Origin: Burkholderiaceae bacterium
Lineage (GTDB): Bacteria > Pseudomonadota > Gammaproteobacteria > Burkholderiales > Burkholderiaceae_A
Direction of reading: 5' to 3'
NCBI GenBank assembly: GCA_018882795.1
Contig: VERJ01000016.1
Span: 1 to 39,274, forward strand
DNA length: 39,274 bases
Shown: one piece after another, positions 1-39,274 of the stretch
Layout: each line of letters begins with the position of its first letter
Numbering within the stretch: position 1 is the stretch's first letter
Position numbers and translations under genes: made by a program
The notes under the pieces: generated by a model
What the model was told of the DNA's origin: nothing
The model's input: only the letters and a program-made list of their open reading frames with translations
The model's database searches: none

Positions 1-137
1 GTTCAACCCGTGGACGACCGCAGACCTGCGGACTCCCGCTGTATGCATTAACGGCCCTTTATCGGGCTTGGTTTAGTAGGGAATAAAGCAAAAGGTGTGC
101 CGGGCAAGCCGACAATGCACGCCGGGGGTTTCGAGGC
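1..137. other. Left edge, no gene recognised
   Basis: No coding region or RNA gene could be recognised in this stretch. It contains short hairpins, for example CCGCA/TGCGG near position 20 and GGCCC/GGGCT near 53-70. These may belong to a terminator or an RNA that runs off the left edge, but no assignment is supported. The segment lies downstream of the two small minus-strand membrane-protein genes and could hold their terminator; no strong U-tract hairpin is seen. Confidence 0.3.
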
Positions 138-236
138 TTACTTTTTATCTTTTTTGTCGTCTCGGGTGCCGAAGTATGCCAAGCAGGCCATAAAAAGCAG
201 AAAAAGTGCAGCGACAATTAATCCCTCATTCCCCAT
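138..236 (-). CDS. Tiny single-span membrane protein, 32 aa
   Basis: This is a 32-residue frame that starts with an ATG overlapping the end of the preceding small gene. Residues 5-22 are a continuous hydrophobic helix (GLIVAALFLLFMACLAYF), followed by a charged tail rich in Lys and Asp (TRDDKKDKK). That inner-membrane helix with a positive cytoplasmic tail is the layout of many small bacterial membrane proteins. The overlapping start suggests translational coupling to the upstream frame. The function is unknown. The main support is the protein-like composition and the exact overlap; it is short enough that chance cannot be excluded. Confidence 0.5.
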   Translation of the reverse strand: MGNEGLIVAALFLLFMACLAYFGTRDDKKDKK

Positions 237-426
237 CGTCGATCCCCTTTCTGAAGTACACCCCCAGGGTAGCAAAGCCTATCGCACACATCAATACTGC
301 GGCGGCTTGAGGCGTACTGACGCGATCCTCAATCCAGCTACCGAGAACTGCCGTGATAATGAATGCCGTTGTCAGGTTGTCGCAAATCTTCGCCAACCTA
401 TCCCGCTGATTTCTATTAAGTCGCAT
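226..426 (-). CDS. Small two-span membrane protein, 66 aa
   Basis: The frame encodes a basic amphipathic N-terminus (MRLNRNQRDRLAKICDNL) and two hydrophobic segments at about residues 17-33 and 40-58 joined by a short polar loop. Small proteins of this shape (a charged start of the form RLxxxQRxRLAKxxDNL before a helical hairpin) are common and uncharacterised in proteobacteria. The ATG at 426 was chosen because the protein pattern begins there; a TTG 13 codons upstream (465) is possible, and neither has a strong ribosome-binding site. It overlaps the 32-aa gene downstream by 11 bases and follows the giant flagellin on the same strand. Function unknown. Confidence 0.6.
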   Translation of the reverse strand: MRLNRNQRDRLAKICDNLTTAFIITAVLGSWIEDRVSTPQAAAVLMCAIGFATLGVYFRKGIDDGE

Positions 427-494
427 GCCCACAGCATGCCGGGGAGTCAGTCCAAAGAAAATCAACAGTGCAGTCTAGTTCGATCGATGGAGGG

Positions 495-3400
495 TCAGAC
501 CTCCGGTGCCTGCAGCATGGAAAGAATGACCTCCGGCAGCAGATTGCCCTGGGCCATCATGGCGCCGGCAGCCTGCTGGCCGATCTGGATGCGCACCAGG
601 CGCGCCATCTCGCTTGCGTAGTCCACATCCTGAAGGCGGGATTTTGTATCGATCAGATTCTCCGACACGCCCTCTAAGTTGTTGATGGCGTATTCCAGTC
701 GCTGCTCCTGAGCGCCAAGGCCAGTCCGAAAACGACTGACCCGATCAATCACCGATTCCACAAAATTCTGCAGCTGAGAAAAATTGGAATCTGATAATGA
801 AGCTTCGGTGTTGTCATCAATTATATCCAGCAGATTGGCCAGATTATCGAAGGCCACCTTGTCGCTGCCGACATTCTGATTGGCGCCAGTGATGCGCACA
901 TCTTTAAACCCCGATATGGATGTCTGCTCTCCGGCACTCGCACTCGCCCCAAGCTGCACGGTGGCGGCTTGCCGCAGACTGCCCACCGACAGCGTCGTGA
1001 CAGGCGACACATAGGCTGAAAAAGAGTCGTCGTTTACCGTAATGACCCGGCTATTTTTTAATGCAAAAGAAAAACCAAGATCATCAAACCGGAATGTCTT
1101 AGAAGCGCCGGGGGCAATCTCCCCGACCGCCAAGCTTTGCGATTTACCAACAATCCCGGTATTGGCCATGGCCGTCACGGTGATCACACCAGGGTTGGCG
1201 ATATCTCGCACAGTAACGGCGATATCATCAATGCCCACCTTAGCGGGCTCCTGCATGGTGATCTGATTGCCCGATACCGTAACCCGCGTGGCAGCGGGAA
1301 ATTCCGGGCTATCGTTGGCGGTGGTGTTATTGGGATAGTCCTGGGCGATCAACCCCGCAAGCCGATTGGCCACACTGGCAGCGTCATCGGTGGACTCGAC
1401 CCGCACTGCATATTCTCGTCCACCAAAGGCAATCTCGACTGACCGGCCCACCGCAAGATCCGCCTGCTGAATAGTAATCACACGATCAGAGCGATCGCGA
1501 TTCTGTGAAGAGACTGAAGTCTCCAGCCCCCCAATGTTGGAACCCTCTACCAGACGATCGGTGATCACATTGCCTGGGGTGATAGTGAAGTACACCTTAT
1601 CGCCCACCTTGGGGGTTCCGGTCAGATTTAACTCAACCCTATCCCCGGTATCCAGAGTCAACCAACCCGAGGCATAAGTGGCTGCCAGCACAGAGTCTCC
1701 ATAAGCGTTTTTAATGGTGTAGTTGAATGCCCCAACGCCTGTAGCCCCGTTGTACTCCAGTAAATAATCGCCCGCAGGCAGACCACCCACCACCGCAAAG
1801 GTGGTGTTGGTCACACCTTCCGGCCGCTCGTAGCTGGCTGTGGTTGTTCCACCACTCACCGCAATGGTCATGTAATCACCCGAAAGCGGACTGCGGGTTG
1901 CAGTAGGGCTTGACTCGTCAACGCCGCGATAACGAAATACTTCCAAGGTTTTTGTGGCGTAGCTCAATACTGTGGATGATCCACCGGCACCCGTGAGGTA
2001 ACCTGATGGTGTTGCACCCTGCGCGATCCAACTCGAACCATTGTAGGCATAAGAATAATTTCCAGACTGCAGTGGCACACCCGACATCGTGCTTGTGCGG
2101 CTGGAGAAGTCGTTGCTACTGGAATTAAAGGTGATGTAATCGTCAGCGCCAAGTCCAGCATTCACGGCAGTGAAATTAACCCGATCCCCTTCTTTGGGAG
2201 TGCCCGAAAAATTCAATGACACCCAATCTTTGCCAGCACCGGTATATAGCGAATTGCCACTCATGTAAGCACCGGCGCCACCACCACTTACTAATGACCA
2301 GGCATTCCCGTTGTAGTAAATCTGATAGCCCCCACCTTCCATGTCATAGGCGCTTCCTGAAACCCCTGTTACACCGACTGATCTCGTGCGTGTTGCGGTA
2401 ATACCACTTGAATCTTCATTCGACGTGAAACTGATGTTGTCGCCTGAATACGAATAGTTTGTTGCCCATGAAACACTGCGCTGCGTATCTAGGCTAAGGG
2501 TATTGGTTGCCTGGTTATAAGATCCTGTAACCCCCGCTGGCTCACCGCTCACGCTCCACGAAGTTCCGCCTAGATAAGAAACGGTATATGTTGCATTGAT
2601 GCCGGTTAAATCTCCTGCACCTACAACGGCGCGGGTGCTGTTATAGATCTGGCCATTTGCCTGGGTCACAGTTGAATCGGGCTCTCCGATTCCAAATTCT
2701 GGCGGGCCAATCCTGAACTGAATGCGATCCCCAGGTTTCGGGGTGCCTGTTAAGGTGACATTGACCGAATTGCCTGGGCTGGTGGTCAACACGGAGCCGT
2801 TAAAAGAAGCGTTGCCCGGCACAGCGCTGGATAAAAACGTCCAAGCACGTGGATCCGTGTAGGCGTAACCGCTATCGTTAAACAGAATGTCATAGTAGCC
2901 GTCGTCTAACCGCCCGCCCACACCCCACACAGCAGCCGTAATACCTTGCGCAGGCCTCACGATCGGGTTTTGGGTCCCCGCAACTGTTTCGCTCACTGTG
3001 AGCTGGATATTGCTCATGCCCATGCCCAGCGCGGAATTGAACTGAATGGCCCCGTTCGATGCCGAGACGGCGGAAGCCCCCGACCCAAAATGCTGACCGA
3101 TTCTGCTGGCAAGCTTTGAGGCAATGGTGGTGCGAGTGTCATCGGTGCCCGCAATCAGTGAGAACTGCGTGAAGTTTTCTGGGTTGCCCACATCCACGGT
3201 GAACTTGCGTCCTGCGATCACATCAAAGTCATTGATGGTGATGAATCGGCTTGCGTTCGATGTAAACGCCACCGGGGATACAGTGGATGCAATCTGCGAT
3301 ACAACATCGGTCTGAAGGGGGCGATGCACTTCATAAGAAAGGTCCGCAATTGTTCGACCAGAGTCGCTCTCTAAAGTAACAATTGATCCCGCACGAACAG

Positions 3401-4628
3401 CATTGGCGGGGTAATCCGCCGCCAGTTGGCGGCGCAGGCCCTCGGCAACGGTTTCCGTAGTGGAATCACTGGCCACAATATAAGCATAGGCCTTGCCGTT
3501 CACGTTAAGGGTGATGCGATTGCCTTCGCCCAGATCCTGTGCGGTGGGAATGATTGTGCGCGCATAGTCGTGGCGGTTAAATGTTTGAGCACCCACAGTC
3601 ACCGCAGTCAGTGGACTGCTGTCCACATTTTTTCCAAAGAATCGGACTGTTCCTGCTGTTGCCACGGCATCGGGCTTGGAAAACTTTCCATCTCTTCCGC
3701 CCAAGCCATCACTGTCAACATCCGCAGCCATGCCCACGGCATTGGCGGCGTTGTATTGGGCTGCCATTCCTGCAGCGATATTGGTGTAGGCCAACACACT
3801 GTTGCCAGCGACCGCCGCGCTTAATCCATCGTTATTTGGAGTGAGGTTCTCTGCAGTGACCGTATAAGTCTGAACTAGCGTGCGATCTGGGTTATCGCCC
3901 TTCACCGTAAAACGAATCTGGTCTCCGGCTTCATAAATGCCAGAGAGCGTAATCACGGCCTCTGAAGTGCCCGATCCTGTGACCGTTGCTGCCTGAGAGT
4001 TTTCGATGCCTTCGGTGCCATCAAGTTTGGTTGTGGCCCGAGACTTCTGATTAGAGATTGCCGTGGGCTTGCTAAACGAAATGGCATAGTCGCCCGCATT
4101 GGCGCTAAACACGTCCAGGTTTTCGACCGTCAATCCATTTAGGATTGATGCGCCTTCTGCCAACTGGGTACGATCAAAAAAAGAGGCCGCAATTGCCGAG
4201 CCCAGAGAGTTCTTCAGTAGTGCGTTGGCGTTATATGCAGCCTGCTCTGCGGTGGCATTGATGCCCGTCCGCAGTGCCGAGATCTCATCGGAAATGGCGC
4301 GCTTTTGATCCAGGGATAAAGATCCATTGCGAGCCTGGGTGGCCAATTCCTTCATGCGACGCAGCATGTCCGTCACCTGGCCAAGCGAGCCATCGGCCGC
4401 CTGCACCATCGAAATCACCTGATGGGCGTTGCGGACACTCTGCCCAAGGCCAGTCACCTGGGAACGAATCTGCTCTGAAATGCCCAGGCCAGCCGCATCA
4501 TCCCCAGCCCGGTTAATCCGCAACCCTGAGGAGAGACGCTCTACGGCGTTGGACAGGGCACTCTGGCCGAGCGCCAACTCGCGCTTGGCGAAAACCGCTG
4601 CCGGAACATGATTTAAAGAAACCGCCAT
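495..4628 (-). CDS. Giant flagellin with repeat-rich insert, 1377 aa
   Basis: This is a filament subunit. Residues 1-170 match the flagellin D0/D1 region (VERLSSGLRINRAGDDAAGLGISEQ) and the last ~130 residues match the C-terminal D1/D0 helices (LEYAINNLEGVSEN, IQIGQQAAGAMMAQ). Ordinary flagellins are 280-550 aa, so about 1000 residues are inserted in the surface D2/D3 region. The insert holds a ~115-aa module beginning near residues 357, 462 and 1049 (R-x-I-x-I-x-x-x-D, then G and a VG-x-x-E pattern). Between the second and third copies lies a ~480-aa block with three GTPKxGD(R/K) motifs near 629, 809 and 1004. No Cys was seen. The ATG at 4628 was chosen because AAGGGGG precedes it by six bases; a GTG seven codons upstream lacks that. 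A sigma-28-type promoter and a leader hairpin precede it. It is paralogous to the 998-aa flagellin. Confidence 0.93.
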   Translation of the reverse strand: MAVSLNHVPAAVFAKRELALGQSALSNAVERLSSGLRINRAGDDAAGLGISEQIRSQVTGLGQSVRNAHQVISMVQAADGSLGQVTDMLRRMKELATQARNGSLSLDQKRAISDEISALRTGINATAEQAAYNANALLKNSLGSAIAASFFDRTQLAEGASILNGLTVENLDVFSANAGDYAISFSKPTAISNQKSRATTKLDGTEGIENSQAATVTGSGTSEAVITLSGIYEAGDQIRFTVKGDNPDRTLVQTYTVTAENLTPNNDGLSAAVAGNSVLAYTNIAAGMAAQYNAANAVGMAADVDSDGLGGRDGKFSKPDAVATAGTVRFFGKNVDSSPLTAVTVGAQTFNRHDYARTIIPTAQDLGEGNRITLNVNGKAYAYIVASDSTTETVAEGLRRQLAADYPANAVRAGSIVTLESDSGRTIADLSYEVHRPLQTDVVSQIASTVSPVAFTSNASRFITINDFDVIAGRKFTVDVGNPENFTQFSLIAGTDDTRTTIASKLASRIGQHFGSGASAVSASNGAIQFNSALGMGMSNIQLTVSETVAGTQNPIVRPAQGITAAVWGVGGRLDDGYYDILFNDSGYAYTDPRAWTFLSSAVPGNASFNGSVLTTSPGNSVNVTLTGTPKPGDRIQFRIGPPEFGIGEPDSTVTQANGQIYNSTRAVVGAGDLTGINATYTVSYLGGTSWSVSGEPAGVTGSYNQATNTLSLDTQRSVSWATNYSYSGDNISFTSNEDSSGITATRTRSVGVTGVSGSAYDMEGGGYQIYYNGNAWSLVSGGGAGAYMSGNSLYTGAGKDWVSLNFSGTPKEGDRVNFTAVNAGLGADDYITFNSSSNDFSSRTSTMSGVPLQSGNYSYAYNGSSWIAQGATPSGYLTGAGGSSTVLSYATKTLEVFRYRGVDESSPTATRSPLSGDYMTIAVSGGTTTASYERPEGVTNTTFAVVGGLPAGDYLLEYNGATGVGAFNYTIKNAYGDSVLAATYASGWLTLDTGDRVELNLTGTPKVGDKVYFTITPGNVITDRLVEGSNIGGLETSVSSQNRDRSDRVITIQQADLAVGRSVEIAFGGREYAVRVESTDDAASVANRLAGLIAQDYPNNTTANDSPEFPAATRVTVSGNQITMQEPAKVGIDDIAVTVRDIANPGVITVTAMANTGIVGKSQSLAVGEIAPGASKTFRFDDLGFSFALKNSRVITVNDDSFSAYVSPVTTLSVGSLRQAATVQLGASASAGEQTSISGFKDVRITGANQNVGSDKVAFDNLANLLDIIDDNTEASLSDSNFSQLQNFVESVIDRVSRFRTGLGAQEQRLEYAINNLEGVSENLIDTKSRLQDVDYASEMARLVRIQIGQQAAGAMMAQGNLLPEVILSMLQAPEV

Positions 4629-4656
4629 GCCTGACCCCCTTCGAGACACATTTGCT

Positions 4657-4672
4657 GAGGGCGAACGCCCCC
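4657..4672 (-). promoter_or_regulatory. Leader hairpin of giant flagellin mRNA
   Basis: The predicted leader contains GGGCG-TT-CGCCC within a GGGGG...CCCTC context, about four bases after the predicted transcript start and 28 bases before the ATG. The same position in the other two flagellin leaders carries a hairpin of different sequence. A 5'-terminal stem that protects the mRNA or tunes translation is an inference. Confidence 0.55.
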
Positions 4673-4682
4673 GTATCTGGGA

Positions 4683-4709
4683 TTACGGAAGAATTGGCTA
4701 TGGCGTTTA
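4683..4709 (-). promoter_or_regulatory. Sigma-28 (FliA) promoter of giant flagellin
   Basis: TAAA, exactly 15 bases, then TTCCGTAA. The classical flagellar sigma-28 promoter is TAAA-N15-GCCGATAA. The same TAAA-N15-nYCCGTAw pattern precedes the other two flagellin genes at the same distance from the start codon, which makes chance unlikely. The predicted transcript start is near 4676, giving a leader of ~48 bases. Confidence 0.8.
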
Positions 4710-4753
4710 GGTTGTTTTGGGAAATTTTTTAAAAAATTTAGCCAGGAAGGCCC

Positions 4754-4784
4754 AAAAAAACATCGGGCCACAAGGGGCCCGATG
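4754..4784 (-). terminator. Rho-independent terminator of flaG (first copy)
   Basis: Read on the minus strand, this is a CATCGGGCC / GGCCCGATG stem with a short loop followed by seven T residues. It lies 28 bases after the flaG stop and upstream of the giant flagellin promoter, so it separates the two transcripts. Confidence 0.85.
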
Positions 4785-4811
4785 AAAAATCTATAAAAAT
4801 CAATGGGTTAG

Positions 4812-5237
4812 CTAGGCGCGCCGATCAACAAAAAGCCCCTGCAAACCTGGCAATTCCTGGACATTTCGGGCAATTCGCAAGGTTTCATCGGCCGGAATCT
4901 GGCGGACGACCTCCCCGTTATTGGGGTTCAGCACGGTGGTCACGTAGTAACCGGCAGATTCATCCACAAACACATTCAAATCCCGGCCGGATTCGGTCAG
5001 GTAGCCCCGAATCTGGTCTGCAGCACGCTGCATCACTTCCTTACTGGGTTGGGTGAATTCTTCAACCCGCACCTCTGGCCGGGCAGCAGCGGCAAGCTCG
5101 GCAGCCTTGGAAACAACAGCGGGGTCCACCGCCTGGGCGACCTCTGACACCGTATCGGTCGGCTGTCGGGGCGGCACCAAGGGCACCACGCCGGAAGTTT
5201 CAATCAGATTGGATGAATACGCAGAAATGGGGGTCAT
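4812..5237 (-). CDS. flaG: FlaG-family flagellar protein, 141 aa
   Basis: FlaG proteins are small and encoded next to flagellins; they affect filament length or assembly. The conserved C-terminal half (residues ~60-135) is present: SKEVMQRAADQIRGYLTESG, then NVFVDESAGYYVTTVLNPNNG, EVVRQIPADETLRIARNVQE. The N-terminal 60 residues are low-complexity and variable, as usual. GCGAGGA is a plausible ribosome-binding site just before the ATG at 5237. The gene sits between two terminators, so it seems to be its own transcription unit, yet no sigma-28-type promoter was found upstream. It is a paralogue of the next gene (5367-5792), same length, with a nearly parallel C-terminal domain. Confidence 0.9.
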   Translation of the reverse strand: MTPISAYSSNLIETSGVVPLVPPRQPTDTVSEVAQAVDPAVVSKAAELAAAARPEVRVEEFTQPSKEVMQRAADQIRGYLTESGRDLNVFVDESAGYYVTTVLNPNNGEVVRQIPADETLRIARNVQELPGLQGLFVDRRA

Positions 5238-5292
5238 CGTGATCCTCGCTTTTCCCGGAGGTTAAAGCAGAAGCATAGCGAGATCAACGGCC

Positions 5293-5323
5293 CAAAAAAA
5301 CAAACCCCCGCTCGTGGCGGGGG
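5293..5323 (-). terminator. Rho-independent terminator of fliC-flaG unit
   Basis: On the minus strand a CCCCCGC / GCGGGGG stem with a five-base loop is followed by TTTGTTTTTTT. It lies 43 bases after the stop of the second flaG and would end the flagellin-flaG transcript. Confidence 0.88.
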
Positions 5324-5366
5324 CTGTGGGTTGGTTGGTGACTGGTGGTAAGCGGTCTAGGCAGGG

Positions 5367-5792
5367 TTACGCCCGTTGATTGACGAGCATGCCTCGCATC
5401 TGATCGATGTTGCGGGCAATGCGCAGGGTTTCCTCAGAGGGCAGTGAGCGGACCACCTCCCCCGTCTCGGGATTGACCACCCGGGCCACATACTTGCCCG
5501 TCGACTCATCCAACGTGACGTTAAGGTTCCTGCCTGACTCCCGAAGATAACCCTGGATCTGCTGAGCAGCCACCTGCATCACCTCCTTGGTGGCACGGGC
5601 GTACTGCTCCACATTGACCTCGGCCCTGGCCTTGGCCGCAGCAGCCGCTGCCTCACCGGCAGCGTCCACCTTGGCCTCGGGGGCCTTTTGCTCAACCGGC
5701 GCGCTCTTGGGCTGCTGCACCACCACCTTGGGCTGGACAGCAGGCGTTTGAGGCGCCTGCGCCTGAGCTGGCAAAGCGGATAGGGGGTTCAT
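5367..5792 (-). CDS. flaG: FlaG-family flagellar protein, 141 aa (second copy)
   Basis: The C-terminal FlaG domain is clear: TKEVMQVAAQQIQGYLRESG, NVTLDESTGKYVARVVNPETG, EVVRSLPSEETLRIARNIDQ. The first ~55 residues are rich in Ala, Pro, Gln and Lys and probably disordered. The gene starts 33 bases after the stop of the 998-aa flagellin with AAGAGGA before its ATG, so it is co-transcribed with that flagellin and ends at the strong terminator downstream. This pairing suggests that it serves the 998-aa flagellin, while the other flaG stands alone. Its exact role in filament growth is known only in general terms for the family. Confidence 0.92.
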   Translation of the reverse strand: MNPLSALPAQAQAPQTPAVQPKVVVQQPKSAPVEQKAPEAKVDAAGEAAAAAAKARAEVNVEQYARATKEVMQVAAQQIQGYLRESGRNLNVTLDESTGKYVARVVNPETGEVVRSLPSEETLRIARNIDQMRGMLVNQRA

Positions 5793-5825
5793 GATGAGTG
5801 TCCTCTTAAAGTATCACCCTATCCA

Positions 5826-8822
5826 TTACTTCAAGAGCGCCAAGATCACGTTGGGCATCTGGTTGGCCTGGGCCAACATCGCAGTTGCCGCCTGCTGCAT
5901 GATCTGGGTCTTGGTCAGATTGGCCGTCTCAGCAGCGTAGTCGGTATCCACGATGCGGGAGTTGGCCGCCGTTAAGTTCTCCGACTGGGCCTGGATGTTG
6001 GCAATCGCAAACTCGATCCGGTTTTGCTGGCCACCAAAGTAGCTGCGGAAGTCCGACACCATGGTGATCGCATCCTCGATGCGGTTTTCCAGAGTGGCGA
6101 AGTTGGCTTCCGACAGAGACTCAGTCGTATTAGCCGAGATGGTCGTCAAGGTCTCATGGATCTTATCGAACACTTCCTTCTCAGCGCCCACGTTCTGGTT
6201 CTGACCTGTGACACGGATATCTTTAAAGCCATCCAGAATCACGTTATCCCGTGTACCAGCACCCACCTGGAACAATGCCTCACCATCCATCGCAGCTTCA
6301 ACGGCCAGGGTATTGACCTTGGGCGTGAAAGCTTCGAACGAAGCAGCGTTGACCGTAGTCGAGCGGCTGTTGTTTAGGGTGAACGATACGCCAAGGTTGT
6401 CGAAGTCAAACGACTTCGATGCACCCGCGGCAATCGTGCCCACATCAATGCTCTGGCTCGTGCCACCAATACTTGTATCGTTATTGGCCGTGATCGTGAT
6501 CTTGCCAGGGTCCGTGATCTTCTTGACAGATACAGAGATATCCTCAAGACCAAGCTCGCTACCAGCACCGATGGTTATTACATTCCCAGTGTTGTAAACC
6601 CCGGAATTAACGCGGCGCACTACTGCGTCTCCCGCAGTAGAAGCTAAGCTCAAATTTACTGCTGCACTAGCATTAAAAGTAACTGTTGTAGAAGTGGCTG
6701 CTGTAGTTGTTAATCCAGTCGCTAAGGCGCCGGAGTAATCACCATACGATGCACCCGCACCTGAGGTAGCGGCGGCGCCAAGCCCTGACCAAGCCGCTGC
6801 AACTTCCGCTGCAGTAAGGTTTCGACGTGCTGTAAATGTTAGCCCTGCTATTGATACAGAATCACCGGCCGACATACCGGTGCCAAATGTAGCTGTAGCG
6901 CTTCCCGCGGCACTAAATTTTCCAGCTGCAAAGTTAGATACGCTTACAAACGTCGCAGTAGACGAAGATACTGTTCCGGCAACCCTAGCGTAATCGTCAT
7001 CTATGAGACTCGAAAGCCTGTAAGCGACATCTGTAGCCGAGTCACTGGCCCCAACCTTAACGGCGTATTCTTTTTGACCGACCTGCACAGAAACTACGTT
7101 TCCAGGTGTTAAATCAAACTGATTGATAGTGATCGTGCGATCAGCTCGCGCAGTGTTTTTAGCAGTCACACGAGACGATGCCGAAACATCTGCCCCTTCC
7201 ACCATTTCATTGAATGTCAAACTAATATCTGACATTCCCAGCGGTGCAGTACTTCCGGTAACGGTAATTACATGATCATTGACCCCGGCACTTGCGCCAA
7301 CAGCCGTGCCACCATGAGTCGCATTCATCAAAGTGGCCAATCGGGAGGCAACCGTAACCTTGGTGTCAGACGCCCCAACAACTGTAGAAAACTCCGTAAA
7401 GTACTCCGGATTTCCAACTCGAATGGTTGCCTTACGGCCCTCTACAATGTCGAAGTCATTTAAAGTGATGGTGCGATTCGCAGTCGTTGACGTGAGACTA
7501 GGAGCAGATACGGTTGACGCCTGATTTGTAACAGCATTCCCATCCGCTAATCTAACCACACGCAAACTAATATCAGCAGTGCCTAGCGCGAGAGCAGCAG
7601 CCAATTTAATCTGGCCAGTGTTATCTGTACTCCCTGTATTGTCAACCTGCAATACACCATTCGCACCCGCAGCATAATCTTTAATTAACAATGTTTCAAA
7701 ATCTTTTGCAACTTGATTTCGAATCGAGTCAGCCGAACTTTTGTATCCCGCGACTACAGAATATTCTTTAGCACCAATCGTTAAAACAAACTTATTACCT
7801 TCAACAGCATCCTCCGAATTAATATAAATTCGACGCTCTGCGAGGTTAAGTGAGTCACTTGCAACGCTGACATTCTGGCCTGCCGCTGCGCTAGTCACGT
7901 TCAAGGTGGTGGTAAGAGAGACGTTGTCACTCGAGCCCCCAATATAAATCTTATTGTCGACAGCGGTAATACCAAGAGCCTTTCCAGTCGCTGCCTGCGA
8001 GGCCAAATTTAATGCGGCGGCAAGACCAGAAGCAATGAAATTATTCGCACCATTGACGTCAACTGATGTATTGTCGTCATCCGTAGCAGAGACCGTGTAA
8101 CTAGCGGTAATTGTCTGACCCCCAGTGATCGACACGGTAGCCGAGACTACGTCGTTTTGAGCCCAAGCATTGCTTGTACGAGCAATCGTAATTACATTAA
8201 GATTTTGTCCACCAAAGTCTCCAGCGGCCTCAGAGACTTGATTGGCGATCGGGGTCTGGGTGCCAGTAGTGATGGTGTAGGTACCAGCATTGGTGTTCTT
8301 CACGGCCAGGTTTGAGACCGAGATGCCATCTAAGAGCGATGCGCCGTTGACCAACTTGGTGGCATCGGTTGCAGCGGGAACCGCCACCTGTGTACGCAGG
8401 GCGTTCTTCAGAAGTGAAAGATCGTTAAAGGTCGTGCGTTCGGCAATCGAGTTGATTTCGTTTTTCAGAGCGACCAGCTCATCAGAGATAAAGGAACGCT
8501 GGGTGGTCGACAGAGAGTCGTTACGGGCCTGAACCGAGAGCTCCTTCATCCGCTGCAGGATCGAAGAGACTTCGGATAACGAACCTTCAGCCGTCTGCAC
8601 CATGGAGATCGCATCATTGGCGTTACGCAGACCCTGGTTCAAGGAGGTCACCTGGCTTTTGATCTTCTCGGAGATCCCCAGACCAGCTGCGTCATCCTTG
8701 GCGCGATTAATCCGCAGGCCAGAAGACAGGCGCTCTACCGAGGTAGACAGTGCGTTCTGGGCCCCAGACAGATTCTTCTGCGCGTACAGCGAGGCCATGT
8801 TGGTGTTAATTACTGATGCCAT
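5826..8822 (-). CDS. fliC: Large flagellin, 998 aa
   Basis: This is a filament subunit with canonical ends: MASVINTNMASLYAQKNL at the start, RLSSGLRINRAKDDAAGLGI at 31-50 and a C-terminus ending TAMLAQANQMPNVILALLK. The exposed middle (about 175-870) is enlarged. Three tandem modules of about 115 residues begin near 330, 450 and 562, each with R-x-I-x-I-N then a G and VG/IG-x-x-E(Y/F). The third is interrupted near 620-745 by a strand-rich segment with GDSVSIAGLTFTARRNLTAA, a pattern recalled from giant bacterial surface proteins. The middle looks less GC-rich than the ends by eye. The ATG at 8822 has AAGGAG upstream. It leads a flagellin-flaG operon with a sigma-28-type promoter. The canonical termini suggest this is the main flagellin; that is an inference. 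Confidence 0.95.
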   Translation of the reverse strand: MASVINTNMASLYAQKNLSGAQNALSTSVERLSSGLRINRAKDDAAGLGISEKIKSQVTSLNQGLRNANDAISMVQTAEGSLSEVSSILQRMKELSVQARNDSLSTTQRSFISDELVALKNEINSIAERTTFNDLSLLKNALRTQVAVPAATDATKLVNGASLLDGISVSNLAVKNTNAGTYTITTGTQTPIANQVSEAAGDFGGQNLNVITIARTSNAWAQNDVVSATVSITGGQTITASYTVSATDDDNTSVDVNGANNFIASGLAAALNLASQAATGKALGITAVDNKIYIGGSSDNVSLTTTLNVTSAAAGQNVSVASDSLNLAERRIYINSEDAVEGNKFVLTIGAKEYSVVAGYKSSADSIRNQVAKDFETLLIKDYAAGANGVLQVDNTGSTDNTGQIKLAAALALGTADISLRVVRLADGNAVTNQASTVSAPSLTSTTANRTITLNDFDIVEGRKATIRVGNPEYFTEFSTVVGASDTKVTVASRLATLMNATHGGTAVGASAGVNDHVITVTGSTAPLGMSDISLTFNEMVEGADVSASSRVTAKNTARADRTITINQFDLTPGNVVSVQVGQKEYAVKVGASDSATDVAYRLSSLIDDDYARVAGTVSSSTATFVSVSNFAAGKFSAAGSATATFGTGMSAGDSVSIAGLTFTARRNLTAAEVAAAWSGLGAAATSGAGASYGDYSGALATGLTTTAATSTTVTFNASAAVNLSLASTAGDAVVRRVNSGVYNTGNVITIGAGSELGLEDISVSVKKITDPGKITITANNDTSIGGTSQSIDVGTIAAGASKSFDFDNLGVSFTLNNSRSTTVNAASFEAFTPKVNTLAVEAAMDGEALFQVGAGTRDNVILDGFKDIRVTGQNQNVGAEKEVFDKIHETLTTISANTTESLSEANFATLENRIEDAITMVSDFRSYFGGQQNRIEFAIANIQAQSENLTAANSRIVDTDYAAETANLTKTQIMQQAATAMLAQANQMPNVILALLK

Positions 8823-8850
8823 TTCGGGCTCCTTCGGTTGAATATGGACG

Positions 8851-8865
8851 AGGGATCAATCCCCC
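8851..8865 (-). promoter_or_regulatory. Leader hairpin of 998-aa flagellin mRNA
   Basis: The leader has GGGAT-TG-ATCCC within GGGGG...CCCTC, about five bases after the predicted transcript start and 27 bases before the ATG. Relative to the giant flagellin leader, the inner CG/CG pairs are replaced by AT/AT pairs, so pairing is kept while sequence changes. Confidence 0.55.
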
Positions 8866-8876
8866 TACAGCTGGAG

Positions 8877-8903
8877 ATACGGACATGCCCCGCCGATGGT
8901 TTA
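8877..8903 (-). promoter_or_regulatory. Sigma-28 (FliA) promoter of 998-aa flagellin
   Basis: TAAA, 15 bases, GTCCGTAT on the minus strand. This matches the shared TAAA-N15-nYCCGTAw pattern of the window's three flagellin genes. The predicted transcript start is near 8870, giving a ~48-base leader. Confidence 0.8.
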
Positions 8904-8981
8904 GCTCATGACTTAACTAATAGCCGCGATTACGGGAGGGCGACCTGCCCGGAGCCACTATTTCCTGAGTTCTTGGAAGTG

Positions 8982-9010
8982 TTGACATCTGATGCGTTAA
9001 TTAATAACAT
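8982..9010 (+). promoter_or_regulatory. Sigma-70 promoter of vapBC-type pair
   Basis: TTGACA, 17 bases, TAACAT (4 of 6 matches to TATAAT). The -10 ends eight bases before the antitoxin ATG at 9019, so the mRNA would be leaderless or nearly so. No ribosome-binding site is visible before the ATG, which fits. Confidence 0.6.
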
Positions 9011-9018
9011 CAAACATC

Positions 9019-9264
9019 ATGCGAACTACCCTTGATATCGACGACCCGATCCTGAAGGATCTAAAGGAGCTGCAGGCCCAAGAGGGCAAAAGCCTGGGCA
9101 GGCTTGCCTCTGACCTGCTGGCTCAGGCGATCAGCGAAAAACGCAAGGCTCACACCCTTGTCTCGGAACCGGCTTTCCACTGGCACGCCCAGTCAATGAC
9201 GCCACGGCTGGACCTGGCGGATAAAGATGCGCTGCTGGACGCCATGGACGATCCAAAAAGATGA
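9019..9264 (+). CDS. Ribbon-helix-helix antitoxin, VapB type
   Basis: This 81-aa protein opens with the MRTTLDIDDPILKDLKEL pattern of ribbon-helix-helix antitoxins: a DNA-binding strand (residues 1-8) followed by two helices. The C-terminal half (HTLVSEPAFHWHA to the end) would be the toxin-binding tail. The stop overlaps the start of the PIN-domain gene by four bases (ATGA), a typical antitoxin-toxin coupling. The likely role is to bind and neutralise the downstream PIN protein and to repress the operon. Confidence 0.85.
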   Translation: MRTTLDIDDPILKDLKELQAQEGKSLGRLASDLLAQAISEKRKAHTLVSEPAFHWHAQSMTPRLDLADKDALLDAMDDPKR

Positions 9265-9698
9265 GCTTTGCTATTGAGACCAATGTCTTGCTCTACGCAA
9301 CGGATGCGTCAAGCCCAAGGCATATCCCCGCTGCCAATTTTTTAAAAAATTGTGCGGAATCGGGTGGTCTGTTCTGTCTGGCATGGCCAACGATCATGGC
9401 TTATCTGCGGATTGCAACCCACCCGAAGATCTTCTCGGCGCCGCTTGCACCGCAGCAAGCCGAGCAAAATATCCAGCAATTATTAACACTCAGACATTGC
9501 AGGGTCATCGATAGCGCGGTAATAGACTTCTGGCAAATCTACACAGTGCTTTCGCGTGAATATCACCCACGGGGCAACCTAGTGCCTGACCTTCAGCTAG
9601 CAGCCATACTGAAAGCCAATGGCATTAAGCGCCTCTACACTTGCGATCGCGACTTTCGTCGATTTGAGTTTTTAGAAGTGATTGATCCCACTCGATAG
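9261..9698 (+). CDS. PIN-domain toxin, VapC type, altered active site
   Basis: This 145-aa PIN-domain protein is of the type paired with RHH antitoxins; VapC toxins are Mg-dependent RNases. The N-terminal strand reads FAIETNVLLYA, where family members have DTN, so the first catalytic Asp is Glu. The motif usually written WPxxxEFLRxxTHP is WPTIMAYLRIATHP here, so the conserved Glu is Ala. The third and fourth acidic sites are present in LVPDLQLAA and TCDRDFRRF. Two of the four metal ligands therefore differ, and the enzyme may be weak or inactive. It is translationally coupled to the antitoxin gene. Confidence 0.85.
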   Translation: MSFAIETNVLLYATDASSPRHIPAANFLKNCAESGGLFCLAWPTIMAYLRIATHPKIFSAPLAPQQAEQNIQQLLTLRHCRVIDSAVIDFWQIYTVLSREYHPRGNLVPDLQLAAILKANGIKRLYTCDRDFRRFEFLEVIDPTR

Positions 9699-9728
9699 TA
9701 ATTCAGTGATAAACCCCCTTTAGGAAAT

Positions 9729-9751
9729 TTTTGCCGCCCAAACCGGCAAAA
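9729..9751. repeat. Inverted repeat before lectin-flagellin promoter
   Basis: TTTTGCCG and CGGCAAAA form a perfect 8-bp inverted repeat with a 7-base spacer. It lies 30 bases after the PIN toxin stop and six bases before the TAAA of the flagellin promoter. It could be a weak terminator for the toxin operon or a regulator-binding site upstream of the promoter; the sequence does not decide. Confidence 0.5.
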
Positions 9752-9756
9752 TTATC

Positions 9757-9783
9757 TAAACAACTAAACCCGCCTGCCCGTAA
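9757..9783 (+). promoter_or_regulatory. Sigma-28 (FliA) promoter of lectin-flagellin
   Basis: TAAA, 15 bases, GCCCGTAA, the third instance of the window's flagellin promoter pattern and the closest of the three to GCCGATAA. The predicted transcript start is near 9790 and the leader ~53 bases. Confidence 0.8.
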
Positions 9784-9794
9784 GTTCACTCGTG

Positions 9795-9813
9795 GGGAAG
9801 TCACTTGCTTCCC
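9795..9813 (+). promoter_or_regulatory. Leader hairpin of lectin-flagellin mRNA
   Basis: GGGAAG and CTTCCC enclose a 7-base loop. The hairpin starts about five bases after the predicted transcript start and ends 29 bases before the ATG, the same placement as in the other two flagellin leaders. Confidence 0.55.
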
Positions 9814-9842
9814 GCTTTGGAGAGTTCAGGAGTGGCTGGCAG

Positions 9843-12311
9843 ATGCAATCTTTAAGTACCAACATCGCTTCGCTTCAGGCGCAGCGCTCACTTGCGACGA
9901 GCCAGAGCTATCTGTCGGAGTCTGTTGAGCGGCTGTCCAGTGGGTTGCGGATTAACCGGGCTAAAGATGATGCGGCAGGCCTTGGGATCTCTCAGGAGCT
10001 TCAGCGCCAGACCCGATCATTTGCCGTAGCCTCACGCAATGCCAATGATGCGATCTCCATGGTGCAGACGGCCGAGGGGGCACTTCAGTCGGTCTCTGAC
10101 ATCCTGATCCGCATGAAGGAGCTCACCACCCAGGGGGCCAATGAGTCGCTCTCTAAGGAGCAGCGCTCCTTTATCACCGCAGAAATTGCCCAACTGCGCA
10201 AAGAGATCAACGCGGTGGCCGAGCGCACCACCTTCAATAACACCAAGCTTCTGACCGGAGACTTCTCCGAGGCCGTACGAGGCGAGTTCATCAATGCCAC
10301 CAAGCTGGATGGAAGCAATAACTCGGTGCTGGGCACCTCCACCATCCGACTGGGTGTCGAGTCCGCCGCAAGCGGCGATAACACCAAATCCCGGTTCTCC
10401 TTTGCCGACATCCAGGTGGATGCTGCGGACGAAGGCAAGTACTCCTTAAGCAACAGTGGGGCCGTGCTGACACTGTCCCGCACGGTGGGTAATAAGACTG
10501 AGACCCAATCCATCACCATCGTCACCGGTACTGCCGGAAAAGATCAGGTCCGGCTCAACGACACCCTCAATGACACGATGACCTTTAACTTCACCGACTT
10601 TGGCGTCTCCATCGTCGTGAAAAATGAGCGCATTGGCAGCAGCGATCGCTCGGTCTCAGAGGTGGCCACCAAGATCTCGGCCATGGGCATCACACCCAAC
10701 GCCGACTATCAAAACAAAGGCTGGAAAGCCGTGTCCGGCGCAGACTGGGCCACCGGAGCAGGAACTCTGAAGGCGGTGATCACCTCGACCGCTGGCCAAG
10801 TCAGAACCACAGCCAATGGCAGTGTTGCGGCGGTTACCGGCTATGCGGCCCTGGGCACCTCAAGCTATAACGCCACAACAGGCCAGTATGAGATGGCCTT
10901 CAAAGGCACCGCCGCCCAGTTAAACACCGCCCTGGCCTCCCTCCAAGTCAACAACACCACAGGTTTGGGTGAAATCGCTATCGATGTCTTGCCCGAGGCA
11001 ATGTCAGTCTTCACCAACCCCACCACAGGCGCAACGTCGTACTACGAGGTGGTGAACTCAGGAAGCATTGTGTGGAGTTCGGCAAGATCTGCAGCGTCAT
11101 CTCGAACATTTAATGGACTGACCGGTTACCTCGCGAATTTAAGCAGCACAAGCGAGAGTAACTTCATACAGTCAAAGCTTAGCAACGACGGCTGGATCGG
11201 AGCGAGCGACCAAGGTACCGAAGGCACTTGGAAATGGATGGATGGTCCCGAGGCAGGTTTAACTTTTTGGGTAGCCAACACAGGGAATGTGTCTGGCGGT
11301 GCCGGACAGGTCACCACGGCGTACTCAAACTGGGCAGGCGGAGAGCCTAACGATGCGGGGGCGACAGGTGAAGACTATGCCTATGCGATCGGCGGCGGAA
11401 ACTGGAATGACTACTCCGCAACCAATGCTGGCCCTACTGCATACATCGTCGAATACGGCGGCGTGAAGGGCATCAACGCCAACACCTCCAAGACGCTGCT
11501 GATTGGCACGCCGGGGTATATCAATGTTGGGGATGCGGTCGAGATTGAGGCGGTGGCCACCACTGGAGTTGGGGCCAATAGTGCGGACACGGGTATTTAT
11601 CGCTTGACCGCTGATACGGCAGCCAAGACCGTGACACTAAAGCGCTTTGATGTCGATGGCGAAACCTTGATGGGATCCGAGACCATCTCCAAGCCCGACG
11701 GGCTGGGTGCAGGCCGCTACACAACCCTGGCCTTTGAGGGTCTTGGTGTGTCGCTCACCATCAGCAACAGCGCAGACCGCGCCATCACCCTGGGGGATCT
11801 TGAGTCGGGACTAGAGAAAGACCTGACGGTGGCCACCAGCCGGATGGCCTCCCTGATCGGCGAAGACGGCCCCAAGTTCCAGACCGGTGTGGCCTCCCGT
11901 AATGATATGGCCGTGGGTGCATTTAGAGACATGCGTCTGGGCAAAAATACCGACGCTGGGCACGGTGAGCTCTTTAACGAGGTCAACGACCTGATCCTGT
12001 CCATGGCAGGAAGCGCCGACCCGGCAACGGCCAGCTTCCAGCGGTTAGAGAACAAAGTCGAAGACATGATCGATGTGGTCTCGGCCCAGCGATCAGACTT
12101 TGGCGCCATCCAGAACCGGCTCACCGCCACGATCAACAACATCACCGAGCAGTACGCCAACCTGACTGCCGCCAAGAGCCAGATCGAAGACACCGACTTT
12201 GCCTGGGAAACCGCACGGCTCACCAAACTGCAGATCGGCCAACAAGCCGCCACCGCCATGCTCGCCCAGGCCAATGCCATCCCCAACGTCATCATGGCAC
12301 TGATCGAGTAA
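9843..12311 (+). CDS. Flagellin with inserted C-type-lectin-like domain, 822 aa
   Basis: The ends are flagellin: MQSLSTNIASLQAQRSLATS and RLSSGLRINRAKDDAAGLGI at the N-terminus, and LQIGQQAATAMLAQANAIPN near the C-terminus. Residues ~300-390 form a strand-rich module (FKGTAAQLNTALASLQVNN) like those in bacterial surface proteins. Residues ~400-540 are a C-type-lectin-like domain: YYEVVNSGSIVWSSARSAA, LTGYLANLSSTSESNFIQ, GWIGASD, WKWMDGPEAG, SNWAGGEPNDAG, GNWNDY, AYIVEY. Candidate calcium/sugar ligands are E501, N503, E510, N522 and D523 (EPN plus WND), spaced almost as in mannose-binding lectins. No Cys is present, so the usual disulfides are absent. The ATG at 9843 has CAGGAG upstream; a GTG 17 codons earlier lies within the leader hairpin. 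No convincing terminator follows. Confidence 0.93.
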   Translation: MQSLSTNIASLQAQRSLATSQSYLSESVERLSSGLRINRAKDDAAGLGISQELQRQTRSFAVASRNANDAISMVQTAEGALQSVSDILIRMKELTTQGANESLSKEQRSFITAEIAQLRKEINAVAERTTFNNTKLLTGDFSEAVRGEFINATKLDGSNNSVLGTSTIRLGVESAASGDNTKSRFSFADIQVDAADEGKYSLSNSGAVLTLSRTVGNKTETQSITIVTGTAGKDQVRLNDTLNDTMTFNFTDFGVSIVVKNERIGSSDRSVSEVATKISAMGITPNADYQNKGWKAVSGADWATGAGTLKAVITSTAGQVRTTANGSVAAVTGYAALGTSSYNATTGQYEMAFKGTAAQLNTALASLQVNNTTGLGEIAIDVLPEAMSVFTNPTTGATSYYEVVNSGSIVWSSARSAASSRTFNGLTGYLANLSSTSESNFIQSKLSNDGWIGASDQGTEGTWKWMDGPEAGLTFWVANTGNVSGGAGQVTTAYSNWAGGEPNDAGATGEDYAYAIGGGNWNDYSATNAGPTAYIVEYGGVKGINANTSKTLLIGTPGYINVGDAVEIEAVATTGVGANSADTGIYRLTADTAAKTVTLKRFDVDGETLMGSETISKPDGLGAGRYTTLAFEGLGVSLTISNSADRAITLGDLESGLEKDLTVATSRMASLIGEDGPKFQTGVASRNDMAVGAFRDMRLGKNTDAGHGELFNEVNDLILSMAGSADPATASFQRLENKVEDMIDVVSAQRSDFGAIQNRLTATINNITEQYANLTAAKSQIEDTDFAWETARLTKLQIGQQAATAMLAQANAIPNVIMALIE

Positions 12312-12393
12312 GCGCCCGGGGCGGCGCTGCACCGCTCCCATCTTTAGGCAGAACACACTACTACGCCGGGGATTTCCCACTAAAATCCTGCCT

Positions 12394-13050
12394 ATGGCGG
12401 AATCCTTAGACGACGGCAAGCTGGCCCTGAAATCCCATCGGTATCGGTTGGCGTATGACATCTTCATGCAGCTCGCCCGGGCGGAAGAAGACCAACACGC
12501 CATCATGTATCTGGGCGACATGCTGGTCAAAGGCCAGATCATTGGCGAGCAGCTGGCTCAATTGCAGGAATTTTTGGGCCGGGAGGCCAAGCGTGGCTGG
12601 GGTGCGGTATTTTTTAATCTGGGCGTGATGTACGAGCGCGGGGTCACCGTGGAAAAGGACCTGTCGAAGGCCATCAATTATTACCACCTGGCCTGTGACC
12701 AGCTGGTGCCCCAGGCCCATGTGAACTTGGCGTTTATCTACACCAACCAAGAGCCGCTGGATGTGCCCAAGGCACTGAACCACTTGGAATCGGCCATCGA
12801 CCTGGGGTCCACCAATGCCTGCAACACCCTGGGCCTGATGTATATGAATGGCAAGCATGTGGCAAAAGACACCACCAAGGCCTTTGGTTACTTAATGGCC
12901 GCTGCCCGCGAGAAAAACGAAGAGGCCAAAAAGAACCTGTTCCTGCTGCAAACGCTCTACCCGATGAATGATTTTGCCGAGGGCAAAGACATGGCCAGCG
13001 AGATCGTGATCAAAATGGCGAATTCGCGGGATCGGTACGGGCCGACTTAA
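12394..13050 (+). CDS. Sel1/TPR-like repeat protein, 218 aa
   Basis: The protein is built of ~36-residue helical pairs of the Sel1 type, seen as NLGVMYERGVTVEKDLSKAI, AHVNLAFIYTNQEPLDVPKA and NTLGLMYMNGKHVAKDTTKA followed by YLMAAAREKNEEAKKNL. Such repeats mediate protein-protein contacts; no enzymatic motif or signal peptide is present, so it is probably cytoplasmic. It resembles the 219-aa protein at 16396 in length, N-terminal pattern (RLAYDIFMQLAR versus RQAFEIFMMLCA) and end. A TAAAAT hexamer ends seven bases before the ATG and no ribosome-binding site is visible, so a leaderless mRNA is possible. It lies downstream of the lectin-flagellin; its partner is unknown. Confidence 0.8.
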   Translation: MAESLDDGKLALKSHRYRLAYDIFMQLARAEEDQHAIMYLGDMLVKGQIIGEQLAQLQEFLGREAKRGWGAVFFNLGVMYERGVTVEKDLSKAINYYHLACDQLVPQAHVNLAFIYTNQEPLDVPKALNHLESAIDLGSTNACNTLGLMYMNGKHVAKDTTKAFGYLMAAAREKNEEAKKNLFLLQTLYPMNDFAEGKDMASEIVIKMANSRDRYGPT

Positions 13051-13305
13051 CTAGCGATAGACACCCTGTCGGTGTCCAATGCGAATCACGAGCACCACCA
13101 GTTCGCCATCGTTGACCTCATAGACAATCCGATAGTCGCCGACACGCAGGCGACGCAGCCCAGCGAACTCCCCTTTCAACACGCCACCCGCCGCAGGATT
13201 CATCGCCAACGCATCAATCGCAGCAATAAGCCGTTCGCGTTCTTTTGCCGGAAGTTTCTTAAGCGCCTTAAGGGCACTCGCTTTGATCCTAACGCAATAG
13301 ATCAC
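13051..13305 (-). CDS. RelE/ParE-superfamily toxin, 84 aa
   Basis: The sequence has the short RelE fold pattern: a helical hairpin (ALKALKKLPAKERERLIAAI) followed by strands LRRLRVGDYRIVYEV and LVVLVIRIGHRQGVYR. The R-V-G-D-Y-R-I-x-Y core and the C-terminal IGHRxxVYR are typical of RelE-type mRNA interferases, which cut mRNA in the ribosome. It starts with GTG inside the last codons of the antitoxin gene (17-base overlap). Its stop directly abuts the stop of the Sel1 gene on the other strand. Confidence 0.88.
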   Translation of the reverse strand: MIYCVRIKASALKALKKLPAKERERLIAAIDALAMNPAAGGVLKGEFAGLRRLRVGDYRIVYEVNDGELVVLVIRIGHRQGVYR

Positions 13306-13504
13306 GCTTCACCGCTTCCCAGTCCAACACCGGATCAGCCGGATCACGCAGTGCCTCGATTGCGCGACTAAGGTCCTCATAGTCATCTAGGTAGTACTCC
13401 ACGGCCTGGCGGACAACATCGGCGCGGGTCCGCCGAAGCTTGCTGGCCACCTGATCGAGAGAGGCAACAAGCTCATCGGGAAGCCGGGCAGTGATCTGAC
13501 TCAT
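13289..13504 (-). CDS. Ribbon-helix-helix antitoxin partner of RelE-like toxin
   Basis: This is a 71-aa protein with an N-terminal ribbon-helix-helix DNA-binding domain (SQITARLPDELVASLDQVAS, then RTRADVVRQAVEYYLDDYED) and an acidic C-terminus ending DWEAVKRDLLR that would wrap the toxin. The ATG at 13504 is preferred over a GTG three codons earlier because AGGTGAG precedes it at a suitable distance. Three direct repeats at 10-bp spacing lie just upstream, which is how RHH repressors bind DNA, so autoregulation is likely. Confidence 0.87.
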   Translation of the reverse strand: MSQITARLPDELVASLDQVASKLRRTRADVVRQAVEYYLDDYEDLSRAIEALRDPADPVLDWEAVKRDLLR

Positions 13505-13523
13505 GGCGCTCACCTCTCTTAAA

Positions 13524-13549
13524 TGTCATTGAAAGTCATATAATGTCAT
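13524..13549. promoter_or_regulatory. Operator of RelBE-like pair: three 10-bp-spaced repeats
   Basis: TGTCAT at 13524, AGTCAT at 13534 and TGTCAT at 13544 are direct repeats exactly 10 bases apart, about 20 bases upstream of the antitoxin start. Ribbon-helix-helix dimers bind such arrays side by side on one helix face. AT-rich hexamers within the array could be part of the promoter. Confidence 0.65.
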
Positions 13550-13637
13550 AGCCGTCACGAAAGATCTACAGGCCCCAAAGGCCTAGAAATTCGGGCCAAC
13601 ACTCGGTAGCGAGGCCATTTCTCATAAACTTTCAGCT

Positions 13638-14027
13638 ATGGATTCCGCCTTGCGCTTAAAAACAACCTTAATTCGTTCAGCTATCGCAGCCACGCTGTTG
13701 GTAACGGCACCCCACCTGGCGCTTGCCTTCGGCCAGGCCACTTTTCAATGCGGGGGCGCGGAGTTTTCCACCACCTGGTATGGGCGGCAAAAGCACAAAC
13801 GGGATTTAAGTTTCCCGCTCACCACCACCACGGTCGATGGCAAAACCTATACCGTGCGATTTTTGGCCCGGGCACTCAATGGCACGTTTTCTGGGGTGAA
13901 CATTTCCAACCCGGAAGAGAAATTCACGCTGTATCACGACCGCGCCAATCGCATTCACCAGCTGACTTATGAGCCGGCCCCTGGGCAGTTGATCAAGGCC
14001 ACTTGCACGATTACGGAATATCGTTAG
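13638..14027 (+). CDS. Small secreted protein of unknown function, 129 aa
   Basis: Residues 1-30 look like a Sec signal peptide: charged start (LRLKTTLIRS), hydrophobic core (AIAATLLVTAPHLALA) and an AxA-like end (ALA before FGQ). The mature part of ~100 residues has two Cys, in FQCGGAEF and ATCTITEYR, near its two ends, which could form a disulfide in the periplasm. The region between is strand-like. No family was recognised. It stands alone between two toxin-antitoxin modules, with no visible strong promoter; a short AGGCC/GGCCT hairpin lies at 13571-13585. Confidence 0.65.
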   Translation: MDSALRLKTTLIRSAIAATLLVTAPHLALAFGQATFQCGGAEFSTTWYGRQKHKRDLSFPLTTTTVDGKTYTVRFLARALNGTFSGVNISNPEEKFTLYHDRANRIHQLTYEPAPGQLIKATCTITEYR

Positions 14028-14100
14028 TTCTCGCACGTGAAACTAAACGTCTAATCCTTACGTCTGATGGCCAATTGCAATCAAGCGCCGCACACTAGCG

Positions 14101-14113
14101 GTGTTGTCAACAC
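14101..14113. repeat. Short palindrome upstream of second vapBC
   Basis: GTGTTG-T-CAACAC is a 6-bp perfect inverted repeat around one base, nine bases before the larger palindrome. It may be a second regulator site or part of a promoter; its role is unknown. Confidence 0.35.
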
Positions 14114-14122
14114 GCTCCTATT

Positions 14123-14160
14123 GAATCAAAATTAGCATATTTTGATGCTAATTTTGATTC
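14123..14160. promoter_or_regulatory. Large perfect palindrome, probable vapBC operator
   Basis: Two 16-bp arms (GAATCAAAATTAGCAT and its exact reverse complement) flank a 6-base centre, ending 12 bases before the antitoxin ATG. It is followed by TGGAG, a plausible ribosome-binding site. Such palindromes are typical operators of VapB antitoxins. It is AT-rich and has no T-tract, so a terminator role is unlikely. Confidence 0.7.
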
Positions 14161-14172
14161 CTGGAGCAACCC

Positions 14173-14367
14173 ATGAGAACCACTGTGACACTTGATGATC
14201 AGCTAATGGAAATCGCAGCCGAGCTCACCGGAATTCGTGAGCGCAGTGAACTGATTCGACATGCCGTGAATACCTTGATTCAGGTCGAAAGCGGTCGAAG
14301 ACTCGCCGCCTTAGGCGGCAAAGACAAAACTGCTACCGCACCGCCACGCCGCCGCCCAAAGAAATAA
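14173..14367 (+). CDS. vapB: VapB-type antitoxin, 64 aa
   Basis: The pattern MRTTVTLDDQLMEIAAELTG, then RSELIRHAVNTLI, is the short VapB form (ribbon-helix-helix N-terminus) that partners with VapC. The C-terminal tail is basic and Pro-rich (PPRRRPKK), unusual for the toxin-binding end. The stop lies four bases before the VapC start, so the pair is co-translated. The large palindrome upstream is the likely autoregulatory site. Confidence 0.88.
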   Translation: MRTTVTLDDQLMEIAAELTGIRERSELIRHAVNTLIQVESGRRLAALGGKDKTATAPPRRRPKK

Positions 14368-14371
14368 TGCC

Positions 14372-14746
14372 ATGCACCTGATTGATACTTCTGTTTGGAT
14401 CCAACACTTCCGCTACAGCGATGACAGACTAAGAACTGCCCTCGAAGAGAACCGCGCCATGGGGCATGACTGGATTACCGGAGAACTCGCCTGCGGACAC
14501 CTTCAACAGCGGAAAGCAACACTAGAGTTCCTTAGTCGACTCCCGAAAGCTCCAGTCATCAGTAGCCATGAATTGATTTTCTTTATTAATGAGCATCGAC
14601 TGTTTGGGGTCGGCCTGGGGTTCGTCGATCTTCAATTGCTTGCGGCTTGCAGGATTGCAAACTGCGGACTCTGGACAAATGACAAAGCGCTAATCAACGT
14701 TGCAAAAAATCTAAAAATCGGCGTTCTCAGTTCTTTACCCCACTAG
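14372..14746 (+). CDS. vapC: VapC-type PIN-domain RNase toxin, 124 aa
   Basis: This is a PIN-domain toxin with all expected acidic residues: D5 in LIDTSVW, the Glu in TGELACG, the Asp in GFVDLQLLAA and the Asp in LWTNDKAL. VapC proteins cut specific RNAs (tRNA or rRNA) with a divalent metal and are neutralised by VapB. Unlike the other PIN protein of the window, its active site looks intact. Its 3' end overlaps the end of the convergent GltB-like gene by 12 bases. Confidence 0.9.
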   Translation: MHLIDTSVWIQHFRYSDDRLRTALEENRAMGHDWITGELACGHLQQRKATLEFLSRLPKAPVISSHELIFFINEHRLFGVGLGFVDLQLLAACRIANCGLWTNDKALINVAKNLKIGVLSSLPH

Positions 14747-16354
14747 CGCAAACGTCTCCGACCGCGATGTCGGCCAATACGTTTTGAACGGCTCGGGCAG
14801 GCTGCCCAACACAATATGGTCGTGTTCGGCCACCAACAACGCGCCCGCATCCACATGCGGCACGACCGAGGCCAATGGCTTGGCCATGCCAGAAGAATCG
14901 CGCAGCATGATGTGAGATTCATTCACCTGATCAGGATGATTCAAACCCGCCGCACCCAACAGATCGGCAAGATTGGCAAGCGTGTTTTTATGAAAATTAC
15001 GCACACGCTCGGCTTTATCCGTCACCACAAGCGCGCGCTGACGCGCGGGGTCTTGGGTCGCCACGCCTGTGGGGCAGTGGTCTGTGTGGCAGTGCCGTGA
15101 CTGAATACATCCCAGCGCAAACATGAAACCACGTGCGGAATTGCACCAGTCGGCTCCCAGCGCCAGACAGCGGGTGATATCGAATGCAGAAATCACTTTG
15201 CCCGATGCGCCGATCTTGATCTGATCACGTAAGTTCAATCCCACCAAGGTGTTGTGCACCAGGCGCAGGCCATCACGCAGCGGCATACCCACATGATCCG
15301 AGAACTCCACGGGCGCGGCACCGGTGCCGCCTTCCGCACCATCGACCACAATAAAGTCAGGGGTAATGCCCGTTTTCACCATGGCCTTGGCGATCGCAAA
15401 CCACTCCCAGGCCTGGCCCACACACAGCTTAAACCCGACGGGCTTGCCCCCCGACAATGCACGCAACCGGGAGATGAAATCCATCAGTTCAACCGGTGTG
15501 GAGAATTCTGAATGCGACGCGGGCGACACACAGTCCTGGCCCATAGGCACACCACGCGTCTCGGAAATTTCCTGCGATACCTTGGCTGCGGGCAGCACAC
15601 CGCCGTGGCCAGGCTTTGCACCCTGTGAGAGCTTGATTTCAATCATCTTCACCTGATCGCTCTTGGCTTGGGATGCAAACTTTTCCGAGTCAAAACGACC
15701 ATCCGATGTTCGGCAGCCGAAGTATCCCGATCCGATCTCCCAGATCAGATCACCACCGTGTTCCCGGTGATAGGGCGACACCGAACCTTCGCCCGTATCG
15801 TGGGCAAAGCCGCCCATTTTCGCGCCACGATTCAACGCCATGATCGCGTTGGCCGATAACGATCCAAAGCTCATTGCAGAAATGTTGAATACCGAGATTG
15901 CATAAGGTTGGGCACAACGACTGCCGCCGATCTGAATACGAAAGTCCGTTGGATCCGGGTGTGTGGGCGCCACCGAATGACCAATCCACTCCGCACCGCT
16001 GACGTACATATCCTTGATCGAGCCAAAGCCGCGTTTGTCGTTCTGGATCTTGGAGCGCTGATACACCAGCGCCCGCTGATTGCGGGAAAATGGGATTTTT
16101 TCTTCGTCCGTCTCCAGGAAATACTGACGGATCTCTGGCCGTATGTACTCAAGTGCATAGCGCAGCCGACCCGTGAGCGGGTAGTTCCGGCGCACCGCCT
16201 GCTGCGTCTGGGTCACATCCAAAACACCAAGACCAAATAAAAAAAGTGCCAGAACAGCCCAAACCGGTTGGCCGAAAGCCAGTAAAATCAAAGTGAATAG
16301 CCCTGTGAACAGCCAAGGCAGGTACCGCGCTGCAAACAGTGACGGCGTGGACAT
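14735..16354 (-). CDS. Membrane-anchored FMN-binding glutamate-synthase-like protein
   Basis: This 539-aa protein matches the FMN/Fe-S central domain of glutamate synthase large subunits. Residues ~8-45 are two adjacent hydrophobic segments, so it is probably anchored in the inner membrane. The body contains ISAMSFGSLSANAIMALNRG, HDTGEGSVSPYHREHGGDL, IEIKLSQGAKPGHGGVLPA, FIVVDGAEGGTGAAP (FMN site) and three Cys at 416, 422 and 427 (CIQSRHCHTDHC) spaced like the 3Fe-4S ligands of GltB. The glutaminase domain and GXGXG domain are absent, so it belongs to the stand-alone family whose substrate is not settled. GGGAGG precedes the ATG. It sits alone between a toxin and a Sel1 protein. Confidence 0.88.
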   Translation of the reverse strand: MSTPSLFAARYLPWLFTGLFTLILLAFGQPVWAVLALFLFGLGVLDVTQTQQAVRRNYPLTGRLRYALEYIRPEIRQYFLETDEEKIPFSRNQRALVYQRSKIQNDKRGFGSIKDMYVSGAEWIGHSVAPTHPDPTDFRIQIGGSRCAQPYAISVFNISAMSFGSLSANAIMALNRGAKMGGFAHDTGEGSVSPYHREHGGDLIWEIGSGYFGCRTSDGRFDSEKFASQAKSDQVKMIEIKLSQGAKPGHGGVLPAAKVSQEISETRGVPMGQDCVSPASHSEFSTPVELMDFISRLRALSGGKPVGFKLCVGQAWEWFAIAKAMVKTGITPDFIVVDGAEGGTGAAPVEFSDHVGMPLRDGLRLVHNTLVGLNLRDQIKIGASGKVISAFDITRCLALGADWCNSARGFMFALGCIQSRHCHTDHCPTGVATQDPARQRALVVTDKAERVRNFHKNTLANLADLLGAAGLNHPDQVNESHIMLRDSSGMAKPLASVVPHVDAGALLVAEHDHIVLGSLPEPFKTYWPTSRSETFALVG

Positions 16355-16395
16355 GGGGCCTCCCTCTCAATAATTTTCGAAACTCTATAGTTTTT

Positions 16396-17055
16396 ATGGC
16401 CTACGATCTAGAAGATGGCGAACGCGCGGTAAAACTCGGCGCCTATCGCCAGGCGTTCGAGATTTTCATGATGCTCTGCGCCAATTCAGAGGATCCGGCC
16501 TATTACAAGCTCTCGGAAATGGCCCTGGCCAAGCAGCTCAAAGAAGACGAGATCGATGAAGTCGTGCGCCTGATGGAAAAGGAATACGACAATCACAACT
16601 GGCAGGCCACCTACAATCTGGGAATTCTTTACTGGCGGGCGCCCTACAGCATCCACAACCTGGAAAAAGCGGTGGAGATGTTCAACAAGGCCTGCCGTAT
16701 GGAAGTCCCCCAGGCCTTTGTGGCACTGGCCAAGATTTATATGGGCGATGGCAAACACCTGCCACTGGCCACATCCAGCAACATCATGAATCTGCTGCAC
16801 GAAGGCTTTAAGCTGGGCTCAATGGAGGCCGCCTATCTGATCGCCAAGCAACACCTGGATGGCAAACACGCCAAAAAAGATGATGACGAAGCCTACCGTT
16901 ACCTGTTCATCTCGGGCCGTCTAGGCAACCTTGAGGCCAAAAAACAGGCCATGATCATGCAAGGTCTCCACCCGGAAGGCTATTTCCGGGGCATTCAAAA
17001 AGAAGCCATTGATCAACTGGACGAACTGGAGTCCAAGATGATCGTATTCAAATAG
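16396..17055 (+). CDS. Sel1/TPR-like repeat protein, 219 aa
   Basis: It consists of helical repeats, such as ATYNLGILYWRAPYSIHNLE followed by KAVEMFNKACRM, FVALAKIYMGDG and AYLIAKQHLDGKHAKKDDDE followed by AYRYLFISGRLGN. It is a distant paralogue of the 218-aa protein at 12394 (similar first 25 residues and a similar tail, MIMQGLHPEGYF versus LLQTLYPMNDFA). No signal peptide is present. The ATG at 16396 was chosen because similarity begins at MAYDLEDGERA; an upstream in-frame ATG would overlap the divergent gene. The next gene begins two bases after its stop. The likely role is protein-protein contacts; the partner is unknown. Confidence 0.8.
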   Translation: MAYDLEDGERAVKLGAYRQAFEIFMMLCANSEDPAYYKLSEMALAKQLKEDEIDEVVRLMEKEYDNHNWQATYNLGILYWRAPYSIHNLEKAVEMFNKACRMEVPQAFVALAKIYMGDGKHLPLATSSNIMNLLHEGFKLGSMEAAYLIAKQHLDGKHAKKDDDEAYRYLFISGRLGNLEAKKQAMIMQGLHPEGYFRGIQKEAIDQLDELESKMIVFK

Positions 17056-17057
17056 GT

Positions 17058-17795
17058 GTGGCGGCACCCGGCCTGCTCTCTCATAGTGGCGGTCTGATCT
17101 GGCATGCCAAGGCTTGGCGGCGACACGCCACGTTGTGGGCTGATTTCTGCCTCCGGATTGAGCGATTTCTGATTGACTGGATCCATGCCCTGCCCCAGCA
17201 GCGCAACGAAGAGGGCCGACTGAGCGGCATTATTTTGCTCGGTCCCAGCGGCGGCTGGTGTCTGCCAAAGGCCGGCTTTTTAAAGCATTTCCAGAGTGTG
17301 GTGATGGTGGATTCCGATCCGTCGGCCAAAACAATTTTTTATCGCCGCCACCAGGTGCGACTGCATCCGGAGCAGGACTGGATATGGATTCCATCGTCCT
17401 TTGAGCAGGCATTACCCGCACTGCTGGCCCGCTACCCCAGGCATGCCGTGCTCTTTTGTAATGTACTGGGCCAGTTGCGTTATCAAGACAGCCTGCCGCT
17501 TGAACGCATTGAGTTTGAGTTGAATCAAATCAAATTCCTCCTCTCGGGTCGACATTGGGCCAGCTTTCATGATCGAATTTCAGGAGAGGCTCGGCATGCG
17601 CAATCAGCAGAATTTGAATTTTCCTCGCCCAGCGTTGTCCAAACCGCAATGCTTGCAAAGCGCGTGGCCAGCCAGGGGGAATGGCTGGATCATTTGACCG
17701 AAAACGTACTGCCCCCACAGGCCGATCGGCGCCTGCTGCACTGGCCGATTAGTCTCACGCGGCTGCACTGGGTAGAGGCCGGATGGGTAAGTTGA
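17058..17795 (+). CDS. Conserved-looking protein of unknown function, 245 aa
   Basis: The protein is rich in Trp, His and Arg, with no signal peptide. Residues ~57-90 (IILLGPSGGWCLPKAGF, then VVMVDSDPSAKTIF) resemble the glycine loop and acidic strand end of a Rossmann-like, possibly SAM-dependent methyltransferase fold. The later FCNVLGQLR segment fits the fourth strand of such folds. This is a weak structural resemblance only. The start is a GTG two bases after the Sel1 gene stop, so the two are probably co-transcribed and translationally coupled. No better start is visible nearby. Confidence 0.6.
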   Translation: MAAPGLLSHSGGLIWHAKAWRRHATLWADFCLRIERFLIDWIHALPQQRNEEGRLSGIILLGPSGGWCLPKAGFLKHFQSVVMVDSDPSAKTIFYRRHQVRLHPEQDWIWIPSSFEQALPALLARYPRHAVLFCNVLGQLRYQDSLPLERIEFELNQIKFLLSGRHWASFHDRISGEARHAQSAEFEFSSPSVVQTAMLAKRVASQGEWLDHLTENVLPPQADRRLLHWPISLTRLHWVEAGWVS

Positions 17796-17841
17796 AATAG
17801 CAGAACCATGAGCACGATGGTCACAAAGAAAAAGGGAAACA

Positions 17842-18234
17842 ATGGAAGCAGATCTTTTAGCCAATGAAAACAAGAAGCGGGCGCGGCGTTTTCGGGAAAC
17901 GGCCGTTGCATTGCTGAATGCGGCCAAGGCTTATCAGCAGGCAGCAGAAAAGCTCGATGAAAACGATGAGCAGGCCTCGAATCTGGCCTATAAAAAAGCC
18001 CAGATCATGCTGGAAGAGATCGTAGATGAACTTCCCAAACCCCTACCCAAGCATGTGGCGGTGCGGCCCGAGGAAAAACCCAAGTATGAGTGGGGCTGGG
18101 TGAAGTACATGGTGCCCGCCGGGATAGCGCTTGTGATCCTGTATTTCCTGGTGGTGGGCGGGACCACCGGGGACCTGTCCCAGGGGTGGAATGTGCAGGG
18201 CGATATCCGTAACGCAGTACGCTACCCTAAATAA
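17842..18234 (+). CDS. Single-span membrane protein, 130 aa
   Basis: Residues 1-62 are a charged, Ala-rich helix that could form a coiled coil (ENKKRARRFRETAVALLNAA followed by KAYQQAAEKLDEN). A Pro-rich linker follows (ELPKPLPKHVAVRPEEKPK), then a transmembrane helix at ~89-106 (YMVPAGIALVILYFLVVG) and a short tail. AAAGGGA lies just before the ATG. It lies between the 245-aa protein and flhA, all in the same direction, so it may be transcribed into the flagellar genes. No family was recognised. Confidence 0.6.
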   Translation: MEADLLANENKKRARRFRETAVALLNAAKAYQQAAEKLDENDEQASNLAYKKAQIMLEEIVDELPKPLPKHVAVRPEEKPKYEWGWVKYMVPAGIALVILYFLVVGGTTGDLSQGWNVQGDIRNAVRYPK

Positions 18235-18277
18235 AGCCTGCGCCGCCCTGGCGCCTTCCACCAAAACAACATTTTGT

Positions 18278-18292
18278 CCCGCATAATGCGGG
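18278..18292. repeat. Short palindrome at flhA start
   Basis: CCCGCAT-A-ATGCGGG is a 7-bp perfect inverted repeat ending five bases before the flhA ATG. It contains the only G-rich sequence that could bind the ribosome. In mRNA it would form a hairpin over the initiation site, which could dampen FlhA translation. This is inference. Confidence 0.4.
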
Positions 18293-18297
18293 GCTAA

Positions 18298-20433
18298 ATG
18301 AAATTGTCCCTGAAATCCCTGCAGATTCCGGGCTTCTCGTCCCAGGCCGTCGCGCCCGCCGTTGTCCTGGCGGTGCTGGCGATGATGCTGGTCCCCCTGC
18401 CGCCTGCGGCGCTTGATGTTCTCTTCACCTTCAACATTGCCGCCTCCATCATGGTGTTGCTGGCGGCCATGCAGATCAAAACCTTTAAGGATTTCATCGC
18501 CTTTCCCACGGTGCTGCTGATCACCACACTGCTGCGCCTGTCGCTCAACGTGGCCTCTACCCGTGTGGTGCTGGCCGAAGGCCACACTGGGCCCGATGCC
18601 GCTGGCGTGGTGATCGAGGCCTTTGGCCAGTTTCTGATTGGTGGCAATTTCGCGATCGGCATTATCGTGTTTCTGGTGATCACGCTGATCAACTTTATGG
18701 TGATCACCAAGGGTGCGGGCCGTGTGGCCGAAGTCTCTGCACGCTTTGCCTTGGATGCTATGCCCGGCAAACAGATGGCCATTGATGCTGATCTGAATGC
18801 CGGCATCATCAAGGAAGATGAAGCGCGCAAACGACGCCAGGAAGTCAGCCAGGAAGCTGATTTTTATGGCTCCATGGACGGTGCATCGAAATTCGTGCGT
18901 GGCGATGCGATCGCTGGCATCGTGATTCTCTTTGTGAATCTTCTTGGTGGCATGTTTGTGGGCCTGGCCCAGAAAGGCCTAGGCTTTACCCAGGCCCTCC
19001 AGACATACGGCACGCTCACCATTGGCGATGGACTGGTTGCCCAGGTGCCAGCGCTGATCATCTCCACCGCCGCCGGTATCCTGGTCACACGCGTGGCCTC
19101 CGATGAGGACCTCTCCGGTCAGGTCTCCAAACAGTTTGAAAATAGCGGCAGTACGCTTTACTTGGTGGGCGGTATTTTGTTCATTCTGGGGCTGATTCCT
19201 GGCATGCCCCATGTGCCATTCATTGGGTTTTCGCTGCTGTTTGCAGGGCTTGGTTATTTGCTGACCCAACGCATGAAAAAAGTGGAGGCCAAGGCAGCCG
19301 CGGAAGCGGCGGTCGTGCCACCCAAAACAGAGTTGGAGTGGTCCGATGTGCCGGTCATTGAGCCGCTTTGCCTGGAGCTGCCCTATCGATTGATTCCTTT
19401 GGTCGATAAAGGCGATGAGAGCGATCTGATCAAGCGCATTCGCGCGATTCGCCGAAAGTTTGTCACCGAGGTGGGGTTCCTTACGCCCTCGGTCCATATT
19501 CGCGACAACCTGCAGTTGCCTGCCGAGACCTATCGGTTCCTGCTCTATGGTGCAGAAATCGGCCGCGGCCAATGTCTGCCCGATAAATTGCTGGCGATCT
19601 ATCCCCAGGGCGACTCTCAGCCCATGGCAGGGATCCAAGTCAAGGACCCCACCTATGGCATGCCAGCGGTCTGGATTGATCGCAGCCAGCGCGATGAGGC
19701 GATCGGCAAGGGCTATACGGTGGTGGAGCCTGCGGTGGTCATGACCACGCACCTGGATCACTTGGTGCGCTCGCACTCGCATGAACTCCTGGGCCGCCAG
19801 GAAACGCAAGACTTGCTGGACCACTTCAAGAGCAACTACCCCAAGCTGATCGAAGACGTGGTGCCCAAGGTCGTTACGGTCGCCAACCTGCAGCGCATTC
19901 TGCAGCTGCTGCTGGAAGAGAACGTGCCCGTGAAGGATCTGCGCACCATTTTGGAAGTCTCCAGCGAGCACTCGGCCATGCTCACTGACCCCGCCAATGT
20001 GCTGGCGCCAGTGCGCTATGCACTTCGCCGCACCATCGTGCAAGAGACCTTCGGCGAGACCAGCGAGTTCAAGGTGCTTGGGGTACACCCTGACTTTGAG
20101 CGCTTGATTGAGCAGACCGTGGGCAATGCCTCTGCCGCACCCGAGGGGGCGATTGAGCCCAGCCTGGCAAGGCTCTTCGGTGAAGAGGTCATCCTTGGCG
20201 TCAATGACATGGAGGCCCTTGGCGTTGCACCAGTGATCCTGACAGGATCCAAGTCTCGACTCACCCTGTCGCGTCTGGCCCGGCGGATCAAACCGCAGAC
20301 CATCGTACTTTCCATGAGTGAGCTGCCCGCCACCGGCAATGTGACCTTCCACAAGATTCTGTGCAACCGTAATGCCCCGGCACAGGGCACGGCCAAGCCG
20401 GTTCAGCAGGCGCAGCCACAGCCCGCCGGTTAA
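18298..20433 (+). CDS. flhA: FlhA, flagellar export gate protein
   Basis: FlhA forms the nonameric export gate of the flagellar type III secretion apparatus. This 711-aa protein has the expected length. The N-terminal half (~1-330) has the multi-helix membrane domain and the family signature around residues 140-175 (GRVAEVSARFALDAMPGKQM, then IDADLNAGIIKEDEARKRR). The C-terminal half is the cytoplasmic ring domain, with YRLIPLVDKGDESDLIKRI and VRYALRRTIVQETFG. It starts the flhA-flhF-flhG-fliA run; flhF begins nine bases after its stop. flhB, often just upstream, is not in this window; instead an unrecognised membrane-protein gene is there. The ATG lies directly after a short palindrome. Confidence 0.97.
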   Translation: MKLSLKSLQIPGFSSQAVAPAVVLAVLAMMLVPLPPAALDVLFTFNIAASIMVLLAAMQIKTFKDFIAFPTVLLITTLLRLSLNVASTRVVLAEGHTGPDAAGVVIEAFGQFLIGGNFAIGIIVFLVITLINFMVITKGAGRVAEVSARFALDAMPGKQMAIDADLNAGIIKEDEARKRRQEVSQEADFYGSMDGASKFVRGDAIAGIVILFVNLLGGMFVGLAQKGLGFTQALQTYGTLTIGDGLVAQVPALIISTAAGILVTRVASDEDLSGQVSKQFENSGSTLYLVGGILFILGLIPGMPHVPFIGFSLLFAGLGYLLTQRMKKVEAKAAAEAAVVPPKTELEWSDVPVIEPLCLELPYRLIPLVDKGDESDLIKRIRAIRRKFVTEVGFLTPSVHIRDNLQLPAETYRFLLYGAEIGRGQCLPDKLLAIYPQGDSQPMAGIQVKDPTYGMPAVWIDRSQRDEAIGKGYTVVEPAVVMTTHLDHLVRSHSHELLGRQETQDLLDHFKSNYPKLIEDVVPKVVTVANLQRILQLLLEENVPVKDLRTILEVSSEHSAMLTDPANVLAPVRYALRRTIVQETFGETSEFKVLGVHPDFERLIEQTVGNASAAPEGAIEPSLARLFGEEVILGVNDMEALGVAPVILTGSKSRLTLSRLARRIKPQTIVLSMSELPATGNVTFHKILCNRNAPAQGTAKPVQQAQPQPAG

Positions 20434-20442
20434 ACTCTCGCC

Positions 20443-21891
20443 ATGGGACCAGAACGCTTTGTCGCCGCCTCCGCTGCTGAGGCCTTAAAACTTGTGCGCC
20501 GGGCACTCGGCCCGGATGCCCTGGTACTGTCGACCAATCAGACCGCCGATGGCGTTGAGATTCTCGCCATCACATCGGATGCCCTGGATCAATTATCGAC
20601 AACAGCCGGGCGCAATGGCCCTGACCAATCAGGCGGCGGATTTGGCGCTGCCAGTGGCGGCAAATCGCTTCTTGCCGATGACATCTACGCCAAGCCTGCA
20701 TCGCGTAGCGCCTCAGGTACTCCGACATTTCCGCATGAACTCGTGATCTCCGATGTGATCAAACCATCGCGTAACCCCGACGGGTCTCCCGTGTACACGC
20801 CTGAGCAGCTTGCTGGCGGCGGTCGCGCAAGAAACCATGAATCGACCCTAGGCAGCCACGCCGGTCGCAGTAGCGGGCGGGAATCGGAAATGGCCGCTAA
20901 TGCATTGGCGGCAGCATCGGCCAATGTTGCCGAGATGAACAAACTCGTGACCGAGATGGCCCAGGTCAAAAACCTGTTGCAGTCTCATCTTGCGGGCAAC
21001 TTCTGGAGCAGTCTGCAGCAAAACGCCCCGACTCATGCAGAGGTGGTGAAGGCCCTGATCAACGCAGGCTTCTCGCCAAAACTCTGCGCCGATATCGTGC
21101 AGGCCATTCCGCGCGAGGGCGACACGGCCGTGTTACTCAAGCGCGTCAGCGACATCCTGGAGGCCTTGATCAAGGTCCGTGACCCCATCACGCTATTTGA
21201 TGAGGGTGGCGTATTCACCTTTATTGGCCCCACCGGCGTGGGAAAAACCACGACCGTGGCCAAGGTGGCCGCCCGCTGCGTGCTGCGATTTGGCCGCAAC
21301 CAGGTCGCCCTGCTCACCACAGACACCTATCGTATCGGCGCCCAGGAACAACTCAAGGTCTTTGCCAAAATTCTCGGGCTGCCGGTGGTCTCCGTGCGCG
21401 ACAGCGACGACCTGGCTGCCAAAATCAAAGAGGCCTCTAAGCGCAAGATTGTGCTGGTTGATACCGCGGGCGTAGGCCAGCGCGACACGCTCATGCTGGA
21501 TCAGGCCCAATTGCTCGCAAAAGGCTCGGGCAATTCTCACCGGATTCTGGTGATGAGTGCCACCACCGATCTGCGCACGCAGGAGGATGTGATCCTGCTG
21601 CAGAACCGTTCCGATGACAAGGAACGAATCAAGAGTGTGATTGTGACGAAGACCGACGAAGCCGCGTTGGTGGCGCCGATTCTGGATTGCCTGATTCGCT
21701 ACGAGCTGCCGCTGCTCTTTATTTCCAACGGTCAACGGGTGCCCGAAGACCTCAACCCACCCAACACACAGTACCTGGCACACAGGGCCATGCATCCTCG
21801 CACGCTGGAAGCTGACCTTGGCCTTGCCTCGGATCAGATTCCTGCAGTGCTTGCTGATAACCTGACGCAATGGTCGAAGACACCAAGCTAG
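20443..21891 (+). CDS. flhF: FlhF, SRP-type GTPase for flagellum placement
   Basis: FlhF is a GTPase of the SRP54/FtsY family that sets the site and number of flagella. This 482-aa protein has the variable basic/low-complexity B region (to ~150), a helical N domain (~150-250) and the NG GTPase core: G1 GPTGVGKTT (262-270), G2 region DTYRIGAQEQL (294-304), G3 DTAG (340-343) and G4 VTKTDEA (~403-409). The first residues (MGPERFVAASAAEALKLVRR) fit the family start. Its 3' end overlaps the flhG-like gene by 22 bases, so the two are translationally linked, as is usual for the FlhF/FlhG pair. Confidence 0.96.
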   Translation: MGPERFVAASAAEALKLVRRALGPDALVLSTNQTADGVEILAITSDALDQLSTTAGRNGPDQSGGGFGAASGGKSLLADDIYAKPASRSASGTPTFPHELVISDVIKPSRNPDGSPVYTPEQLAGGGRARNHESTLGSHAGRSSGRESEMAANALAAASANVAEMNKLVTEMAQVKNLLQSHLAGNFWSSLQQNAPTHAEVVKALINAGFSPKLCADIVQAIPREGDTAVLLKRVSDILEALIKVRDPITLFDEGGVFTFIGPTGVGKTTTVAKVAARCVLRFGRNQVALLTTDTYRIGAQEQLKVFAKILGLPVVSVRDSDDLAAKIKEASKRKIVLVDTAGVGQRDTLMLDQAQLLAKGSGNSHRILVMSATTDLRTQEDVILLQNRSDDKERIKSVIVTKTDEAALVAPILDCLIRYELPLLFISNGQRVPEDLNPPNTQYLAHRAMHPRTLEADLGLASDQIPAVLADNLTQWSKTPS

Positions 21892-22736
21892 ACGAGACTG
21901 TGCAGGCCGCTGAGCAGCCTGCACAGGAATCAACAACGGACCGCGAGGAAGCCGCGGCCATCAGGACCGATCAGGCCGAGGGGCTGCGTTCGATGTTTGG
22001 CGAAAAAACCGCCCGCTTCGTCTGCCTGGGGTTTGCGCTTGATGCCGACACCGCCGCCACCATCGCTGTTGGTACGGCCCACGCATTGCGCGCCCAGAAT
22101 CAACGTGTCCTGCTGATCGACGAAATCCCGCTCCAGGATCGCCGCACGCTGCATGGCCTGGCCTATCCGGTGCGCTATGACGTTTCACAGGCCCTGGAAA
22201 ACAATATTCCGGTGGAACAGGCGATTCATCATGTGGATGACAACCTCTGGTTTGCTGCCGGCTTGCGCATGACCCGGGCCTACCAGAGCCGCAAACTGCG
22301 CACGCCTAACCTGATGCAGCGCATCGCAAAGACCCAATTCGAGTTCGACATTGTGTTGCTCGCCACCACCAACCCCATCCAAGGCGTACTGCGGGCCTAT
22401 GCACATGATCGCCTGCAACTGGTGATCAGCGCCCCTGATGAGCCAAGCCAAATCACCGCATTAGAACAAATTCGCACCCTCTCCGCGCGTACCGAGGGCG
22501 CCAAGATCCCCGTGCTGATTGTTGGTGGACACTCCGAAGAGGAAGGCCGACAAGCCTTTGAACGCCTGCAGACCGCAGCGGAGTCGCTCTTGGAGCAGCC
22601 CCTGGAGTCCATGGGCTGGATTGCGGCCGTGACCATTCCCAACTCAACCACACGCATGAAGCAGCCATCAGGCCTGATTCTTCCGGCAACGCTCTACGCC
22701 AAACTTGCAGGCACGACACTGCAGCTTGGTGAGTAG
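21870..22736 (+). CDS. FlhG-like protein without Walker A motif
   Basis: FlhG (FleN, YlxH) is a MinD-type ATPase that limits flagellar number and stimulates FlhF through an N-terminal helix with the motif DQAxxLR. Here that helix is present (TDQAEGLRSM, residues 33-42). The position of the deviant Walker A (usually KGGxGKT) reads LGFALDADTAATIAVGTA at 53-70, with no Lys or Gly-rich loop. The switch regions are also poor (LLIDEIPLQD at 81-90). It therefore looks unable to hydrolyse ATP but able to act on FlhF. It is 288 aa, starts inside flhF and precedes fliA, the standard flhG place. Some betaproteobacterial FlhG homologues may share this state; not checked. Confidence 0.85.
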   Translation: MVEDTKLDETVQAAEQPAQESTTDREEAAAIRTDQAEGLRSMFGEKTARFVCLGFALDADTAATIAVGTAHALRAQNQRVLLIDEIPLQDRRTLHGLAYPVRYDVSQALENNIPVEQAIHHVDDNLWFAAGLRMTRAYQSRKLRTPNLMQRIAKTQFEFDIVLLATTNPIQGVLRAYAHDRLQLVISAPDEPSQITALEQIRTLSARTEGAKIPVLIVGGHSEEEGRQAFERLQTAAESLLEQPLESMGWIAAVTIPNSTTRMKQPSGLILPATLYAKLAGTTLQLGE

Positions 22737-22762
22737 AAAACCCTTCATTTACCGCCAACATC

Positions 22763-23479
22763 ATGTCCCAGGCCCGCCGAAACGCATACAAGCAAGCCAG
22801 CACGACCGAGCTTAATGAAATGGTGGCGAAGTACGCTCCCCTCGTGCGCAAACTCGCGTTTCAGGTGGCCTCGCGCCTGCCCCCCAACGTGGTGTTAGAC
22901 GATTTGATTCAAGAAGGCATGATGGGACTGCTGGATGCCATCAAGCGTTATGAACCCCGGCCTGGACTGAACTTCGAGGCCTATGCGCGTTTTCGCATTA
23001 CCGGTGCGATCTACGACAGCTGCCGTGAAAATGACATCCTGCCGCGCAATCAGCGTGACAAGCTCTCGGAACTCGAAAAAGCATTGCGTCGGCTGGAACA
23101 GGAATTGGGCCGCACGCCGACAGAGCAGGAAATCGCTGAGGCCTGCAATCTCTCGATTGATGAATACCACCAGACACTGGACACCATGGTGGGCATGACT
23201 GCCATTGATGATGTGCCCGAGCATCTATTGCCCATTGCAGAGGGCGCCGACCCCTCGCAGATCACATCCTTCAAGCAAATTGCAAATCAGCTCTCTAGTG
23301 TGATTAAGGACCTCCCGGAAAAAGAACGCATGGTGGTGGCCCTGCACTACCAGGAAGATCTGAGCTTTCGGGAAGTCGCCTACGTGATGGACCTGACGCC
23401 TGGCCGCATCAGCCAGATCCACACACAGGCCATGGTGCGTATTCGGGCACACCTGGGCAATGACCCGACTTTTCGATAA
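22763..23479 (+). CDS. fliA: FliA, flagellar sigma-28 factor
   Basis: FliA directs RNA polymerase to late flagellar promoters such as flagellin genes. This 238-aa protein has the expected size and regions: region 2 (YAPLVRKLAFQVASRLPPNV, DDLIQEGMMGLLDAIKRYEP, FEAYARFRITGAIYD), region 3 (LEKALRRLEQELGRTPTEQE) and region 4 (LPEKERMVVALHYQEDLSFR, then DLTPGRISQIHTQA). It is the last gene of the flhA run, 26 bases after the flhG-like gene. It ends eight bases from the convergent flgN stop. Its anti-sigma factor FlgM is encoded just beyond on the other strand, and the three flagellin promoters in this window are its likely targets. Confidence 0.97.
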   Translation: MSQARRNAYKQASTTELNEMVAKYAPLVRKLAFQVASRLPPNVVLDDLIQEGMMGLLDAIKRYEPRPGLNFEAYARFRITGAIYDSCRENDILPRNQRDKLSELEKALRRLEQELGRTPTEQEIAEACNLSIDEYHQTLDTMVGMTAIDDVPEHLLPIAEGADPSQITSFKQIANQLSSVIKDLPEKERMVVALHYQEDLSFREVAYVMDLTPGRISQIHTQAMVRIRAHLGNDPTFR

Positions 23480-23487
23480 GTCGGACA

Positions 23488-23871
23488 CTAGACTTTTTTA
23501 GACAGCAGACTGCCCAGCACGCTGGGAACGTGACCACGATCGGAATAAGTGGCGGCTGCGGACTGCTGGGCCACCGTAGCCTGGAGCGCAGCGTTTTTCT
23601 GCATGGCAAGCCTGATCAATTCACCATTGATCTTGTGATCCAAGGCAGCCTTCATGATCAGCTCTCGCAGGCGGAGTTTTTCCCGCTCAGCGCAGCGGTC
23701 CATCTCGGAACGCAGGCTATCAATACCACCTGGAAAATTGTTGAGCCCATCGAGTGCCCTCTGAGCAGCTTCAATGGCCGCAGCGTAGTGATCGACTTCC
23801 TCAGACTCCAGGACTGAACGCAGGCCAGCGACAGCGCTGGCCATTTGTTCAATCACGAGGGATGCGGACAA
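23488..23871 (-). CDS. flgN: FlgN-like flagellar chaperone, 127 aa
   Basis: FlgN is the cytoplasmic export chaperone for the hook-filament junction proteins FlgK and FlgL. The sequence is an all-helical 127-aa protein with the FlgN-like end (INGELIRLAMQKNAALQATV, then ATYSDRG), and it follows flgM by 38 bases, the usual place. Sequence conservation of FlgN is low, so context matters. The start is uncertain: TTG at 23871 is used here, with GTG at 23856 and ATG at 23844 as alternatives; none has a clear ribosome-binding site. Confidence 0.78.
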   Translation of the reverse strand: MSASLVIEQMASAVAGLRSVLESEEVDHYAAAIEAAQRALDGLNNFPGGIDSLRSEMDRCAEREKLRLRELIMKAALDHKINGELIRLAMQKNAALQATVAQQSAAATYSDRGHVPSVLGSLLSKKV

Positions 23872-23909
23872 CGGGAAATGTGGGGATAGAAACCGGTCGG
23901 TGGTCGCAC

Positions 23910-24239
23910 CTACCGCACACGACGCATAGACGACGCGATGGCATCACTCAGAATTGACTCCGCCACGCGATCGTAGTCGATCTCGAATTCACCGGCAGCG
24001 ACCTTAGAGCGGATTTCATCCAGCAATTTGATATCGGTGGTTTTCTCCAGGCCCTTGGTGTTGACGATTGCAGCAGCCGCATTGATCTCAACGCTGGCCG
24101 CTGGCGAGGCCGCTTTTGCCCCTGCCGCCGCCGGATTGGCGCTGGCGGCAGGCGTCGACCGCGCCGCAGCAGCATCAGCCTGCGTGCGACGATTCTGGTC
24201 AATCCTTGTATCGACGATCTTTGACGGATCGATCTTCAT
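23910..24239 (-). CDS. flgM: FlgM, anti-sigma-28 factor
   Basis: FlgM binds and inhibits FliA until the hook is complete, then is exported through the flagellar channel. The 109-aa protein begins MKIDPSKIVDTRIDQNRRTQ (flexible export segment). It has an Ala-rich disordered middle (~20-60) and the C-terminal sigma-binding helices with LEKTTDIKLLDEIRSKVAAG followed by EFEIDYDRVAESIL, a strong FlgM pattern. The ATG at 24239 is preferred over a TTG five codons earlier. It follows flgA on the same strand, so it may be expressed with the nine-gene run; no sigma-28 promoter is seen right upstream. Confidence 0.94.
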   Translation of the reverse strand: MKIDPSKIVDTRIDQNRRTQADAAAARSTPAASANPAAAGAKAASPAASVEINAAAAIVNTKGLEKTTDIKLLDEIRSKVAAGEFEIDYDRVAESILSDAIASSMRRVR

Positions 24240-24274
24240 AGCCCCAAACCCCAAAATAAAAAACCAAACACAGC

Positions 24275-25027
24275 CTACTGAATGAGCACCTCAACAACGC
24301 CGGACCGAACTACCCGGCCCGTAACCTGCTGACCATCGGGCAACCGCACCCGAATACTATCGCCAATCGCGCCGGCAGAGACTGCCTTGCCTTCACCAAT
24401 GGCCGAGAAGCCTTTCCCTTGCACCTGCAGACGGACCGCCTCTCCTACCTTGATTACGGCTTCCTCCTTCAACATGTTTAGTGTCAGGATCGCCCCCTGC
24501 TGGAGAGGTTGGCTCAAGACTCTACCCACTGCGTCATCAATCGATCTGGCTGTATCAGATCTGGTGCGGGTTATATCGGTAGTAACTACTGACAAATCAT
24601 CTGGCTTCAGCCGAATTCCCTGGGGTAAATATTTGCTGGCAGTTAATTGGGGACCGAACACTCTGGTCTGAACCGGCACACTTACCGCCCAAAAAGGTTG
24701 CGGGCAGCGGACCATGACGCTAAAACCGCCCCAGGGCCGATCCTTGCCGGAGATGACAGTCTCTAGCGCTTGCGGGCACTCACCAAGCCTCTGGCGGACC
24801 CGGCCGACCCGAACCTCGACCCGCATGTCTGCAAGGCTGGAATGGGTCCGGACCATCTTGGTAATTTTTTCCACGATGGCAGGGGGAAGATCCTCCTCCA
24901 CGCTGGGTGGGGTGGCCGACTCGGACTGAGAAGGCAGCAGCGCCCGTTGGGCCCTGGCGGTCTGGGCGACCAGGACCAGGCCCGCCAACACCACAATCAG
25001 GATCAGGAATTTGCGGGAACGATCCAT
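24275..25027 (-). CDS. flgA: FlgA, flagellar P-ring assembly chaperone
   Basis: FlgA is a periplasmic chaperone for P-ring (FlgI) assembly. The 250-aa protein has a signal peptide (MDRSRKFLILIVVLAGLVLV, then AQTARA) and the conserved C-terminal domain: YLPQGIRLKPDDLSVVTTDI (SAF-like), VLSQPLQQGAILTLNMLKEE, VIKVGEAVRLQVQGKGFSAI, AGAIGDSIRVRLPDGQQVTG, RVVRSGVVEVL. Length is normal. The gene overlaps the upstream CheA-like gene by 25 bases, so it belongs to that operon; in related bacteria flgA is usually divergent from flgB, which is not found here. Confidence 0.95.
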   Translation of the reverse strand: MDRSRKFLILIVVLAGLVLVAQTARAQRALLPSQSESATPPSVEEDLPPAIVEKITKMVRTHSSLADMRVEVRVGRVRQRLGECPQALETVISGKDRPWGGFSVMVRCPQPFWAVSVPVQTRVFGPQLTASKYLPQGIRLKPDDLSVVTTDITRTRSDTARSIDDAVGRVLSQPLQQGAILTLNMLKEEAVIKVGEAVRLQVQGKGFSAIGEGKAVSAGAIGDSIRVRLPDGQQVTGRVVRSGVVEVLIQ

Positions 25028-26388
25028 ACGACCGGCTCGGGCTCACCCGCAACCAGGACGCCCGCCACCCAGTCGGGGGCCTCGACCGACGGGGGCAGCA
25101 AAAAGGCATTGGCCACCTCAAAAGCGCCAATCTCGTCGGCATACAGGGTGAACATCTCGGAGCCCGACTTGATACGCAGGGCAAGACGTGCTGTTTGATC
25201 AACAGCGCCCAGCAGATCCTCCGCTGAATCCGGACGATCTTTGATGGTCTCGGCCTTAAGGAACTGGGCCCAGCTCACTGCATAAGAAAGGCCATTGCGT
25301 TTGAAGGGCACCACACGCAGCCGGGATAGGCTCGAGGGCAGGATCAGGCGCAGGCCGTCGGTCAGGGGATCAATGCGGCCAGCGAGTATCTGCACGATAC
25401 GGCTGGCACGCTCAAGCGCCTCATTGTCGGGACTGATATCGATCAGATCGACAAACAATGTCTGCTGCTGATAGGCGCCACGAATCGCGCTCGGCTGCGG
25501 CAGCCCGCTCATGGCCGAAATCATGTAATCGATCACATCGGCATCGGCCCGCAGGCCGCTGAGCTCAATACTGCGGGCCATCCCCACCATCCGACGCTGT
25601 AGCGGCTCCTGGGCCAGGGCCATGATCCAGTTGGCGTGATCTGTGAGTCGCACCCGGGCCTGATGGGCCAGCTCGGGAGAGGCAGATTTGGCTATTTCGT
25701 GATCCAGGGCCTGAATGTGCTTAAACGCATACAGGCGGTCATGCAGGGTGATCTTCGGTGAGAGCAGCGTATCGGGGCCCGAGAGTTCACTTGATAAGGG
25801 CACACGTGCCAACGGTGACTCGGTTTCCTGACCCGGGAAGTACATGAGCGTGGTGACCTCTTCGAGATCAATCATGCCTTGCGATTCCGGCTGCTCACTG
25901 GAACTGGATTGCGTGACCGCAAACGAGTTCGTTTGCTCTTGGGCACCAGCATCCGCCTCCGGGGCTAGGTCAGATGCAGGCGCTGGGCGCGAAGAATCAG
26001 CCGTTGATTGAAATGCCAACGAGGAAAAGTCAGCTGGCTGCTCGCCGAAAAGCGACACCGCCCGGGCGAGATTGCCAATGAGCTGATCCTGATTGGGGAA
26101 GCTGCGCTGCTCATCGGCAGTGTTCAGGGCCTCAATGGCCTCGCCCACCAGATCAAGCAGCTCATCGGTAAAGATATCCATGCCGGGACGACCAGCAGCC
26201 AGATGCCGGGAAATCACCAGGGCGATCTCAGCGTGCCGCGGAAGATTCACGCTTTGCAGGGCATCTGAGAGATCGCGGGCATGCAGGGATGCCTGAGTCA
26301 TGCCATCGGGGCCCTGGGCGATGCCCTGTCGCAGGCCGTCCATGGCCCGGTTCAGGTCTGCCAGAAACAGATTGATCAAATCGTTCAC
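25003..26388 (-). CDS. CheA-like scaffold protein lacking kinase motifs
   Basis: This 461-aa protein has the outline of a degenerate CheA/ChpA. Residues 1-65 form a helical bundle like an HPt domain with a His in LHARDLSDALQSVNLPRHAE (H36), but the KG after the usual His is replaced. Residues 120-200 are a disordered acidic/Ser linker. At 324-352 ALERASRIVQILAGRID and DGLRLILPSSL resemble the end of the CheA ATPase domain (VRSxIxxLGGRI...LRLPLTLA). Residues 353-458 fit the CheW-like regulatory domain (VVPFKRNGLSYAVSWAQFLK; YADEIGAFEV...WVAGVLVAGEP). No N box or DxGxG ATP motifs were seen. A GTG start overlaps the upstream gene by four bases. It lies with CheW-like and receptor-like genes in the flgA operon. 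Confidence 0.6.
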   Translation of the reverse strand: MNDLINLFLADLNRAMDGLRQGIAQGPDGMTQASLHARDLSDALQSVNLPRHAEIALVISRHLAAGRPGMDIFTDELLDLVGEAIEALNTADEQRSFPNQDQLIGNLARAVSLFGEQPADFSSLAFQSTADSSRPAPASDLAPEADAGAQEQTNSFAVTQSSSSEQPESQGMIDLEEVTTLMYFPGQETESPLARVPLSSELSGPDTLLSPKITLHDRLYAFKHIQALDHEIAKSASPELAHQARVRLTDHANWIMALAQEPLQRRMVGMARSIELSGLRADADVIDYMISAMSGLPQPSAIRGAYQQQTLFVDLIDISPDNEALERASRIVQILAGRIDPLTDGLRLILPSSLSRLRVVPFKRNGLSYAVSWAQFLKAETIKDRPDSAEDLLGAVDQTARLALRIKSGSEMFTLYADEIGAFEVANAFLLPPSVEAPDWVAGVLVAGEPEPVVWIVPANS

Positions 26389-27974
26389 GCTGGCTCCCGC
26401 TTGCCTGCAACATCCAAGAGATCTTCCACATCGGTCACGTTCTTGCGCGCCGATGCGGCCGGCGTGGTGCTGGAGGCGACATTCAGAAGGCGGTCAATAT
26501 CGCCCAATGCTTCGTTTAAGCGATCAAACTGCCGTGTCCACTGCGAGGCGATCAGCAGCAAGGCCTCGGCATCGCGCTTAAGCACCACGGCATCGTGCTG
26601 CAAAGCAGAGCCCGGATCGGCTGACATATGCTTGGTCACTGCGGCATCCAACTCTTGTTGCAGGGTGCGGGCGATCGAATCCACATGCTCGATGTTCTCG
26701 GCCAGCTTGTCACCCGCATCCACCACCTGGATCTCCGCATTGGTCTGCGAGATCACCAATGAGAGCTTGATACTTTGCTCCTTCAGCAGAGCGAAATCCC
26801 GCTGAATTTCTCGGGCGCGAAACTGGGAGCCAAGCAACACTTTGAGCGCGGGATCCTCAGCCGTGATTTCCTTGGGTGTTTCCAGCGACTGCACGGTGGC
26901 ACCGAGTTTTTTGATCGCGGCAATCAATTGTCGGCCCAGATCAGAGATCTGCTTGGCTGCCAGCTGCACATAGGGCAGGCTCTCATTGGCTTTTTGCAAG
27001 GCCTCGAAACGATTGGCATTGGTGAGCGCGGAATCCACTTCGGTGAGATCAATCGTGGTCAGCAGCCGCCGATCACAACGCAACACCTCAAACACGCTAA
27101 GCAGCAGGGCGATAAAGCCAATCGCGCCGAAGAGTCGCGACACAACCCCGGTATCCAACGCAAAGCCCACGCCGGTCTCGACGGGGGCCTGATCCCCACC
27201 GCTAGCCATCGCGCCGGCGAGCCGATTGAGCTCAGCAGAAATTGCAACCGCTGCAAAGGTAACGGACTCCCAGTCCTTGGCCCGACGCATCACGGTCAGG
27301 GCATCGATGCGGGCCACGATCGCCTTACGGCGCTCGTTCATCTCAGGGGCAAGCTTCGGATCATTGAGCTTTTCTCGGGCCTCCATCAGGGCCTTGAGCG
27401 ATACCTGAAAACTCTTGAGACTCTCGATTGGTTTTTTCGCCTGAACATTAAGAAAATCCACACGCAGTTTTTCCAACACATCAGAAATACCGACAAAGGG
27501 AGACCCAGGGGGAATGACGCCCTTATAGAGCACCCCACCCTTGGCGAGCAGCAGTTCGAGCTCACGGTTGACGGTCTGCGACAACTCACGCACGCTCACA
27601 AGCCGCTTCTGCAATTCTTTGAGCGCTGTAATTTGTTTTTGTACAAGCGCCGCCTCGGGGACAGAAAGCCCCGCCAGTCGCGACTGAATGCTGTCAAGCG
27701 ACGTATAGAAATCGGTGTCGAAGTGGTCGGCCGCCGATAGGCGGGCCCGAATCTGTTCTGCAGCCTCTTGTGGTGTGCCTGGAGTGATCGGCAAATTGGT
27801 CGCAGCAGCAGGCGCACGGGCGCCCGCCTTGGGCTCCGGAGCTGGCGTCGGTACTGCCACAGGTTCGGGCAGAAAAGACATCACGACAAAACAGGCGATG
27901 GATACCAGCAGCAAAACGGCTGATATCAGTCGGGATTTGAAGATGACGCGGCTGACTGCGGCTGAATCACTCAT
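26385..27974 (-). CDS. Receptor-topology membrane protein, 529 aa
   Basis: The architecture matches a chemoreceptor: a short basic N-terminus, a transmembrane helix at ~14-36 (RLISAVLLLVSIACFVVMSF), a ~245-residue helical periplasmic region, a second transmembrane helix (~279-302, LFGAIGFIALLLSVFEVLRC) and a ~225-residue coiled-coil cytoplasmic part. The cytoplasmic part has IKLSLVISQTNAEIQVVDAG and ENIEHVDSIARTLQQELD, loosely like a receptor signalling hairpin, but the highly conserved chemoreceptor tip (ALNAAIEAARAGExGRGFA) is absent. No methylation pattern was identified. The ATG at 27974 overlaps the CheW-like gene by eight bases; upstream ATGs lie inside that gene. The adjacency to CheW- and CheA-like genes is the main argument for a receptor role. 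Confidence 0.6.
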   Translation of the reverse strand: MSDSAAVSRVIFKSRLISAVLLLVSIACFVVMSFLPEPVAVPTPAPEPKAGARAPAAATNLPITPGTPQEAAEQIRARLSAADHFDTDFYTSLDSIQSRLAGLSVPEAALVQKQITALKELQKRLVSVRELSQTVNRELELLLAKGGVLYKGVIPPGSPFVGISDVLEKLRVDFLNVQAKKPIESLKSFQVSLKALMEAREKLNDPKLAPEMNERRKAIVARIDALTVMRRAKDWESVTFAAVAISAELNRLAGAMASGGDQAPVETGVGFALDTGVVSRLFGAIGFIALLLSVFEVLRCDRRLLTTIDLTEVDSALTNANRFEALQKANESLPYVQLAAKQISDLGRQLIAAIKKLGATVQSLETPKEITAEDPALKVLLGSQFRAREIQRDFALLKEQSIKLSLVISQTNAEIQVVDAGDKLAENIEHVDSIARTLQQELDAAVTKHMSADPGSALQHDAVVLKRDAEALLLIASQWTRQFDRLNEALGDIDRLLNVASSTTPAASARKNVTDVEDLLDVAGKREPA

Positions 27975-28461
27975 GGGCATCACCATCCATGCCTTCCATT
28001 GCATTGGCGCGCAGACGAACCACCGTCCAGAAATGATCCAGATGCGCGATTTCTTTTTTGTTGAAGGCCTCGGCCTCGGGGAGTTCTGGTGTTAAACGAA
28101 AAGGGCCGCTGGCATGGTCCACGCGAATGCCAACACTGGAGAGTGAATCGCCGTTAAAGACGACGACCCAGGGGGGTGCCTTGGCATCGGCATCAGGATA
28201 CCGATCATGCTCGTTGGACTCCAGGGGGCCACGCACCGAAGTAAACAGACGGCTTGGCGGCAGCAGAAACACTGGCGCACCCTCGTGCACCAGCAGCCCA
28301 CGAATATTCAGAAACGGGCCCTGCCCGGCCTGCACACGCGCTGCCTCACGCCCGTCAGCGGGCTGATAAAAGACCGTGGCCACGCTGTAGAAATCAATGG
28401 CATAACGATGGCCACCTACTTCCAGGCCAAACCAGCGATAGGGACGGGTAAGCGTGTTCAC
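27967..28461 (-). CDS. CheW-like adaptor protein, 164 aa
   Basis: CheW-family proteins link receptors to the CheA kinase. This one follows the fold order: RWFGLEVGGHRYAIDFYSVA, FLNIRGLLVHEGAPVFLLPP, VVVFNGDSLSSVGIRVDHA, then PFRLTPELPEAEAFNKKEIA. The RGxxxxxGxxVxLxxL type of motif is present in altered form (IRGLLVHEGAPVFLLPPSRL). It is soluble and of normal CheW length. The GTG start directly follows the stop of the PDZ gene, and its 3' end overlaps the receptor-like gene by eight bases. It is close to the PilI type by eye, but divergent. Confidence 0.65.
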   Translation of the reverse strand: MNTLTRPYRWFGLEVGGHRYAIDFYSVATVFYQPADGREAARVQAGQGPFLNIRGLLVHEGAPVFLLPPSRLFTSVRGPLESNEHDRYPDADAKAPPWVVVFNGDSLSSVGIRVDHASGPFRLTPELPEAEAFNKKEIAHLDHFWTVVRLRANAMEGMDGDAHE

Positions 28462-29427
28462 TCAGTCTTCCCCCATCAGTTTTTCGCGGTTGTGAAACCA
28501 GAACGCCACGAAAAAGAGTGCTAGGGCAGCGATGAGCCCAATAATGGCATCGCCAAAACTGCCCAAGGCGGCCAGCTGACCAGCAGTCGCGCTGCGCACC
28601 CTTTCCACATGCTGCTCAATGGCCACCATAAAGGCATCGTGATGCCAGGACAGGGCCTGATCTATGCGGATAAAGCCCGGGTCCCCTTCCACCAGATCAC
28701 GCTGCGAATCGATATAAGAGAGCAGCTCGTGGGCGATCACGGCTAGGCTCTGCTGATACTGACGACGCCACTCGGGGGGCACGAGCAGCATAAAACGGGT
28801 GTCAAACTGGGCCGCGAGCGCCGCCGTCTGGGACTTGCCCACCACGTTGAGGCCCTTGGGCACATTAAAGAGTAAACCGCTGTTTTCTGCATTCACACGC
28901 TCGCCTGCTGGGGCAGCCAAATTGGCTGCAAAGAGCTTGCCCTGCCGACGGATCACCAGCCGCACGGTCTGCTCGCCACGCTGATCCAGCATGTCATACA
29001 CATCGAGCACCGATTTCACATCGGCGCCATTGACGCTCACCACTTCATCGCCCGACCGGATACCGATGCGATCTGCCATACCACCAAAGACAACACCAGA
29101 GAGCACAGGCGCAACTTTTTTCAACCGGTCACTGGCGCGTCCGTTCTCAAACTCGGCCACCCAGGCAAAAATCTGAGCCACCGAAGCATCTTCAGCTGCC
29201 TTTTCCGATGATGGCGCGCCAACAATCTTCGGCGCAATCAGCTGCTCTAAACGCAAGGCTTTTTTGAATTGTTCAAACGTGGGGGCGTTGAGTGCCTGAG
29301 CCGTGAAGCGATGTCCGGCCGAGGAAATCTGAATGCCGACATAGGCAAGCCATATGCCGGTAAGCACCACGAATCCGAAGGCGACCCAGACCAGCCAAAA
29401 CGACAGACCTCGCGTATTCACATCCAT
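28462..29427 (-). CDS. PDZ-domain inner-membrane protein, 321 aa
   Basis: An N-terminal transmembrane helix at ~9-31 (FWLVWVAFGFVVLTGIWLAY) and a C-terminal one at ~290-311 (SFGDAIIGLIAALALFFVAF) frame a ~255-residue region that should be periplasmic. Residues ~105-170 are a PDZ domain: VLSGVVFGGMADRIGIRSGD, EVVSVNGADVKSVLDVYDML, TVRLVIRRQGKLFAANL. No protease catalytic motif was found, so it is more likely a binding or scaffold protein. It is encoded between the coiled-coil membrane protein and the CheW-like protein in the flgA operon. The ligand is unknown. Confidence 0.75.
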   Translation of the reverse strand: MDVNTRGLSFWLVWVAFGFVVLTGIWLAYVGIQISSAGHRFTAQALNAPTFEQFKKALRLEQLIAPKIVGAPSSEKAAEDASVAQIFAWVAEFENGRASDRLKKVAPVLSGVVFGGMADRIGIRSGDEVVSVNGADVKSVLDVYDMLDQRGEQTVRLVIRRQGKLFAANLAAPAGERVNAENSGLLFNVPKGLNVVGKSQTAALAAQFDTRFMLLVPPEWRRQYQQSLAVIAHELLSYIDSQRDLVEGDPGFIRIDQALSWHHDAFMVAIEQHVERVRSATAGQLAALGSFGDAIIGLIAALALFFVAFWFHNREKLMGED

Positions 29428-29440
29428 GGGTTAATCAGCT

Positions 29441-30271
29441 TCATGTTGTTGAGGAGGAAATGCCATCCGATTCGGCATTGAGTGAGAATTTCTCTTTCAG
29501 CTGCTGCACATCGCGATGCTCGGCCAAAAGACTGACCTCACGATGACGAACATCCATCTTCGCCCGACAAGCCAGAAAAGTCTGAATCCAGGGGCCCGCC
29601 TTCATGGAGATCACCGCATCGGCAATCAAGTACTGGCCCCGCTGATCCGGCCGCACCCGCACAGTCACCAGCTGTGAGTCGGTCTGATCGAAAAGACTGA
29701 GCTCAATGAACGACAGTCGACTGTAGCGATGGTGCGAACCCACCAGCAGAAACGACTGGCCCTCAAGCGTGAAATAGATTTCATGCCCGGGCACCACCTG
29801 CACGGTCTCCACGACATCAATCTGGGTGATGCCGACCTTGTTGTGCCAATCCATGTCGGCCTTCTGTGCTTCACGCGATTTGCGATTGAAAAACCGCATG
29901 CCTTCATAGAGTTCATACAGCGTGATGGGCACCCGGTTTTGCCGGGCAAGATTTTTAAGCGCCTCGGTCTTGCTCTGCACCTCCTCGCGCTCGACAGCGA
30001 GTTTTTCTTCCAGACTGCGGATGTCTTCCTTGAGCTGGGTCTGGAGGTTTTCAATGCCCTTGAGCGCCTCACCCCAGACGACATCGATCTCGGAGGAGTC
30101 TTCAGGATTCACCCCAGCCATGGATTTCTCGATGATGTCTTTACGCTCGGCCGCCTTTTCTTTTCTGCGGCGTGCGTCGCGGGCAGCCACCACGGCCAGA
30201 AGAACGGCCAGAGCCACGCAGACCAGGGCAATCCAAAGCCCGGGCCGGATTGAGGACACCGAGTCAACCAT
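29441..30271 (-). CDS. Membrane-anchored coiled-coil protein, 276 aa
   Basis: Residues ~10-30 form one transmembrane helix (LWIALVCVALAVLLAVVAA) followed by a basic stretch (RDARRRKEKAAERK) that should place the rest in the cytoplasm. Residues ~60-115 form a coiled coil (LKEDIRSLEEKLAVEREEVQ), and ~120-255 a strand-rich domain (YELYEGMRFFNRKSREAQKA, EIYFTLEGQSFLLVGSHHRY). No family was recognised. The ATG at 30271 sits inside the end of the preceding gene (8-base overlap, ATGGTTGA), and the gap to the PDZ gene is 13 bases, so it is part of the same operon. Confidence 0.65.
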   Translation of the reverse strand: MVDSVSSIRPGLWIALVCVALAVLLAVVAARDARRRKEKAAERKDIIEKSMAGVNPEDSSEIDVVWGEALKGIENLQTQLKEDIRSLEEKLAVEREEVQSKTEALKNLARQNRVPITLYELYEGMRFFNRKSREAQKADMDWHNKVGITQIDVVETVQVVPGHEIYFTLEGQSFLLVGSHHRYSRLSFIELSLFDQTDSQLVTVRVRPDQRGQYLIADAVISMKAGPWIQTFLACRAKMDVRHREVSLLAEHRDVQQLKEKFSLNAESDGISSSTT

Positions 30272-31028
30272 CTGTGGGGGCAGCGCCTTTTTGTAGGGAG
30301 TCGACAGCCGCAAGTGTAACGTGGGCCAACTGCGGAAAGGCAGCCGGGGAATCCATCACGCGGACCTTGGCGCTGAGCGCGCAGAGCTCGACCTCGATCC
30401 GATCAGAGGCATCGGCGCAGTCCAGAATCATCACTGTGGGCCGTTTGATACTCGGAACCAGCTTGGCCACGGACGAAAACGGCAGACACTGGGCCAACTG
30501 CCCCCAATACACATGTCGGGCCGAGGCCAGCAGGCCGTGGTCGTCGGCCCGGGTCACTGCAAACCCACCCAACAGCCCCTTGAGCCTGCCCCGGCTGGCG
30601 GCGAGCCGCCACTCGGCCACACCCTCGGCCTTGGCAGGCCGCCCCGACAATGAAAAATCAAAGCCCAGGAAGGGGTGGATCACGATCACGCCAGACAGTG
30701 CAGGCCCGAAAGCCCATTCGTTTTCCAGTGGGACCATCTGACTGCCCAGCCGAACGGTTTTCGGTTTGGCCAGATCCAGGGTGTCCATCCACAACGCAAA
30801 ACTCGCTGCGAGACCGACACCGATCACAATGGCCGAAGCATCGGTTTTCGCCGCACGTATATCGCGCAGCACACGCAATGCGGACTCATCTGTTCCATTA
30901 AGCGCATCAGGATGAATTTGCACCGGGGTGACGAGGTGTCCGGCGGCGGACAGGGCGGCGCGCAGCGGGGTCAGAAGATCGGTGTTTTGTGCCTGAAATT
31001 CCAGCAAAAATAATCGCACCTGCTGCAT
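30264..31028 (-). CDS. Soluble protein of unknown function, 254 aa
   Basis: This is the first gene of the operon that ends with flgA, flgM and flgN. Its predicted order is alternating strand and helix, for instance VRLFLLEFQAQNTDLLTPLR, SAIVIGVGLAASFALWMDTL, LSGVIVIHPFLGFDFSLSG, PTVMILDCADASDRIEVEL, resembling an alpha/beta (Rossmann-like or hydrolase-like) fold. The elbow GVGLAAS lacks the Ser nucleophile of hydrolases. No signal peptide is present. The ATG at 31028 has no ribosome-binding site and is seven bases from a TATACT hexamer, so a leaderless message is possible. Confidence 0.6.
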   Translation of the reverse strand: MQQVRLFLLEFQAQNTDLLTPLRAALSAAGHLVTPVQIHPDALNGTDESALRVLRDIRAAKTDASAIVIGVGLAASFALWMDTLDLAKPKTVRLGSQMVPLENEWAFGPALSGVIVIHPFLGFDFSLSGRPAKAEGVAEWRLAASRGRLKGLLGGFAVTRADDHGLLASARHVYWGQLAQCLPFSSVAKLVPSIKRPTVMILDCADASDRIEVELCALSAKVRVMDSPAAFPQLAHVTLAAVDSLQKGAAPTDG

Positions 31029-31033
31029 GGGCG

Positions 31034-31045
31034 AAGTATATACTT
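31034..31045. promoter_or_regulatory. Palindromic divergent promoter core, AAGTATATACTT
   Basis: This 12-bp perfect palindrome lies in the 23-base gap between two divergent start codons (31028 minus, 31052 plus). It reads TATACT on both strands, a good -10 hexamer, and each copy ends about seven bases before the respective ATG. Transcripts would then start at or next to the start codons. No clear -35 element is visible on either side, so this is inference. Confidence 0.5.
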
Positions 31046-31051
31046 TGCCGC

Positions 31052-31318
31052 ATGGAGACCCTGATACTTGCGTTCGCAATCGCCATGGCCATCTTGGCGC
31101 TGGTACTTTATTTCGAGCTCAAAAACACTCAGGAGCGCGTTGAGAGAGTACGCACTGAAATCGAGCAGCGGGTCTCACTGACCATTCAAGGCGTCATGCA
31201 CGATACCCAGGAAAAGATTCCGCAAATTGAAAAGCGGGTCGAGGAAATCGCCCAGAAAGTTGCTGAGACCGAGGCCGAGGTCCATCAGCTGCAACACCCT
31301 GAAGAAGACAAAAAATAA
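31052..31318 (+). CDS. Small membrane protein with coiled coil, 88 aa
   Basis: Residues 2-22 form a transmembrane helix (ETLILAFAIAMAILALVLYF). The rest is a charged coiled coil (NTQERVERVRTEIEQRVSL and IPQIEKRVEEIAQKVAETEA). It is divergently transcribed from the pseudo-chemosensory operon, sharing a 23-base promoter gap. The ATG at 31052 lacks a ribosome-binding site. It ends one base before the convergent CobD/CbiB-like gene stop. No family was recognised. Confidence 0.7.
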   Translation: METLILAFAIAMAILALVLYFELKNTQERVERVRTEIEQRVSLTIQGVMHDTQEKIPQIEKRVEEIAQKVAETEAEVHQLQHPEEDKK

Positions 31319-31319
31319 G

Positions 31320-32354
31320 CTAACCCAGCCAGTGGCCCACCGACACCAGCAGCATCAGGGCCACCCAGAGAATCACAGCCCGCCATACCAGACCCACGGC
31401 TGAACGCAGGGCGCTTTCGTTGGCCTCGCGCAGATCAGGCATGTCCTGGTAGATCGAGGGCCAGGGTCCACCAAGGGCCTCTGTCTCGGGCGCTTCATCT
31501 AAATGTACCGATACGGAGTGGGCCTCGGGAACGCTCAGGCGAATCCCCATGGCACCCGCCCCGGCAGAGAGAATCACCCGCTCGGTGTCATTGGCACGCG
31601 GCAAAAATCCCGACTTGGCACGCCACATCAGGATCGCATCCTCAAAATTGCCCACAATGGCAAACACAATTGCCGTTACCCGTGCGGGGATCCAATCCAC
31701 CCAGGCAAAGGCACGCACGGCAAAGTCCCCAAAGTTGGTCAGCGGCGGCACCGGCGTGTTTGGCGAGGCACCGGCCTCTTGGCGCGCATCAGCCCAGACC
31801 CTGCGTGCCTCAGCACTCAGCCGATAAAGTACAGCGCCAGCAGGGCCTGGCATCAACACAAACCAAAAGATCACCCCGAACACATGGCGCTGCGCACTGA
31901 TCAAGGCAAGGCGAATGGCCTCACGGGCAATCGCTGACGCATCGCCACTTTCCGCTGCAATTCGGGTCATCAGGTCACCGCCGGAATGCGCGGCCCATTT
32001 ACGTAGTGCCTCGCGGGCTGTGGGCAAATCGTTTTCAGCAAGGGCCAGCTGAATCTCGGTGAAGCGATTGCTGAAGTGACGAAAGCCGATGGTGAGATAC
32101 AGCATACCCACCGTCGCGATGAATCCCAGAATCACATTCACGCGCCCAAGCAGCTCCACCACCAACGCAGTGATCAGCGTGCCACCGATCACGACAGCAA
32201 ACCAGGTCCAGCGGGCAGACCCTACCTCGCCGGTATCGGTTGCCCGCTCAATGCGCAGCAACAGACGCTCCACTGCCAGTGCAATACGGGAGTCGTCCCG
32301 CACAGGGCGGAACTGCTCAAGCAGCATGGCAAAAATGAAGCTAAAAAGAGTCAT
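31320..32354 (-). CDS. CobD/CbiB-family membrane protein, 344 aa
   Basis: The start MTLFSFIFAMLLEQFRPVRD, the helix VVIGGTLITALVVELLG and the AENDLPTAREALRKWAAHSG region followed by an AAESGDASAIAREAIRLAL stretch match the family annotated CobD/CbiB (adenosylcobinamide-phosphate synthase-like) found in many Burkholderiales. A true CobD lies in a cobalamin cluster; none is seen here, so this may be a family member with another role. Several hydrophobic helices (about 50-90, 155-180, 320-340) support an inner-membrane location. Total length is close to normal. Confidence 0.75.
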   Translation of the reverse strand: MTLFSFIFAMLLEQFRPVRDDSRIALAVERLLLRIERATDTGEVGSARWTWFAVVIGGTLITALVVELLGRVNVILGFIATVGMLYLTIGFRHFSNRFTEIQLALAENDLPTAREALRKWAAHSGGDLMTRIAAESGDASAIAREAIRLALISAQRHVFGVIFWFVLMPGPAGAVLYRLSAEARRVWADARQEAGASPNTPVPPLTNFGDFAVRAFAWVDWIPARVTAIVFAIVGNFEDAILMWRAKSGFLPRANDTERVILSAGAGAMGIRLSVPEAHSVSVHLDEAPETEALGGPWPSIYQDMPDLREANESALRSAVGLVWRAVILWVALMLLVSVGHWLG

Positions 32355-32396
32355 AGTCCGTTAGTCTAGCCGCATCGGGATGGGTTTAACGATCTA

Positions 32397-33137
32397 TCAA
32401 TACTCACGCATCGCAGCCGAAAGCAGATGATAGAGATTACGCAACATCGCGGCGGTGGCCCCCCAGATAAAAAATTCCCGATGCGCATGCGCTGGACTCA
32501 GATAAGGCATCGCATAAAAGCGGATGAGCTCGCCCGTGGGGCTCTCATGAGCAGGTACGACCCGCACCTGATGGTTGGCTGGATTCATCAGAAACGAGAG
32601 CGGCACCTCGAAAACATCAGCGACCTCGCGCTGATCTCTAACGTAGCCTGAGGCAGCAGTAATCCGGCCCAGCACCGGGGTGACCAGAAACCCCGTAGCC
32701 GTCATGTAATCGGGCAGCCGGCCCCAGACTGCAATGCATTGGGGATGAACGCCAATTTCTTCATGGGCCTCACGCAGTGCCGTGTGTTCTTCGGAGGGAT
32801 CAGAGGCCTCGGCCCGGCCGCCTGGGAAACTCACCTGTCCGGCATGACTGGAAAGATCCTCTGTGCGCTGGGTCAGCACGATGCTGACCTGCTGCTCACC
32901 CGTGAAAGGAATGAGTACCGAGGCCCGAACCGCGGTCTCCCGCGTCACGGGCCGCAACGGCCGCCGCCTATCCTGAACCATCTCCGGGGACCAGCGGGGG
33001 AATTTAGGCTGCGCACGCATGCGAGAAAAGATGTCTTCAAGAACCGAAAACGACAGAGCCCGCTCGGGAAGAGCAGGCTCTGTGGGCTGGGATTCAATTC
33101 TTGCCGCCCGAGGATCAAAACCAATCGAAGACGACAT
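32397..33137 (-). CDS. CoA pyrophosphatase, Nudix family
   Basis: NudL-type enzymes hydrolyse coenzyme A and related thioesters to phosphopantetheine and 3',5'-ADP. The 246-aa protein contains the family motif LTQRTEDLSSHAGQVSFPGG (~88-107), running into the Nudix box (GGRAEASDPSEEHTALREAH then EEIGV, about residues 106-130) with the REAHEEIG core. The LSSHAGQVSFPGG stretch just before the box is the CoA-pyrophosphatase signature. It is encoded after rplS in the same direction. The N-terminal ~30 residues are variable. Confidence 0.9.
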   Translation of the reverse strand: MSSSIGFDPRAARIESQPTEPALPERALSFSVLEDIFSRMRAQPKFPRWSPEMVQDRRRPLRPVTRETAVRASVLIPFTGEQQVSIVLTQRTEDLSSHAGQVSFPGGRAEASDPSEEHTALREAHEEIGVHPQCIAVWGRLPDYMTATGFLVTPVLGRITAASGYVRDQREVADVFEVPLSFLMNPANHQVRVVPAHESPTGELIRFYAMPYLSPAHAHREFFIWGATAAMLRNLYHLLSAAMREY

Positions 33138-33193
33138 GAATCAGGTAACAGGGCCTGGGTTGAAGATACGCAACCCGAACCCTGCCCCGGGAA

Positions 33194-33586
33194 TTACTCT
33201 GCAGCCTCTGCGGTTGCGCCCTCGGACTTGCGGGCCGCAAGCTTTTCGCGGATGCGGGCCGACTTGCCGGAACGCTCACGCAAATAGTAGAGCTTGGCGC
33301 GACGCACATCACCGCGACGCTTGACCTCAATGCCAGAGATCAGGGGGGAGTAGAGCTGGAATGTTCTCTCCACGCCTTCACCGGAAGAAATCTTGCGCAC
33401 GATAAAAGAGGAATTCAAACCACGATTGCGCTTGGCAATCACCACACCTTCGTAGGCCTGGACGCGCTTGCGGTTACCTTCCACCACGTTGACGTTGACC
33501 ACAACGGTGTCTCCCGGAGCGAACTCGGGGATTTTCTTGTTCAAGCGGGCGATTTCTTCCTGCTCGATTTGACGGATCAGATCCAT
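33194..33586 (-). CDS. rplS: Ribosomal protein L19
   Basis: L19 sits at the 30S-50S interface. The 130-aa sequence is a clear match: [100 protein letters not shown]. The ATG at 33586 has GGAGAAATC upstream. The C-terminus is extended by about 12 residues ([11 protein letters not shown]). It is the last gene of rpsP-rimM-trmD-rplS, 108 bases after trmD. Confidence 0.98.
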
Positions 33587-33694
33587 GATTTCTCCAAAAA
33601 CCATCGTGGACTCGGCGCCTGTTTTTCCCTGTTCGACAACACGCTGCGCGCATTGCGAACCGCTGGGGAAACACCAGTCCAGAGGATGGGGTTG

Positions 33695-34414
33695 TTACTG
33701 GGACTTTGGCTTATGCAGGAGATCCGGCCGATGCCGGCTGGTGGCCTCTAGGGCTGCCTTCCTGCGCCAATCCGCGATTCTCTCATGGTGGCCAGATAAA
33801 AGCACGTCCGGCACCGCCGCCCCATTGAAGACCTCCGGCCGCGTGTAATGAGGCCAATCCAGCAGCCCGGCCGCTGGTCCCTGGACGGAAAAAGACTCCT
33901 GGATGGCCGACTGCTCATCCCCAAGGGCCCCTGGCAGACGCCGGATGGCCGCATCGACCACGGCCATGGCAGCGATCTCGCCGCCAGAGAGCACGAAATC
34001 CCCGAGACTCCAGAGCTCATCCACCTGCTGATCGATGAAACGCTGATCGACCCCCTCATAACGGCCGCAGATGATCGTCCAACAGGGCTGAGTGGCGATG
34101 CGGTCAACCAGCGCCTGATTGATGGGCTGGCCCGATGGGCTCATCAGCACGACAGGGGCAGGACCCAGGCCCGCCGATTGCTGCTGGGAACGAATGTCCT
34201 GCACGGCCTCAGTCAGCGGGCCGGCCATCATGACCATGCCGGGGCCGCCACCATAGGGGCGATCATCGATGGTCTTGTAGGCATCGTGGGCATAGTCACG
34301 CAGCTGATGGCAATGGAGCTGGGCCAGGCCGCGTTCGATCGCGCGGCGGGTGATGCCATAGCGCGTGACCGCATCGAACATGTCAGGAAATAGCGTAAGG
34401 ATGTCGAAGCGCAT
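33695..34414 (-). CDS. trmD: TrmD, tRNA (guanine37-N1) methyltransferase
   Basis: TrmD uses SAM to methylate G37 of tRNA and prevents frameshifting. The 239-aa sequence has MRFDILTLFPDMFDAVTRYG, DRPYGGGPGMVMMAGPLTEA, VVLMSPSGQPINQALVDRIA, IICGRYEGVDQRFIDQQVDE, LSGGEIAAMAVVDAAIRRLP and the C-terminal PEVFNGAAVPDVLLSGHHER. The knot (CGRYEGVDQR) and the dimer-forming parts are intact. The ATG at 34414 matches the family start; in-frame extension upstream is not conserved. It lies between rimM and rplS. Confidence 0.98.
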   Translation of the reverse strand: MRFDILTLFPDMFDAVTRYGITRRAIERGLAQLHCHQLRDYAHDAYKTIDDRPYGGGPGMVMMAGPLTEAVQDIRSQQQSAGLGPAPVVLMSPSGQPINQALVDRIATQPCWTIICGRYEGVDQRFIDQQVDELWSLGDFVLSGGEIAAMAVVDAAIRRLPGALGDEQSAIQESFSVQGPAAGLLDWPHYTRPEVFNGAAVPDVLLSGHHERIADWRRKAALEATSRHRPDLLHKPKSQ

Positions 34415-34469
34415 GGTCAGCCGAGGCAGTACATGCCCACAATCTTGCTGGGCCAAAATGGATGGCGCA

Positions 34470-35057
34470 TTACTTCCACCACTCCACGGACCAATCCACG
34501 GTAATCACGCGTGACTCGGTGTCAACCTTATCGATGTAATGCGACACAAAGGGGATCATGCCGGCCTCGAGCACCAGCCAGTCATGCTCGCCATTGGTCT
34601 GCATGGAGCGCACTTCGCCAAGTTCTTCCCCCTGCCGATTCACCACCTTGCAGCCCATCAGATCCGCCCAGTAGGCCTCGTCCTCGTCGGGCTCGGGGAA
34701 GCTGCCTCGGGAGAGGCCCACCGCCGCGCCACGCAGCAGCTCGGCCTGATTACGGTCGGCAACCGCCTCGAGCTGCAACTTTAGCCCACGGGTCTGGGGC
34801 GAGCATTCGATGATCCGGGAATAGAGCCACCGGTGTGGGGTGTCAGGCACGGTGTCAGACACCTGTCGGCGACGATCCGCTAGCCGGACCCAGCAGTCGC
34901 TGGCAGCAATCAGTAGCGTGTCGTCAATGGGGAGTCCGGTAACGGACTTCAAGGTATGTAGCCGGAGGGCGCCCTTCAAACCAATTGGCGCGCCCACTTC
35001 GGCAAGCGCCACCCAGTCGGGCGGCGGGATCTGGTCAGGCTGCTTTTTGGGAAGCAA
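34470..35057 (-). CDS. rimM: RimM, 16S rRNA processing factor
   Basis: RimM binds S19 and helps mature the 30S subunit. This 195-aa sequence has the family start region [20 protein letters not shown], a [20 protein letters not shown] stretch and the PRC-barrel end ([51 protein letters not shown]). The start is uncertain: TTG at 35057 overlaps rpsP by 23 bases; a GTG 15 codons later is the only other common start near the conserved part. The internal order of rpsP-rimM-trmD-rplS is canonical. Confidence 0.95.
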
Positions 35058-35289
35058 ATTCTTTGATCAAGCGGGCAACGCGGGGGCTGACTTGCGCGCC
35101 CTGGCTGCGCCAGTAGTCGACACGGTCCATGGCCACGCCGACTTTGGCCTCGTTGGCGGCGGCCAAGGGGTTGAAAAAGCCAACGCGCTCAATAAATTTG
35201 CCATCGCGGCGGCTACGCGAGTCTGTTGCCACCATGTGGAAGTAGGGGCGCTTGTGGGCGCCACCGCGGGCTAAACGAATAATGACCAT
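35035..35289 (-). CDS. rpsP: Ribosomal protein S16
   Basis: S16 helps fold the 5' domain of 16S rRNA. The 84-aa protein begins [20 protein letters not shown] and continues [40 protein letters not shown], all typical. AAGGATG lies eight bases before the ATG. It is the first gene of the rpsP-rimM-trmD-rplS operon, and its promoter should lie in the 100 bases upstream (35290-35388), which contain no other gene. Confidence 0.98.
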
Positions 35290-35388
35290 CTTGGGAACAT
35301 CCTTTAATTAATCGGGGATCCCGGCAAAAACTCGGGAAAGCCCAAAATCTTAGCAGTTCCGAGGAGATTTTCCTAGGGCCTGAACGAC

Positions 35389-35498
35389 GCTCGGGGCCTA
35401 GCGCTGGGGGATTTACTCGAGGAGCGTCGGAGCAAAACGCTTTTGATTTACGTTTTGCGACCGCGACGAGAGAAAGCCCCCAGCGCTAGGCCCCGAGC
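35389..35498. repeat. Structured intergenic repeat, copy 1
   Basis: Two perfect 22-bp inverted arms (35389-35410, starting GCTCGGGGCCTAGCGCTG, and 35477-35498) enclose a 66-base core. The core holds an 8-bp stem GCAAAACG/CGTTTTGC (35432-35439 and 35451-35458) flanked by GAGCGTCGGA and GACCGC. Both arm and core sequences recur at 39063-39274. The repeat sits between the etfA stop and the rpsP start. It may end etfBA transcription or be a REP/MITE-like mobile repeat; there is no T-tract. Confidence 0.75.
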
Positions 35499-35515
35499 TC
35501 TACGGAACCCGAGCC

Positions 35516-36469
35516 TCAGCCCTTCGACAACGCTTCGGTGAGTTCAGGGACAGCCTGAAACAGGTCCCCGACCAGGCCGTAATCTGCCACCTGAAAAATC
35601 GGCGCCTCTGGGTCCTGATTGATGGCCACGATGACCTTCGAATCCTTCATCCCCGCCAGGTGCTGAATGGCCCCCGAAATACCCACGGCGATATAGAGCT
35701 GGGGTGCAACCACCTTGCCCGTCTGGCCGACCTGCCAATCATTGGGCGCGTAGCCTGCGTCCACAGCGGCTCGACTTGCCCCCATGGCAGCACCCAACAC
35801 ATCGGCGAGTTTTTCCAGCATCGCGAAGTTTTCTTTGCTGGCCAACGCACGGCCACCAGAGATCACCACCTTGGCGGCGGTGAGCTCCGGCCGCTCCAGC
35901 TTGGCAATCTCGCGGGACTCGAATTTGGCGGACTTGGCCGGTGCGGCCGCAGCTACGGCAGGTTCGACCGGGGCCGGTGCCTGCGATCCGGCAGCTTCAA
36001 ATGACGTGCCACGCACAGTCATGACTTTGACCTTATCAGTGGACTGAACTGTGGCAATCACATTGCCCGCATAAATGGGCCGCTTGAAGGTATCGGCACT
36101 CTCAATCTCGATCACATCAGAAATCTGAGATACATCCAATCGCGCCGCAATACGCGGTGAAATATTTTTCCCAAAAGCAGTGGCCGGCAAAACAATCGCA
36201 TCGAATCCCGCACACATGGATATCACCTGGGCCGAGACAGCTTCAGCCACTTGATGCTGCAGATGTGGGGCCTCAGCGACATGCACGCAACTGACGCCAG
36301 CAAGCTGTGCAGCAGCCGCGGCAGCGGCTTGCGCGCCCTGGCCCGCCACCAGCACGTGGATCTCTGCACCACCTGCTTTCTGTCCCAGCGTTGCCGCTGC
36401 AGTGACGGTGTTGGCGGTGACCGGCTTAAGATGGTCGTTGTCGTGTTCTGCAATAACAAGGATTTTCAT
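35516..36469 (-). CDS. etfA: Electron transfer flavoprotein alpha subunit
   Basis: EtfA binds FAD and, with EtfB, passes electrons from acyl-CoA dehydrogenases to ETF:quinone oxidoreductase. The 317-aa protein starts MKILVIAEHDNDHLKPVTAN. The C-terminal FAD domain is clear: GQTGKVVAPQLYIAVGISGA, IQHLAGMKDSKVIVAINQDP, EAPIFQVADYGLVGDLF. Gene order etfB then etfA, with 27 bases between, is usual. Its stop lies 17 bases from the structured repeat. Confidence 0.97.
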   Translation of the reverse strand: MKILVIAEHDNDHLKPVTANTVTAAATLGQKAGGAEIHVLVAGQGAQAAAAAAAQLAGVSCVHVAEAPHLQHQVAEAVSAQVISMCAGFDAIVLPATAFGKNISPRIAARLDVSQISDVIEIESADTFKRPIYAGNVIATVQSTDKVKVMTVRGTSFEAAGSQAPAPVEPAVAAAAPAKSAKFESREIAKLERPELTAAKVVISGGRALASKENFAMLEKLADVLGAAMGASRAAVDAGYAPNDWQVGQTGKVVAPQLYIAVGISGAIQHLAGMKDSKVIVAINQDPEAPIFQVADYGLVGDLFQAVPELTEALSKG

Positions 36470-36496
36470 ATTGTTCTTCCCAAATGCATTGCGTGC

Positions 36497-37246
36497 TTAG
36501 ATCACTTTGGCTTCATTGCGCAGCTTGTCCACCAGCGTCGCGACATCGGGCACCTTGATGCCTGCCTTGCGGCTCGGGGGATCCTGCACCTTCAGCAATT
36601 TCAATCGGGCCGCAACATCTACACCCAAATCAGCAGGTGTGGTCTGGTCGATGGGTTTTTTCTTCGCCTTCATGATGTTGGGCAGGGTCACGTAGCGGGG
36701 CTCGTTAAGCCGAAGATCCGCGGTGACCACGGCAGGCAACTGCATGGAGAGTGTTTCCAGGCCACCATCAATCTCGCGGGTGACGGTGAGGCTGCCGCCG
36801 CTGACTTCCACCTTGGATGCGAAGGTGGCCTGCGGTACGTCCCACAGCGCGGCAAGCATCTGTCCTGTTTGATTCGCGTCATCGTCAATCGCCTGCTTAC
36901 CCAGAATCACCAGCTGGGCACTCTCTTTCTCAGCAATGGCTTTTAGTAGTTTGGCCACAGCAAGGGGCTCAAGCGGCTGATCGCAGAGCACATGTATGCC
37001 ACGGTCCGCACCGATCGCCATCGCAGTGCGAATCACATCCTGGCACTGGGCCACACCGCAACTGACCGCAACAATCTCGGTAGCAATGCCGGCCTCTTTT
37101 AAACGAGTGGCTTCTTCGATGGCGATTTCATCAAATGGATTCATCGACATCTTCACGTTGGCGATGTCCACATCGGAACCATCAGCCTTCACACGGACCT
37201 TCACGTTGTAATCCACAACGCGTTTGACTGGGACGAGGACTTTCAT
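36497..37246 (-). CDS. etfB: Electron transfer flavoprotein beta subunit
   Basis: EtfB is the partner of EtfA and binds AMP in canonical ETFs. The 249-aa sequence starts [20 protein letters not shown] and has [60 protein letters not shown] and [20 protein letters not shown]; the last is the ETF beta signature region, rich in conserved residues. First gene of the etfBA operon; a TAATAT hexamer upstream (about 37296-37301, minus strand) could be its -10, without a clear -35. Confidence 0.97.
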
Positions 37247-37388
37247 CGCGATTCCACCCTTTGTCGAGGTTTTTTGGGCGCAAACCCAGCGGGGATATTA
37301 GACCGCCTGGCTTGACCATTTGTCTGATCAGCCCCCATTCTAATGCGACAATCCGATGAAACCGGAAGAGGGCATCGCATCGACGCTC

Positions 37389-38477
37389 ATGCAACAAACA
37401 CGCAGAAAAATTCTTGAACAAAGCGGCCTGATCGCGCTGGCCGCCCTGACGCCATGGGGCACTGCCCAGGCCCAACGCAAATCCCCCACCCCTACTGAGC
37501 CCTATGCCGAACTCTTGGCCGATCGCCTGCGATTTGGCTGGCTCGGCCGCAGCGATGTCCAGGAATTTATCTCAACCCTGAGTGACCGCCACAGCATGCC
37601 GCGCCACTGGCTGGAGGGACACTTCAAGCGGCTGGGCGCTCAACCCAAGGCGCTGGCCCTCATCGCACCACCGCCACCAGGGCCCGATGATCCGCCGCCG
37701 AGAAAACGCTCCTGGGCCCGCTATTTGTCTCAGCATGCCGATGCCGTGCGAATCAAAGAGGGTCGCGAGTTTCTTATTCGCTATCGCGGAGTATTTGATG
37801 CGGTATCCGAACAATCTGGCGTACCGGCCCATGTGATTGCCGCCATCATTGGGGTTGAGACCCGATACGGAAAATTCACCGGCCGCTTCCCCACACTGGA
37901 AACATTGGCCACCCTGGGATTCGACTCGCCCCGACGTGCAGACTTCTTTCTGAAAGAGCTCGAGAGCCTGCTACTCATGGGCCACCAGGGAGTGATTGAT
38001 TTGAGGGATGCCAAAGGCTCTTTCGCTGGCGCACTCGGTCTGCCGCAATTTATGCCGAGCAGCTGGCGGCAATTTGCTGTTGGTTACAAGAAACGCGAGA
38101 GGCCTGATCTAATCAATAGCCCACAGGATGCGATCGCCTCCGTAGGCAACTTTCTAAAGCTCCACGGCTGGGCGGCGGGCGAGCCCAGCCATAGCGTAGC
38201 CCTTGTGCCACAGGGCATTGATGCAAAGCCATTTGTTGCGCCTCAGTTAACGCCGGTACACACCGTAGCGCAAATTCAAAGGGCGGGTATTGAACAGGAC
38301 CAAATGCGACTTGGTGGACAGATGCGGGCAAGCCTAATTGATCTTCCGGAAGAAGACGACTCCGTGAAGTATTGGTTTGCTGCCAATAACTTTTTTGTGA
38401 TCACCCAGTACAACCGCAGTTTCATGTATGCAGCGGCGGTGCTCACACTCGCTGAATCGCTTAACGGCAGCGTTTAA
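37389..38477 (+). CDS. MltB-type lytic murein transglycosylase
   Basis: MltB-family enzymes cleave the MurNAc-GlcNAc bond of peptidoglycan to form 1,6-anhydro-MurNAc. The protein (362 aa from the ATG at 37389) starts MQQTRRKILEQSGLIALAAL with a T-R-R-K-I-L pattern, so Tat export is possible. The catalytic Glu is E157 in AAIIGVETRYGKFTGRFPTL; also GALGLPQFMPSSWRQFAVGY and DAIASVGNFLKLHGWAAGEP. No lipobox is visible, unlike E. coli MltB. An ATG 11 codons upstream (37356) is an alternative; neither has a strong ribosome-binding site. It is divergent from etfB and precedes the nuclease gene. Confidence 0.9.
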   Translation: MQQTRRKILEQSGLIALAALTPWGTAQAQRKSPTPTEPYAELLADRLRFGWLGRSDVQEFISTLSDRHSMPRHWLEGHFKRLGAQPKALALIAPPPPGPDDPPPRKRSWARYLSQHADAVRIKEGREFLIRYRGVFDAVSEQSGVPAHVIAAIIGVETRYGKFTGRFPTLETLATLGFDSPRRADFFLKELESLLLMGHQGVIDLRDAKGSFAGALGLPQFMPSSWRQFAVGYKKRERPDLINSPQDAIASVGNFLKLHGWAAGEPSHSVALVPQGIDAKPFVAPQLTPVHTVAQIQRAGIEQDQMRLGGQMRASLIDLPEEDDSVKYWFAANNFFVITQYNRSFMYAAAVLTLAESLNGSV

Positions 38478-38486
38478 GTTTTCGTG

Positions 38487-39044
38487 ATGTTGAATCGACG
38501 CCGTTTATTTGGTCTGGCGCTTTCAGCGCTGCTGCTGATCACGACAGTTGGCTGTCAACAGCCGCCTGGCGTGCATCTTCCCGCCGGGCCTTACACGATT
38601 GCAGAAATCTTTGATGGGGATTCATTTAACCTAAAAGCCAGAAATGGTGAACTCGTGCGCGTGCGCATTGCGGGTATTGATGCGCCGGAAAAGACCCAGC
38701 CCTATTCGAATAAGGCTAAGGAATCGCTTGCAGAAATTCTGCAGTCAGGTGAGATCAGCCTAGAGCCGATAAAGATTGATGTCTATGAACGCTGGGTCGC
38801 CAATGTGAGTGTGGCGCGGCAAGATGCCGGGTTGATGCAGATTCAGCGGGGCTATGCTTGGTTTTTTGTACGCTACAAACAGGATCTCACTGAGGAACAA
38901 CGGCGACGCTATGCAGACGCCGAGCGTGCCGCACGCGACCAGCGGCGTGGACTCTGGGCAGGCATCGATGCTGCAGCCCGTAATCCGGCGCTTGCGCCGG
39001 AGCCACCGTGGAAGTTTCGGGAGCGGGCGCGGAAAGAGAAATAA
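38487..39044 (+). CDS. Thermonuclease-family (SNase) lipoprotein, 185 aa
   Basis: Staphylococcal-nuclease-like enzymes cut DNA and RNA with calcium. Catalytic positions appear in FDGDSF (Asp near 43-45), VRVRIAGIDAPEKTQPYSNK (R60, D65, E68) and DVYERWVANV (R102), matching the R35/D40/E43/R87 pattern of the classical enzyme. The N-terminus MLNRRRLFGLALSALLLITT ends in a lipobox (TVGC, C23), so it is a lipoprotein; the RRRLFG stretch also allows Tat export. The ATG at 38487 is used; a GTG one codon upstream is possible. It starts nine bases after the MltB-like gene and is probably co-transcribed. Confidence 0.9.
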   Translation: MLNRRRLFGLALSALLLITTVGCQQPPGVHLPAGPYTIAEIFDGDSFNLKARNGELVRVRIAGIDAPEKTQPYSNKAKESLAEILQSGEISLEPIKIDVYERWVANVSVARQDAGLMQIQRGYAWFFVRYKQDLTEEQRRRYADAERAARDQRRGLWAGIDAAARNPALAPEPPWKFRERARKEK

Positions 39045-39062
39045 CACTCGGCTTACTTGAGG

Positions 39063-39274
39063 GCTCGGGGCCTAACGCTGGGGGCAACCTAAATCGAAGG
39101 CTCCCGGCCTAGCGCCGGGTTTCGCCCGGCTGCAAGCGTTCGCCGGTTCGAAATCCCGACGCTCTCCGGTCGAGTTCATAGGTCGAAACGCTATAGCTCT
39201 CGAGGGGAGAGCATCGGGATGTCGACGAGTTGAGCGTCGGAGGCAAACGCCTTTAGCCGTTGTTTGCCGACCGC
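39063..39274. repeat. Structured intergenic repeat, copy 2 (cut by window edge)
   Basis: The left arm (39063-39084, GCTCGGGGCCTAACGCTG...) matches copy 1 in 21 of 22 bases. Near the right edge GAGCGTCGGAGGCAAACGC and GTTTGCCGACCGC correspond to the copy 1 core. The core stem here is GGCAAAC/GTTTGCC instead of GCAAAAC/GTTTTGC, so the base pairs covary. About 130 extra bases lie between arm and core, including a GCCGGG/CCCGGC hairpin near 39114-39130. The right arm is expected beyond the window end. Confidence 0.65.
39153..39220. repeat. Inverted repeat inside repeat copy 2
   Basis: ATCCCGACGCTCTCC (39153-39167) and GGAGAGCATCGGGAT (39206-39220) pair over 15 bases with one mismatch, leaving a 38-base loop. 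It is present in copy 2 but not in copy 1 and may be an insertion into the core or a second, nested repeat. Confidence 0.6.

Follow-up and report, generated by a model that had tools for sequence, protein, structure and literature searches.

A giant flagellin with a modular insert, and a hook protein enlarged with related modules, in a Burkholderiaceae bacterium

The window analysed here is a stretch of 39,274 nucleotides from a Burkholderiaceae bacterium (contig VERJ01000016.1 of assembly GCA_018882795.1), which carries three flagellin genes together with FlaG-family genes, flhA, an flhF-like gene and fliA. The largest flagellin, F1, reads on the minus strand from an ATG at 4628 to a stop codon ending at 495 and encodes 1377 aa; the 1384-aa frame produced by mechanical ORF calling corresponds to a start at an upstream GTG (4649). 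The preliminary description of this DNA had placed the gene at 495-4628 with 1377 aa, and both figures are exact. A Sel1 protein at 12394-13050 has a weak MotX-like match (46.5 bits, far under the cut-off of 330). The genes and regulatory features are as follows:

495..4628, minus: F1, giant flagellin, 1377 aa (Flagellin_N and Flagellin_C; orthologues 74% and 46% identical)
4683..4709, minus: sigma28-like promoter of F1 (TAAA-N16-TCCGTA; pattern search, also upstream of the orthologue in genome G004)
4761..4784, minus: terminator-like hairpin with T-run, between flaG2 and F1
4812..5237, minus: FlaG-family gene 2 (PF03646, 3.7e-12)
5367..5792, minus: FlaG-family gene 1 (PF03646, 5.2e-16)
5826..8822, minus: F2, 998-aa flagellin that carries three M modules but lacks the U block
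6798..7175, minus: M copy 3 in F2, first part, with a further stretch after an insertion
7179..7511, minus: M copy 2 in F2
7524..7871, minus: M copy 1 in F2
8878..8903, minus: sigma28-like promoter of F2 (pattern search)
9757..9783, plus: sigma28-like promoter of F3, relaxed pattern
9792..12311, plus: F3, flagellin with C-type lectin-like insert (PF00669 4.1e-40, PF00700 1e-22, PF00059 1.9e-6); start probably ATG 9840
18298..20433, plus: flhA (PF00771, 3.2e-248)
20443..21891, plus: flhF-like SRP GTPase, named from its position (PF00448, 8.5e-34)
22763..23479, plus: fliA, sigma28 (TIGR02479, 222.7 bits, cut-off 189.6)

F1 is nearly three times the size of a textbook flagellin and, at 1377 aa, lies above the 1000 aa that mark a giant flagellin, with approximately 1080 residues inserted between intact flagellin ends. 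Flagellin_N matches residues 6-140 (E 6.9e-34, 117.3 bits, cut-off 26.6) and Flagellin_C residues 1290-1372 (E 2.3e-17, 63.5 bits, cut-off 23). In a search of subfamily models, F1 scores up to 161.5 bits with flagellin models, short of their cut-offs (e.g., 352), and 89.5 bits with the FlgL model TIGR02550 (cut-off 127.2); a separate FlgL is encoded in the same genome, on contig C26. By these matches F1 is a flagellin rather than FlgL, and the initial observation of a giant flagellin is confirmed as a whole. A thioester (TED) Pfam match in F1, at E 0.065, was below cut-off and was dismissed.

The insert has the order GD, M1, M2, a block of five U units and M3:

4098..4628, minus: D0/D1 N-terminal core, residues 1-177 (Pfam domain match)
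3711..3968, minus: GD module, residues ~221-306 (homologous to repeats in relatives' FliD and in the organism's own hook protein)
3294..3596, minus: M1, residues ~345-445 (repeat statistics, profile)
2961..3284, minus: M2, residues ~449-556 (repeat statistics, profile; AlphaFold2 model of M2+U1)
1569..2945, minus: U block (U1-U5), residues ~562-1020 (FlgK/FlgL D2-like units; GTPKxGD in U1, U3 and U5)
2697..2945, minus: U1, GTPKPGD (motif and profile)
2409..2639, minus: U2, degenerate (profile)
2154..2393, minus: U3, GTPKEGD (motif and profile)
1845..2111, minus: U4, degenerate (profile)
1569..1817, minus: U5, GTPKVGD (motif and profile)
1176..1520, minus: M3, residues ~1037-1151 (repeat statistics, profile)
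498..863, minus: D1/D0 C-terminal core, residues 1256-1377 (Pfam domain match)

Self-comparison of F1, with pairwise scores set against 500 shuffles, reveals a repeat structure above chance. The M pairs give z 7.4 (M1/M3), 10.7 (M2/M3) and 3.6 (M1/M2), and the pairs of motif-bearing U units z 10.3 (U1/U3), 10.0 (U1/U5) and 8.6 (U3/U5); for M1/M3, M2/M3 and the three motif-bearing U pairs, none of the 500 shuffles matches the score. The kinship of U2 and U4 to U1 or U5 is unclear by this pairwise test (U1/U2 z 0.2, U1/U4 z 0.0, U2/U5 z 0.1, U4/U5 z 2.5), and the remaining pairs give z 3.9 (U2/U3), 4.5 (U3/U4) and 1.8 (U2/U4). A profile of the approximately 80-aa unit finds five units in each of the 3 orthologues, from whose sequences that same profile was built. 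The block holds five units, two of them lacking the motif, and not the three that had been counted previously; of the motif positions given at the time, 809 and 1004 are correct, while the first is 628 instead of 629. The M module is indeed common to F1 and F2, with three copies, and the U block does lie between M copies 2 and 3, as had been proposed. M2 and M3 are separated by 480 aa in F1 but by 1 and 3 aa in two flagellins without U units, F2 and the F2-like flagellin of isolate LSUCC0115, showing at the level of sequence that the U block interrupts a junction that is contiguous in these two proteins. M and GD reach a probability of 31.9% in profile comparison with each other, and the GD module of F1 scores 30.6 bits with a FliD-seeded profile (shuffled maximum 9.9).

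Profile comparison, suggested earlier as a check on the GTPKxGD units, returns the D2-like domain of FlgK/FlgL (probability 96.6, E 6.1e-10; M as control 0.5), a likeness that the preliminary description had overlooked, as it had the enlargement of the organism's own hook protein with related modules. PF21158, the FlgK D2-like family, has no match in F1 at E up to 1, so the U unit is to be regarded as a distant relative and not a curated member. Among 300 genomes of the order, the U profile matched 18 genomes outside the host's family, with 14 proteins confirmed as FlgK by Pfam; among 321 genomes of the class, 15 others matched, all in frames with FlgK-like ends, and FlgK was confirmed by Pfam in 5/5 tested. 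Against PDB sequences the same profile is suggestive only, the best match being an antibody chain (E 0.0043), followed by FlgK 4ut1 (0.094) and FlgL 5ziz (1.4). In a model whose alignment excluded FlgK/FlgL rows, the U1 part aligns to FlgL 5zj0/5ziz with Z 4.7/4.5 (rmsd 3.1/4.1 over 81/86 residues); the tool's guidance rates a Z of 4.7 as weak, and Foldseek gave no match below E 0.001. Profile relationships show the U units to be distant relatives of the D2-like domain in the hook-filament junction proteins FlgK and FlgL. The likeness to FlgK/FlgL D2 (PF21158; 5zj0/5ziz, PMC6155364) extends to the GTPxxGD end motif; unlike the junction proteins, where the domain is described as an accessory, F1 has five copies, in a flagellin.

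The AlphaFold2 model of M2+U1 has pLDDT 75.5; a model covering the entire insert, built on three orthologues, was set aside (mean pLDDT 39.7). Judged from the former, M would fold like the outer domains of flagellin and FliD: it aligns with Pseudomonas aeruginosa FliC (4nx9; Z 7.7, 85 residues) and, with Z up to 10.2, even better with phage tail and sheath domains, so that the fold may be a common one. The M profile has no significant match among PDB sequences (best E 0.055, a phage tail sheath). The alignment to 4nx9 recalls the ridged flagellin of P. aeruginosa PAO1, in which outer-domain contacts are reported to stiffen the filament (PMC10256154); the difference is that M is closer to the phage domains, and that the contacts were seen in PAO1 while F1 is known from sequence and models.

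Full-length F1 orthologues are present in 3/26 genomes of the host's family, one of them the cultured isolate LSUCC0115; no orthologue was found in the other 23, several of which are incomplete. dN/dS is 0.02-0.09 for the core, GD and M segments. The U2-U4 stretch is only 30% identical to G004 (70-92% elsewhere in F1), with dN/dS of about 0.41, a soft estimate given the saturation of dS and the uncertain alignment of this stretch. By these substitution rates F1 is under purifying selection, and its middle U units evolve fastest. The exact sigma28-like pattern has 2 matches in the window and 0 in 100 shuffles; the relaxed pattern has 9 (1.85 expected).

Taken together, F1 is best explained as a working late-class flagellin that has grown by modules, to which we assign a probability of roughly 0.62. 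The modular growth proposed at the outset is borne out by the significant repeats, the M2-M3 linker of 1/3 versus 480 aa and a tree built on the conserved ends, where F1 groups with F2. The most serious competitor, to which we would give rather less than even odds, is that F1 is a minor flagellin restricted in position (e.g., near the hook or tip), with F2 as the main subunit; F1 would then decorate only a portion of the filament, which as a whole need not be thick. F1 could be minor because its ends score lower than the more canonical ones of F2 (Flagellin_N 117.3 versus 137.6 bits, Flagellin_C 63.5 versus 86.5) and because the branch leading to the LSUCC0115 orthologue is long in the tree. 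The F1 ends also vary more among relatives (43%/50% identity) than those of F2 (63%, first 198 residues), F2 and the two FlaG genes lie together before the promoter of F1, and each of the three flagellins has its own promoter-like site. Against this, F1 retains both core helices under purifying selection, and its promoter resembles that of F2 and is conserved in G004.

Somewhat unlikely, to our minds, is that the tip block serves adhesion or recognition, binding surfaces or evading phages or grazers, with little mechanical role and with size as a by-product. The fast change of U2-U4 would fit, as would the C-type lectin-like domain of the neighbouring F3, but the rate estimate is soft as noted, the relatives of U in FlgK/FlgL are structural domains, and the domain search recognised no peptidase, binding or enzyme domain in F1. 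That F1 is an extra copy, silent or in decay, which owes its size to repeat slippage, is very improbable: it is missing from most family genomes and its ends are more divergent than those of F2, yet the frame is open over 4.1 kb with the same architecture in three species, dN/dS is well under 1 and the promoter is conserved. We give least credence to the large insert as the mark of a sheathed flagellum, the other structure raised in the preliminary description, for which no support was found; the MotX-like match lies far below cut-off, there is no sequence marker for a membrane sheath here, and flagellin size is no indicator of one.

For a working flagellin grown by modules, we envisage an F2-like flagellin, with three M domains on its outer side, that acquired a domain of the FlgK/FlgL type, which then multiplied to five. 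The chain would run outward via GD, M1 and M2, form the outer tip with the U block and return via M3, giving a filament surface covered in M domains and topped by the fast-evolving U units, and FliA would switch on F1 along with F2 and F3. The filament would accordingly be expected to be thick, on a widened hook. A rough packing estimate gives a width of 32-47 nm if the filament is built from F1 alone; this estimate and the precedent of published giant flagellins make the very thick filament put forward earlier plausible, although F1 may be a minor subunit beside F2 and F3. The likeliest benefit would be to stiffen and interlock the propeller of a polar flagellum under heavy load, while phages, grazers or surfaces may have shaped the variable tip.

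Giant flagellins forming thick filaments are already known: Thomson et al. (2018, PMC6248924) reported filaments 30 nm or more in width for flagellins of 1020-1190 aa. The same paper describes Bermanella marisrubri and Oleibacter marinus, marine polar-flagellated Gammaproteobacteria, whose flagellins resemble F1 in exceeding 1000 aa with conserved ends and in having outer regions that are repeated (DE) and, between the repeats, an additional insert (DX), an analogous architecture. By that account DX is rich in glycine, lacks internal repeats and has no homologues except in Oceanospirillales flagellins; compared with DE and DX by description only, F1 differs in its three M copies plus GD and its five FlgK/FlgL-type repeats. 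The present organism also has three flagellins instead of the one reported there, a giant hook protein and a larger flagellin. A domain inserted into the hypervariable flagellin region is likewise known from flagellinolysin (PMC5595980), although F1 has no peptidase domain. Searches of open-licence literature turned up no lectin-domain flagellin, no FlgK-type repeats in a flagellin, no modules shared by FliD and flagellin and no hook protein over 1000 aa.

Thomson et al. raised the question of whether other flagellar parts are correspondingly large when the flagellin is giant (PMC6248924). For the hook, the host's family offers an answer, since long hook frames go with long flagellin frames there. 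The organism's own FlgE is 1033 aa, and hook proteins reach 1723 aa in the family, compared to 398-684 in other families. Profile scores show that this hook protein carries GD modules (93.2 and 53.4 bits, shuffled maximum 9.9) and a significant M module (24.6 bits; 23.7 with an F1-only M profile, shuffled maximum 7.9). Like the 865-aa hook protein of Campylobacter jejuni, it is enlarged by extra outer domains; added domains were reported to widen the Salmonella hook to about 25 nm (PMC5069557). Unlike the C. jejuni protein as described there, it exceeds 1000 aa and its modules are common to flagellins. Lengths of hook and flagellin frames, entered by hand, correlate with rho 0.65 overall (n=31), 0.76 for family members alone (n=9) and 0.13 for other families (n=22), with P values that are not independent tests because the genomes are related. 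Left out were G003 and G005, whose hook frames of 336 and 355 may be fragments, G011, which gave a hook frame of 711 but no flagellin, G012, where nothing matched the hook, and G023 (hook 1071; conflicting flagellin frames of 339 with an N-terminal match and 1149 with a C-terminal match), and, from other families, G027, G044 and G059. A small flagellin (332 aa) occurs in just one family member, whose hook protein is small too (396 aa). A corresponding relationship for cap size was rejected, flagellin and FliD frames giving rho 0.09 in the family (n=10) and 0.55 in other families (n=21).

One module type recurs in the hook, junction, filament and cap proteins of the family and in no other protein, and in 0/35 other-family genomes searched; together with the giant hook, this recurrence is, at the sequence level, what is new here. 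Family maxima are 1245 for FlgK or 804 for FlgL, about 1890 for flagellins and, in one lineage, about 970-1070 for FliD. The cap carries shared modules in close relatives; in the organism's own FliD, FlgK and FlgL, no U or GD was found. It is nearly an even bet that the external flagellum of this aquatic betaproteobacterial family has been enlarged as a set, with hook, junction, filament and one lineage's cap drawing their outer domains from a common pool used only in flagellar axial proteins. If so, the flagellum would be continuously coated, very thick and of matching diameter in hook, filament and cap, and evolution of the flagellar surface would concern the whole organelle and not be a peculiarity of flagellin. 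LSUCC0115 is in culture and carries F1 and F3 orthologues together with a 703-aa hook protein and an F2-like flagellin, which opens width, composition and swimming to direct measurement.

The giant flagellin F1 has intact ends (Flagellin_N, E 6.9e-34; Flagellin_C, E 2.3e-17), and beyond these a Pfam search of F1 gave no family above its cut-off. It and two further proteins of the same genome are encoded as follows:

Window 4628 (ATG) to 495 (stop), minus strand: giant flagellin F1, 1377 aa, from the open frame and Pfam.
Window 9792-12311, plus strand: flagellin F3, with a lectin part at ~11118-11417 (PF00059).
Contig C26, L136:3376-6477, minus strand: hook protein FlgE, 1033 aa, from FlgE models; with GD and M modules.

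On the minus strand, the 998-aa flagellin F2 is followed by two FlaG-family genes, a terminator-like hairpin and F1, while F3 has the opposite orientation; flhA, an FlhF-like GTPase gene, fliA and flgA lie farther along. Only 494 bases remain between the F1 stop and the end of this contig (C66 of a 2.03-Mb assembly in 85 contigs, 99.8% complete). The cap gene fliD directly follows F1 at both orthologous loci, and in the own genome it starts at the end of a different contig. F1 is also carried by 'Betaproteobacteria bacterium WB4_1_1048' and 'Burkholderiales bacterium LSUCC0115'. The latter belongs to the MWH-UniPo clade and was isolated from a coastal site (PMC6952679), so the host is an aquatic betaproteobacterium of that family. 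Between two flagellin genes lies a PIN-domain gene (9261-9698, plus strand; PF01850, E 1.6e-5), preceded by a short plus-strand frame (~9037-9264) that, read by eye, resembles a VapB-type antitoxin.

The preliminary description had proposed that F1 is repetitive and grew by modules, and both proposals held. The three ~115-aa M modules (M1 to M3) and three of the five ~80-aa U units (U1, U3 and U5, which carry GTPKxGD) repeat beyond chance, with U2 and U4 being degenerate. Profiles of the F1 M modules detect three copies and an extra fragment in F2, and three copies in a 1103-aa LSUCC0115 flagellin. M2 and M3 are separated by 1 aa in F2 and 3 aa in the LSUCC0115 protein, compared to 480 aa in F1, and the U block is therefore an insertion at the M2-M3 junction. 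The third M module of F2 (6798-7175 and onwards) is itself broken by a stretch unlike the rest, suggesting that F2 has grown through its own insertion.

The complete F1 architecture is present in 3 of the 26 family (Burkholderiaceae_A) genomes, and flagellin frames above 1000 aa, reaching 1896 aa, in 12 of them, compared to a longest frame of 708 aa among the matches listed for 35 genomes of other families. In a conserved-ends tree of 31 flagellins, two of them long-branched, the three F1 sequences group together (97/90), F1 joins the F2-type sequences (93/93, not starred), and F1 to F3 jointly (100/100) are separate from the family's other giant flagellins and from other families. Giant flagellins are thus a habit of the family, in two separate flagellin lineages.

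Across 300 genomes of the order, the U profile matched 20, namely two of the family (via F1) and 18 others; in 14 of these 18 the matching protein is FlgK by Pfam (four of seven proteins plus ten of ten). In one more, G239 (locus L064), the sequence is near-identical and FlgK-like; it and locus L080 are outside the Pfam-confirmed count. Matches in a sulfatase-like protein (L079) and a short one (L081) look like chance. Of 321 class genomes 16 matched; the 15 others all have 627-781-aa frames with FlgK-type C-termini, and five of five tested were FlgK by Pfam. Profile comparison of U with five FlgK/FlgL domains, themselves taken from the same U search, gave 96.6% probability, versus 0.5% for an M control. 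In an M2+U1 structure model (14 rows, FlgK/FlgL excluded; pLDDT 75.5), the U part aligns to FlgL at Z 4.7 and 4.5, and the M part to phage tail/sheath domains at Z 10.2 to 8, to P. aeruginosa FliC at Z 7.7 and to FliD at about 4-5; values below 8 may reflect a common arrangement. The relatives of the GTPKxGD units suggest a link to the junction of hook and filament.

The GD module is shared among several flagellar proteins. A profile seeded solely with FliD repeats of G003 and G004 scores 93.2 and 53.4 bits on two modules of the own hook protein, which also carries a significant M module, 39.9 on G004 FlgL, 30.6 on F1 and 29.9 on a 1871-aa flagellin of G022, compared to at most 9.9 over 1000 shuffled proteins; both F1 orthologues and LSUCC0115 FliD are matched as well. 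Among 61 genomes, 12 matched, all within the family, and the 35 from other families gave no match. All 29 GD places listed for these genomes, 10 being the profile's own rows and 19 independent, are in flagellar axial proteins: FliD 8, FlgE 2, F1 3, FlgL 1, FlgK-type 3 (one, in G022, assigned by length and position only) and other flagellins 12. Beyond this sample, proteins of other kinds may carry such modules. FliD of G003 and G004 also has a single U unit. Where these sister species have GD and U, the own FliD (L059:1531-4440, minus strand) carries other ~100-aa tandem repeats.

Enlargement extends beyond flagellin to other parts of the flagellum. The own 1033-aa hook protein scores up to 248.6 bits with FlgE models, under their full-length cut-offs, and is above the FlgEFG subfamily cut-off. 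Of 13 family genomes with an FlgE_D2 match, 10 have it in a frame of 708-1730 aa and the other three in frames of 396 (G019), 336 (G003) and 355 aa (G005); of the 35 other-family genomes, 25 have a match, in frames of 398-684 aa. Two 1723-aa hook proteins in the family are Pfam-confirmed, and G019 pairs its 396-aa hook protein with a 332-aa flagellin. FlgK reaches 1241 and 1245 aa in two g3 genomes; the own FlgK has 497 aa, without a D2-like domain. FliD measures 969 aa in the own genome, 970 aa in that of LSUCC0115 and 1070 aa or more in G003, compared to 449-704 for the best matches of other families, and is of ordinary size in the rest of the family. The G004 fliD (L035:8270-11558, minus strand) is spread over two frames, which could be a sequencing error of the metagenome assembly or a real break.

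As the preliminary description suggested, F1 probably makes the filament bulky. A packing estimate that was scaled to widths from the literature and rests on an assumed geometry puts an F1-only filament at 32-47 nm, which would apply only with F1 as the main subunit. Identity between F1 and its G004 orthologue is 84-92% in core, GD and M segments, 70% in U1, 76% in U5 and 30% across U2-U4. Change is fastest in the middle, where the alignment is uncertain; if the chain runs out and back, this stretch would lie at the outer tip. dN/dS is 0.02-0.09 in core, GD and M segments, with dS saturated in places and U1 and U5 excluded as not computable.

The window has two exact matches to TAAA-N16-TCCGTA, one upstream of F1 and one upstream of F2, against none in 100 shuffles; the pattern was derived from these two sites before scanning. 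A looser pattern gives 9 matches versus 1.85 expected, including sites of F1 and F3, and the G004 orthologue of F1 has the same promoter-like site. From the sigma28 consensus and the nearby fliA, we take such sites to be putative sigma28 promoters.

The variable region of F3 contains a C-type lectin-like domain (PF00059, E 1.9e-6, above cut-off), and the F3 orthologue of LSUCC0115 shows 45% identity along its length. A search of open-licence literature found no lectin-domain flagellin.

Two very long open frames, probably giant surface proteins, also gave M-like matches. An 8630-aa frame on contig C1 of G422 has seven among the matches listed, and is matched by M and not by GD; a 16429-aa frame on contig C224 of G159 has one weak match.

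Follow-up and report, generated by a model that had tools for sequence, protein, structure and literature searches.

The lectin-bearing flagellin and its flagellar neighbourhood

The window, that is, the whole stretch of 39,274 nucleotides that was analysed, carries three flagellin genes. The one under study encodes a protein of 822 amino acids in which a C-type lectin domain lies between the two conserved flagellin ends; the other two encode large companion flagellins. The features of the locus are listed below, with residues numbered from the ATG at 9843.

495..4649 (- strand): companion giant flagellin, 1384 aa (family match)
4683..4709 (- strand): promoter motif TAAA-N15-GCCCGTAA, before the 1384-aa flagellin gene
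5826..8822 (- strand): companion flagellin, 998 aa (family match)
8877..8903 (- strand): promoter motif TAAA-N15-GCCCGTAA, before the 998-aa flagellin gene
9757..9783 (+ strand): sigma28-like promoter motif TAAA-N15-GCCCGTAA, before the lectin-flagellin gene
9828..9832 (+ strand): AGGAG, ribosome-binding-site-like, 10 nt 5' of the ATG
9843..12311 (+ strand): lectin-bearing flagellin gene, 822 aa; ATG start, in-frame alternative GTG at 9792
9855..10262 (+ strand): Flagellin_N, filament core D0/D1, residues 5-140 (Pfam, 4e-40; long helices in the full-length model)
10389..10646 (+ strand): beta-rich D2-like segment 5' of the insert, residues 183-268 (predicted strands)
10731..11033 (+ strand): strand-rich module, partner of the lectin within the cassette, residues 297-397 (shares homology, together with the lectin, with adhesins and autotransporters from many phyla)
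11034..11477 (+ strand): C-type lectin domain, residues 398-545 (Pfam, phmmer, AlphaFold, fold matches)
11343..11351 (+ strand): EPN motif, E501-P502-N503 (translation and cassette alignment)
11370..11372 (+ strand): predicted calcium-site ligand E510 (E in 90 of 93 aligned cassettes)
11403..11411 (+ strand): WND motif, W521-N522-D523 (translation)
11538..11792 (+ strand): beta-rich D2-like segment 3' of the insert, residues 566-650 (full-length model)
12054..12302 (+ strand): Flagellin_C, filament core, residues 738-820 (Pfam, 1e-22)

The GTG at 9792 is unlikely to be the start codon, because the sigma28-like motif and the AGGAG are placed for an initiation at the ATG. The flagellin ends proposed in the preliminary description were recovered by both Pfam families, with helices predicted at either end. 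The full-length AlphaFold model, of modest confidence (pLDDT 72, pTM 0.41), shows these helical ends, the two beta-rich segments and, in the middle, the cassette, as expected for an outermost domain; its best match in a fold search is a Geovibrio filament structure. The 3' beta-rich segment contains an F-x-x-LGVS element common to the companion flagellins, and the two segments are weakly similar to each other. An internal duplication of this flanking element was considered and set aside as weakly supported: the cross-match has an E-value of 0.0024, and shuffled sequences scored as well in 235 of 2000 cases for the window protein and in 18 of 2000 for its ortholog in strain LSUCC0115 (see below).

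The window also contains two FlaG genes, FlhA, FlgA, an FlhF-like SRP54-type GTPase and a sigma-70-family factor with regions 2, 3 and 4, probably FliA. No further filament flagellin beyond the three in the window was found in the genome, nor a second Lectin_C domain; a fourth, weak flagellin match on another contig is probably FlgL. The middles of the 1384- and 998-aa flagellins match no Pfam family, and related members of the bacterial family have flagellin open frames of up to about 1,900 codons.

Exactly three copies of the pattern TAAA-N15-NYCCGTAW are present in the window, where 0.02 would be expected, and each of the three flagellin genes is preceded by one of them. This significance is inflated, because the pattern was defined from the same three sites. 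Genome-wide, it has six matches versus three for a reversed control pattern. In LSUCC0115 and in a congener, one-mismatch copies stand ahead of a flagellin ORF. Of the three remaining genome-wide matches, one (L126, contig C35) lies before a small lipoprotein-like gene, and the gene after it resembles flagellar FlgO in sequence.

A PIN-domain toxin-like gene (9261-9698) and, ahead of it, a short ORF resembling a cognate antitoxin gene lie between the divergent flagellin genes (region 9019-9698), and a second PIN gene is found at 14372-14746. Upstream of flgA, the minus strand carries a run of tightly spaced ORFs (25003-31079) of 461, 539, 164, 321, 290 and 271 aa, among which just the 321-aa one has a Pfam/NCBIfam match (PDZ).

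The module-lectin cassette

A C-type-lectin pattern, including GWIGASD, EPN and WND, had been noticed by eye. The Lectin_C profile matches residues 426-525 (E = 1.8e-6; 29.0 bits against the Pfam cut-off of 22.6), and in a phmmer search of solved structures, GWIGASD, EPN..GED and WND align to CD23, while the stretch from EPN to WND matches mannose-binding proteins. These matches become stronger when a profile of 54 cassettes replaces the single sequence; the PDB sequence matches listed for the lectin region include no solved flagellin. The expected ligands E501, N503, E510, N522 and D523, with P502, occur at exactly the positions first given for them, and their offsets (0, 2, 9, 21, 22) were reproduced from the translation.

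When residues 290-550 were modelled by AlphaFold with the cassette alignment as input, a C-type-lectin fold was predicted (mean pLDDT 87.3, pTM 0.82). The top Foldseek matches of this model are C-type lectin domains of animals. Structural alignment with VIA-align gave, against CL-K1, Z 18.5 and 1.5 Å over 123 residues; against mannobiose-bound MBP-C, the values were Z 18.3 and 1.2 Å over 115 residues. This close superposition on sugar-bound lectins, and the conservation of the site residues in an ortholog and in 85 of 93 cassettes (see below), lend indirect support to a predicted clustering of the ligand side chains. The lectin domain is real: it has a predicted C-type lectin fold with the complete set of primary calcium/sugar-site residues.

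Homology to many relatives extends over the strand-rich module (about 297-397) as well as the lectin (398-545). The module, previously taken as separate, is thus the habitual partner of the lectin, the two forming one cassette (297-545), and they were therefore probably recruited together from an adhesin. In a scan of one genome per species over 84,980 species, the cassette has at least hundreds of relatives, among them a 3083-aa Rhodoferax protein (L043), autotransporter-like SAR11 proteins (L045, L048) and proteins of Bacteroidota and Verrucomicrobia; an archaeal protein matches the lectin plus the last part of the module. Several large proteins, mostly from Bacteroidota (L049, L054, L070, L094), contain two to five or more module-lectin cassettes in tandem.

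In an alignment of 93 cassettes, which takes in the window protein and its LSUCC0115 ortholog, the complete EPN/E/ND set is present in 85 and cysteine is absent from 68. An intact site and missing disulfides are thus normal for this bacterial group. The 822-aa protein indeed has no cysteine, as had been observed, but the worry that the fold would have to hold without its usual disulfides is unfounded, since most relatives lack cysteine as well: the conserved disulfides of the animal type are absent and do not define the bacterial C-type lectin group.

Two other readings were rejected. For a phage or plasmid source of the lectin, only distant lectin matches were obtained (identity at most 39%), and for an Mtd-like target of a diversity-generating retroelement, no reverse transcriptase (RVT_1) match was found in the genome.

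An ortholog in LSUCC0115 and the distribution of the architecture

A search for other lectin-bearing flagellins, suggested at the outset, gave one among the matches listed. This closest of the listed relatives (L042) is encoded by Burkholderiales bacterium LSUCC0115, of the same family as the window. It has 898 aa, with the same order of flagellin end, module, lectin and flagellin end. A misassembly or chance fusion can be rejected, because the same architecture recurs in this genome, which comes from an independent isolate. LSUCC0115 is a cultured isolate of the MWH-UniPo clade from the coastal Gulf of Mexico, with flagellar genes, and is available on request, so that predictions can be tested on native filaments (PMC6952679).

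The LSUCC0115 gene is the middle one of three consecutive flagellin genes on the same strand and starts 14 nt behind the first of the trio. Identity between the two lectin-flagellins is 63% in the module, 59% in the lectin and 59% in the N core, compared with 41-42% in the rest of the middle and 43% in the C core. All six EPN/E/ND residues are kept in the ortholog despite nearby loop insertions of 38, 15 and 11 residues. The middle of a flagellin is usually its fastest-changing part, whereas the cassette is conserved like the N core, which suggests that it is kept for a function. With just two orthologs in the data, constraint on the site is inseparable from constraint on the fold; for the fast change of flagellin middle regions, see also PMC7018530.

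In a tree of the N domains, the two lectin-flagellins group together (support 91/79, below the star threshold of the tool), and the clade around the pair also contains their companion flagellins. This is consistent with one insertion before the split of the two genera, followed by later losses.

Within the family, the lectin-flagellin is present in two of 26 genomes, while FlhA is present in 22. Among the lectin-cassette matches in 399 genomes of the order, 369 of the class and 398 of the phylum, no third lectin-flagellin was found; this sampling amounts to about 1,150 Pseudomonadota, in which divergent lectins could be missed. LSUCC0115 is also the sole further case among the best 80 matches listed from the 84,980 species, the scan that alone covers other phyla. 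The architecture is rare; outside Pseudomonadota, this applies to the matches listed in that scan.

No flagellin match was found in three genomes of the same genus (G001, G003 and G005). FlhA is kept in G003 and G005 and missing from the single-contig G001, suggesting a loss of flagella or of recognisable flagellins in these congeners.

Proposed function of the lectin

Several known systems resemble parts of this protein. Flagellinolysins also carry a functional domain in the hypervariable region, between intact flagellin ends, and display it on the surface along the filament (PMC5595980, PMC7643111). Their insert, however, is a gluzincin metallopeptidase, whereas a C-type lectin cassette is found here; the translation contains no HExxH and has no peptidase family match in Pfam. 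Large bacterial adhesins possess the same two-domain unit and EPN/E/ND set (45% identity over about 240 residues to the Rhodoferax protein L043), but in giant repeat adhesins and autotransporters instead of a flagellin. The carbohydrate-recognition domains of mannose-binding protein and other collectins have the same fold and primary calcium/sugar-site residues. In comparison, the present lectin is bacterial, lies within a flagellin, lacks disulfides, has a spacing between N503 and E510 that is one residue longer, and its sugar specificity is predicted. Giant flagellins, described in Bermanella and Oleibacter, likewise have a large central insert between the flagellin ends, with a similar hint of a duplicated beta element flanking it; they are defined by a length above 1,000 aa, which the neighbour at 495-4649 exceeds and the lectin-flagellin does not (PMC6248924).

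No flagellin with a C-type lectin domain was found in the literature compared. This includes the main text of the paper that reports 61 flagellin insert domains, which is silent on lectins (PMC5595980), and the description of giant flagellins, which makes no mention of lectin domains (PMC6248924). Flagellins with functional outer domains are already known, and the lectin cassette appears to be a variant for which no report was found in this literature.

The best explanation, which we consider moderately probable, is a filament flagellin in which a ready-made adhesin cassette has taken the place of the outer region or been added to it, so that the filament would attach to glycans in a calcium-dependent manner. 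Presentation of the lectin on the filament is plausible because of the intact flagellin ends, the shared promoter motif and the synteny with other flagellins. In the most likely reading, the protein is co-expressed as a filament subunit and displays a calcium-dependent lectin; its assembly, sugar binding and role in adhesion are predicted. The EPN motif would, by analogy with animal lectins, favour mannose, glucose, GlcNAc or fucose-type sugars, bound via calcium.

The ligand is the point at which other explanations diverge. The EPN motif and the calcium ligands are also conserved in some CTLDs that bind mainly proteins, and so they are no proof of a sugar ligand. CD23, the closest match both in sequence and by Foldseek, binds IgE through its lectin domain, as would fit a ligand that is not a sugar, such as a protein, carried by another cell or a particle. 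This is improbable in our estimation: VIA-align ranks the sugar-binding collectins as high or higher, and the matched cow CD23 structure is itself a sugar complex. We give similarly little credit to a lectin directed at the cell's own glycans, on glycosylated flagellins or a surface polysaccharide, that would bundle or sheathe filaments or join sister cells. The neighbouring large flagellins could be glycosylated, but the family-matched genes within the window include none for flagellin glycosylation.

A purely structural role, in which the cassette is an outer domain that thickens, stiffens or, by contacts between outer domains, locks the filament and calcium stabilizes its fold with no sugar ligand, seems unlikely, if less so. 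The companion flagellins are very large (998 and 1384 aa), and outer domains that are giant or that dimerise are known to change the thickness and the motility of filaments (PMC6248924, PMC8931119). Such a mechanical role would not, however, need a complete EPN/E/ND set, and this set is kept in the ortholog in spite of loops of 11, 15 and 38 residues. Finally, as three flagellins are encoded, the lectin-flagellin need not be the main subunit, and it might be a minor flagellin, or one that does not assemble and leaves the cell as a monomer via the flagellar channel. Its D0/D1 ends are, on the contrary, intact and give the strongest family matches, and the LSUCC0115 gene is the middle one of a flagellin trio; we regard this as very improbable.

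For the favoured glycan-binding filament, established flagellar biology would have the unfolded chain exported via the flagellar channel and its D0/D1 ends polymerise, either by themselves or together with the flagellins of 998 and 1384 aa. The cassette would fold outside the cell, where dissolved calcium would fill the site. EPN could then bind sugars with equatorial 3- and 4-hydroxyls (the mannose, glucose, GlcNAc or fucose types) in glycans of algae, particles or bacteria. Binding at a single site may be weak, but as multivalent display adds up such contacts over many copies, the result would be an avid, firm adhesion.

Stickiness is often reported for flagella in which no binding domain has been defined. 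That they act as adhesins is documented (PMC8931119), and a lectin domain with an intact calcium site would, if the proposed role is true, give flagellar adhesion a precise and mutable molecular basis. The range of domain-carrying flagellins would then reach beyond an enzyme to a glycan receptor. Tentatively, the flagellum of these planktonic bacteria could be a lectin-studded, multivalent and calcium-dependent glycan-binding filament that serves both swimming and the capture of algal, particle or cell surfaces. For a coastal-water bacterium, the swimming filament may thus double as a sugar-gripping fibre.
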